From the NCBI GenBank assembly GCA_947172415.1, contig OX359195.1, positions 6,999,001 to 7,063,000 of the forward strand: a stretch of DNA of 64,000 nucleotides, read 5' to 3'. This stretch comes from Chondrosia reniformis. Lineage: Eukaryota > Porifera > Demospongiae > Chondrillida > Chondrillidae. A model generated the notes under the pieces. That model was given only the letters and a program-made list of their open reading frames with translations. It searched no databases and was not told the origin of the DNA. A program made the position numbers and the translations under genes. Shown here in pieces: positions 1-64,000 of the stretch. Each line of letters opens with the position of its first letter. Position 1 is the stretch's first letter.

Positions 1-146
1 TCCTTTCCAATATGAGGAGTCTCTTCTACATAACATGTTTGTAATACTGCAAGTCATTAACAGTCAGTCACTTCTGACAACACAAATATAGAAACTGCTT
101 TATTACTGAAAGGTGAGACACTCAATTAGGCCAACACACACAGTTA

Positions 147-870
147 TCAGATAATGAGCATGCCAAGATACGCGACTGGATTGTTTCTAAGTGTACTACA
201 AACTGGCGTACCGTCAACTGATGTTGTTCTTCTTCTTAGTTTACTTGGTGTCTCCAATCCGTTTCTCACTGTGTCTACAGCGTCCATGTTTAGCTGCCTT
301 TTTACTGAGGACATCTGTAACATGTACAAGGGAAGGCCAACCTTTGAGGGAGCACATTTCCCACTCAAAGACTTACAATCACAGATCAATCTAACACAAT
401 CACAGATCAATCTAACATCACCATTTGAAGTTCAAATCAGTTGCCAAATATAGCTGTATACAGTACATGGCACAACCCAGAAAGGTGAAAGAGAAGTGGT
501 TTCTAAGAACTCTTGGCGAACCCGAGTCGTCTGGTAGCGTATATTACCTGCTTCCTATAGCATTATCCACAGTGAGGAGACATTTTAATGGATGGGAAAC
601 GACTTTTAACGTATCGACCGTCTTTATGAACGCACTTAACCAACTTACGACTGCACTTCCCCGCGGGACGCCCGGAGTCCTCTGGTTGACAGTGTGGCAG
701 CTGTTTCCACTTCCAACTGGGGTCTGGGAGGAACTAGATGGATGACTAAATGTTGTTAAACCGTTCTTTTGTGCTACTCCAGAGTAAATAGTTTCCTTTG
801 GTCCAGACAGCATAATGCGAGACGGTCTACGAGCTACGCTCAGTTCGAGTTCCAGCTGCGCCACAAACAA
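147..870 (-). CDS. putative gene fragment, function unknown
   Basis: Two open stretches on the minus strand look coding. The first (870 down to about 556) starts with ATG, is GC-richer than its surroundings and could end at the donor GTAATA. The second (about 333 down to 147) follows a good acceptor (TGTTACAG) and opens MSSVKRQLNMDAVDTVRNGL, with a basic Ser/Thr-rich run containing ETPSKLRRRTTSVDG. Their phases do not join cleanly at the obvious sites, so they may be one gene with a missed exon or two separate starts. Another acceptor (GACTTGCAG near position 31) suggests the gene continues off the left edge. I do not recognise the family. The upstream region is shared with the divergent NDUFAF8-like gene and carries E2F-like sites, which would fit a cell-cycle gene, but that is inference only. 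Confidence 0.3.
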
Positions 871-1166
871 GTCTAAATTGATTAGACAAGAAAATCACTG
901 GATTACGTACATCAACGGACATTTCCAGTGTCTATATCTCACTAAATTGTACCTAAATGATTGAATAAACTATACAGCTATTTACTTGGCAATTAGATTG
1001 ATTTTGAGGGAAATAAATCTCAAACTCAGTGAATAGAGGATGGGCTGTTTGGCACTTGACCTCAAGAATACGGCAATGACGCGCCAAATTCATTCCCGCC
1101 ACAGACGGCGGAAATAAACTTTGAGAGGTAGACCCTTTTCAGACACAAGAGGAGGAGTTAGATAAT
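871..1166. promoter_or_regulatory. divergent promoter with E2F-like sites
   Basis: This 296-bp gap separates two divergent starts (870 minus, 1167 plus). It holds GCGCCAAA at 1081-1088, the exact reverse complement of the E2F core TTTGGCGC, and TTCCCGCC at 1093-1100, a near match. The sites are 70-90 bp upstream of the plus-strand ATG. The motif matches are seen directly; binding is inferred. Confidence 0.4.
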
Positions 1167-1558
1167 ATGGCTGACAAGGTCTCTTTGAGGAGGTACTGCG
1201 CATTGCTTCTCCAAAGCAACAAAAAGATATCAACAGATGTCGGAGAAGACAGTCTTGTGCCGCGCGTTTTAAGATACTCTAAAGTGATTAGAGGGAATTG
1301 TGCAAAAGAAGTACGCAAATATTCTCGTGTAGCAGAACTTACTGTGTATGTTGTATATATGTTACGTAATTTGTATACTATGTATAAGATGTGTCTTCTT
1401 CGTAGGCTAAAGCCTATGGGAAATGCGTTGCATCAAAGGTAGCAGATATTGGAAAAGATGATTGTCTTGGAGAATTTAACGCTCTAAGGAAGTGCATAGA
1501 GGCGAATAGGATAGAGGCGAATAGGTTTGATTTGCTGTTATACATTACTTCTTTTTAA
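1167..1558 (+). CDS. NDUFAF8: NDUFAF8-like complex I assembly factor (CHCH type)
   Basis: Two exons, 1167-1310 and 1406-1558, join in phase (donor GTACGC, acceptor CTTCGTAG) to a 98-residue protein. Exon 2 begins AKAYGKCVASKVADIGKDDC and continues LGEFNALRKC, which lines up with the human NDUFAF8 core (YGRCV..., C..EFEALR.C). Four cysteines (one late in exon 1, three in exon 2) fit a twin-Cys helical hairpin of the mitochondrial intermembrane-space/matrix type. The family helps assemble mitochondrial complex I through NDUFAF5. The C-terminus has a perfect small duplication (IEANR twice, from a repeated GAGGCGAATAGGATA unit) followed by a short hydrophobic end that runs into a dispersed repeat overlapping the stop codon. 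The family call rests on Cys spacing and motif resemblance alone. Confidence 0.72.
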
Positions 1559-1591
1559 TTTATTACAGAATAGGAATAGCATGTATAGGAA
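1551..1591 (+). repeat. fragment of dispersed repeat family R1
   Basis: About 40 bp (core TTTTTAATTTATTACAGAAT) matches 15152-15188 almost perfectly. It overlaps the stop codon and 3' flank of the NDUFAF8-like gene. The rest of 1592-1931 is AT-rich, with no gene that I can support. Confidence 0.6.
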
Positions 1592-1931
1592 CATGGTATA
1601 TTAGATTATTCTTATGTAGCTATAGATGACTGCATGGTTCATTTTATTTTGTATTCTCTATATTTCATTTGTACATTCGTCTTTATTGCAGACCCTAGCT
1701 TCCTGAAGAGAGTGGTCTGCCTGTGTGAGACACATCATCAGTTGTCAAGGATGCTGATACAATGTTACATCATCAGTGTATCATGTACAATAAGAAGACA
1801 AATATTTGTAATTGTACACACTCCACGGCTGTTGTATGATTTTAACAAAAAAAACACAACTTTATTTATATCCTAGATGGATGCTGTTTATTAATGTCCT
1901 TTCAGTTGTAAACTGATCCATACATAGACAT

Positions 1932-4900
1932 TCACTTTGTTAATTGGACAGTGTCTTCAAACATGAGTGAATCTCGATAGAAGTTGCTACCTTGAAAGAC
2001 AATTTCATCACTCTCAGACTCTGTAGTACTCAGTGTTGGTTCTGCTGAATCAAAACTGACATAAAATGTTGACGTTGATGTGTTTAAAGAGGACAATCTT
2101 GGCTTAGTTTGGCTTGATATTATCTCTTTATTTGACATCTTCATGTAGCAATTATAAAGTGGGGCGAGAGTAACTTTTGTCCTTTCTCTCCACTTCAAAG
2201 GTACATGGCGATCCCTAAGAACAATATGATAAGAATTATAATGTAGGCCAACACATCTTATATTTGTACAGTTGTCTTAAAATTAAAAACTAGTTCTTCT
2301 CTATAATCATGAAGCACCTACGTATATGCAAACTTGATAGATCAACTAATGAGTCTCTTTATATACGTAGGTCTCCAATGAGTCAATTAACATTCTTGTA
2401 TATACATAGATACTTTTATGATTCTGTTAATGGCTTTATAATATAGAAATATAGCTACAAGTATCAAAAACTCACCATATATACTTTAGTATTAGATACA
2501 ATACCATAGAAATGGCATACAGATAAGGCAAGATTACAAAGAGGATGACCAAATCCTGTGTATATTGATCATTAGGTTTGAGGATAGCAATTGTTGCAAA
2601 GAACAGATCTGCCAGTATGAGAGTTTCCACAAAGTTGATCCACTTCTTTTCATAAGGTTTAACAAGACAGTGAACTATCAGCAGTATTGCCTCAAAGAGA
2701 GCCATTGCCAGCTGTATAATATGGTAGGACAGTGACTATGACTTATCTAAACATGCATCCTGAATCATGTAAGGACTTACCAATCGATGTGGAGGTGTCA
2801 TATTAGGGATTGAGAAAGCAAATACAACGAAGTACAACCTTCTCAGCAAATCCCAAGCAGCATACCACTTGAATTTTGGTTTTATACCTTTAGACATAGC
2901 ATCACTGATATGTTTAGTTTTCTGTAAAGAATAGAAACATAAACTGGAAGTGGCTATGCTTTACACGGGCAGTACACTTTCATCTGGCTCTGTAACATAA
3001 TCATTCAATGGTAAATATAATGGTACAGAATAGCTTACTACAAATTCCTTTATTGAGATGGCAAAGATGAAAAATAGGAAAGGGACCAACAGGAAGATGA
3101 GTGTTATTAGAGCCAAAACAAAGAACACTACGTATGGTGCCTGGTAGCACAGTTCACCACTGAACCGGCTTACCTGTAGTAAGTGGGACAACAATGTCAA
3201 ATTGAAAAGTATATAATTAAAGTACATATATAAACACAAACTAAAACTTACCCACATCACTTCCTCATTACCATTGTTTACATTCACACAACTCAGGAGA
3301 ATTAACGAATTATCAACTAGATATTTATACACAAATAGTGTTATCAAGGTGATTCCAGCAATTGATGAGTGGTTTGCCAGGCGAGGGATACAGTAGGTGC
3401 TGGAGCAGTTGCAGTAGTTGAGACAACAGAGAGAAAGAGAAGAAGATAAATGTTAATGGATATCTTACAGAAGTACTGTAGTTGCAAATAAAACCAGTTA
3501 ATCATCCAACTAACCTTCTTACAAAAGTAACAACTGTGACTAAAGCTATGAGAGAGGGGACGTAACCGAGGACAGTCATCCAGGTTGTAGTTATATTTGT
3601 ACTCATACAGATGGGAAAGGGTAGGTTGGTGCTCAATATGTTTACTAGTACATTGAACTGGAGAAAAATATCAATGCACACATATGTACAGCAAAGTAGA
3701 TAAGCCTTAGATTGTATTATTATTATTTGAGTGTGTCTTGTGTATACGTATATAATATTATATAGGATCAACTCACAAATTCATCACCAACTTTAAAATA
3801 AGAGCCATTTCTATATACCAATCCAATCACCTATAGATGAATGGCATACATACATATACGTACAGTATGTGTGATCTGATAAGACCAAACCATAATTTAT
3901 ACATATGTATACATCATATTAAGGCAATAATACATTGGATTACCTGTGCAAACAGAAGGAATCCTCTCAGTTCATTGGGTATTCCAATGTTAAAGTACAA
4001 AACAGCTATGCAGAATACTACACTCCCTACACCTATTAACAGATGTACACAGATGAAGAGACAAAGAATAGCAAATGTACGTAAATAACACTAGTTACGT
4101 CACTAATAAAACAATATGATAGCTACGTACGTATATAGTCTAGCTTTCTATTACAGGTAACAGTGAATAAGAGGTCAAATATACTGTGACCATTAAAATT
4201 AAAGGCTAAAAAATAAGGGACTTTAGATGACATTCATTGATATCTAAAGTGTTTAATTACGTATATACGTACATCATTTCTATCATCATGACTTAGCCGT
4301 TTGCTTGAGTGCAAAGAGAAGACTATGGCTACCATCTTGGATTCTGGTTCCATTAGCTCAGCTCCCCAGGAAACAAGAGTGGTAGGGTAAATCCAAAGTC
4401 AAATGAGTACAATATAAACATGTGAGGATGGAACAGTGTATACATATATCCAGTATATTGCTGTACTTACAAGTGACCAAAAATATCACTATTCCCCAAG
4501 CAGCTTTATCTTGACTGCAATTGTAGCAATTACGAAGGTCCATTGTCACCCCATAACCATTTTCATTGTCACAGTGACCACACAGCAAATCTGAATAGAC
4601 CATGCAAAGACATCTAAACAGAGATGCTTTAGATTCTATGTGCTATATACTACCTTTCCTTCCTTCAGCACACTGTTCTTGCAGTTGGTTAAACTGCACA
4701 AGACAAGGGGCCCTCTTGCATGAGAGATATGAGACTGGAACACTAACAAAGCTATCTGGCTTGACAATTCCATTATCAATAGGTACATGAGCATAAATAC
4801 CTTCCTGTAGAGAGATGGAACAGTGAACTGGTGATGGTGGCAGTGTGTGATGGTGATGGTGATGGTGGCAGTACGTGATGGTGATGGTGATGGTGGCAGT

Positions 4901-7900
4901 ATGTGATGGTGATGGTGATGGTGGCAGTATGTGATGGTGATGGTGATGGTGGCAGTACATGATGGTGATGGTGGCAGTACGTGACGGTGATGGTGGCAGT
5001 GATGCAAAGGCACTCACATAAGCATAAAAGTATCCATTTTCACAACTACGAATGTCATAGAGGTGACTTTGGCAAGAACAGGCCTTGCTCAAGTTATTGT
5101 AACAGAAACCTGGATTACACTGTCTAACCCTTAGGGTAACATCCTTAGCTATTGGCTGCATAGATAGTAATAAAATACATATATAATCAAAGAACAGCTG
5201 GTTATAACCATCAGTGTTCTACAATTGCCACAGCAATATTCACTTCATGTTTCTTGTACAGTAATCAAATGATACAACTTACATTGACTAAGCTATATGT
5301 CACTTTTATAAATATGCTTACTTTTACATCATAAAGAGTTACATGTGTATGAAATGATGGGGTGTACTTGTTGATGAGTCATGATAAGTTAGCAAAGTCA
5401 TTAAACGACAGCAACAAGAAATCTTATAGAGTATATTGCTGATGAAGACCTATATGTACAGTATTCTACTGCATTCTTGTTGCCGTTGCTCAATACATTT
5501 GCTAACTCATATTACATACGTATATGTACATACTGTTGTGGGTATTCGCAGTGTGACATCAACTTGTATATGCTCTGAGCAAAATTGGGTTCCACTTTCA
5601 CACACATCTTCTAATTTACAGACTAATTGATCATCTTTCAAAGTGAGAGGGAAACCATTTGATGTAATACCAACATTCACCTACACATGTAAGGCAACAT
5701 ACAGTATATATATCAAGTGAAATCTTTCAGTGAAAATAACAGTTGACATGTACTTTTAGGCAAACATTATGTATATACGTATAAACGTATTCAAACTATA
5801 CGTATGTATGTACAACTATGATATAACAGCCATAGAATCCATAAGTAGTGACTACAAAGCAAGAGATGTTACATGATATCAGCAAAGGAAAATACAAATA
5901 GAATAGACTTTTAAGTGTACATATGACCTCAGGACTGTAGCTCACATCTAGATCAGTTGAATTTAGCATTGCCTCAAGGAGGTAGACGGTAGTTGTTGAC
6001 TGACCAAACTCATCAAAACTGCTCAAACGGAAGGTCACCGTTTGCCCCAAGGCCACCTCAATGGGAGTGGACTCACTAAAAGAAATCTCCTTTTAGGTAG
6101 ACAGGAAAACAATTACACATAAACACATGTACTTGGCTAAGGTGCTACAGAATAGTCTGCATAAAATTTACTGTACATCAATCCATATACGCATATACTA
6201 TGTAAATCCTTGCTAGTGGACAGACCCCTGCTTTAACATATATAATACACATGAAAAGGTTAACAGTGCTAACTTACAGTTTTGTCAACTACCACAATAA
6301 CTTCAAGATTTACAAAATCTGCATCAGTTGCCAAGCGATCACTTATTTGTGAGTCATTTGAATTCCTAGATGGTAGTGGGAAAATTTATAAATGCAGTTT
6401 ATTGTACAATACAATAATTGTGTAACTTACAGGAAATTAAATGGAGATTTGTCTTCACTAAAATTAAATACATTAAATGGTACATCTTCTAATAGACTTG
6501 CATTTGTAGTAACAAAGCGACAGTCATCAAAGTCAGTAGAGTAAATGTCTTTATCAGTGTTATTGGAAAAAGTTACATTTATAGACTGAGGAATAATTAA
6601 AGAAATGCAATGAGATCATTATTTTAATTTCTATGTCAAGCATGTGCAAATAGAGATTTATATTGTATATGAATCTATTTGCACATGCTTGACAGATAAA
6701 GACAGAGTGATGTCAGTTACATATATGCACATAAGAAAATACTACAACATACATACACTATACTATAGACCAAAATTTGTCATTGTATATAGACATAAAA
6801 ATTAAAAGTAAAACTTTCAAAAATCATGTATAATTAAGTACGTACATACCCAATCTGAGGGAGTTTGATCTTTATATATGGAAGGATCTGTGCTATTCTG
6901 ATAATATTGTAGGAAACACTGCCTGTTGAGAATCGGAAAGTTGACATTCAAGGTTGACTTTGTAGCATAAATAGCTCCTCCCTGGTTGGCCATATTATTT
7001 GAAAACAGCATTGCAGTCCCTTCTTGGCAAATAATCTACAAATTATGTATAAAAATTATCCATACATACGTATAGTGATAAGTGAATAATCATTAGGTAA
7101 TATACCAGCCAAGTGACCTAACTATTATCTTGGCTGGGGGACTAAAGTCATATTTAACAGTATATAACTTCATGACTAACTGTTGCTCTGTTCAGTAGTC
7201 GTACACCTCCACCGTTAATAGCACTGTTGTTAATAAATTCTAAAGAACCTTCAACAAAAATGATTCCTTGTGATACTTCCAATCCACCTCCAATATTTCC
7301 CATAAAAGTGTTACTTCTTTTCAGAGTAAGTGTAGATCGATAAACATAAAGTGCTGCAACATCTGAAACACTCTTTTCCTCAGAAAAAGGCTGGTTATTA
7401 ATAAAATTACTGAAGAATTAAAAATTAAGATATTGATAGAACTTATAGCAAAATAGCCCAAGAATGAATTAGTTAGTAGTCTTACCAATTTATACAGTTT
7501 ATTTTAGATCCAGTTTCAGCAACAGTACCAAGGTAGAGAAAATCCACTGCACTTGAATCACCATTTGCCATGTTCCTCTCAAATCTGCAGTTAACAAGAT
7601 CCAGGTCTACATTGTTCATCATGGAAAAGCTGACTCCTCCTCCAATATCACCTTTATTATTTTTAAATGTTACATTAGTCATGCTAACAGTTAAATCATT
7701 AAGTGTTCCCTCTGATTGATAGAAGATGGCTCCACCACGGCAGGTTTGTTCGGGGTTTAAACAGTCATTTTCTACAAACACACTATCCTGAATCTTCAGA
7801 GAGCTGGAATTTTGAGGATTAGTGATGGAATAAGCAAGACCACCACCTGTAATTGAGGCCCTGTTCTCTTTAATCTCACATCCTTTAACACAAGTATCCC

Positions 7901-8864
7901 CGTTTGTATCCTTTAATACAACTGCTATAGCTCCACCTCGACCATAAGGTTGGAGAACCGTTGGAATGTTTTCAAAGTTAACAAAGAGCTCTGCAGTATT
8001 ATTCTCAAATTTACTATCCATTATTAGTATATTGCTAGGCTCTTGAAATTCACTGAAAAGGGATACACCACTTGCTGTAGGTGCAGAGGAATTGAGAAAC
8101 AGATTTGTTTCAAAAAGGTACCGACAACTAGAATTAGATGCGTTGTAACTGTTTCGCTGCTTCGGAGGCAGTTTCGTCACTAGGTTGTTGTGAAACTCGT
8201 TATGAATAAAATAGAGATTGCTAAAATTCCTTGCATAGATAGCAGTAGCTGTATTAGATTCAAACACACAGTCTTCGATTATAGAATCAGTAACATTACG
8301 AAAAAAGAGGCCACCTGCAATAGGTCCACAATTTGTGAAAGTGACATTGACTATTCTTACGTAGCGGCTTTCTGTGAAGGCAAGATCATTAAAGAAACAA
8401 GTAGAATTTGGGATGAAGTTAGAACATTGAAGGAAGGTCCTCTCAGGTTGTTGACCGCGAATCTGAATCCAAGAAGAGTCCACAAACCTGATTCCGGTAT
8501 CCAAGGAATGGCTACCTGATGAAAGGATTAGCTCAATAGCGTTAGCTGAAGCTCTAGTCTGGGGAGAATTAGACTGAATCGTGAGATTCCGGATCTCCAA
8601 GGCCTGGCTGATGCTTTTACAAGGAAATTCTTCAGATCCGCACTTGCCCTGGTTATCTTCGCTTCCATGTGCATTTGGATTTATGAATATTTTCGAACTG
8701 TTTCGATTATCAAACTGTAAGCTAAGATTTTCGTAGGCCTTTTCCAATTCCCGACATGCATCAAGGGAAACCGCACTAATCACGAGCTCGAGGCCGAGGA
8801 GCACTAAACAAAGGAATTTAAAGATGCAGAGATGAATTCGTATATTCACCATTACCTTGTGCAC
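1932..8864 (-). CDS. gene A: Pmp-like beta-helix multi-pass membrane protein
   Basis: About 17-18 exons. Exon 1 (8864-7486) gives a signal peptide (core HLCIFKFLCLVLLGLELVIS) and a long ectodomain with FxxN and GGAI/GGGL repeats (for example GGAIAVV, GGGLAYS, GGAIFYQ, GGGVSFS), the hallmark of right-handed beta-helix/Pmp-type repeats. Exons at about 7410-7198, 7035-6850, 6587-6432, 6358-6281, 6081-5934, 5674-5540 and 5153-5020 continue it, the later ones with Ig/filamin-like strands. A Cys-rich module (CNPGFCYNNLSKACSCQ, then LLCGHCDNENGYGV) precedes about eight hydrophobic segments from about 4590 down to 2480, including KPYEKKWINFVETLILADL. The Ser/Thr-rich cytosolic tail ends at 1932. Genes B and C share the exon plan. 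Many N-glycosylation sites support a surface location. The ligand is unknown; a receptor or transporter-like role is possible but not shown. Confidence 0.75.
4831..5003. repeat. 28-bp minisatellite in a gene A intron
   Basis: Four or so 28-bp units built as CAGTAYG plus TGATGG/TGG triplet runs, followed by two 22-bp shortened units. It lies between two gene A exons (about 5020 and 4801). On the minus strand it reads CACCAT runs that end just before the acceptor CTCTCTACAG, so it stretches the pyrimidine-rich side of the intron. Confidence 0.85.
6634..6694. repeat. near-perfect hairpin in a gene A intron
   Basis: Two perfectly complementary 21-nt arms (6634-6654 and 6674-6694; left arm begins TGTCAAGCATGTGCAAAT) surround 19 nt that themselves pair partly. 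It lies between the gene A exons ending near 6850 and starting near 6587. A small-RNA precursor or a tiny palindromic element are both possible. Confidence 0.6.
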
Positions 8865-9089
8865 CAGTCGGGTATATTATCGTACAATGTCTGGTCCTGA
8901 AACAAGACAATACTATCACACACGTATACTATCACATGCACTTCAAGCGCACGTGCATCCCATAATCAGTAATTATAACGGATTCTCTGTCAAATTTTTC
9001 GGTCAATTTGCATAATGTACATATATATTCCTATATAGATGCTTCAATCAGTTAGGCATGTAATATATAATATGCACGTATACTGCATG

Positions 9090-12000
9090 TTAGTTTTCTC
9101 TTCCTACAATAGTAAACGACACCATTTCCACGTTTTCTTTCATTTTATCCTGCTCTTGGTGAGACCTCTCAAAGTCCTCATGATCAGTTAATGACTTCAC
9201 CTTTGCCCCAAAAGGGCCCTTCCTGCAAGCAAGTTAGCCAATTGTGATCCAGCCAACAAAGCATATAATATTGTCTTACACATATACAGTATAGTAGAGA
9301 CTTTAGGGAATATTTACATACTGTGGATGAATTTTGTAAGACCATCAGATATATAGTCAAATACTAGTGTTATGTATATATATTTCAAAGTCCCATGTGC
9401 TCACCACAATCTGTATATGCCTACTACTAGTGTTGCTAGCAGAACTAGAGCAATTGGCAGATAATACCAAAATAGTAGTACACTGGTAAGTATTCCTGGA
9501 GTCACATCATCAAGGTTTTCTGCAGTTCTATTTCTATCTATAGACGGGACAGACACAGAAACTGCAGCATTGTTACTCATTTCCAGCACACCGGGAGTGA
9601 AGGCAGTTAGTCGGATTAATAGCAACAACAACAGTGAACTGAATATCATTGTCTCCACAGCATTCTGCCACCAGTAATTGTATGGCCAGGTATACATATG
9701 AACCAGGAAGAGTATCAACACAATACCCACAGGAAATGCCTGGATCAAGAGTGAAGTTTGAAGTGTCACCAGTCGATCAATGTTTAATATACAATGTCAT
9801 GTGTATATTACTCACGGACACTCCAGGCATTGCTACTACAAAGAGAAGGACAATAAATCTTCTCACTAGTTCATAGGGTCCATACCATTCCCTCCCTTTT
9901 CTGTAACCACAGTGAACAGCTGACAGGAAGTCGTTAAATCTAGCAGATCTCTAAGATGCATGAAATATTCATACAGTGAGTAATCACATTATAGAAAACA
10001 GCTACAAATGGATACCTTCAGAGATGGTCGAAGTGTGTACACAAACAGTACTATAGTGAAGACTGCATAGGCTAACAAAACTGCTATAGCCAACACGGCC
10101 AGTGGAATGTGACCATTGGTAAAACAGACTTGTTCTCCATCGTAGTACCACCTCTGTAGAGTATAAGGATTCTAGCAATGGTCAGTGATTACAAGATGTA
10201 CAGTTAACATTGGTACTAACTATTGACTGTCCTTCTGAAAGAGGTAGACTGACACAGTTTAGAAGACCAAATGAAGTGTACAAAGTCAATCCTGAAGTCA
10301 ATAGAATCAGTGTCCACAATCCAGACCAGTAACGACTTCTGAATTTGAATTTGAAACTGAATGAGTGGGAGAGAGGGCATGTAAAATACACTATTACATG
10401 TATTTCAACCAGCTGACCAACCTTATAGCCATGATTACAGTAGATGTGATTGCTGTTACAGTTAGTATCTCATATCTCATAGCAAAGGATACCAAGGCTG
10501 GCATATCAGGGTACATGGAGAAGTCCCATGGAAAGTACAGTCCAACCAGAGAGGAGAAATAGTGCAACTGAATGAAAAAGAATTTTCATTTTAATTAACT
10601 TATCCGAGCTCAGCTTACTAACAAAATTTACATATTGCTTTGGTTTCCAAAAATCGATAGGGAAGAATTCTGTTAGGTATGGTGCCACCTACAATTTATG
10701 CAAAAAGGACAATATGAAGCATGAGATCATGAAATGAAACATTTTGTATATGAATTTTGGAGAAAGGACAATACAGAAACATGGCAAATTATATGGCTGC
10801 GAGGAGATCAATAAACTTCATAGGGCCTCCGGGCTGACAACCATGAACCAATATGTACATACGCACGAGTACGTATGTACATGTACATATTAATAATCTT
10901 AAACTCACTATGCATGCATGCATGTACGTATATACCTTCCTCAACTTACTTGCATATAAAACAGTAGTCCTTTTAGCACTGAGAGGATTCTAACACCAAG
11001 CAGTATAATCAGGGTAATGGTTACCACTTGGAGTACAACTAATAAAAAAGAGGTACCAACACCATTGATAGGAATATTGTTTTAAGATGTTGGACTGTAA
11101 TGATACCAGATGTGGTGGATGGTCACTTACTGAGCGGTATGAATAAGAGGTATCCATAATCAACTGGTTTGTAGCAATGAGTAGTTAGCACTCCCACCCC
11201 ATATTCACTGTCATTGTTACACCTCCCACACAGAACACCTTATATGGGAGATGGATCAGAGGAGATAATGTATTCAAAAGTACAAATACATGAAGTGAAT
11301 TAATAATAACAAGATTGATTTGTTCAGATTTAAAATCAAAAAAATCACTAAATGTAAGCTTACCCGTTCTGTTGTTATAACAAACACTGTTAGTATCATC
11401 TGGATCAAAAACCACATTACAAGAAAGGGAATTAAAACGCTTGCATATACAATGTGGTTGGGGACAGGGAAACAAAACAAGCTGGCTCCTATTGACATGG
11501 CCTCCGACCCAGTAGCCATCCTGTAGAACAAAGATATAAGAATACCATATGAATACTTTATAATATTTAAATTTCCCTAAATTGCAACTGTAATAAACAA
11601 GTACGATGAGATGAATACAATTTAAAATCATATTATAGTAATGGTTAGCCTGTGAAATACATTATAAAAAATGCAATGAAATATTCACTATATATGACTC
11701 ACAGTAATGTTTATCTTTCCATCAGTATAATTACAGTCTAGTACATCATCGATGGAGGCACTCTCTGTATTGTCACTATCAGTTATACAAGTGCACTTTT
11801 GCAGTACATTGTTTGCATTTCCAAAGTAAAAGCCTTGTGGGCAACCAACCAGAGTAATGTTAAAATATTCCGGTTGTACTAGCTATATACGTATATACAC
11901 AGTATGGGTGTGTATATATAGATAAGAGAGCAATATATAGACAACATAAAATATTGATGCATGTAATGTCATTAGCTGTACCTGAATTACTTCTTGTGAC

Positions 12001-15000
12001 AAAATAATTTTAAATGTCACATTTATCCTTTCTCTCTTTTCTAGACGAGACACAAGAGAAGGAGAAACCAAAAACTGAACTGTAGTCATGTTTTCATTTG
12101 GGCGGAGAACAGTCACTGCTGGGTCTGACATTATTTCTTCTGATACCTGAATTTTAGAAAAATATTGCAACTACGTACTTTATGTACATACATATCAAAA
12201 GCCAAGCTAAAAGTCTCCCAATGGTAAAAATAAAAGTGATGACATCATAAGATTCCTTTCTTTCTGCAATTATATACATACATAGGATCTCACTCAGTAA
12301 CCATAGATGCATGCATGAAAGTGTCATACCGTAAATGTACTATGTATTTCTGGGAACGCATAGGTTGGATTGCCATACTGGTCTTTAAAGTCTAAGGAAA
12401 TAGTGACAATTTTTCCTGGCCAGACCTCCTACATATTTAAAAGGAAAATAGAGTAATTTTACTTTCTTCTGACATTATTGTGAGTCTGTTTAGTCAAAGT
12501 TTGAATGATAGCAACTTACGGCAGGTTCCATCTTAACTCTTAGCTGAGATGCTTCAGTCTGAATGAAGGTGCTACTTGAAGTTTGATCTGAATTGCTATT
12601 GTTTGGACTATATACATATACACGAAGTACATATAATCTACAAGCAATACAGTACATGTACTTTGTTATCAGTGATTACTCACAGTACAGACCAACTCTT
12701 GTCGGTGTGTTGAATGTAAAAGGTGATAAATACATACTACTTAGTGTAGTAAAGTTTGCAACACATTTTGGATGAAGTTATCAGAGATGTTTTGTCTCAA
12801 AACAGGCCCGTATGCAGGTCAAAGACTAGGAGGTTCTTCTTTTTTCAAAGTGGAACTTATCATATAGAATATTAACATACTGTATAGTTTGTGCTCACTA
12901 GTAGCTAATAGCTAAGGCTACCAGTATAATAAAAAGTTGCTGCTCAAGACTCCTAGGTGAGTGGGGGGATTCAAACCCAAACCCCCCTGCGTACGGGCCT
13001 GCAAAAGACCTTGAAGAAGAAAGCTCTTGTGCTGAAACATCTCCAATATTACTATAATATGTATACATGTATTTTATTCTACAAATGATTTGAAAATTTA
13101 GGATTACGTTTATGGCATATGCATGTACATTCCTCAATGCAGGTGCATGAATTAACATTCGAATTCAACAGCATGTTATCAGAAAGTCAATTTACACACC
13201 TCACATCAAATACGGTCCAATTTCTAAATTGTTCGATATCGAAAACTGAAGAAGAAACATCATCACTAAACCAGGAGCAAGGGTCTAGGAAAGAACTATG
13301 TATGGCTGATCCAATGAGAGCTTTGTTGTTATCAATTTTTATGGTCACCTGCATATTTGAGACAGAAAAGTCTGTGTGCAATATTGTGCAATACGTAGGT
13401 TCACCATATCAGATATGGTATAGGCTAGCACATACGTACATTAGACCATTGGTCGGGAGGCAGACTTGAGTCTTCATACTGTAAGAAACATTGTGGATTT
13501 CTTCTTATTTTTGGCTGCTTAGAATAACTTTGTACTTCCACCGCTATTGAGGCACCGATCCTAAGTGTGGAGAAATACATTTTAATTTCTAATTAAGTAG
13601 TATGTAAAATGCTTTCAATTTGTGAATCAAAAACAAACAAATAAACAAAACAGTGAACATATCATTGTGTAAGATCAAGCACCTTCCAGTGTTATTGTAA
13701 AATGATAAGAAAGAATTATTTGAGAGTTGCAGTTGTCCCAAAGAGGTAAATGACATAGCTCCTCCTCTTAGAGTTTGTACTTTATTTTCAGAGTATATAA
13801 TACTGCCCTTCAGTAGAAGTTTGCTTGCAGATATCTGTAACATATATTCATATACAGTGTATATGTATATTTGGAGTTTAAAATGAATACTTCTTTAAAA
13901 TTATAACTCACTTCTGTTGCAATACCCTGGTTTCTCTTAAAAGCTACTTTCCCCTGGAATTCAGTGTTAACATATTCTGATGAAAAAACACCATCTCCTA
14001 TATTGTTGTTAAAGTTACTATAGGGGAAATAATTACAGGATGTATAGAACATATTCAATTCAATAGTCTATAAAATATGTTATTTGGTAATTCTAACCAG
14101 TTTTGAATTTTCCAGTTCATTGCCTGTGATTCTAGCAATCTGGATTGAGATGCATACAGCAGAGCTGGTGCTTTGTTGGCCCTATTTCCTTCAAAGTTAC
14201 AATGGTCAAACGATACAGATGTCCTAAATCCTAATGGATATGAGTTGAAAACTGCAGCCCCTCCTGCCATCCTAGCCCTGTTGTTAATGAACTGGGAGTT
14301 TTTCACTTGAACAGTTACATTAGAGGTATTAAGGTAAGAATTAAAGCTAACTAACAGTCCACCTGCTAAATCTCGGGCTTCATTTTCCATTATTGTACAA
14401 TTATTAATGACTGTTTCATGTCCTACATTTCTTCCAAAATAAGCTGCATAAATGCCAGCACCAATTGCTAAGGCTTTGTTCTTTATGAAATGTGAATGTT
14501 CAATTGTTAGACTAACTGTTGGAATACTACCCACAGAATCTATAAATACACCTAAACCGCCACCTCTGCCAAAGAATGAGCCACCGAAAGCCATTGATCT
14601 AGAGCTGCTTCCAAATATGTCTGAAGTGGTACTTGATTGATCTACTTCGCCTTCACCAGCAGTATTATTTTTAAAGTGGCAATTGCTCACCAATGCAATC
14701 ACATTTGTAGCATTCATGTCCGAATATCTCAATGACAAGCCTCCAGCATTACCACGATATTTAGATGATATATTTACTGTGTAGGAATCCTCAAAAACTG
14801 AATTTACTACTGCAACATTCATAATATTATGAATGTCAATGGCTGAAGCAGAAAATTTCCTAGTTAAACAAAGATCAGTAGAGTGATTATATAAGATGAA
14901 CACACTGCATGTATAATAACACTTAGGTGATTCTGTTTGTATAGAATGCAATGATATACCTGATAATGATGGAATAAATGACATGGATGCCAAGGATTCA

Positions 15001-15929
15001 AAAAAGACAAAAATTCCCAGGATCACTGATGTAGGGTGGAATTCCCAGAAACAGACAGTGTCTGGCCAAGTGGAGTGAAAGAAGAAAACAAAGATTCCTG
15101 TGTCTTCATCCCAAGCTCTCACCAGGTTTAGTTCCCTATATACTATAGGCTTTTTAATTTATTACAGAATAGGCATAGCATGTAGGAAATGGTGCATCAT
15201 GCTAAGGACAATGGACCAAGAAGACAAAGACTCCCAAAGGTCAAGATCACTTATAAGGCATTAGGGTGGAATTCCTATAAACAGCTGCTGGTCCAGTGGA
15301 GAAAGGAATGTGTTCAGCTGCAGGTTATAGCGCATTCATCATCTTACGATGGCCGGTGTAAATGTTCACTGGAGATTAGCTGCAACTCACATAAATTTAC
15401 AGTCACTAATGGTCAATTTGCCCAGAGCTTCAAATCTGATCGGTCGTAGGCAGCCTTCAAAAGAAATTCTCTGCATTGTCACAACTGAGTCAAAGCTGCT
15501 TCCAGTGATCCTCAGACTCGCTGTCATGTTCATCCTTTCCAAGTTGGCCTCAATGTTTTCGTCATAATCCGGACATATACAGTTGACTAACGCATGATTT
15601 TCCGAAATACTGTCGCTCACTATCACAAGACTATTGCGTACAGGAAGGTTAATTTCACTACATTCAAATTCGTAAGGTTGGTCAGTGGGAACGAAGACCA
15701 TTTTGAAGCAGTTGTACGTAGTTAAGTTAAATTTTGAGCCCACGTTATCGAAAACATATTTCAAAGTCTTGCAAGGACTAACACCAGAAAGGCATTCTTC
15801 GGTATCGTTTCCATTGATATTGTTTAGCTTTATTGTTCTTATCGGTTCATTTGTACAATTATACTCAAGAGCAGAAATTACGGAGAACACGAATAATATA
15901 AAGGTACTAATACTGTCTTTGAGAGACAT
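9090..15929 (-). CDS. gene B: Pmp-like beta-helix multi-pass membrane protein
   Basis: Twenty exons match gene C one for one: 15929-15391, 14859-14098, then about 14023-13918, 13837-13690, 13561, 13352, 12690, 12437, 12146, 11882, 11525, 11239-11132, 11040-10950, 10690, 10570, 10360, 10155, 9950, 9740-9405 and 9225-9090. I chose the ATG at 15929 because it opens a signal peptide (MSLKDSISTFILFVFSVISA); the longer upstream reading lacks one. The ectodomain has beta-helix repeats (FEDSYTVN, FKNNTAGEG, GGGLGVF), Ig/filamin-like strands (DFKDQYGNPTYAF), then the module LVLFPCPQPHCICKRF and GVLCGRCNNDSEYGVGV. Membrane helices follow, including YLFIPLVVLQVVTITLIILL and LAVLAIAVLLAYAVF, then a PYNYWWQNAVETMIF motif and a 40-residue charged tail. 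It diverges from gene C with 288 bp between starts. Its membrane half is almost identical to C, its ectodomain is not. Confidence 0.8.
9800..11250. repeat. left arm of B/C inverted repeat
   Basis: Read on the minus strand this matches 20950-22390 on the plus strand. Exon 13 differs at about 1 of 89 bases and exon 12 at about 9 of 108. The introns after exons 12 and 17 are also over 90% alike by eye. The intron after exon 13 and exon 14 are clearly diverged, so the match is patchy. Confidence 0.8.
12803..13001. mobile_element. 199-bp MITE with 16-bp TIRs
   Basis: The ends are CAGGCCCGTATGCAGG and the inverse of CAGGCCCGTACGCAGG (one mismatch in 16). The element is flanked by a 5-bp direct repeat CAAAA (12798-12802 and 13002-13006). 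There is no coding capacity. It lies in the gene B intron between exons 6 and 7. Superfamily is not assigned. Confidence 0.72.
14989..15188 (-). repeat. dispersed repeat R1, fullest copy
   Basis: It lies in gene B intron 1. On the minus strand it reads from ACATGCTATGCCTATTCTGT through GGGAACTAAACCTGGTGAGA to TTCTGGGAATTCCACCCTAC and ends near GAATCCTTGG. Matching copies lie at 20272-20470, 39588-39755 and 51500-51712, with fragments at 1551 and 15189. It has no TIR or poly-A that I can see, so the class is unknown. Confidence 0.75.
15189..15310 (-). repeat. second, degraded R1 copy in tandem
   Basis: It directly abuts the copy at 14989-15188 in the same orientation. It shares the AAAGACTCCCAAAGGTCAAG and TAGGGTGGAATTCC blocks but is more diverged. 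Confidence 0.55.
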
Positions 15930-16217
15930 CTTGAGTTGAAGCCGCACTCTATACCCTCCCACTAACCAATTGGTTGACATACGGTATCTAGACTATGACT
16001 GTATTTTCGTGGCACATATGGGCCTGTGTCCTATAAGTACCTGGGCAGACGGCCTGGTAGCCTTAAAAGTGGCGATGGTTTATATGTGTCCAGGTATAGT
16101 CCTGTGCTCTTTAACCAGCACCGGTTGACATTTAATTTATCCATATATATATATAGACTACAACTCAACTCCAGTGTAAAGCTGTGTGAAACCACGCCCA
16201 GGCCCATCCCCCTAGAG
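15930..16217. promoter_or_regulatory. bidirectional promoter of genes B and C
   Basis: The 288 bp between the two divergent ATGs must hold both promoters. It is GC-richer than the flanking introns and includes CCACGCCCA near 16192 (a GC/KLF-type box) and a short TA run near 16145. The two halves show no palindromic match, so the inverted repeat does not extend through the centre. Confidence 0.55.
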
Positions 16218-19200
16218 ATGTCTTCCAGTGTATACGTATGCTATCTCTTCCTGATATTTGTTTGTTCTGGACAAGAGTGTTTGAATCCAGTTTTAATAGA
16301 AGTAGATAATGTTAATGGAAGTGATAATCCAGCCTGCCTTGTAATCGGAGGAAGAAGTTGTCAAAGTCTTTCGTTTGTTCTGGGATCTCTTGTCACATCA
16401 AATTATAATGAATCCGTGGATTGCATTCATCTTAGTTTGGTACCAAACGAAGAGGCATATAATTTAGAGTATCGCCAAACGGATATTTTAGTTCAAAGTA
16501 TGCTTACAATGGTCAGTAGTTCGGAGAGCGCTGCTGCAAAGATAGCATGCATATTGAGTGGAAAGACTAATTTCAGTGATAAAATCGAAGGGGATGGTGT
16601 ACGATCTGTTCTCAACTTCACTGGACGAAGCAGTTTCTCCTCGGTAGAAATGAGACGAATTTCGTTTGCTAGATGCGAGCGACCAATCAGATTCAATAAT
16701 CTTACAGGTCTAACCGTAGAAAACTGCAGTTTTGAGTAAGTGTTTTGGCCAGCTAAGTCATTCGGTGTTGCTTGAACACTGAATACCGACTAGGTATACT
16801 AGTGCTATAAAGATATATATTGTGTAGTAAATAGTTCAGCCTTTTATTTAATTCTGTAATTATTATCTTAGCAATTTAATTTGTTAATGATTTAATGTCC
16901 TGTACTTCTCTCTTCAGTGGTTTTACAGCATCTGCAGTGATGATTAACAATGTTTTTAATTTTACGGTGAGAGACTCTACCTTTACCAATTCATTCACTT
17001 TACCTCTCCCAGAAGATCACCGTGGTAATGCTGGAGGGCTTACAATTAATTACCTGGAACCTCCTTTTCTATATTCAAATGCTCTTATAACTAATTCTCT
17101 CTTTGAAGGAAATACAGCTGGTGTTCCAAACCAATTTTTTGAAATAGGAAGTGCTGATGCAAATCAACTAGGTGCCAATTCATTTTCAGGGCAGTTCTTT
17201 GGTAGAGGTGGTGGAATTGGTATATTCATACTGGATGGAAAGACAGTTCCAATTGTCAACCTAACTGTCGAAGATTGCACAATATTCAATAACACTGCAA
17301 CTGGGGGTGGTGCTGGAATCTATGTAGCTCCTTTTGGGGATGAAATAAACCACTTTATTGTTTGGAGAAACTGCACAATTATTAAAAATTTAGCTTCAGA
17401 ATTTGGTGGGGGTGGCCACTTTGGCTTTCCGTCCTTCTTTACTTATCCTAACAAGAGTACCTTCCTTTTGGAGGATGTAAGGTTTATTGATAATTCTGCT
17501 GATATTGGGGGTGCATTATCTGTTTTTCAGGCGCATCTAGTGGGGTCTGGGTCACTCGTTACATTAAGGAACTGTCTTATAAAGGGAAATACAGCAAGCA
17601 CAGCCGCTGGTATCCTATTCCTTTCAAGTGCTATTATACTAGAATTTGAAGCTTCAAATTACCTTTATCAGATTGAAAATTGGTAAGTTGGATATTATTT
17701 ACTTAATTTTGTTTATTAAAACCACTGATATCTCCTCTCGGTTAGTCAATTTATAGGTAACCATGGAGATGGTGCATTTTCTGCAGCACGCATTCACACA
17801 GAGTTCTTGGGAAATAATTTGTTTGAAGACAATGAGGGAACAGCAACTGAAGTATGTACATTATATGTATATATATTAGTGTACATCAGAGGTGAATGCA
17901 AGTAATACGTATTCTTTTTCATTATTGCCTATATAAGGCCATTGAGATGAAATTTAAACTTTGGTTTCTATAATGTTCAATTAGTTAATTGAATTAGTAA
18001 TTGGGATAATACCATTTTGAAACCTTCTCATCAACTCCATAGCCACTTGCACCATTTATATATATACATAATATTGTATATGATACATTGTATATTTTAT
18101 AGTTTATATTTGTGAGTGTTCCTTTATAATACTTCTGTTACAGTTAACAGGAAGTCTTTTAGCTTTGAAAGGTAGATTAACCTATAACCGAAATAGAGTA
18201 GAAACTTTACGAGGAGCTGCCATGTTCTTTAATCAGTTGGGACAACTCTTATTGTACAAGAACTCATTCCTGGAGTTTTACAACAATACTGGAAAGTATG
18301 CAGTAACGTATTTTATGTGCAGTACTGTACGTTAGTAGTAATCCAAGACATCGTCTGGTATATTTACATTTCTACAGATTGAAGGGGTTTTGGTACTGTT
18401 ACATATTTCATATGATTTCCTATGCACTCCAGATCAATATTTTAATGTTTCTCTTGCATAATCTGTGCTATAGACATAGATACTTTGTAGACAAATCCTT
18501 TCTTCTTTCATAGGATTGGTGCTTCAATAAGAGTTGAAGTTCAGGAGTATACCATTATCTCTGATTTTGTATGGAACCCTCAGTGTTTCCTTGGATTCGA
18601 GCTGCCTGGTTTGGAACCAAAGAATTGGGAAAATGTAATCTCAGGATTTAGTGTTACATATATCTGTACTCTCAAATCATAATAGTATTATATTGGTTTT
18701 TAGGTTACCATAGTATTTAAAGAAAATATAGCTCTGGTTGGCTCAGTGATTTATAGTTCATTCTTAAATATCTGCTCATGGTTTGATGGAAATGTCAGTT
18801 CAGAAGTCTTTAGTGTTAAGAGATTCAGGAAATGGCCTGTATTTGATATAAGGTAAGCATTGGACTTTATATTGAACCATGTCTACTGTAAATATATAAA
18901 TGGGTTGTACATACTGTATGCCTATATTTTGTAGCCCAAACAACTATGATACAGCACATACTAATGTGAGTGATGATGATCTACATGTACACATTCAGAC
19001 AGAAGCAGTGACTTTAGAAATCAAAACATCAATGGTGAGTTTAAAATGGCTTTCTTAGCTCCACTATAGTTAGGTTCCCATTTACAAACAGGTAAGAGCT
19101 TGGCCTGGCCAGGAAGTCCAACTTCCAATTCAGTTTTCAGATCAATATGGAAACCCTACTATTATGGTTCTGGAGCTGGAGCTGACTTCTAGTGTCTTTA

Positions 19201-22200
19201 TTTCAGGGAAGGAGCTGAGACAAGATGAGGTGAGCAGGTGATACATATATTGGTCCAATGTAGTGAACATAAGATGTACAGTATATACAACAAATTATCT
19301 ATGATAATCATGTACATACGTATATGTTTCTATGTACGTACCTTAATAATCATACATAGAACTGTACTATCCATTCTATATCACTATTAAGTATGTGTTA
19401 CGTACTGTAATTTGGAAATTTTGTGTGTGGAAATAGTTGTGGTTTCAGCCAACCACAAAAATATTTCAACTACGAAAATTTCCCAAATTACAGTATACAG
19501 TTTATATACAAGCACAGAAGGAATGCAATGCATGATTGTTTAGTGCCTCACATACATATGTGTGTATGCACATAATACATGTACTACTCTCTCTGTTTCA
19601 TTCTAATTGATACATGCAGAATGGCAGTGTGGCAATTCATCCTTCTCTCATTATGTTGTTGCCATACGATAACTCTGTTTCAATACATTTTGAAGTTTCC
19701 CTTGCATTGGCAGAGGAACTTAGGAAAGGAGAGAGTATATCTTTCAAAGTGGATATTAGCACTATTCAGAATGTTAGAAATGTCAGTCTAAGTGCAATGC
19801 ATATGTACCAATATTAATATATATATATACGTATATATATGTACTTAGTTAAACTATGGGTTAATCACTAAAAATACAGGGTTTCTCATAGAGGGGGGGC
19901 AAGTGAAGAAATAACTCCTCCCCCAAAGAAAATCACATATTAATAGAAAACAAATATTAAATTAGGTTGCCTCGATCCTCAAAAATTGCTACATTTTATT
20001 TTGACCCCCTTGCTTGAGATATAGTATATCAGAAAGTTATTGTTTAAATTTACATATCTTTCACAGTTAAATGAAGGAAACAGCACCGAAGTTGTGCTTA
20101 CAAATTGTCTGCCAGGATTTTACCTTGACAAAGGAGAAACAAATCCTAATTCTTACATTTGTAAATGTAGTAGCTTATTTCATGTGCTGGATTGTGTTAA
20201 TGGGAGCATCATTGTCATGGTAAGGGCCAAGTGTTCATGTACGTATACATATGAATAATCTAATACACCATTTTCTATGCCTACTCTGTAATTAATTAAA
20301 AAACTTATAGTAAACTAAAACTGGAGAGAACTTTGGATAAAGATACAGGAGTCTTATCTTTCTTCTTTTGCTCACTGAGCCAGACAGCTATTTCTTGGTA
20401 TTCCACCCTTCATCAGTGACCCTGGGAATCATTGTCTTTTTCTTGAGCTTTTGTGAATCCTTGGCTAAATGTATGCTATATGCATTGATTCACACAACTA
20501 TAACTAATGGAAAGGTCATGGTCTGGTGGGTAGGAGAAAAGAAGGCTATGTCTTAATCATATCCAAAGCTCTTAGGCTATAGTTTATATGTAACTGTAGT
20601 CAGAGAGATAGTGTAAATGTTTTAAATCACTCACGAATCTCTCCCTCTCTTGTAGGAAGGGTACTGGGTGGGAAAAGGAATTGGTGCAGATTTAGTTCTG
20701 TATCCCTGTCCTCAACCCCACTGTGTCTGTCGGAAGAACATCCTTCCATCCCTCGTGGACTGCTTTGAGCTCTTTGATCCAAGCAGACCTTTTGATATCT
20801 GCTATAAAGGAAGATGGGGTTAGACATACGTGATAAATATGCTTCAGATATGTATTTGGTAGCAATATTTTCCAGACCATATTCAGTTACATTACATTGC
20901 ACATGTGTTATGAAACTTACTTGCATACCTAAACATTTACGTTATGAGTATGTGCCACTGATCCATCTCCCATATAAGGTGTTCTGTGTGGGAGGTGTAA
21001 AAATGGCAGTGGATATGGGGTGGGAGTGCTAACTACTCATTGCCGTAAACCAGTTGACTATGGATATCTCTTATTCATACCACTCAGTAAGTGACCGTCC
21101 ACCACATCTGGTATCATTACAGTCCAACATCTTAAAACAATATTTTTAATCAATGATGTTGGTATCTCTTTTTATTAGTTGTACTCCAAGTGGTAACTAT
21201 TACCCTGATTATACTGCTTGGTGTTAGAATCCTCTCAGTGCTAAAAGGACTACTGTTTTATATGCAAGTAAGTGAAATATGTTGAGGAAGTCATGCATAC
21301 ATATGGATGCAGTGTGACTGTCAATAGCCTCTTTATTTACCAACCCCACCAATCCGCCTAAGATTCCAGTGAACAAATTCATTTGTACAGAAAGTGTATA
21401 TACACTCCACCACCTTTTATATGTTAAGTGTATGACTGTTGCTATAATATATAGTACACTATGGAACTTGTATCACCTGTAGGTTGTCCCATACCTTACT
21501 GACTACTATCCTATTGGGTTTTGGGCTACTAAACAATTTGTAAGTTCAGGTTTGATCTGTCTTAGCTATTATATCTATCACATCTCTTAACTGTTCACAT
21601 GTTTGAACACTATGCAGTTGTACTGTTTCTCCTCTCTGGTTGGACTGTACTTTCCATGGGACTTCTCCATGTACCCTGATATGCCAGCCTTGGTATCCTT
21701 TGCTATGAGATATGAGATACTAACTATAACAGCAATCACATCTACTGTAATCATGGCTATAAGGTTGGTCAGCTGGGTATTTATTAATATGGTTGAAATA
21801 GATGTAATAGTGTATTTTTACATGCCCTCTCTCCCACTCATTCAGTTTCAAATTCAAATTCAGAAGTCGTTACTGGTCTGGATTGTGGACACTGATTCTA
21901 TTGACTTCAGGATTGACTTTGTACACTTCATTTGGTCTCCTAAACTGTGTCAGTCTACCTCTTTCAGAAGGACAGTCAATAGTTAGTACCAACTGTACAT
22001 CTTGTAATCACTGCCCATTGCTAGAATCCTTATACTCTACAGAGGTGGTACTACGATGGAGAGCAAGTCTGTTTTACCAATGGTCACATTCCACTGGCAA
22101 TGTTGGCTATAGCAGTTTTGTTAGCCTATGCAGTCTTTACTATAGTACTGTTTGTGTACACACTTCGACCATCATTGAAGGTATCCATTTGTAGCTGTTT

Positions 22201-23021
22201 TCTATAACGTGATTACTCACTATATGAACATTTAATGCATCTTAGAGGTCTGCTAGATTTAACGACTTCCTGTCAGCTGTTCACCGTGGTTACAGAAAGG
22301 GGCGGGAATGGTATGGACCCTATGAACTAGTGAGAAGATTCATTGTCCTTCTCTTTGTATTAGCAATGCCTGGAGTGTCCGTGAGTGTCAACTTGTAATC
22401 ATTTCTATATGTGTACATACATGCATATATAAGCACTCTTAAACTTCCATTCCCATGAAGGTGTTTCCAATCTGTATTGTGCTTATACTATTCCTGGTTC
22501 ACATTTATGCTTGGCCATATAAGTACTGGTGGCAGAATGTGGTTGAGATGATGATATTCAGTTCACTGCTGATGCTACAGCTATTTCGTTCAGCTGCATT
22601 TACTCCTGGTGTACTGAACATACCTGGGGATTCACAGATCTCTGTACCAAGAGGTGCAAGTGACACATTCCTTGAAGTCGACGGTTTATTGGACCCGCTT
22701 GCTGGATTTCTGTTAGTGTGGTACTATCTTCCTGTTGGTATAGTGACACTTGCTTGTGTTGCGGTGGGGATTTATCAGTTGTTGTAAGTATAGCTTTGTA
22801 GGCATGTGGAAATTAATAGAGGTCTTGCAAATATATAGTTATTATACGTATATACTAATATGTTTTATAGTAATGGATCATTGAGTAAGGCAGTAAAAAA
22901 ATTGAGTCTGAAGCGTGATTCAACAAATCCAGGAGCTAGTTCTGAGACATCTTTAGGGACTGAATTGGTATCATACACTACTTGGCATAGGCAGGTATCT
23001 ATTAAGGCAGAGAGCAAATGA
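16218..23021 (+). CDS. gene C: Pmp-like beta-helix multi-pass membrane protein
   Basis: Exons 16218-16735, 16918-17682, 17746-17851, 18144-18295, 18514-18634, 18704-18852, 18935-19034, 19092-19229, 19620-19772, 20067-20219, 20656-20818, 20979-21086, 21179-21267, 21483-21539, 21618-21763, 21846-21981, 22043-22180, 22246-22380, 22461-22783 and 22871-23021 join in phase to 1266 residues. Residues 1-20 are a signal peptide (VYVCYLFLIFVCSG core). Residues 30-515 hold beta-helix repeats (FTNSF, GGAGIYV, GGALSVF). Residues 610-735 have an Ig/filamin-like DQYGNP stretch. Residues 740-870 are Cys-rich (NCLPGFYLD, PCPQPHCVC, GVLCGRC). Residues 880-1215 carry about eight helices with a PYKYWWQNVVEMMIF motif, followed by a Ser/Thr-rich tail. 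This is a surface protein; receptor function is inferred from layout. The family resembles Chlamydia Pmp proteins only in the repeat fold, and introns rule out contamination. Confidence 0.85.
19403..19495. mobile_element. 93-bp palindromic MITE
   Basis: The ends share TACTGTAATTTGG in inverted orientation and the arms stay complementary almost to the centre (GTGGTT...AACCAC), so the whole unit folds as a hairpin. Its outermost bases are TA, as in Tc1/mariner-type MITEs. It sits in the gene C intron between exons 8 and 9. Confidence 0.6.
20272..20470 (+). repeat. dispersed repeat R1 copy
   Basis: From CTATGCCTACTCTGTAATTA to GTGAATCCTTGGC it matches the inverse of 14989-15188. It lies in the gene C intron between exons 10 and 11. 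Confidence 0.7.
20950..22390. repeat. right arm of B/C inverted repeat
   Basis: Mirror partner of 9800-11250, beginning at the shared TGATCCATCTCCCATATAAG just before exon 12 and running through exon 18. Similarity drops sharply upstream of this point and within the exon 13 to 14 interval. Confidence 0.8.
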
Positions 23022-23290
23022 TTATTATTTCTCAATTAATATATATCAATGAACCTACATAATACTTTTGTAGATAAATACATGTTTAATACATTTAAAA
23101 TAACAGATTTATTGTTTAAATACAGTAAACATTTTAAAGTTGTAATATAAATAAGTTACTAATTTGATGTTAATAAGTTTTGGTTTTCATTGAAGGCCAA
23201 AATATGTACATCCAACGGGTAATGTTTTTGGCCGACAAACTTCTATTAATAATAGCATAGACCTGTAAACTGTTTATATGTACGTACATA

Positions 23291-25118
23291 TTACATTGGA
23301 GTTGATTCATTAGATTGTTCCATGCTAGCATCATGTACTTGTCTTTGTGCCCTGGCAAAGTAATTTTCAATCTCATGTAATGTCTTCCCCTTGGTCTCTG
23401 GGAGGAAGAGTAGCACAAAAAGAAATGAGAGTGTACATATGATACCAAAAGTCCAAAATGCACCATATGGCTGCACAGCTTCTTGATAAGAATTGAAAGA
23501 GAAGGAAACAATTATCGACATAATCCAGTTTACACAAGTGACAATGCTCATGCACTTTCCTCGTACTGCCATAGGGAACATTTCAGAAGATAGTAGCCAA
23601 GGGATTCCACCCCAGCCTAGTGTAAAGGCAAAGGTGTATAATGCCAGACTTAAAATAGCTAACCAACTGAAGGCAGTATCACAAGCAAAGTTAACTTCAT
23701 GAATCAGTGCAGTTGTATTCAAATGATCACATCCATGTGATTCATATACAAAGAAATAGGCCCCAACTGAGAATGTTGAAATGATTAGACCGCCTGAGCT
23801 AAGTAAGAGCAACACCTTTCTGCCTATCACGTCAGCAAGAAACAAGCAGAAAATTGTACCTAATACTTGAAAGGCACCAATTGATCCAGCGGCAACTTCA
23901 TTTGGATTTTCAAAGCCTGCCACTTGGAAGATGGGTCCTCCATAGAAAATAACTGCAGATATTCCTACCAATTCTTGGAATATCAAGACTATAAGTACTA
24001 ATAAGAAAGGTTTCCAGACAGTTCGCTGTGGAAACATTTTCAATGTCTGTAGGTAAGTGAGTTCTTTATTTTCATGCAAATCAGTTTTCAAAGTTTCCAA
24101 TTCTGAACTAACGTTGACATTATGGCCACGAAACCACTTCAGTGATTCTAGAGCTGCAGGCTCTTTCCCTTTGTGAACCAGCCAGTGGGGAGATTCCTTT
24201 ACAGTCAGAAGTAGTATTTCTGCCAGCAGAATAATACTGAAGGCTATAAGAGCAAGATAGTAATATGATAGTGAATTATAGGAATCATCTTCAAATGGAA
24301 TGGCACCAAAAGCATATACAATTGCAGTCCCTATTACAGCATTCAGCTCTGGAATACAACCAAGAAAGCCTCGCCAGTTGGCTGGTGCGACTTCAGAAAT
24401 ATACATCTATGAAAAGTTTCAAAAATAAATAAAACACTATATTATGGTACCACTAAATATGCTTTGGAAATTTAAACTTACTGGCACTATAAGTGTGGCA
24501 CTGCCACATCCGTATCCCACAATGAGTACACCAGTGTAGATAACTCCAAAGAAAGCGGTTCCACTTGCGAGGCGAGAGAGGGCTATAACAGCCCAGCCAA
24601 CCAGGTAAAAGAGTCCCATTATCATCATTCCAATTTTCCTACCTATAAGATCTGCAATAAAACCAAACGTCAGACCACCTATTGCAGCTCCAACTGCCAG
24701 CATACCCTAATATCATTAGAAAAGAGAACGCGTGCAGTGCATACGGCGGCACGACACTATATAACTGCCACTGGCCTATTTATATAATTTGGCTAACCAC
24801 TAAACAGGGAAGCATATAATCTCAGACTATACTCTAGCTTACACCAAAAATGTCCTCCAATGTTGCAGAATGAAAGTTTGCATGGGAAACATTTCTAATG
24901 AATATCGGGTCTGTCAGTTGAATTAGAGCAGGCGAAAGAAATCCTATTCCATATCCAAAGCTGAAAGAAGCAAGGGACGCAATCATCGTCGCGAAAAATA
25001 CTGTCCATAATCTTTCGGGGCCACGAAAAAACTTGACTATCCGACCTATACCAGTAGCTACAGGTTTAGAAGAATTACTTTCGAGCAACAGAGGAGTGGC
25101 TTCGGTGTTGGAATCCAT
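23291..25118 (-). CDS. ST1: GLUT/TRET1-like sugar transporter
   Basis: Exons 25118-24843, 24706-24482 and 24406-23291 give 538 residues, the usual GLUT size. It is an MFS sugar carrier with about 12 helices. Landmarks are DLIGRK in loop 2-3 (exon 2), MYISEVAP opening exon 3, KESPHWL in the central loop, FQELVGISAVIFYGG in TM7, DVIGRKVLL, GWGGIPWLLSSEMFP in TM10 and PETKGKTLHEIE after TM12. The N-terminus has an acidic dileucine signal (EATPLLL), known in GLUT8/GLUT6 to direct endosome/lysosome location. Two classical sugar-site residues differ (Glu for the second Gln of QQ, Ser for the Asn in TM7), so substrate may not be plain glucose. It lies in tandem with ST2. Confidence 0.88.
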
Positions 25119-25364
25119 TTCTCCTCGTGACCTAGACTATGGACACGCCCAAGTTATTGTCATTTTGCAATTGGCTGAGGCTTAATAATTATTCATTTTT
25201 CATCATAGCCTTTGTATTACAATTAACTCGTTTCATGAATTTTATGATTACAAAAATTAAATATATAGAACAAATCATATTAAAAATAATATACATGTTT
25301 CTAGATCATTCATGGATGTTTTTATTAGCAATTTAAATACACAAGTGTTTATATAATCCTTATT

Positions 25365-27410
25365 TTATGTAGTCTCTGAGTTTTGCTGTTTTCCAGCAAA
25401 ATATTTTTCAATTTCATGCAAAGTCTTTCCCTTGGTCTCTGGAAGGAAGATTAATACAAAGAAAAAAGAGAGGAAAGAAAACCCAGTAAATGTCCAAAAT
25501 GCACCAAAAGGATAGACAAGAGTTCGATAAGAGTTAAAGGTAAATGAGATTATTACAGCTAATCCCCAATTTACAAAAGTGCCAATGCTCATGCATTTAC
25601 CACGTACAGCAGTAGGAAACAGCTCTGAAGATAGGAGAAAAGGTATGGGACCCCAGGATATTGAGAAACCAAATATGTAGAGTCCAATACTCATAATAGC
25701 CAACCAGCCAAAGTCTCTATTACACACAATATCATCAGTAGTAGCATTTAATGAAGTTGTAAGGTTACTACAATCATGTGCAGTATAGATATAGAAGTAA
25801 ACCCCGGTTGCACTTGTAGCTAAAGTTACAATGGCAGACCCTACCAGTAGAAGGACCTTTCTTCCAAGCACATCTGATAGGATGAGTGCTACGGTGCTGA
25901 AAATAACAGAAATTACACCAATAGATCCAGCTGCCACTTGATTTGCATTAGCAAATCCAGCCAGTCTAAATATTGGTCCTCCGTAGAAAGTAATAGCAGT
26001 AATACCTATCAGCTCTTGAAATGACAAAACAGCTACTACTATAAAAAGTGGCTTCCCTACTGCGCGTTTGGGCAATAGTTTTAACGTTTCAATGTAGCTA
26101 AGTTCTCTGTTCACAGATAAGCCTTCTCTGATAGTCTGCAGCTCAGCTTCGATATTTATATTGGGACCACGAAGCCATCTAATAGATTCACAAGCTGAGC
26201 CAATACGTTGCTTCAATATCAACCAATGGGGAGATTCCCTAACTGTAAATAACAGCACTATGTTTAATGCAGCGATCCCAAATCCAATAGCTGCAAGATA
26301 GTAATATGGAAAATCTTGATAGAAGTCAAGATTGGATGGAATTGATCCCAAAGCAAACACTAAGAGTATACCAAGAGTTGTGAATACTTCAGGAAGACAT
26401 CCCAACAGTCCACGTAGGTGTGCTGGGGAGATCTCTGATATATACATCTACAATAAAAAACATTACATCAGATATGAAATACTGAAAGTTATTAGGACAA
26501 ACAGCCAAATGAGTGAAGTCTCATGCTGCCCAGGGATACTAGCAACCACCTTCCAGTCATCCAAGACTTCAGCCACTGGTTTGGTATAATGATAATTTAT
26601 ATGTACATGTATACCCTTTGCAGAGGGTTAGTACATGCAATTAACTACTAGCAAAGGAAAAATGACCAGTTTATGGATGATGCTACTCACAGGTACTACA
26701 AGTGTGGCACTTCCGCATCCATAGCCTACAATGAACACTCCAGTGTAGATAACTCCAAAGAAAGCAGTTGTCTGCAAGAGGCGGGACACGCCAGTCACTG
26801 ACCATCCAACAAGAAAACACAAACTCATTATCATAATGCCTGTCTTCCTTCCGACTGTATCAGCAACTGTCCCAAAGGTCAAACCTCCTATGGCAGCTCC
26901 AGCTGACAGTAGTCCCTACACCAATCAGAGAGATACGTTTGAACTTAACTTTTGGTACAGAATACTACCAACATTAAATGGATTACAATGAGCTCGATTA
27001 CGAGAACAAAAAGTACATCGAATGTTAACTTTGTGGCTAGTTATCTAAGGACTCATTGGTCTTGTAATGGGTTCAAATAGACTCACTCCAAAGGTGTCTT
27101 GCAAGACTTCGGGACTAAAGTCAGCCTCAGAAACATTCCGGACGAATGTCTTGTCGGTTAACTGTAGCAAAGCTGGTGATATGAAGCCATATCCGTACCC
27201 AAAGCTAAGAGACCCGAGGGTGGCAACCAGAGAGGCGTAGCAGACAGACCAGTAACGTTCCTTCTTCTTAAATACATCTTTAAACTTTTTACAACAAATG
27301 TTCGAAGAGACTTCCTGATCTAAACTATAGGTTGAATCAATAGAAGTGCGAAGAGATCTATCGAATGCCAACAATTTAGTTTCTTCTGATGGATGGGAAA
27401 CTAGCGCCAT
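25365..27410 (-). CDS. ST2: GLUT/TRET1-like sugar transporter
   Basis: Exons 27410-27087, 26915-26691 and 26447-25365 give 543 residues. Motifs: DTVGRK, MYISEISP, RESPHWL, FQELIGITAITFYGG, DVLGRKVLL, SWGPIPFLLSSELFP (Phe in place of the usual TM10 Trp), and PETKGKTLHEIE. The N-terminus reads EETKLLAF, an acidic dileucine sorting signal. The gene is transcribed away from ST3, with 279 bp between starts. Only 246 bp separate its stop from the ST1 start, so the two minus-strand genes are tightly stacked. Confidence 0.88.
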
Positions 27411-27689
27411 TTTATTAAAACACGAGAGTAAAAGTACCCACTAAATAATCGCCATTTGACTTTCACCCCCATACTTCTTCCCCTTACAGCTTTCTTGGAA
27501 AAAGCAAACATTTCCTACTGCACTAAACTTGAGGTGGTCCCTGTTTGTGTAAACAACACGCAATTAACAATATAACCTAGTAGGAAGTGCTTGCTTGTTT
27601 ACTTAACCGCTCCGCTGGACCTGCAACCAGGCTGTCTTTTGCAATAATTATCTCTTCTTCTACAGAGTGCTAGCTTGCTCGTATCTATA
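27411..27689. promoter_or_regulatory. bidirectional promoter of ST2 and ST3
   Basis: A 279-bp gap between divergent ATGs. I see no TATA box and no CACGTG box, only a pyrimidine-rich stretch (TTATCTCTTCTTCTACAG) just before ST3, which could be a splice acceptor of a 5' UTR intron. Confidence 0.45.
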
Positions 27690-29716
27690 ATGGACGGAAG
27701 ACATGTACAGATGTCCACGCAGAAAACGCAGTCTGCTCTAAAAGAAACATTGCCACCAGTACTTAGAGATTATCAAAAGAGATTGTCAAGGTCCACTATT
27801 TCACGTTCTGCTTCGAGCGTTCATCCCAAAACGTTTTCAAGGACAAGTTTACGCACGATAGATTCCGCATTCTCTACAACTTCTGCAGTGATTGAAGTTC
27901 AATGCTGCACCAAAAGTTGCACAGTGCGAGGAACTGGACGACTATGGTCTGTCTTTTATGCGTCTATCGTCGCTTCTCTAGGATCATTTATGTATGGATT
28001 TGGTTACGGATTCTCTTCACCAGCACTTCTCCACGTAACTGATATAGATTTTATAAGAAACATTTCGCGAGCGGACTTTACCCAAGAAATACTACAAGAT
28101 ACATTTGGAGTAAATCTATATAAATGAGTTATAATTGTACATGCACTATAGCAAGCATATACCATGTTTTATCTAACTCACATATATACTTATTTTCCTG
28201 CTATATGTCCAATTCAGATGTATTATTTAAACTGTGCATGCGTGCATGCATGTCATTGTGTGATGACGCTAAATTGGTACATATATATATCCTCTGTAGG
28301 GAATGGTGACCATTGGTGCGGCTATAGGTGGCCTGTCCTATGGGACAATAGCTGACTTAATGGGAAGAAAAAAGGGCATGATAGCAATGGCATTTGTTTT
28401 CTTGATTGGTTGGGCAATTGTGGCTTTGTCTCGTCTTGCTCAAGGAATGGCCTTCTTTGGTGTGATATATACTGGCTTGTTTATAGTAGGATATGGATGT
28501 GGAAGTGCTACCCTTGTAGTACCTGTAAGTTGTGCACATGCAATCACATACTCTACAATACATGCATGTGCATGGTCATATTAGATGAGTCTATATGTGT
28601 ACAATTTTATCTCAAAAACTGTAGCTGTACATTTCTGAGATTTCACCTCATCAGCTTCGTGGATTATTAGGATTTATTCCTGAATTTGAAGTTGTTCTAG
28701 GTCTGCTACTAGTTTATGGCTTAGGAGCAATCCCTTTTCACCTTGATTTATATCAAGATCTACCATACTACTTTCTGGCTCTATTTGCCTTCTCTGTCTC
28801 ACTGGTGTACCTGATTCTACTGTTAACCATTAAGGAAACACCTCACTGGCTAGTACTTAAACACAGAGAGAATTCAGCACGCAGTTCACTAGCATGGCTT
28901 CGAGGACCAAAAGGAAAATTCAGAAGGGAATTGCGGCTTTTGGAGATCAGTATGTCAGAAAATAGAAACCTTAATTTTCTAGAGACATTTAAGCTATTTC
29001 CCAAGCGTACAGTATGGAAGCCTCTTATTCTCATTATCCTACTTATGTCATTTCAGGAGTTAGTTGGCATTAGTGCTGTTACATTTTATGGAGGCACTAT
29101 ATTTCAAATAGCAGGTATATCAAATCCAAACCAAGTGGCTGCCGGGGCAATAGGAGTAATTTCAGTACTAGCAACCACAATGGGTCTTCTATTAATGGAT
29201 GTGCTGGGGCGAAAGATCTTACTGTTAATCAGTTCTACCTTTGCTTTAATAGCTACACTTTCAATGGGAACATACTTCTATGTTACAGATTCTCAGAGCT
29301 GTGACTTGAATAATACTGTGGTAGGTCTTCCTGTAGTATGTTCTGAAGGGTTTAACTGGTTGGCCATATTGAGTATAGTCCTTTATGTGATTGGGTTTTC
29401 TCTTGGTTGGGGAGGCATTCCATGGTTGTTGTCTTCTGAAATATTCCCTACAGTAGTTCGGGGTAAGTGTATGAGTATAGCAACATTTGTAAGTTGGGCC
29501 TTTGCAGTAATTGTAACATTTAGCTTCAACTCTTATCAAGCTGCAGTTCAGCCTTATGGTGCATTCTGGACGTTTGCAGTGTTTTGTGCGCTGTCATTCC
29601 TATTTGTCCTCTTTTTTGTTCCCGAGACTAAAGGCAAGACTTTGCACGAAATTGAGGCACATTTCGCGGGAACACGTATGGAAGATTTGGTTTTAGAAGA
29701 TGAAGAAGATAACTGA
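27690..29716 (+). CDS. ST3: GLUT/TRET1-like sugar transporter
   Basis: Exons 27690-28109, 28300-28524 and 28625-29716 give 578 residues. Exon 3 begins with CTG (LYISEISP) where all paralogues have ATG, so a search for a methionine misses its first 60 codons. The N-terminal tail is long (about 90 residues before the first helix), Ser/Thr/Lys-rich and lacks the dileucine signal of ST1, ST2, ST4 and ST5. Motifs: DLMGRK, KETPHWL (Thr for Ser), FQELVGISAVTFYGG, DVLGRKILL, GWGGIPWLLSSEIFP, PETKGKTLHEIE. It lies head to tail with ST4, 167 bp away. Confidence 0.88.
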
Positions 29717-29883
29717 ATTTTTCAAAACTATATATTTCTTTCTTATAATTATACATGCATAATCATGATGATTTATATGAATTATGTATACTTTCCTCCT
29801 TTCTGACGGTTATTATGCATACCTTTTGTATAAGGGCGCGATATATACGCACGAGTACGCGATTAAGCAGTAGTCTAGCTATC

Positions 29884-31873
29884 ATGTCGACGTCTCTAGG
29901 GGAGAAATCATCTTTGCTAGAAAACAGTTTCTATTCAAGCGATTGTGTCTTATCACATCCCAATGCCAGAAGGTTAGAAGAATCAAACCAAGGAGCGTCC
30001 ATCAATCCATCACGTGGAACTCTACGGGAGATATTCGCTTTAATCAAAGGTCCTGAAAGACTTTGGTCCGTACTCTTTACCTCAATAGTTATAGCCTTAG
30101 CTTCTCTGAGCTTTGGATACGCATTTGGCTTTCCATCCCCTACACTTTTACAACTTAGCGATCCAAACTTCATTGGAAACGTATCTCGAGCTGATTTTCA
30201 AGTTAATAGCAAGAAAGATATTTTTGCCGTTAGTTATTGGAAATTACGTTTGTGCTATAATAGACAGCTGAACACACTTGTAATCCCATGCATGGCCATT
30301 CATGCAGAATTAGTGCATATACAACATAATGATTTATTGGTATACATGTATGCATGAGAATGCATGCATGCACATGCATTGTCCACAATGTATAGGGTTT
30401 ACTGTCAACTGGAGGTGCTATTGGAGGCCTCACCTTTGGTGCACTAGCAGATTGCTTAGGAAGGAAGAAAGGAATTATCATCATCCAAGTACTGTTCTTG
30501 ATTGGATGGGCAGTGGTAGCTCTGACAAGGCTTCTTCATGGTGTGGCTTTCTTTGCTTTGATATACATGGGGATATTCATTATTGGCTATGCAAGTGGTA
30601 GTATCAACTTAATTGCACCTGTTAGTACATGCACACACTAATAATTTGCATATTCATTTATTGATACAATATGTACATGTACGTACATTGTCATTCTTAT
30701 CTTTTTTCCAACTAATAGATGTACATTTCCGAAATATCTCCAGCAAGATTGCGCGGATTTCTTGGTTGCATTCCTGAATTAAGCCTTGACATTGGTATAT
30801 GTTTTGTTTATTTCTTGGGTGCTATTCCATGTGTCTCAGATTATTATTCTTATCTTTCCTACTACTACTTGGCTGCTATAGCCTTTGGTATGGCAATAGT
30901 AAATCTGATTCTCTTCTTTCCAGTAAAGGAATCACCACATTGGCTAATACATAATGGCTTTGATATTGCTGCCAAAAAGTGTCTAAAGTGGCTGCGAGGC
31001 TCCAGCATATGTATTGATACAGAATTGGAAAGACTTCAGAATGAACTTGCTGAAAACAAGGAACACACCTTGAAGGAGACACTAAAGATGCTTAAAAGAC
31101 CCTATGTATGGAAACCCCTAGTGCTAATGCTGGTTATTTTAAGTTTGCAGCAGTTAGTTGGAATTACAGCAGTCAATTATTTTGTAGGGCCTATTTTCGA
31201 AATGGCTAGCATTGAAAATGCAAATGAAGTTGCTGCTATTTCTGCTGGGGTATTTCAAGTCCTAGGTACATTTGTATGTCTCATTTTAGCAGACTTTATT
31301 GGAAGAAGAATGCTTATGTTTGCTAGCTCGTTAGGCTTAACACTGTCTTCTGCTACACTAGGGGTGTATCTGTTTTTCTTCTTTACCCATAATTGCAAAC
31401 AGGATCCTAAGACTGTTCAGCAAAATACTACATTTTTTGCAGAAGCTAACAACTTGAAATTGAATGTGACCAAATCATCAGACATATTCTGTGAGAGTAG
31501 CTTTAGTTGGCTGGCAATCGTAAGCATAGCTATGTATACCTTCTCGTTTGAGCTGGGATGGGGAGGTATCCCTAGATTGCTTTCATCCGAAGTATTTCCA
31601 ATAGCAATTAGGGGTAAGTGCATGAGTATTGGTTTCTTTGTAAATTGGTCCATCGGGGTAGTGATATCTTACTCCTTCAACTCTTATCAAGCATTAGTCC
31701 ATCCTTTTGGTGCATTCTGGATATTTACTGGGTTTTCTTTCCTCTCTTTTTTCTTTGTATTAATCTTCCTTCCAGAGACCAAGGGGAAGACTTTGCATGA
31801 AATTGAAGATTTCTTTGCAAGTGGTCATTTTTGTCAAGGTTGTAATCAAAGTGGGAACAAATGTACTAAATAA
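29884..31873 (+). CDS. ST4: GLUT/TRET1-like transporter, altered TM10
   Basis: Exons 29884-30228 (donor GTTAGT), 30396-30620 and 30719-31873 give 574 residues. Motifs: DCLGRKKG, MYISEISPARLRG, KESPHWL, LQQLVGITAVNYFVGPIF in TM7, DFIGRRML, and GWGGIPRLLSSEVFP in TM10. Arg replaces the conserved TM10 Trp (GLUT1 Trp388), so sugar or inhibitor binding should differ. PETKGKTLHEIE is intact. The loop 9-10 insert has several N-glycosylation sites, and the tail ends in a Cys/Gly-rich stretch. The N-terminus carries GEKSSLLE, an acidic dileucine signal. There is no frame break, so it looks functional. Confidence 0.87.
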
Positions 31874-32114
31874 TATTGCTAGCCTCACTGAAGGAATAGT
31901 TAGCATGAATTCAATATTATAATGATCGAAGTGTATACTATGTATATAGTCTGAGTATTGCGTAAGATTTTACTAAAGAAAGATTAATGATTAAAACATT
32001 TCAATGACTAAATATGGTAGGTGTGTTAGACCGCAGTCCTACGGGAGCATGTATTTATTGGGTGGTAATTAGAGGGGTAAGCGATACAGTGTTTGGTCGA
32101 AGTATTCTTTAGCT

Positions 32115-32915
32115 ATGGCGAGTGATCATGATGTTCACCACTACGAAGAAAGATTTGATCCAGATGCATACCTCATAATGTGCTTCAAATTCGTGCAAGA
32201 GTATGCAGCTCCCCTGGAGGTATTAAAGACCATCTTTGACGAGATCGATCTGAAGGAAAATTCAAAGTATTTGGACTATGGAGCTGGACCAACAATTGTG
32301 CATGCCATAAGCGCAACCGGTAATCCTAGCATATCTGAAGTTTACTTTGCAGAGTACACTACCGGGAATCGCAAGGCTATGCAGAAGTGGTTCGACCAAG
32401 AGAAAGATGCCTTTGATTGGTTACCGTTTTTCAGATACGTTGTAGAAAACTTGGAAGGCAATTCGAAGGGGACGGTGAATCGCGTGGAAAAACTAAGAAG
32501 GAATACTAAAGCGATTGTGCCCTGCGACATTACAAAAGAGCGTATTATCGCAGAAAATTACGAAGGGCCCTATGATGTCATTTCAGTTGTTGGAGTTTTT
32601 GCAAGAGCTAAAAATAGGGATGAATTCCAATGTTATGTCAACAAGATATGTAAGCTCCTAGCTCCAGGTGGCTTCCTAATTATTGGGTGGTGGGAACCCG
32701 GTGTCGCTAAATGTGACGATTATTACTACACCATCGGATCAGAGGTATTTCGAGATTTGACTTTGGATAAACAGTTTGTATCCAAAAGCATGGAAAATGC
32801 TGGTCTTATCAATGTCCGCTCAAAAAGAGCAGCTTGGGAGGTGGCTGATGCTAAAGATGGCTACTCTGGACACTCGAAATTGGCCTTGAACTTCCATTGG
32901 GGAAAGATGAAATAG
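32115..32915 (+). CDS. NNMT/PNMT/TEMT-family methyltransferase
   Basis: A single open frame of 266 residues with no intron. It aligns by motif with nicotinamide N-methyltransferase-type enzymes: LDYGAGPTIVHAIS is the SAM-binding motif I, FAEYTTGNRKAMQKWF motif II, KDAFDWLPFFRYV the typical post-motif II stretch, and CDITKE plus the late GGFLIIGWWEP strand complete the class I Rossmann fold. The family moves a methyl group from SAM to small amines (nicotinamide, phenylethanolamine, indolethylamine). The exact substrate cannot be read from sequence. It is cytosolic, with no signal peptide. It sits 240 bp downstream of ST4 on the same strand and just before the transposon. It is the only clear single-exon host gene in the window, which could reflect retrocopying or simply a compact ancestral form. 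Confidence 0.85.
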   Translation: MASDHDVHHYEERFDPDAYLIMCFKFVQEYAAPLEVLKTIFDEIDLKENSKYLDYGAGPTIVHAISATGNPSISEVYFAEYTTGNRKAMQKWFDQEKDAFDWLPFFRYVVENLEGNSKGTVNRVEKLRRNTKAIVPCDITKERIIAENYEGPYDVISVVGVFARAKNRDEFQCYVNKICKLLAPGGFLIIGWWEPGVAKCDDYYYTIGSEVFRDLTLDKQFVSKSMENAGLINVRSKRAAWEVADAKDGYSGHSKLALNFHWGKMK

Positions 32916-32978
32916 AAACGATGGCTACATATAATTAAGGAAAAAATATAGGTGATTTGTTAATTGCAGTAGAGTATA

Positions 32979-35851
32979 GAGTAATGTTGGGTATTACGGG
33001 ACGGCGGCCATTACCGGACATTACGTAATGATTGCTCATGCGTCATCAGTAAATTAGCGGGAAATTCAAAAACTTTTGTAAAGAATCATCTGAGCAGCAT
33101 CTATAAATAAACTGAATTTCAAACATAAACAATTAATGTGGAGGTAGGCAGGGGCATTCTTCTCCAGCTCTCTGATTTATGTCTTCAGCTTTACTTCCTG
33201 AGCTAAGAAAAGACATAATTTAAAGTGTTGCTACTCACCTAAAGATATTGCAAATTGTATTAAACTATATATCATTTTAAAGCTTAAAACATGCTTGTTT
33301 CAAAGCTAATGTAATTGTTGCATGTATTCCATAGAAATGAAGAATAAGTAATACTTATTTTCAATACATGTATGAGGCAATTATTGGTCACCTCTGAGGT
33401 AATTACTGGACACTCATATACTACTACAGATTTGTAAAATGGCATCAAAAAGGAAGCAATGGAAGAAAGAAGACTTAGAAAGGGCTATTGAAAGTGTACA
33501 GAATGGTTCAAACAGCATTCGGCAGGCTGCATTACTGTACAACATCCCAAAGAGCACCTTGCAGGCCTATACATCTACAAATGCTGATATAGACAGACGT
33601 CCAGGACCAGCCACCATCCTGACAGCTGAAGAGGAACACAAATTGGTACAGTGGTGTATTGAAATGGCTGCCATTGGATATGGCCAGACAAGGCAGCAGT
33701 TAATAGAAATGGTTAGGAACATAATGGACACCACAGGACGGCCTAACCCATTCAAGGACAACAGACCAGGTAAAGACTGGTGGTATGCATTTCTTAGAAG
33801 ACATCCAGAGATTTCAGCAAGGAATCCACAAGCTCTTCAAGAAGTTAGAGCTCATACATGCACACCAGCAGCCATATATCAGTGGTTCAATGAGTACGAG
33901 CAATTGTTGCTTAAGAATGACATACTGGACAAGCCTATAAGGATCTGGAACTGCGATGAAAGTGGGTTTCCATTATGCCCCAAGCCTGGTAAGGTATGTA
34001 TATATAGTGAAAGTTTAATTAATCATGATCTCATCCTTTTAGTTACAACTCTGCATCCATTTCCATTAGATTGTTGCACCAAAAGGAGCAAAAACCTTGT
34101 ACAAGATTACAGGCAATAATAAATCACAAATAACCGTATTGTGTTGCATCAATGCTGCAGGTGCAACAATCCCACCAATGCACATATTTCCAGGAGAGAG
34201 GTTTTCATATAACCCATTAGAGAATGGCATTCCTGGGTCTTACTTCGGGAAGTCTTCAAATGGTTGGATTACACAAGAGCTCTTTAATGGTTGGTTAACC
34301 AACCATTTTGCTAGGAGCATCCCGCCACAGCGTCCAGTTGTCCTGCTACTTGATGGCCACACTTAGCACATCAACCTAGATACTTCAATTTTCTGCAATG
34401 AAAATGGAATTCTTCTCTTCTGTCTCCCTCCCCATTCATCACATATTTTACAGCCCCTGGATGTTGGGTTATTTGCACCACTTAAACAGAATTGGAAGAC
34501 ATCAGTTGCAACATATCACCTCAACCACAAGAAAGGTGTAGATAAACGTTGCTTTGCATCTGTGTTTAAAGAGGCATATGATTCCACCATAAAAGTGAGT
34601 ACCATAACCAATGCTTTCAAAAGAAGTGGTACATATCCATGCAACAAAGATGCAATAGATCCACGCAAGTTAGCACCATCTGTAAGCAGTTACAAAGAAT
34701 CTACAACTGTGTCTGTACCTGTAAATGTTCCTATTGAGCCCATTCTGCAAATCCCTGTTGAATATGCACCTGATATTCCATCTGCTGAGGAGTGTAAAGT
34801 AACTGCTGACAGCTCTGAATTGGCATTAAAGGCTCTTGAGTCACAAATGGAACCAGAAATATTGACCAAATTTAAAAGACGGCTAGAGGAAGGGTACGAT
34901 CTCAAAGATGATGTACTGTACACAACATGGGTCAAGCTTAAGTTGGTAAAAGGCACTAACTTACAGCAGCCACCATTGGCCAATATTACAAATACCATAT
35001 GCATGCGACAGGCTGCAGCAACTATAGATGGGCTCTTAGAGGTACCTAAATCAACCAACAATGTGAAGCCTAGGAAAGCATGTACTGTGGCATTACCAAA
35101 GCACTTATCTGGAGAAGAAGTTATAAGTATGATGAGGGAGAAGGAGGATAAAAAAAGACAAGAAAAATTGAAGGAAGAAAGGAAAAGGCAAAGGGATATG
35201 AAAAAGAAATCAAAGGAGGAAGAGAAAAGAATGAAGGAGGCACAAAAAGTACAAAAGCAGTTGGAGAGAGAGAGGAGGAAATTCACTGGAAGGCGCCCCT
35301 GTCAAAAAATTCTGGCAATTTGCCCTGTATGCGGAAAACAGGAGAAGAAAGATGGTGGACTACCTTGGATACAGTGTGATAGATGTCATCAGTGGATATA
35401 CACATAAGATGCAGTAATATACCAGACACAGAGCAAGCTTTTGTACATGAAGAAGAATATGTTTTTTTTGTGATTTTTGTGATTAACATACAGACATGTA
35501 CAAACCTTTTGCTTAGCCTGTTTGTTTGATTTTTGATTTTGGATTTGGTTGCTTTGTGATAAACATGACAAAGTTTACAACTTTACGATGATGGGCGGCT
35601 CCACTATGACCGTCCGATAACCGCCTACGCACTGTCCAAAGACTGCCTCCATGTCCGGTAATGGCCAAGAAAATACCCGCAATTAATTGCCTCGCAGGCT
35701 CATAACGTAGAAACGGGAATCTCAAATTTAGCTGCCCTTTGTAGACGATGTCTGACCATACCTAAACAACAATAAAGCTTTCGATAAAATGTTTTCTTTA
35801 AGTCTATAGAAGGACAATTCCTTAGGTGTCCCATAATACCCGACATTACTC
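32979..35851 (+). mobile_element. pogo-superfamily DNA transposon, about 2.9 kb
   Basis: Terminal inverted repeats start GAGTAATGTYGGGTATTAYG and match at about 22 of 24 positions (32979-33002 and 35828-35851). The flanks show the TA target duplication (32977-32978, 35852-35853). A second, inner inverted repeat (GGCCATTACCGGACAT at 33007-33022; ATGTCCGGTAATGGCC at 35650-35665) is perfect and may be a transposase binding site. One transposase gene lies inside. The element carries a stop and a frame slip in that gene, so this copy is probably inactive, though the TIRs look young. Confidence 0.85.
33439..35407 (+). pseudogene. pogo-type transposase (HTH-psq, DDE_1, C-terminal PHD-like finger)
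   Basis: Exon 1 (33439-33993) and exon 2 (from 34070) join in phase across a short GTATGT..ATTAG intron. The N-terminus is a pipsqueak-type HTH (KKEDLERAIESVQNGSNSIR, then PKSTLQAY), followed by a CENP-B-like HTH. The DDE_1 catalytic core shows the three acidic sites in NCDESGFPLC, LLLDGHT and LQPLDVGLF. After it come a long charged coiled coil (about 35130-35280) and CPVCGKQ...WIQCDRCHQWIY, the start of a PHD-like zinc finger. Defects: TAG at 34364-34366 right after LLDGHT, where relatives have Ser, and a probable one-base slip near 35400 that cuts the finger short; the remaining HIRC part reads in another frame. The copy is therefore broken, but little else has decayed. Confidence 0.85.
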
Positions 35852-35853
35852 TA

Positions 35854-36624
35854 CGTATAAGTAATTTTTTATTAGATTTTAAAATTACAAGTGGAGCACA
35901 TTTAGTTAGAAAGTTTCGACTGGGTTCTTTATAACCAGAGAATTATATATTTGCATGTATTTACAAAAGTATAACAATATGACAGTAGCATTAATATAGC
36001 TTACCGTATATATAGCGGGAAGATTTGGTGAGGACATAAATTTGGCGATAGATACGGGCAATCCGCCAAATTTATATTCGATTATCGAAATGCGTTATAC
36101 TGTAAGCGTTTGCGTTACATAGCGTTTGGCGCTAACCAGTGTTGTCTAGGTGTTTCGCAGGACATAAAGATATTCCAATATACTAACTTTTTTCTTTTTT
36201 TGATTTCATTAACAGTTTTAATTATTACTTTTTTATTTTGATCTGATTTTTTATTCCAATGTTCAGAATATTACATAATTATATAAATTAAGCAGTTATT
36301 GGATGATATACACAAGAATTAGGACCACCAGCTAGAAAATATTACTTTATCCAGAAAATTTTTGTACTACATTTGCTATTATTTAGGTTCCTAACATTGA
36401 ACAAAATCTTTTCTTCAAAAGTCTTTCATTTGTATAGCATGCATGGAAAGGTTTCTATGCTCCAATCATTGTGATCAGTTTGGAAAATCAACTTCAATTA
36501 TAGATAATTATACTATATAATAGATTAACTGTGTATTGCTCTATAATAACATTGCATAAATTGAAAGAATTAAATGTAGGTTACTTCCATTCCTTTTATT
36601 TGTTCATAACATGAAAAAAAGATT
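35854..36624. other. AT-rich intergenic region with small hairpin
   Basis: No gene seen. TAAATTTGGCG (36037-36047) and CGCCAAATTTA (36064-36074) form a perfect 11-bp stem with a 16-nt loop, inside a GC-richer island (about 36000-36160) that looks like the core of an old palindromic element. Confidence 0.5.
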
Positions 36625-38536
36625 TTATTCTATTACAACATTCACACCGTTTTTTTCAAACACCATGTCCTCTACATGCTTTCCAGCAAAGTGTGCTTCA
36701 ATTTCATGCAGTTTCTTTCCTTTAGTCTCTGGGAGGAAGATTAATACAAAGAAAAAAGAGAGAACAGTGAATCCAGCAAATGTCCAAAACGCACCATAAG
36801 AATGAACAGCATTTTGATAAGAATTAAAGGTAAAGCCAATAATGGTGGCAAAGATCCAATTAACAAATGTAGCAATGCTCATGCACTTTCCTCTAACAGC
36901 CATTGGAAACATCTCTGAAGATAGGAGCCATGGTATGCCACCCCAACCAAGGGAGAAGAAAATAATAAAAGCAGCTACACTAACAATTGCCAAAGCACTA
37001 AAACCTGAGCCACAAATAATATCTGACTTTATACTTGCATTCACCACACTAGAATGTTCACAGTTGTGAGTATCATATAGATAGAAAAACACTCCTAGAG
37101 TTGTACTAAAGATGGCAATTCCCACAGAACCAATCAGCAATAGGATTTTCCTCCCTAGCAAGTCACTCAAAAGAACACAAGGAATAGTTGCTAAGATTTG
37201 AATTCCCCCAATGGCACCAGCAGCAACCTGATTGGCTGATGTAACATTGGCATCTTTAAAGATTATGGAACCATAGAAAATCACAGCATTGATACCAGTA
37301 AATTGTTGGAAAAACATGATAAAAAGAACAAGAATGAGTGGTTTCCAAACTGTGCGCTTAGGGAAGAGTTTAAAGGTCTGCATATATGTCAATTCGTGAT
37401 GGTCAGCCATCCGCTTAGATAGATCCCTTATCTCGGGATCAATGTTAATCTGTGGTCCTCGAAACCATTGCAGTGCATTGCGAGCAGCATTTTCATAATG
37501 CTTCACAAGTAACCATTGCGGAGAATCTTTAACTGTAAAGAGCAGCAGTTCAATCAAGATAACTAAGCCGAAGGCTACAGCCGCAAGGTAGTCGTAGGAA
37601 AGGTCCGTGTAATCATCATTAGTCACTGGGATGGCACCCAGACCATAGACTAGCCCAATACCGAGCACAACATTCAACTGGGGAAGTGTTCCAAGGGTTC
37701 CTCTCAATTTGGCTGGAGCAACCTCCGATATGTACATCTGCAATGCAAAGGAGGATAGATATCAAACAATAAACCACAAAATGATAAATATCCCACCACT
37801 TACTGGTACAACAAGGGAGGCAGCTCCACTGGCATAACCAGTTACTAGACGTCCTGTGTAAATCAGTCCGAGGAAGGCACTTCCCGCGACAAGGCGAGAC
37901 AGTGCTATCAGGGCCCATCCAATTAGGAATGGTATTCCCACTATCATCATCCCAGACCTCCTGCCTACAAGATCAGCTACAGGTCCAAACGTAATACCTC
38001 CAAGTGCAGCACCAACCGGTACAAGCCCCTGGGAGAGAAAGTGGATTGAAAATTAGCGACTGCTAAAGTAAACAATAATAAGTATGCAGCCATCCTCGTA
38101 GGGAAAGGTTAGCATGTAAAATGAAGTAAAACAGTTACTTTTGGCAACTGAACAAAAGTTGGATAGGGTCAGATGGCTAAGTGCTAACTAGTCCGGTGAA
38201 TTTACTTACTCCGAATATATCCTTCATTTCGGAAGAAAAGTTCACTTTGGATAAACCTATTTCAAAACTTTGGGAGGATAGTTGCGCAAGAGCTGGTGAG
38301 GAATAGCCCAATGAGTAACCAAAAAGTATGGAGATCATCACAGCTACCGAGGAAGCGTACAATACCGACCATATTCTCTGCGGGCCGCGGCAAACGGCTC
38401 GCAAATTACCGATAATGCCTTTATTTGTAACTTGTACACTTCCTTGTGAGGTTGAGTCTTCAACTGAAGACTGAAGGGATTTCTTTTCATTGCTAAGAAG
38501 CAGAGGAGATCTCTCCGAATACAGATCCCTTGACAT
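36625..38536 (-). CDS. ST5: GLUT/TRET1-like transporter, most canonical copy
   Basis: Exons 38536-38210, 38028-37804 and 37737-36625 give 554 residues. I chose ATG 38536 (MSRDLYSERSPLLLSNEKK) over an upstream in-frame ATG because it opens with the acidic dileucine signal found in three paralogues. Only this copy keeps the Arg of the loop 4 GR motif (TGRLVTGYASG) and the full TM7 QQ..G.N signature (FQQFTGINAVIFYGS). Other motifs are DLVGRRSG, MYISEVAP, KDSPQWL (Asp and Gln changes), DLLGRKILL, GWGGIPWLLSSEMFP, PETKGKKLHEIE. It is thus the best candidate for a true hexose or trehalose carrier. It is divergent from ST6, with 163 bp between starts. Confidence 0.88.
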
Positions 38537-38699
38537 TCCTCTTCTTGAATAACACGTGACAGATAGGCTAGCTAGCCATAGAAAATAACACGTGACTGAA
38601 CTGAATACAGTTACGCAATTATTGCTCAAGAAAGGTCGGTTTGCATGAGACCATAGATCCTACTACGGCAGTATAGCTAGTCTTAGCTTGTTTGTATAG
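38537..38699. promoter_or_regulatory. ST5/ST6 bidirectional promoter with two CACGTGAC boxes
   Basis: The 163-bp gap holds two copies of AATAACACGTGAC (E-boxes at 38553-38558 and 38589-38594, 36 bp apart). CACGTGAC is most of the CLEAR element GTCACGTGAC bound by TFEB/MITF-type bHLH-Zip factors that drive lysosomal genes. The motif copies are seen directly; the regulator is inferred. Confidence 0.5.
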
Positions 38700-40987
38700 A
38701 TGAATGGAGACATCCTGAATATAGCTCGGGTCGAGTACCACACGGGCCAACCCCAGTTTACCTCGCCTTGGGCCGAACAACTGGAGGCTAGTAAAAGCGC
38801 TGACCTTGTCGAGTCTTCAGTCGAGTTGGCTGCCAACTCTAGCGATAAATGTGAGCGTACTAGTGCGTTCCAGAGTTGTATCGACATCAAAGAGCTCTTA
38901 AAGGGACCAGAGAGACTTTGGGTAGTTTTTTATGCTTCCTGTGTAGCTTCTATTGGCTCCATCGTGTTGGGATATGCCGTTGGAAACACTTCTCCTCTAA
39001 CACTACAACTACAGAATGAAGACTACCAAAGAAATGTTTCTCGTGCGGCTTTCACTAAATTGCATTCTGATATATTTGGAGTGAGCTATGATGTATTAGT
39101 AAATAGTGTATCTATTAAAGCAATGCGTATGTCTGTTTTAGAAAGATACATACAAATAGCCAGCCAGTATTGTGATAGCTAATCTCATACAGAAAATTAC
39201 CATTTTAGTAAATTTCTATCCATCTCCTAATATGGGGTCTTCCCCATCTCTTAATACAGGGTCTCCTACCAACTGGTGCTGCTGTTGGTGGATTAACCTT
39301 TGGGATTGCTGCTGATGTAGCAGGTAGAAAGGTTGGGATGATAATCATGGCAGCTATTTTGCTTGGCGGTTGGGCATTAGTTGCTCTCTCCCGTCTGCTG
39401 CAAGGATCAGCCCTAGTAGGGGTAATCTACACTGGACAGGCTATAATTGGCTACGGCATTGGGAGTGCTTCTTTGATTGTTCCTGTACGTTCCTTTTCTT
39501 TTTATTTTTAAATTCTTCATTGAAATATGTTAATTGTTACACTCTAAATTTTATTAGACTAAGAATTATTCTAAACTTCTTTTAGAGTAAAGGTCTATAG
39601 GGATATAAACCTAGTGGGAGCTTTGGATGAGGATGCAAGAGTTTTCTCCTTCTCCAATGGGCCAGATATAGCTGTTTCTGGGAATTCCACCCTTTATCAT
39701 GAGTGTCCCTGGGAGTCTTTGTATTCTTCTTGATTTTTTGTGTATCCTAGACTCATGTGCACATACATGTTAGTTGTGTGTTGATTGTCAAAAGTATCTG
39801 CACAATTCTATCTATCTTTTTAAATATAGATGTACATATCTGAAGTATCTCCGCCCAAGCTAAGAGGACTTCTAGGCTCATTACCCCAGTTGTGTATCAA
39901 CATTGGTATTCTATTAGTATTTTCTTTTGGAGCTGTCCCAACAGACAATCCCCTGTACAGAGACCTTTCCTATGAGTACCTTGCTTCCATAGCATTTGGT
40001 ATACTGCTTATATATGAACTACTATTATTGACATTGAAAGAATCACCTTTTTGGCTGATTCATAAGCACCATGCAAAGAAAGCCTTAAAATCACTAAAAT
40101 GGCTTCGTGGCCCCAAAATTGACACAGCAGCTGAGCTACAGTTAATTAACGAGAAATTGGAGAAAGATGCTGATTTGAGTTATTTTGATACCTTTAAGCT
40201 CTTTCCAAAGCGAACAGTATGGAAACCTCTGATCCTGGTGTTATGTATGATGGTTTTCCAGCAGTTAAGTGGGATAATCGTAGTCATCTTTTATGCTGCA
40301 ACTATTTTTGATGCTGCTGGAATAGTCAACCCCAACCAAACAGCTGCGGTCTCCATTGGGATCATTCAAGTCATAGCAACAGTCATTTGTGTGCTGCTCA
40401 CAGACTTAGTAGGCAGAAAAGTTCTCTTGATGATAAGCTCCATGGGTCTCTGTCTATGTTTAAGTGCTTTAGGGGCCTACTTCTATGTTTACTTCTCCTA
40501 TGGATGTAGTGAAGGTGCTGCTGAAGTAGTACTTAATGGGACTGCTGCTATGAGTAATTCCACCGATTCAGTTGCCTTGGCATGTGGTAGCAGCTTTAGA
40601 TGGATGGCTATAATCAGCATTGCACTGTTCACGGGTATATACAATATCGGCATGGGAGCTGTTCCGTGGTTACTATCAGCAGAAATGTTTCCCATTGCAG
40701 TTCGTGGAAAGTGCATGAGCATTGCCACTTTTTTGCTTTGGGTTATGGCAACACTTGTCTCTTCAACATTTAGTTCATACCAAGAATTAGTTGGGTCTTA
40801 CGGGGTATTTTGGACTTTTGCTGTCTCCTGTCTTCTCTGCTTTATCTTTGTTATGATTTTCCTCCCTGAGACAAAAGGAAAAACTTTGCTAGAAATTGAA
40901 ATGCACTTTGCCGGGTCACATATTGAAGACATCTTTCTAAGGGAAGAAAGTAATTCATCTTCAAAAGAAGAAACTACAAAGCTCTGA
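38700..40987 (+). CDS. ST6: GLUT/TRET1-like sugar transporter
   Basis: Exons 38700-39080, 39260-39484 and 39830-40987 give 587 residues. Motifs: DVAGRK, MYISEVSPPKLRG, KESPFWL, FQQLSGIIVVIFYAATIF (the TM7 Asn is Ile), DLVGRKVLL, NIGMGAVPWLLSAEMFP in TM10, and PETKGKTLLEIE. The N-terminal tail (about 70 residues) is acidic and lacks an ExxxLL signal. A long loop 9-10 has N-glycosylation sites. Intron 2 carries an R1 repeat copy. It shares a short promoter with ST5. Confidence 0.88.
39588..39755 (+). repeat. dispersed repeat R1 copy in ST6 intron 2
   Basis: From GGTCTATAGGGATATAAACC through TTTCTGGGAATTCCACCC to TTTTTGTGTATCC it matches the other R1 copies, with the leading AT-rich part missing. 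Confidence 0.65.
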
Positions 40988-41627
40988 ATTTATTTATGTA
41001 CTTTAGATAATATTAATTTTAAAAATGCAACATTTCCATTATATATTTAATTTAGGATGAACTCTTAACATTATTTATTTATTTATTTATTTGACATATA
41101 TATATCTAATGAAAATTTAAAGTTATCCAATTGACTTATATAATATTGTTTAATATGAGTACAGATAAGTTTGCTTATCAGCCATATTATTTGATAATAA
41201 TACAATATATATAGTTATGCCCATAAAACATGGCTGCACTATGTATTATAACTGTGATTATGGTATACATTTGAGTATAAATTTGCAGTTTTAATATAAT
41301 AAAACGAAAAAAACCGTGTCATCCCTACATAGGGAGTACTACCGTACTCCCTGATACATACCTTCTTACATGTAGAAAACTTGTCAAACTTTGATTGATC
41401 CACCCAATTAGAATTTTTAATCAGAAATATACTAATTATACAATACAATCAGAAATTATACAGTGAGTCAAAACCAATTAAGAATCACACTCTAATAATA
41501 TGGTAAACTCAATCTGTTCAAAGTGCTGAAATATGAGTATATACACTACTCTACGACTGACTCTATGGGATTGCGTTCAAAGCTACCATTCTAATAATAA
41601 CAGCAATCTATGAAAAAGCAAAATTAG
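40988..41627. other. AT-rich intergenic region between convergent genes
   Basis: It lies between the 3' ends of ST6 (plus) and gene D (minus). It contains a TTTA run near 41068-41092 and long AT stretches. No gene or structured RNA seen. Confidence 0.6.
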
Positions 41628-44531
41628 CTACTCCAATTTTATATTCTTTTCCAATTCTGTGTCATTTTCGCATTCATTTTCTGAATTCTGTTGCTTCACT
41701 TGCAACTCAATCTCTTCATTATTCCGTCCCTCAATGCCATCTGAATAGCATGAGCTTTTATCTACTGTAGGATCCTCCAATTCATTCTGACTCAAGACTT
41801 CTACTCTTTTTACTGTTACATCCAATTCTAAATGAACATACCATATACGTATATGCGTTAAAATGTTCATGAGACCAAATTTTCACAAATTTCAAACATA
41901 TTCACAAATATTTCTCATCTCTGCATATGTACCCATACATTTAACATGCACTTTGAACATTACCACTTGATTTCAGCTTTCTTTGCTTTCGGCCATGTAA
42001 CAAAATAGACTGTATTTAAAATGGAAGTTTCATATATAATATATTTCTGTAGCAATCACCATAACTATAACTGTGCATGCTATATATGCATGTTACATCC
42101 TCATTAATAGGTTAAAATATTTCAGTAATAGACAAAGTACATATAAGGTATATATGTGTAAATGTATATACAAACCAGAATGTCTTTATAGAACTCCAGT
42201 GTTTTCGCGTTTATCAGAACAAAGAGGATCACAACTGCTGTTGCCTGCATATTGAGAAGGATATACATATATTTGATGCATAAAAATGGTTGGGAGTTAT
42301 TTAGCAATCACAATCAATGATCAAGACAGTTACTGATGAAGATCTGTATAATAATAATATGGTCTGCATTTTTAAAATATATCATCTATGTATATACAAC
42401 TTCTATTGGTCCCATTATCTCACTAGAAATATGCTAAAAACACAATAAGCTGTTGAATCTCCGTTTCCAAAGTTGATAGCACCCAAACTGAACCCGAAGG
42501 TACAAGCCATTAGTGGCAAAAGCACCAGAGATGTTATCATCAATATCCTGATTGATTACAAAGAAGAGTTAAACATGACAATTTCTCTAGATCTGTATAA
42601 TATTTTATGGCATGCAGATTGTCTAGTAAAGTTTTCCATACCCTCCTTCTTTCAAGAGCTCATACTCCTGTAATGGTGTCATATAATCTGTTCCTTTTCT
42701 GAACACTCTTATCCAAGTAAAAGCACTGATGACTAGCAACCATAAAATGATCTGCACGTATGCATACATGTATGTAAATAAGAAATGCATAATTTGTTCA
42801 AAGGCCAAATTTTCAAAATTCGCATGAATTTTCACACGCATACAATTATCGCTTTACGGTATGTGTGTATTAAGAATATTTTCTACCTTTCTGAACTGGT
42901 TCATTTAATATGCAATGTTTTTATATGCATGGATACACAAATGTACATATATATATACAGGTGAGCCAGGCCACTTAAGATGAACTTGCTTAATACAAAA
43001 TTACAACAAAAACATCCAAGATGTGGTATTACATAACATACTGTGGTAATAACAAGTAGAGGAGCAAGAAATCCCCAGTATAAGCCATCTTCTATACTAA
43101 GCCAACATCTATTATATGGAGAGAAAATGAAGCAATTGCAACTTATAATTAAATGAACGATAACATATGGAAACATAAACACTTTTCATCACTACAGCTA
43201 TCTGGCAATATACGTATATTATAATGATGAATAAAAGGAGTACATACATATACGGTATATATGGAACTAGTACATGTAAAAAATAATAATATATATATAT
43301 GTGTGTTTTACGGCTATGTAACAGTTTTTCTAAGAGCTCACTCAAATGAGTTGATAATGTATTGGCGGTCTTTTATTCTGCTCAGCAGTGTTATCAAAGA
43401 GATTATGAAAGATCCACCTATAATCACAACATAATTATATTAATATTCGCTATTATAAAGAGTTTAAATGTGTTTTACAATACTGTACATGTGCAGCTAT
43501 ATACTGTACGTTACTAACATTATAATGCTTCATGTGGTAAGCCCTTTATATATACTTTGTTATACGTATTTGGTCTAGTGCAATACATATACATACATAT
43601 CTATAATGTGCTAAATACATTGCTAATGCACCTTCCATTAAAATAATCAGCTATATTCTGAGGGTAATAATATTTAATTAATAGAAAATGTGAATAATTT
43701 ATACACTAGTTGTCAATGATGCTGGCCTAGGCCTATCACATACCATAGCTCATGGCTGGAAATGCCAGAATCAAGTATTTATGATTCTCAAGATCTGGAT
43801 ATTTATATAGCGTCAGAGCAAAAGTGTGAATGGCTTGACATAGCATCCACATAAACACAGAGAGTGACCAAAAATGTAAGAAAAAAGTAAATGTTTCACA
43901 ACCTTCCTGCATAAAGGAATGACAGTTATGTATGTTAACGAACCAACAAACAGAAGTACATATATTGCGAATACCCAACATACCAATGTAAAAGTGTACC
44001 CCGCTCCATTTATGTTGATCAGGAAGATTAGCATTGAGCAAGCCAATGATAATGTGATGTTGAAGTTAATAAAATAACACAATCTGAGAAATAGATCCTT
44101 CCTACAGCATATATATAAGTGCATATAATATAATACATTACATCTTTGTTAAGTCAGTATATACGTATATATATATAGAAATGCACACTGACACTTACTT
44201 TAGAGTAGTAAAGAACAGCAATACAGCTACATATATCACAAGTGGGATGGCAGAACCAACATACATGGCACTGGTACCAGAGACGTTGTCACTAGCATCA
44301 GAGATGTTGACACTATCATTGTCACAATCAGTCAGATTGTCTATAGTAATAGGAGTACATCCACTTCCTATGGCCTGTAGCACATGTGCCTTCACTGCCA
44401 GAAGATAGATAACTATAAAAAAGAATACTAATTAAGCTAAAAACATGTATGACCATCCAGATGATCTTTCCACTACCTGATAGCACTGTTTTAATATATT
44501 GCTGCACCATTATTTTAGAGTAAAACTTCAT
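41628..44531 (-). CDS. gene D: secretin/adhesion-type 7TM receptor, short ectodomain
   Basis: Minus-strand exons encode all seven helices: TM1 AMYVGSAIPLVIYVAVLLFF (about 44396-44200), TM2 FNITLSLACSMLIFLININ (44100), TM3 FFLHFWSLSVFMWMLCQAI (43910), TM4 GGSFIISLITLLSRI (43420), ECL2/TM5 CWLSIEDGLYWGFLAPLLV (43110), the rest of TM5 and ICL3 (42745), TM6 SLVLLPLMACTFGFSLGAIN (42540) and TM7 AVVILFVLINAKTL (42240). An acidic tail ends at 41628. CWLS..G.YW.F and the TM6 pattern mark family B2. In front of TM1 there is only a short N-glycosylated acidic segment (DCDNDSVNISDASDNVSG) and no GPS. The first exon (ATG at 44531) is a guess; more 5' exons could have been missed. Gene E is a tandem paralogue. 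Confidence 0.72.
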
Positions 44532-45325
44532 ATATATCTAAATCTATTGTCAATATATCTCCACACTGCTTAATGATCATATATAAAGGACGATAATGGC
44601 CTTTTACAACAAGTTGACAGTATATATATATACGTACGTATGCACCATTAATGTATACTTACTGTATTAGTACATACGTATACTAACTGCAATGAATCAC
44701 TATAATACGTACATGTACACTGCCCGTATTTTAAAATAATAATTTAGGTAAAATAAATTATAGGCATATTAATACAATCGACCAGCAATTAATATTACTA
44801 AATATTCTCCTTGAGAAATACAGTAGCAGTTACAATATATTGTGAGGCAAGTATATATGTATAATTTACAAGATGTGAAGAACCTATAGCTATATAGATG
44901 GCTAGCTTATTTGAGACTCTGCATGTCCTACTGTTTTGTCCAAGTCAAGTAATGCATGTGTGACTCATGATCATGTATGTATTATATAATAATCATACAT
45001 ATTCAATCACAGATACCTATATATATATATATATATATATATACGTCATCAGTCAAACAATTAAGGGTGATTGCACCAATTCTAATATTATGTACGTATA
45101 TATTGCATAGCGTTTATGTATGTATGATAGAAATAATATTAAGTTACAAACACATGTACATTATATCCGCACTCCATTTAAGTTATTACAAGCTGATACA
45201 ACAGTTCCATTCTTTACTGTTTTACTCTATGGCACGCACATCTGCATGTGAAAACAATTTAATGTATAAAACATAGTATTTGTACGTATATTTTCCTGAT
45301 CATACAATATCATAAATAATACCTT
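44532..45325. other. intergenic region with TA run
   Basis: It separates the D start from the E stop. It contains a perfect TA run at 45018-45043 and several TATACGTA palindromes. A small missed 5' exon of gene D cannot be excluded, but I see no coding signature. Confidence 0.5.
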
Positions 45326-48300
45326 TTATCTTGCATCACTGATTGCATATGGCGGATCAGTTAGTGGATCTACAGATACATGTTTCTCATTGGACTTGGT
45401 GCTGTTTTCTTGGCAATCAGGGACTATACCATGTATATATATTAGATGTCGCTGATCATATTATATTATATATATAGTCATTACATTTATACCACAGGTT
45501 CACTTTTATACCATACAGCATACAAAGTTATGGGTTGTTACAGAATGTAACCATTGCCCCCAATACCCAGCAATTGAGTTCATTATGTAAATAAATATTA
45601 TATATATATATAGAACTTTTAATAACCTTCAGATGCCATATTGTTTCCACATTGAAACCGATCCTGCAGGAATTAATGTGTCATGTCAGCATTCAGATTA
45701 TATATTTATATATACCACATTGCCATGGCAACGGGCTAGTCAATGATGCATGGGGTATATTCAGGATATACCCTAAGAAAAGTCAAACAGGATGTGAATC
45801 ATCATGCAGTCACCTGCATTATTGCATCATTGAAAATCAATCAATACCATGGACAATGGAGAATAATAGAGTTATGTTGGACTTTTGTCAGATATATAAA
45901 TATAAGAATAGATCATGAATCTCTGTGAGTATGCATATATGTGTGTATATGTACCTTTATTTGATTGATGTATAATTTAGTCCTCTCATGGAAACCAAAG
46001 TAAGCTACAAAAACTGACAATGCCTAGAAAATATAATCAAAAGAAAACAATACATATTAATATAATATTAATTAATAAATTAATTAATATTAATTAATGG
46101 TGTTATTTTTTAGAATGGTAATATATAATATATACTTGCAACAATCCCAATACACATACGTACAAGCAAGTATATACTGTATGTATATACTATCTATGAA
46201 GGAATAAGGATGTTGTTGCAATCATGTATAAAGTCTTATTGAGCGTCAGCAACATGAATTTACTAATTCTGGACGTTTCAACTCAGAGGTCTTCATCAGC
46301 AATATATTAGTATATTCACGCTGACGCTTAATAAGACTTTATTCTCATATACTATCTATATACAATTAATAACTTATATGTTAAGATATTTAAGTGGTAC
46401 GTAATTGTATATTAAAAACACACCAATAGATTGCTGACAACACTGTAATTTATAGCATGTCTATTTCCATGATTGCTGGCTGCTACGCTGAATCCAAATG
46501 TAAGAGCCATTAATGAAAGCAAGACAACTAAAATAATAATTAGCTTCCTGCAATATTCAATGATAAAAACATGTATATATTCATATCGATGTAGTCAAGT
46601 TTATCAAGTGTTTGTACTGTATACACTTTATAACACTTACAATCCTTTCTTCACTAAAATAAGCTCTTGTTCAGCTGTTAGAATTCCTGTACCCGTATTG
46701 TGAATTCTCATAAGAATGCCAGCACTTACAACCAACAGACCCAAGACTATCTATATAATTATACAGAAAGTATGAATTATATAGTACAGCACCTGAACAT
46801 ATACAGTACATACCAAACTTTAAATGGTGGTAGTATAAATTCTTACCACAATAGCCACAATGATTGGCGCAAGAAAGCTCCAATATACATTTTGTTCAAT
46901 GGGCAGCCAACATCTAGTTAGATAAGATCATATGTGAAATTAATACAGCACAGTTTATATATATACGTACTTGCACTGTATATATAATATGTATAATATA
47001 CATGTAGTTACTATTGTACAATATATTTTGAGTCCATACAGCTCAAAGATTAATTATCCTCCCATCTGCAAGTGTACAGTTGTAAGGGAACATTAAGGGG
47101 TCAAGTAGTTGTGTATATACTATGGTAGAGGTACATTCACCACAACGTACTGGTAATTTGATCCTCTTATTACTATGTACTGTTGATTCTGACCTACCCT
47201 GACACCAATGGTTATGGCAGCCATAAGAAATGAACAACCTATATACACATATACGTATACATGTACGTACATTTTCATTATAATGTTTAATTTGCAATTG
47301 GTTGTATTGCATTTTAATATAGATAATCTATCATCCATCTAAAATGTGATGTATATAGAGAGACATAGTACAACGAGTATTATATATGTATAGGTAATAT
47401 AGAGGGACAATGAAAATTAACGATTATGAACTGTAATTGACGGAGAGCCATGTGGTCAAAACATCTAATTATAACATATTTATTTTTATCACTTTCTGTG
47501 ACAATATATTGCCCAGCAATTGTTTATAATTACTATTTGCTTATAATAAAATTATACACTTCATGTGTTGAAATTAAAAGGATGCATATTATGTAATGAC
47601 AACTATACCTGAATACATATATCAACCACTGCCTATTTGTTGTCATGATATTGTTCAATGAATTAGTGATTGATTAGTGACATTCTCACCATAACCAATG
47701 GCAGGAAATATGTTCAAAAGGATTCTATGATTCTCTAGATCAGGATACTTGTACAGCATTAGACAGAAGATATAAATGGCCTCGCAGACCATCCACATGA
47801 AAACAGACAGGGACATGAAATGAAGAAAGAAGCTCACTGTTTCGCATCCAGTCTGTGTATGAAATGACATTAGTCATTTGGATCATAATATTATTGTGAC
47901 TATACGTATATATATTATATAGTACATAATACATACGTATATATATATAGACCCAAGGGACATAATTTACATGTACGTATATGTCACATTAAAGCAATTG
48001 CAAATGTACGTAAAAATTCAATATTTTTCTCATTTTGTGTTTATTGTTTTACGTATATACATTTATCATACTTTATATATATACTAAGTATTTTCAGTAT
48101 ATTTATCATTATATAAAATTCATTATCTGGAGTCTAAATATGTATATACATTTCCATTGCTGTTCAATTAGTACTTTGTTTAACAGTAAATTGATGAAAA
48201 CAGTATAGTACATAATATAAGTTATACGTATATACAGCTATAATTGCCATTTAATTGATTATGATTCAACAGTTAAGGCTCCTAGATTGAATATGTTAAT

Positions 48301-48750
48301 GTACCTAGTTATACTTACCAGGGAAATGGTTCCACCAGCTCCATTTACACTAATAGCATAGAAAAGCATGGAACAGGCCAAGCAGAGGCATATGTTGAAG
48401 TGATTAAAGTTTGCCAACTTTAAGTACAAATCTTTCCTATGTGCAAGAGAAATGAATATTTTCATGTAGAAATTCAATAGGGATGCCTCTTATAGTTATA
48501 CAAGAGCATCTGTCAAAATTATGTACATATACACATGATATACAATTAAACTCACCACAGTATCACATAGAAGATTAAGATAGCTGTGTAAACAATTAGT
48601 GGCAAAATAGACCCAACTAACATTGCTGTGGTGCCTAATTAAAAGCATTTTGTACGTTATTACATTAAAATTTATTACATGTAATCAATAGAATGTACCC
48701 TGCATTTCTGAATTAGCTGTAGTAATTGAAGTATTCATTTGTGTTGACAT
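45326..48750 (-). CDS. gene E: secretin/adhesion-type 7TM receptor, short ectodomain
   Basis: Exons read on the minus strand: N-terminus MSTQMNTSITTANSEMQ (48750-48702), TM1 AMLVGSILPLIVYTAILIFY (48637), TM2 FNICLCLACSMLFYAISVNG (48437), TM3 FFLHFMSLSVFMWMVCEAIY (47852), TM4 CSFLMAAITIGVRV (47240), ECL2/TM5 CWLPIEQNVYWSFLAPIIV (46912), TM5 end and ICL3 (46752), TM6 LVVLLSLMALTFGFSVAAS (46550), TM7 ALSVFVAYFGFHERTKLYI (46030), a small exon (45655) and the tail ending SVDPLTDPPYAISDAR at 45326. Phases agree at the junctions checked. TM3 is about 70% identical to gene D. The ectodomain is about 17 residues with N-glycosylation sites and no GAIN/GPS, so it cannot self-cleave like classical adhesion GPCRs. 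A missed upstream ectodomain exon is the main alternative. Confidence 0.75.
45720..45731. promoter_or_regulatory. RFX X-box-like palindrome
   Basis: TTGCCATGGCAA, followed by C, matches 13 of 14 positions of the symmetric X-box GTTGCCATGGCAAC. It lies in a 3' intron of gene E, so function is uncertain. Confidence 0.3.
46229..46341. mobile_element. 113-bp palindromic element
   Basis: Arms 46230-46250 (AAAGTCTTATTGAGCGTCAG...) and 46320-46340 are inverse copies with one mismatch. Weaker pairing continues inward (ATGAAT.TACTAAT). It lies in the gene E intron between the TM7 and TM6 exons. No clear target duplication seen. Confidence 0.5.
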
Positions 48751-49661
48751 TTCTGTATAGTAAAAAAGATTATACAAAATTTCAAGTTTAAATTTACGAA
48801 TATACACCATCCTAAAACACCATTTCTCTATACCTACGTATATGGTTAACTAAGGGCATATACTGTATATAATCTTCTAAATCAAATAACAGAAATTTTG
48901 ACGTGATAACATACAGAAACATATGTATCTTCCTCTCTGTTCAGACTATTGAAAAGGACTGCATGATTACTGTAACTATTCTTAGCAGGATTTATGTTAA
49001 CATATACTGTATAACTTAAAATGTTCCTCAAAGCCCTGTTCAGCTTTATTTTGGCATCTAAATGCTGATACCAGTAGATTAGTAGTAAGCTGTTGATTAT
49101 TCCTGAGTTATATAAACAGAACTAATGGCTTAGAGAGATATATAATTGCTAAACAAATCTGGCATCTAATCTAATCTGATACACTTGGATATACTATAAA
49201 TTTGGTCTAGATCTGTGTTTCTATAAATAACAACTTCTTAGCTAAGAATACCTTGTAAGTGATAAGGAGTGGTATCTTTTGAACACACTACGTACGTATA
49301 AGACTGTAAAGCGTTCACGACTTGAATACTTGGGTAAAATTGTTTACACTTCCAATTTGAAAACCTACCTTAATTACTCATTAGTTATACATAAGGCATG
49401 AACATACCTGAACTAAAGCCAATTATTAATGTAATCTGATATACACAAGCATTCTCAACTCATTACATCATTCCCACAAACACTAAATACGCAATACCAG
49501 ACTTATACATCTTATATAGGCAGATTGGTGTATAAATATGCATTTAGTTTACATAGCTACATACATATGCATGTAAACACAAAGTAATAAATATCAATAT
49601 GGTAGAAGTATATAACCATTTATATATATGTAATGTAGGCACATGTCAAAAAAGATCTGAC

Positions 49662-49702
<41 letters not shown>

Positions 49703-50142
49703 AACTTCTACTGTATATACATGCATGTATTAAGTTTAATGTCACATACTGTATGCATTTATATGATTGATTTATGATGATTTATATGATGCATCAGATA
49801 GAAGAACAACAAGCATTCATTAGTCTACTACAGAACACTTCTATGGTAGCAATAATTGCACTAGTGATGGAAATATGACAGGATATATAGGTGATATATG
49901 GCTTGATTACATCATGTATCTATAACAGGATACACATTAAATTATGTAAGGGACTTTATTATGATATCATGCAAGCAAGAACTTGCCTACTCCGACAAAT
50001 CCTTTGTTAATGGCAAACCCTAAATCGATGAGTCATGTGTAATCAGAATCAAATCATGTGTAAACATTCTATAGGAAGTATAATAGTATAATTGACATTA
50101 TATTGATCTTACACATCCACATGCTGTAATTAGAGTAAGCTC
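48751..50142. other. intergenic region, 1.4 kb
   Basis: No coding exon recognised. It contains a TA run at 49664-49700, next to a small dyad (ACATGTCA...TGACATGT, 49651-49674), and many short TACGTA palindromes. This is the divergent 5' region of gene E and gene F. Confidence 0.5.
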
Positions 50143-50150
50143 TATAAAAG
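50143..50150 (+). promoter_or_regulatory. TATA box of gene F
   Basis: TATAAAAG within TATAAAAGGATTGGCAGT, 107 bp before the ATG. The same 18-mer precedes gene G, while the surrounding introns and flanks differ, so it is conserved beyond chance. Confidence 0.7.
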
Positions 50151-50256
50151 GATTGGCAGTGAGTACAGTTTTCAGTAGAACAAGATTGACTTTAGATCTA
50201 TACAGTGCTAGTTGAAGCTGGGTTACAAGAGTGTTTCAGAAAATCGAAAATCAAGA

Positions 50257-51024
50257 ATGACTGCAGGAGTGTTCAACATTGTAGGAGTATTTCTCCTTTT
50301 TGTAATTTATCCAACTGGTAAGCATATACATAGACTATCTTTGATAAGATTATATTTAACATAGTGGATGAGAACTAAAGTATAATACTGTATATACTAG
50401 AGTTAACACCTCCCATGCAAGGTGGCATTTGATTACTATTATTCCTATACCACTTTACAGAGGGGGTTCCTGTTAGAGGTGCAATCATGCCATTTTGTGA
50501 TGGAAAAACAACCTGTTCAACTCTTAAACAGATAGAAGACCAGACTTTGGCTATATACAATATTACTGGATCTTGCAATATTGATGAAAACTGCAAATCA
50601 ATTGACTGTAATCTTACCAGACACATCCATAATGTGGTTCTGAATTTTGAGCTCAAAGTTGTGCTAAAGCCATGTGAAGGATCTCTTGATCTTCTCATCA
50701 AAGGACAGGGAGATGTGTTGGTGAATGAGACTATTTCAAAGACGTCTTCTCATGAATGTTCCTTCTTCGGCTTACCCTGCATGTACAGTGTATTTGTGGA
50801 AAAGATGAATCTGAATCAGAAGTTTTTTACAGTTACTGGTGTGAATGTTCTATATGTTTCGGTAAGTGTACACATACTTATCCTGTCCATGACATATATG
50901 TGGTTTACTTGTTATATTTTTGCAATATTTGTAGCTTCATGGAAGGTTTGGAGAAGTTCTTGATGAGATCTATTGGAGTGGAATAAATTTCCCTTTGTGT
51001 TGTTTTGATGAAATTCCATATTAA
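50257..51024 (+). CDS. gene F: small Cys-rich secreted protein, family unknown
   Basis: Exons 50257-50317, 50461-50861 and 50935-51024 join in phase to 183 residues. A signal peptide (TAGVFNIVGVFLLFVIYPT) spans exon 1. The mature part has about ten cysteines (PFCDGKTTC, GSCNIDENCKSIDC, KPCEGS, ECSFFGLPC, PLCCFDEIPY) and two N-glycosylation sites (NIT, NET). A beta-rich, disulfide-bonded secreted domain is likely. I do not recognise the family. The next gene is a near-copy with identical exon ends. The strong TATA box suggests regulated, high-level expression. It could be a stand-alone ligand, a defence protein or a matrix component; nothing in the sequence decides. Confidence 0.85.
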
Positions 51025-52570
51025 TTGACTATACGACATATGTTATCAGTAGACACACTTCTATGTACACGTATATATATGAGGATACATTGTTTTTATA
51101 TCTTTAATGTTTAATGTACTTTTTATAAATAGAACTGTGTGCCATAATTGATTGCAAAGCGTTTTGATGCATAAATTTATAGTCGTATCTGTTAGTGAGT
51201 ACATTATATACAGGCTATAACTATATAGTATAATTTACTATGTACACATATTAATGTGTGGGTAAATTTATAATATAGATGCAATATACCCACATACATG
51301 CAAGTCCTAACCTTTACGCTTACTATATGTCATCATTTCAAATACAGCTTATTGCTTAGGAATGAGTTCAAGGTGATATACTTTATACTGCAACTTATAT
51401 AACCTATAAATATACACTAATGTATTTACCAACATAATTATTGTATATAAACCTACAATATAGAATTAATGTCTTGTGTTATATGAAAAATCTAGGATAC
51501 CATGCTATATGCCTATTCTGTAAAAGAGCCTATAGGGGAACTAAACCTGAAGAGAGTTTTTGGATGAGGATACAGGAGTCTTTTCTTCCTTCTTTTCCCT
51601 TCTTTCATCTTCTTCTCCACTGGGTCAGACAGCTGTTTCTGGGAATTCCACCCTTCATCCGTGATCTTAGTCTTTTCTTTATCTTGATCTTCTGTGAATC
51701 CTTGGAATACATTTTACCAGAATATGTGTACATATATAATTATTATACATACAATATCATACTTTTCTCAGGTGCTACAGCATCATCGCTCAGCTGTATA
51801 TATAAGCACTATGTGTTACAAATACCTTTCATAGTGCAAGCCTAGTCATGGCTTCATACTGCCACAACACTTGTATGGTACTAATTCATACCACATCTGA
51901 ATTATACACTAAGAATTTAAAAACTATAAAATTTGAAACAGTTGCATGACGAGACAACCTGTCAATTGGTACATGTAAATGATATACCTTAAGCCTGATA
52001 GAGTATCCTGGTTTTATTATATATATATAATATATATATAAAATATATATACTACACACTAATGCATTGATCAATCAAAAATGCGTATATAGACTGCAAC
52101 CTTCAATTGAGATATTATATGTCCTAAAGGCCAATACATATTGTGTATAGAAAGACCATATGGTTACTTTGATGGCTTTGAAGGTATAGGATTTAGATAC
52201 AAAATGTACTTATACTTGTATAGTGTCACTTAAGGTGATAAGGAATCTTAAATATAAACATCTGCTCTGACCAGAATAGTTTATTTTATACTTTTTGAAT
52301 GGTATGGAGTACTATAATAATATAGTAATCTATACAGGAAATGGGTGACAGTATATTTTATGGCCTACTTATATCATCCTGTAACAGGATAAACCTGTAA
52401 CTTTATACAGGGGACTTTCTGATGGTATCAGCACTAACGTGATAAATGTAATTCTAATTACTTTGATAATGGGTAAAACCTGCCTTATAGTCATGTGTAA
52501 TCTAAATCTCATCATGTGGAAGTATATGATATGTAGTGACCTTTATGTGTTTCTGTTAAGTGTCAGTTAC
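51025..52570. other. spacer between genes F and G
   Basis: AT-rich, with one R1 copy (51500-51712) and a TA-rich stretch near 52020-52050. No gene seen. Upstream of gene G, similarity to the gene F upstream region is limited to the core promoter and scattered words (ACAGGATA, ATCATGTG). Confidence 0.55.
51500..51712 (+). repeat. dispersed repeat R1 copy
   Basis: It starts CATGCTATATGCCTATTCTG and ends CTGTGAATCCTTGG, covering the full unit seen inverted at 14989-15188, including GGGAACTAAACCTG and TTTCTGGGAATTCCACCC. Confidence 0.75.
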
Positions 52571-52578
52571 TATAAAAG
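52571..52578 (+). promoter_or_regulatory. TATA box of gene G
   Basis: TATAAAAG in TATAAAAGGATTGGCAGT, 64 bp before the ATG, followed as in gene F by TTTTCAGTAGAA. Confidence 0.7.
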
Positions 52579-52641
52579 GATTGGCAGTTCACACTATTTT
52601 CAGTAGAAGCGATTGGATTATAAAGTTTCAGAAAATCAAGA

Positions 52642-53882
52642 ATGACTACAGGAGTGTTCAGCATTGTAGGAGTACTTCTCCTTTTTGCAATTTATCCAAC
52701 CGGTAAGCAATTAAAATGTATAATACAATGTGGCTGTACTGACAAACAAAGTATAATTAATTAATAGTATACCTGTCTACGTAGGATACTATATATACTT
52801 TTTATAAAATATATACTGAAAAATGAAGTTAAAACCTATGTACAATATACGTAGTAATACATGTATACAGTTAAGTATTTCAATTCATTCAGCAATTTAT
52901 TAAACTATTCTAAATTTGTTGTACATCCCTGGTTTTATTGTATGAACTATAATTATTATTAAGGCACTGTTTTCATTTTATTTAGAGTTGCATGTATATA
53001 CATTTATTCTCATGGGGCCCTCAACTTAGACTCGTAACAATTATTTTACTGATATTATTAGATTATACAATGTCATTTTATAGAGGGGGTTCCTGTTAAA
53101 GGTGCAATCCTGCCCTTTTGTGGTAGAGAAACAACCTGTTCAACTCTTAAACAGATAGAAAACCAGACTTTGGCTATCTACAATATTACTGGATCTTGCA
53201 ATATTGATGAAAACTGCAAATCAATTGACTGTAATCTTACCAGACACATCCATAATGTGGTTCTGAATTTTGAGCTCAAAGTTGTGCTAAAGCCATGTGA
53301 AGGATCCTTTGATCTTCTCATCAAAGGACAGGGAAATGTGTTGGTGAATGAGACTATTTCAAAGACGTCTTCTCATGAATGTTCCTTCTTTGGCTTACCC
53401 TGCATGTACAGTGTATTTGTGGAAAAGATGAATCTGAATCAGAAGTTTTATGCAGTTACTGGTGTGAATATTCTATATGTTTCAGTAAGTTCAATAAGTC
53501 TCATATACGTATATATATATATAATAGGTTTGGTATTCTATACATTATACATATTTAGCTATTAAATGGATCAGTTTTAACGTCTATATACGTACATATA
53601 CATATATATAGTTTAATAATTTTGTATATATGTATACATATAAAATTATTCCTTGTGATATACAATATTGAATGATAATGCATGGTTTCTCTCCTAAAAC
53701 ATGACATCCAAATCATTATTCTGAATCAGTTTTTGACGTTTAAAGTATACATGTATATATTTACCTTTAATTTAATTTTACAATATTTGTAGCTTCATGG
53801 AAAGTTTGGAGAAGTTCTTGATGAGATCTATTGGAGTGGAATAAATTTCCCTTTGTGTTGTTTTGATGAAGTTCCATATTAA
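52642..53882 (+). CDS. gene G: paralogue of gene F, Cys-rich secreted protein
   Basis: Exons 52642-52702, 53084-53484 and 53793-53882 have exactly the exon lengths of gene F (61, 401, 90). Signal peptide TTGVFSIVGVLLLFAIYPT. By my alignment the coding regions differ at about 23 codons, some 17 changing the residue (for example D to G, G to R and K to E in PFCGRETTC). All cysteines are kept and a block of about 135 nt in the middle is identical. Introns are longer and unrelated in sequence. This is a recent tandem duplicate. Confidence 0.85.
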
Positions 53883-54262
53883 CTCTAAACTATGATGGGC
53901 TATTAATAATTATTTGGCAACAATTCTGTATATAATAATTTGAAACTACGATTAGCATTACTAAATGTGTAATGAACAATGAACTAAACTTTATATTATA
54001 TATAATTTTGCAGTATTATAACAGATGTAAATATGCATAGCATGGATCATAAAAATACATAGTTCATTTGTACAATATACAAATAGAAATAGAAATATAT
54101 AATTATTATAGAAATAATGAAATTTGGAGAGACTTATTGTAGATATATGTACAAACAAGTTTGCAAAAATCACTCACACATGCATGCATGCATACTATAT
54201 GTAGTAACTTAGTATAAAATCACACCTGCATGTATGCTATAATGAATAGGTTTCTTTGGAGC
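53883..54262. other. intergenic region between convergent genes G and H
   Basis: 380 bp, AT-rich, with a TGCATGCATGCATGCAT run near 54180-54193. No gene seen. Confidence 0.6.
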
Positions 54263-57200
54263 TTAATCTGCCTTATCCTCCTTTGGCTGAACAAGTGGGA
54301 TATCTTCAACCATCACTCCAGTTTGTGGTTGGCTTTCATTTTTGTTAACATTCTCCTCAATTTTAAATGTAGAATCCGCTCTTTCTGGAAGTGGCTTACG
54401 TTTAGGTTTAACAACTTTAGTATAAATATGTTCATCTAAATTTTCTCCTTGTTTAGCATTGTCGTCAGCTACATTCAAAGCCTCAGCACCACCAACCGAA
54501 CTTGTTGCTTTACCAATACTTGCATAAATATTGCTGCTTTTGATACCATGGGAGGTCTTACTCATTACAGCTATGAATATAGTTGTAGTATATAAAGGAC
54601 ACTTGACCATAATTATATATACGTATGTATGATGCTATATAGACAGGTTTGAATATATACAGTACAAGTTACAATATACTAAGGTAATCTAATATAATAT
54701 AAATAAATAAATAATATAAATAATTCATATGGCTCCAAGAAAGGACTTAGAAACAAAATGGGCATATCATCATAAAGATTAGGGTATAAAACTCATTTTT
54801 AAATAAGGGATTTTTCATATATATATATATATATTCCAGCTCACACATTGATCTTCCACGGGTTCCAGTTGTAGAAGTAAGCAGACTCTACAATTGAATG
54901 CAAATGGCAGTTATCATAAAATAGTCAATTTTTAATTATTTAATTAAATTTTAATTATTCTATTGTTGGATTGTTCTCAACAAATATTTAGCGAATTGTA
55001 TTTTTAGATGCAAAAGTCAGAGATGTATAATCCAATTAGATAAGTTAAAGAAATCCTTATTTTATTACTGTTGTCCTAATATACAATTTTACTGTTTAAC
55101 CTTTTCCTTTAATGTTGTAAAATGTTTCTTTATTCTGCTCCAAACTTTTTCATGCCTGACCACATGAAGTAGAAAGATGAGGAGCCCCTACATATATATA
55201 TATATACAATTATACCAGTATACATATACACGTATATACTTATTATACACTATATGTAGCATGGGTGCCCATTGAATGTAGTTACCTGTAATGTATTGGA
55301 CAATATAAATAGTACAACTAGTACTTCTGTCCCTGGTCCAACAGCAAACAATCCAATCACCCAAGTGAAGCAAAACAGGGGCAGGAGAATGATTGTAGTC
55401 TTCAGCAGTTGCCTATATCATAATATTACATATACATAGTTGAAATCATACACTATAAGCTATAAACTCTTAAAACTGCAACATACTTCCCAGTTTTGAA
55501 TATTTTTGTTGGTTCTTTCTTTTTTGAGACTTCAAAATGTTTTTTACACTGATTTCTGCTTACTGATATCATTGATATGGACAGCAACACAGCATTAACC
55601 TGAGCATTGAACATTACACATTACAACATAGAGAGAAAATATTTAAATAAAATTTTAAATAAAAAAGTTTCAAAGAATTCAAACAGTCATGAATGCACGT
55701 ACCACTAAAATTAATATCATTGGTACAACAAATGCCCAGATTACTCCCAAATATGGTGGCAGCCAACATCTATATATAACAGTCAGAAGCGATCATATAA
55801 TCTGTAGAACTGCATTCACATGCAGAATCTGATGTAAAATATTCTTCTTACGCGTGCACTTCATCAAAGTGAATGCTTTCTGGATCCCATGATTGCCTTC
55901 TAAGGTAAAATTCACTTCTTGAAGCAACAGATATTAAAACAATGGGTAATGGTAAACCTGTATTTGGTAAATAGAGGAAAAATAATTAAAGTCACGAAAT
56001 ATACTTTTGAAAATACACACATATATTTATACACTGAGAGATTACAGTAAATTTATTACCCCATCCAAGTGCAGTGTAGACATAAATCCACTTCTTTTCA
56101 TTAGCTCCAAACACTTTAACAAGAAGGTTGTAGATGAGAACTCCTTCACAGAGTGACCAAGTGAATAACGTCAAAAAGAAATAATGAAGCAGAAAGGCCA
56201 CAAATCTACAGGCATCCTTTAGCAGAAGGAAGAGATATACATGAAAAAACAATTCTAAGTATAATTGTGTATATACAGTGTATATAGATGTTTAGTCATT
56301 ACATTAAGTACATGTTAATAACATATTTAACCAACTGGATTTGTGGTAGCTGAATCTATGCCGGCCAAAAAAATGGTAAGTCCGATTGTGAGAGCAATAC
56401 ACAAGTTGAGGTGAACATAATTATGCACCTTCTGAATCAGCTCTTTTCTAAAATGTATAAATAAGGACAACATCTTATACATGTGTAGTATAATCATTTA
56501 GGGAATTAAGCATAAAGCCATTTTACCTTAAAGATACAAAGAATAAGATGGAGATTATCAGACACACTAGAGAGATGCTACATCCGATATATGTTAGAAC
56601 ATTAAATGCTATGTTGAATCTTGGCTGCAGATAAACAACGAAGGTAACTTAAAGATATAATGTTATTAATACATACATGCATTTACGTATATATAAATTA
56701 TTATTGTATTATTATTATAATTACATGTACTTACTTTATCTACAACTGATACAAGTACAACAAAACTTGTTAAATGTGAGCTTGCACAAGTAACTTTGAA
56801 TCCACTTTCATCCTCAGTAAAATTCCTAATATTTACTCCATTCCTAGACCATCCTCCAGTTCCATTGTTAGTGTCAAAGTCCCAGAACACGCATGTGTAT
56901 TCTCTCTCTTTTCCTCGAGGAATATCAATTGATTTTACTTCATCCTAAGAATTAAGAACACTGCATGTCTTAGCTAAGATGTTTACATTAACATATATAA
57001 CTGTACCTTCAACTTAAATTCAACCAAAAACTTGTCAGTAGAATTCTCAGGTACACTTGCATTGGGCATTCCAGCTATCTGACCTGATATCAATGTAGAG
57101 CCAGGACAAAATTGCTTTCCAGAAGATCTGAGAAGAATGATAAACCATTAAATATTGAATTTTACACACTGCATATACGTATATATGTAGGTATTTGTGA

Positions 57201-60200
57201 TGTAAATAAATGAATTTATGTGTACATTATTATAGAGCAAAAATTAATGTATCAAAATAAACATATTATTTACACTGGCTTTTATGACATGCACACACAC
57301 ATACAAATACGTATATATCTATAGCACCTGTATACAAAGTATGTATATATATAGCTACATGCATATATATATTTCCAAAGTAAATGAGCAACCATCTCTT
57401 TGCATAATGAACTTGTAAACAATCAATTACAAGGGAACAGCTATATATACTTATACAATGGTTTACTTTTTCATAATAGTGATATTACTGTACATACGTA
57501 TACATGTACAATAACTTACCCAAGTTCCGTCAAGCTACACGATAAGTATAACTCTATATTTCTCATGCGAACGATTACAACTGGTCCTTCTGTAAACAAA
57601 GTCAAGAATTAAAATTCACTTCTGGTTATGTATTATTAATTATACACATTTGTAATCCAGGTGTGGAAAATCAAGACATATATACTTACGTATATATAAA
57701 GCATTGATCTTGTAACACTCAATAGCTACAAATATATATGGTTTTGTAAACATACCTAAAATATTTCTAGTTGCTTCTGGAATTGTTAAATTGGTAGCAT
57801 ATTCTATTTGATCTGTGTTCTGTGTAGGTATTTCCCTCCTCTCTTTCCCTGAACTTTTTACTGAATCTAATATTACCTGCCAAACTGAACATAAATAATA
57901 TGAATGCACAATCAAATATTTCCACATGCCATATTCTTATAAAATTAATCATTAAGATTTTAAATTAATTTTTAAGTTTGCTAAATGCAATTCAACTTAC
58001 CTGTATTACTAAAGTTTAACATTCTTTCAGTGGTAATATTTTCAAGACTTTGTGCAATTCTTTCAGTTGCACTCAGGATGCCAATAGATTCAGTGCTACT
58101 AAAAGCTGCTTTATTTTGGATGCTCAAAATGTTACTGATGATGGAAGCTGTACCCTAAGTATAATATACATATGTATACTGCAAATATTCTATACAGCTA
58201 GTACTCTCTAAGTATGTATATATACATTCTGTTTAGAGATCAATTCACAATGAAAAAATTACGTTTAGAGTTCCAAGGGTTGAATTACTTCCAACTGAAA
58301 ATAGTTCAAATTTCTCACCTAAACTGAGAAGAAAAACATAAGAATTAAGTCAAATCAATGAGACTGGTATAAAAATCTGCATTTATCTCTTTATGTCTAC
58401 AGTATATCCATGTTTTCCTCTATCTCTCACGTATGGAAGCTATATATGTGTACAAATTTCCATTTTTCTTTCTCTCTTCCTCCGAACATATACATGTTTA
58501 TTAAGTATACAAATTTCCTACAAAATACAAGGCAATTTACTCTGCTATATTAGACAAAACGTCTACAGTAGTATTTAAGTCTTTTGAAAAAATGGAACCA
58601 TTTCTTGGCTGTGTGGCTTCGTTAAGTTGAACTAATACTTCTACTATATCCTTCCTCTGATTTTCTGATAATGATTCACTGACATTCTTTAAGATGTCAG
58701 TAATCTATAACAAAAAAAGGTTGTAATTAAATACAGAAGTTGATATACATATATACGTATGCGTATGGAACCCAAATGGATATACATGTATAGTTAAACA
58801 TATAGAATATAGCTGTTGAAGAGAAGTTCTACTTTGTAAGGGTATATATATTGCCTTATACGTATAGGCAACATGTCATAGCCATGTACATGCAACATAC
58901 CTTTATAGCAGCCTCCCTAATTGCAGCACTCTCGCATTCAGAGGTATCCACTTCATCCCAAATTCCTCCTGGTAGACATTTTCTTTTGGCGATACCTACA
59001 TTTTATACATGTAAAATAAAAATATCAAAATTTCATCTATGACAGCCAAAATTTACAAAATTATGCATTTGATCACTAACGTACGTACGTAAATATCTAA
59101 TTACGTATATAAGAATTCAAAAGATGCATATATACGTATTATACTATAAGTGAAATGCAATAATTTTCATTTTAATTATATCTTATATAAATAATCATTA
59201 ATAGGAGAGTCATTAAATAATAATACATATAAAATCCATTAACAAACTAACCAACTAATTCTAATAAACTTTCATTGCCAACAACAAGGCTACAGGCCAA
59301 TGTAGCCAATTCTCCAGTTTTGTGTGTTGGCCAGGGAAGTCCCCATTGCACATCAGTTTCAATTGAACATATCTCGGAAGATATATAATTTGATATATTC
59401 ACTATGTACGTATAAATTAATTCAGAAGACTTATATACATTCACATGCATAGTTTCATTGCCACATTTCCTCAAGCTAGCAATAAAATGTATACTCAAAT
59501 ATACATGGTGTTTGTGGCAATCTGAAACAAATCTTAATGCAATTGATATCACTTCTGGAAGCTGTATGTCTATACATTTTTATTAGACTAAGTGTAAAGT
59601 ATACATATATATAGCACAATCACATGAGATTTACATGGGCATCCTTTAGACATTCCTGTTTGGTTGGCTGCTCCCCGCAAAGTAGGACAGTCATCCTATA
59701 AAAGTAAAGGTGCACATGTACGTACCTATATTGTGATTTCTTAAGTTTTAAGTTTAAGTCTTGTATTATATTTTACAGTATGTATATATATATACCTGAG
59801 AATCAGGAACAGTATCCTGATCTGTGTCCTTGTCACACCTGTTTGTGTCTGTCTTAATGAATGGTTCCAGACACTGCATAGATTATATATGAAGAAAATA
59901 AATTGTAGTTTTGTGATTAAATAATTAAAATCATACTTCACACTCTTCATTTTGTGTGGTTGTGATGGCTTTACTACTTATGCAATGTGCCAATATTCCC
60001 ATTCTAAGAGAGTTGCCTTCTAGAGCACTACTAGGTCTGCATGGACAAAATCCTATAGAAATATCATTAATTAATTAAATTAATGTCAATGTATACATTA
60101 TAATATATACCTTTTGGAACGTGTAAGGAAACTCCATTAATAAGGTTCAACTTGGTATTATTACTGATGTGGTCCAAGTTCAAAGAGCTGGAATTGCCGG

Positions 60201-63200
60201 TAACATTGATAAGTCTAATTGCAATGATAACTTGAAAATTTGTGTCATTGATATATATAATATCCACCTCATAAAGGCTGTCATTGCTAAGGTTTAATTG
60301 TCCAGGAAGCTATATACACATACGTGAGAAAACATTTTAAATTTATATTATACTTAATTGCAATATGATAATATGTATGTACATATGTACATGATTGCTA
60401 AAAGGGAGAAATATTTAAAAACATTTTAGTTGTCATTAGAGAGAAGTCTTTTTAAGACTTGCCAGGTTTTTAAGTTCTTCAGTTGCATTACTGAAACTCT
60501 CCCTTTCTTTGAGGTTGGCTGAAACTATCAGTATACTGTCTTCCTCAATCTCTTCCTTAAATGTACACCTGTCAATATTGACTGATTCCCAATTACCTGT
60601 ATTGTTACATTTTCTTGTAGCCATAGCATCAGAAAAAGATTCATAGATCAAAGAACATTTAATTGAAGCTACTTCCCCATTTGGTGTCTCCGTCCAAGTA
60701 ATGTTGTTAACAGTATCAAAATCAACAGAACAACAATCTTTACAATCATTCTATATATTGATATATTGAGGAAGAGTCAAAATGTAGTAATTATTATTTG
60801 AATGCATTATAATAATTACTATATATGTTATATATTCTATATATACGTATACATATGTATATAATTGTTATACATAATACATACCCAGTATATAAAACTG
60901 GTGCAGTTTAAGTACTTACATCTACAAAACGAAGTAGAACTGCGAAGAATGTCAAATGGCTGCTTTCACACAATACATGTCTTAGGAGGGTGGTCTTGTT
61001 AAAAGTGTTTCTAGCTAGCCAAACATTATTGGTTGACCATCCACCAATTCCTTTGTTTGCCTCGTAATCCCAATAAACACAAATATATTCACGTCGCTTG
61101 CCGGCAGGTACCTTGATTTTAGCAACCTCTTCCTGTATACATGTATATCATTATTGATATACATAATATATATATATATACAGCTGTAGTCCAATTATTT
61201 GCATGTTGCTATATGCTTTTAAGCTTAACTCTATAAGTATATATAGGCAAAAATCATTACGTCACACTCAATGCAGCATATGCATATCCTCATAAAATGT
61301 TTTGTGTGAATATTGTATAGAAGGAAATCTCAATAAAAATGCCTACATACATGGTTGTTCGCACCTTTATTAGAAACTCAATTTCAATACTCGCATTAGA
61401 AGCTTGAATGGATGTGTCATTAATGCCAATGACTTGAATGGAAACTATCAGTGATGCAATACTTATAATTTCATCTGATCCTTTCGTGATGTTTGGAGTA
61501 CTATATAATTTGAAGCAATTGCAGAATATTAATGTCCAAAAGTGAAATACGTAAATGACATTAGGATAAATGTACATATGTACGTACATTGACAGTTTTT
61601 TTAATAGTATATTATATTATGGGTGCAATTATAAAAAACTTACTCGGCAAATTGTAATGGTAGATATTCTTCCATGTTATGTAAAACTACATGTGCAATA
61701 TCAACTCCGCCTTTATGAGCTCCTGTACTGTTGATAATCTCTTGTAGAAATGCGAGGGGAATTTTTACTCTTGGTATAAATTTCTGGCTGCTGAAATTTT
61801 GATAAGCCTTTTTAGGAAATTTAACAAAATATAATACCTCTGAGTTGTTAGAAGTGTCCAGGTTAACTGTTATTCCTTCAATGACTAAGGTACGTATATA
61901 CAGTCAGGATATATTAAGAAAATATGTAACTATATATATATAATAAATGTACGTATGTGATATTAATTCGTGTACTTACTTAAATTTTCTGATACGCTAT
62001 TTACATCAGTGTTTCCTTTGTTGAGTGCATGTCTCACAAATCTTTCTGTTGCCCTGAGAAGACTAACAGAATCATTTAATCCTATTTCCTGAGTCTGTTT
62101 ATTAATTTCTTTAAATGATGGCTTGTTGGTATCAGACAATATGTGATCGATAATTTCAAAAATATTCTTAAGGAATAGAAAACAGTAATACATATAAGAT
62201 GATATTTTGGATCCATGGTAAAAACATACATACCTGAAGTGTTAGGATTGTATTTGAGTTTGATTCATCAAATAATTCATTTTGAGCACCTAATCTATGT
62301 ACATACAAACGGTATATATTTATATAATTTCAAGGAATGAGTGCTCTGTTATTGAACCAAATACAATTGCCACATACAGCAAAGTTGATAATACAATTAC
62401 CATATAAACTTATATTATACTTTAGTTAATAATTGATAAACTCACTTTGAAATCTCAACCAAAACTGATATAGCATTCTGAATATCACTGGGAAATATTA
62501 ATTGTGATTGGTTTTTGAGTATTTCAGTTGCATTTTTTAGTTCAGCAGTAATGTTTCTTATCAGATTTCGTACGGATGAAGTCAAGGGTTTATCAGAGTC
62601 ATTAGATTCTAGCAAACCTTCTTGCAAGGCATTGATCTGTTAACGAAGTTCAATAAAGGAATGGAATATTAATACGTACTTCTAATTATTATATTTTAGC
62701 TAAATTATTTCTTGTACATTATACCTTGTCGACTACTTCTAAGAATGGGTTTGTTTCACACAATGTATAGTTAATGAAGGAATCCCATTGACTGTCATTG
62801 CCACATCTTCTGGTTGCAAAATCTGATGCAATTCAAATTATATATACACAACTTTCCATGATACATATGACTATATTGCTCACATCTAGTCGTAATGTTA
62901 TTGCTTGGTGGACATAAGACATGTGCTGTTTGTCCTACCAGGGTTTGGGGCCAAGTCAACATCAAATTTGTTTCATTTAAAAAGGTATTATTTTCCATTT
63001 TGCATGTTCTGTTTATGTTACTTGCAATTGAAGCTGATCACAGTATGGAGGGATATATATTTATATTTATAGATATGGTTCACAATAAACATGTTTACTG
63101 GATATTTTAACTCACCATTGAGCATGCATGTTTCATTTGAAATACACATACTCTAAAAAGAGCATTAAGAGGGAAATGAATTACATATACGCACGTACAT

Positions 63201-64000
63201 ATGTATATTTAAGTCATTTAGTGTGAGCTATTTAAAAATGCCATAATTTACTTGTTTGTATATTTCACATTTATTGTTTTTATTCCTTACAAATGGTGCA
63301 GTACACTAAATAAGAAGAATCATAGCACATAATACGTATATGTATATATATATAAATCTTATATAGCTATTGATCATGAGGTACGTATTATAATTTTATA
63401 TAATTAATGAGGCCACAAGTATAGGTATAATTATAAAGCTAAGCTGACTTACATTGCAGATCTTTCCATGAATACACTCACAAGCAGGTCCTGAAGAAAC
63501 ACACAATCCAGTTATATTTCTAGAATGGGTTTCTTCGCATGAACATTCACCTATTATAGATTAAAAGCAATTAGCAGCATATAATTAGATACGTATGTAT
63601 ATACATAATGTGTGCATATATTATTCAGAGATATATAAACTTACTTCTATTTGGCTTGAAAATCATATTAGAACTTTCTGCTGTGAAATTTAGTGATTCA
63701 ACAAATACAGAGGTTTCATTGATAGTGATCAGTGTTGTTGATTTAATAATAACTAAAACAGCTGAGCTGGTGAGATTTATAATTTCAAAAGTTAAATTGA
63801 GGGAGAAATTATATTTCATGAATGTTTGGTTTAATATCTGCGAAGAGAATATAATAGTTTCATAGTTTATGGCTATGAAAAATATTTAATATATATATAT
63901 ACGTATATACCTTCATTGCATATATATACTGCACGTTCGTATATATATGTGAATATCCTACTCACTGTTTCTGCAGTAGAATATGAGATTACTTCCATTA
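54263..64000 (-). CDS. gene H: adhesion GPCR with two HRM-GAIN-GPS modules (5' incomplete)
   Basis: Many minus-strand exons, N- to C-terminal: edge exon ending SYSTAET; an N-glycosylated beta domain (63840-63640); Cys-rich CSCEETHSRN...CECIHGKIC (63550-63450, EGF-like); HRM1 (TWPQTLVGQTAHVLCPP, then ATRRCGNDSQW, 62995-62717); GAIN1 (62640-61365); GPS1 (CVYWDYEAN..GGWS..., CESSHLTFFAVL, 61132-60921); HRM2 (60748-60560); a second N-glycosylated beta domain (60310-60060); Cys-rich FCPCRPS; a TSP3-like repeat (DKDTDQDTVPDSQDDCP, 59878-59642); HRM3 (59350-58900); GAIN2 (58700-57000); GPS2 (CVFWDFDTN..GGWS..., CASSHLTSFVVL, 56945-56735); and a 7TM (TM1 about 56610, TM3 FLLHYFFLTLFTWSLCEGV, ECL2 CWLPPYLGVIWAF, TM6 LLPLFCFTWVIGLFA, TM7 GLLIFLLHVVRHEKVW). 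The tail has NIYASI and HIYTKV. GPS1 joins HRM2 in phase, so one gene is likely. Confidence 0.8.

Follow-up and report, generated by a model that had tools for sequence, protein, structure and literature searches.

Adhesion GPCRs usually possess a single GAIN/GPS, a layout that is customary rather than a defining rule. The locus reported here places two GPS exons in one in-phase chain ahead of a single 7TM region, which raises the question of whether both modules belong to one receptor and, if they do, how such a receptor arose and what its additional module does. The window, by which we mean the whole 64,000-nucleotide stretch analysed, corresponds to C7:6999001-7063000, and the genome searched comprised 117.4 Mb in 15 contigs.

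Exon chain and domain content

Exons were annotated by hand from three-frame displays and were then joined by script. From HRM-b1 to the stop at 55089 on the minus strand, the chain consists of 34 exons and 33 introns in phase, and the joined exons encode 1545 residues with no internal stops and with agreeing intron phases (Table 1). The domain order reads HRM-b1, HRM-c1, GAIN1, GPS1, a 169-bp intron, HRM-b2, TSP3-like, HRM-c2, GAIN2, GPS2 and a complete 7TM; the remaining introns measure 58-392 bp. All acceptors are AG and 32 of the 33 donors are GT, with weak donors at TM2 (gttggt) and HRM-c2a (gttagt). The sole non-GT donor is a GC donor (GCAAGT, window 60462-60457) that follows HRM-b2.

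Table 1 Features of the two-module receptor gene in window numbering
Feature	Position	Strand	Support
HRM-b1 exon (64223-63966, 5' part outside the window) and beta-rich exon (63837-63645)	63645..64000	-	spliced chain; HRM match C7:7063038-7063205
EGF-like and short Cys exons (63550-63453, 63152-63116)	63116..63550	-	spliced chain; EGF-like named by eye
HRM-c1, two exons	62725..63033	-	spliced chain; Pfam HRM residues 220-270
GAIN1, five exons ahead of the GPS exon	61365..62636	-	chain; profile match to solved GAINs; 36% identity to approximate p84 GAIN
GPS1 exon; putative site HL/T then TFFAVLLRFVD; GTAAGT donor in phase 0	60920..61132	-	Pfam GPS 32.1 bits; chain
Junction intron, 169 bp, phase 0; probable fusion point	60751..60919	-	chain; 60700-60990 occurs once in genome
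HRM-b2 exon, GC donor at 3' end	60463..60750	-	Pfam HRM residues 6-63; genome HRM match 35.1 bits; chain
Beta-rich, EGF-like and TSP3-like exons	59635..60309	-	chain; TSP_3 18.3 bits, below cut-off 25; paralogue exons
HRM-c2, two exons	58901..59401	-	chain; Pfam
GAIN2, six exons ahead of the GPS exon	57007..58704	-	chain; Pfam GAIN 19.5 bits (below cut-off); profile match
GPS2 exon; putative site HL/T then TSFVVLVSVVDK	56735..56944	-	Pfam GPS 40.3 bits
7TM exons TM1-TM7 and stop	55089..56624	-	Pfam 7tm_2 164.6 bits, profile 4-250 of 250; chain

A preliminary description had assigned the receptor to 54263-64000. The gene does lie there, but its coding part stops at 55089, so that the ORF at 54634-54263 is not needed, and it extends in the 5' direction beyond the window. 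The start of HRM-b1 falls at 64223, 5' of the window edge, and still further 5' stretch L009 contains HRM-a1 and FN3 domains, with two of the four upstream ORF pieces exceeding the Pfam fn3 cut-off; these pieces fall outside the 1545-residue chain, which starts at HRM-b1, and no signal peptide was found. An AATAAA at 55066, just past the stop, is weak evidence for the end of the gene because this motif is frequent in this AT-rich DNA and also occurs within the gene. The stretch at 54654-54821 shares 88% identity with a sequence that precedes HRM-b in the neighbouring gene p84 (C7:7088139-7088305) and is possibly a small repeat element.

Pfam analysis of the joined chain returned two HRM stretches in each half (54.6 bits in the first, 47.8 bits in the second), one GPS in each half and one complete 7tm_2 in the second half, all above their cut-offs; no 7tm_2 was found in the first half. 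The 7tm_2 score (cut-off 20.6) and the position of the GPS2 exon directly ahead of the TM1 exon agree with class B2. These results uphold the earlier account of an HRM ahead of each GPS, of an intact HLT in both GPS exons (putative autoproteolysis sites, read from sequence) and of a single 7TM. The Pfam search proposed with that account was less conclusive for GAIN, which fell below the cut-off of 26.5 bits in module 2 and was not reported in module 1. A profile built from GAIN1, GAIN2 and one paralogue nevertheless matched the ADGRL3 (E 1.7e-8), latrophilin-1 and BAI3 structures, and GAIN1 alone matched ADGRL3 among solved structures (E 0.0046, residues 203-342). An exon-wise genome search with the Pfam GAIN model gave zero matches and was also silent on 14 controls, so that it has no bearing on absence.

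GPS1 may be drifting in sequence because, beside an intact HLT, only 15 of 21 family-invariant columns are retained and six are lost. GPS2 retains 21 of 24 invariant columns, a column set drawn differently from that of GPS1. In a three-sequence alignment, the QKFIP and NMEEYLP stretches of GAIN1 resemble p84 and are absent from GAIN2; to judge from this alignment, the membrane-proximal module is therefore not simply the better-kept one.

Several other features were observed in the window. On the minus strand, 43039-48438 contains TM2-, TM3- and TM5-like exons of apparently two further 7tm_2 genes, with no GPS nearby among the matches listed. Two very similar Cys-rich open frames on the plus strand (50433-50960 and 53062-53562) represent a local duplication. 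An open-frame array on both strands at about 23294-40984 appears sugar transporter-like by eye, and a transposase-like pair, also identified by eye, lies inside it at 33403-35404. A search of the whole window against Rfam at gathering thresholds gave no match.

The junction and the neighbouring paralogues

The preliminary description further held that the exon after GPS1 continues in phase into another HRM about 160 bp away, leaving no room for a 7TM. The phase agreement (0/0) stands, but the HRM is a separate exon beyond the 169-bp intron; no 7tm_2 match is listed between GPS1 and HRM-b2, and none emerged from the exon search. Within this intron no ATG frame opens more than 18 residues and neither AATAAA nor ATTAAA is present, while HRM-b2 shows no in-frame Met before residue 43. 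A matrix derived from the chain's own splice sites ranks the GPS1 donor third of 33 in strength and the HRM-b2 acceptor 20th of 33. The junction stretch at 60700-60990 is single-copy in the genome. Because the intron offers no usable start or poly(A) motif, the Met of HRM-b2 comes late and the junction is single-copy, placement of GPS1 and HRM-b2 in one transcription unit is the favoured reading, and it is likely that one protein spans both modules.

Comparison with the array suggests how such a gene could have formed. The neighbours p84 and p100 each contain one HRM-HRM-HRM-GAIN-GPS-7TM unit, with exons for HRM-a, HRM-b, beta, EGF-like, TSP3-like, split HRM-c, GAIN, GPS and TM, and SRCR-like exons further 5' (the SRCR and EGF labels were given by eye). 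The first half of the window gene follows the paralogue layout from HRM-a to GPS and then ends, and its second half follows the layout of p84 and p100 from HRM-b on. HRM-b exons begin in phase 0 in all five cases shown, and the other GPS-TM1 introns are phase 0 in all three (GPS2, p84 and p100).

The GPS sequences themselves also point to separate sources. The GPS1-GPS2 pairwise score of 164 is the lowest for each among 26 rows each; with the other 25 rows GPS1 scores 165-224 and GPS2 171-251. GPS1 aligns best with five of the seven subgroup B rows, gap-free and at 191-224 (one locus accounts for two of the five), whereas subgroup A rows give 165-179 with gaps. The remaining two subgroup B rows (L025 and L026) score 166 with GPS1, no better than subgroup A. 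For GPS2, every one of the 18 subgroup A rows scores above any B row. A 34-row GPS tree left GPS1 unresolved; seven short or distant rows, including the C1b module-1 GPS cut by the locus edge, were then dropped and identical rows merged to give 17, and the resulting tree separates GPS2 with subgroup A from GPS1 with subgroup B (support 95/91).

The layout and phases observed here point to a single adhesion-GPCR gene that was probably produced by fusion of two tandem paralogues and is probably transcribed as one unit, with GAIN2 as its likely joint and GAIN1 as an extra ectodomain module. The upstream partner would have been a gene with FN3 domains, now ending at its GPS exon, and the downstream partner would have resembled the SRCR-type neighbours, now starting at its HRM-b exon. 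The simplest route would be a deletion from the GPS-TM1 intron of one gene to the pre-HRM-b intron of the next, by which the first gene would have lost its 7TM and the second both its N-terminus and its HRM-a; the frame would have been kept because each break falls in an intron of phase 0. Introns of this phase at the two edges of a module thus suggest a route for the in-frame fusion of tandem receptor genes. An exact 3.4-kb tandem duplicate is also present on the same contig (C7:7072523-7075948 and +3430, L009-L010). It contains part of HRM-c and the GAIN, GPS and TM exons to TM5, and is either a recent duplication or an assembly artefact.

Double-module loci elsewhere and alternative readings

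The genome search gave at least 92 GPS matches at E 0.001 and at least 133 7tm_2 exon matches at E 10. Among the GPS matches listed, 32 of 92 had no listed 7tm_2 match within 4 kb downstream, many of which may be members of other families or be followed by 7TM exons missing from the list. The next GPS on the same strand lies within 9 kb for three of the 32 (window GPS1, C1:6405009 and C1:6532998), and the next larger spacing among the matches listed is 9.4 kb (C7:7378759). The two C1 matches mark closely similar double-module loci, C1a (C1:6394001-6411200) and C1b (C1:6523001-6538500; L021-L024). Each runs from HRM-a to GPS, then through a broken TM1, and then from a second HRM-a to GPS and TM1-TM7, the C1b stretch ending inside TM7; no match to TM2-TM7 was found after the broken TM1, between the modules. 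Like the window gene, these loci contain two HRM-GAIN-GPS modules before one 7TM that can be joined in phase. Unlike it, they have their breakpoint close to TM1 and ahead of a Calx-beta-like exon, they keep HRM-a2, and joining their modules requires that a stop-containing TM1 remnant be left out. When it is skipped, the GPS joins in phase to the Calx-beta-like exon (a name given by eye; the exon also occurs upstream in p100), a Ser/Thr-rich exon and HRM-a2; when it is included in C1b, a stop follows. C1a and C1b were counted as one event because the TM1 break is common to both, and the two-module layout seems, from these loci, to have originated in this genome on at least two occasions via different breakpoints. 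The preliminary description chiefly proposed a single gene in which two HRM-GAIN-GPS modules precede one 7TM, and this proposal is well supported by the spliced chain, by the junction intron without a usable start and by this second, differently formed example.

Over 757 codons the TM-less C1 modules contain no stops and differ with dN 0.0264 and dS 0.0638 (ratio 0.41; binomial p about 2e-4, site fractions assumed). A reading of these values as purifying selection was dropped: over 1304 positions, the mostly non-coding stretch between the modules has 14 mismatched and 25 gapped sites, far below the exon dS, and C1a module 1 differs from its own module 2 at 54 positions but from C1b module 1 at 77, so that gene conversion between the C1 copies is likely.

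Other accounts of the window gene were weighed against this evidence. Had a single gene long ago duplicated its own HRM-b to GPS segment, the same exon order and the same present-day protein would have resulted, so that such an internal duplication is a rival to fusion for the origin and not for the present layout. Forcing GPS1 and GPS2 as sisters gave an AU p of 0.065, which is no formal rejection, and both are long branches; their mutual lowest score and the 95/91 support that separates them nevertheless make this origin unlikely. A different suspicion is that the locus is a hybrid pseudogene or a by-product of rapid change in the array, and has no receptor role whether or not it is transcribed. 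The array does show such oddities, namely the exact 3.4-kb duplicate and the broken TM1 remnants on C1, and GPS1 has lost six of its 21 invariant residues. We consider this improbable, however, given 34 exons without a stop or frame break despite a divergent ectodomain, whose exons share about 30-67% identity with four relatives where matched, several matching none.

The chain could also conceal two transcription units. The first would be a TM-less gene that ends after GPS1 and whose product is secreted or decays, and the second would begin within the locus. The array has many tandem genes that are separate, and read-through past the GPS1 donor meets a stop after three codons. This arrangement has marginally less probability still, since the longest ATG peptide in the junction intron is 18 aa, that intron has no poly(A) motif, HRM-b2 has no 5' start, and the second half showed no match to the SRCR-like exons or to a second HRM-a. 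An erroneous joining of two paralogues during assembly might be suspected from the exact tandem duplicate about 10 kb away. Collapse through repeats is unlikely because the junction occurs once in the genome and the halves differ widely in sequence, and we regard such an error as very improbable.

Proposed function and relation to known receptors

In the favoured single fused receptor, GAIN2-GPS2 would most likely serve as the ordinary joint close to the membrane, where the tethered agonist is kept for the 7TM; GAIN2 is taken as the working joint because it is placed where GAINs normally sit. GAIN1-GPS1 would most likely fold as an extra ectodomain module, its cut site lying 631 residues N-terminal of the GPS2 cut site as counted on the spliced chain. 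If GAIN1 cuts, the outer part would be held only non-covalently and could be pulled away without freeing the 7TM-adjacent agonist, in the manner of a mechanical fuse; if it remains uncut, it would serve as a spacer. Excerpts of a 2025 study report that GAIN cleavage is helped by proximity to the ER membrane: in ADGRE2 constructs an mEmerald spacer lowered it from 45% to 10%, and other tested receptors behaved likewise (PMC12488864). Because membrane proximity aids cleavage and GAIN1 sits so far above GPS2, poor cutting would be expected by analogy with these excerpts, and GAIN1 may cut rarely or inefficiently and act as a spacer (PMC12488864). Real cleavage at both GPS1 and GPS2, which in the preliminary description would leave a middle fragment held between the two GAINs in a shedding or force-sensing layout, is accordingly somewhat doubtful. 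A little more doubtful is the fuller proposal of two self-cut non-covalent joints in series, the outer a ligand-facing release fuse and the inner the agonist joint, as a layout arisen at least twice in the genome. Having one GAIN next to the membrane and a second so far from it, such a natural receptor offers a ready test of the proximity rule described in those excerpts (PMC12488864), and is also a test case for two serial joints as a force fuse.

Among open-licence PMC papers, the literature search found no adhesion GPCR with two GAINs or two GPS motifs and no such fusion. No two-GAIN adhesion GPCR was found in excerpts of a 2026 review (PMC13197933), and excerpts on choanoflagellate receptors name none (PMC12716839). 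In the sponge Amphimedon, the SRCR, HRM, fn3, GPS and 7TM vocabulary is common to the window array, and 28 of 40 adhesion receptors have a GPS, the excerpted text making no mention of two in one receptor (PMC4302439). Introns in the window genome are short and TATA-rich, which together with this Amphimedon-like repertoire points to a sponge as the probable source. Secretin receptors (class B1) combine HRM and 7tm_2 without a GPS, whereas the window gene carries GPS motifs. Canonical GPS motifs contain a second Cys pair, which is missing from those of the window gene. The closest resemblance is to HRM/GAIN/7TM adhesion GPCRs of class B2 such as the latrophilins (ADGRL), with which the second half of the gene shares the HRM-GAIN-GPS-7tm_2 order, the HLT site and the ADGRL3 GAIN profile match; the window gene differs from them in its extra upstream HRM-HRM-GAIN-GPS block without a 7TM of its own.
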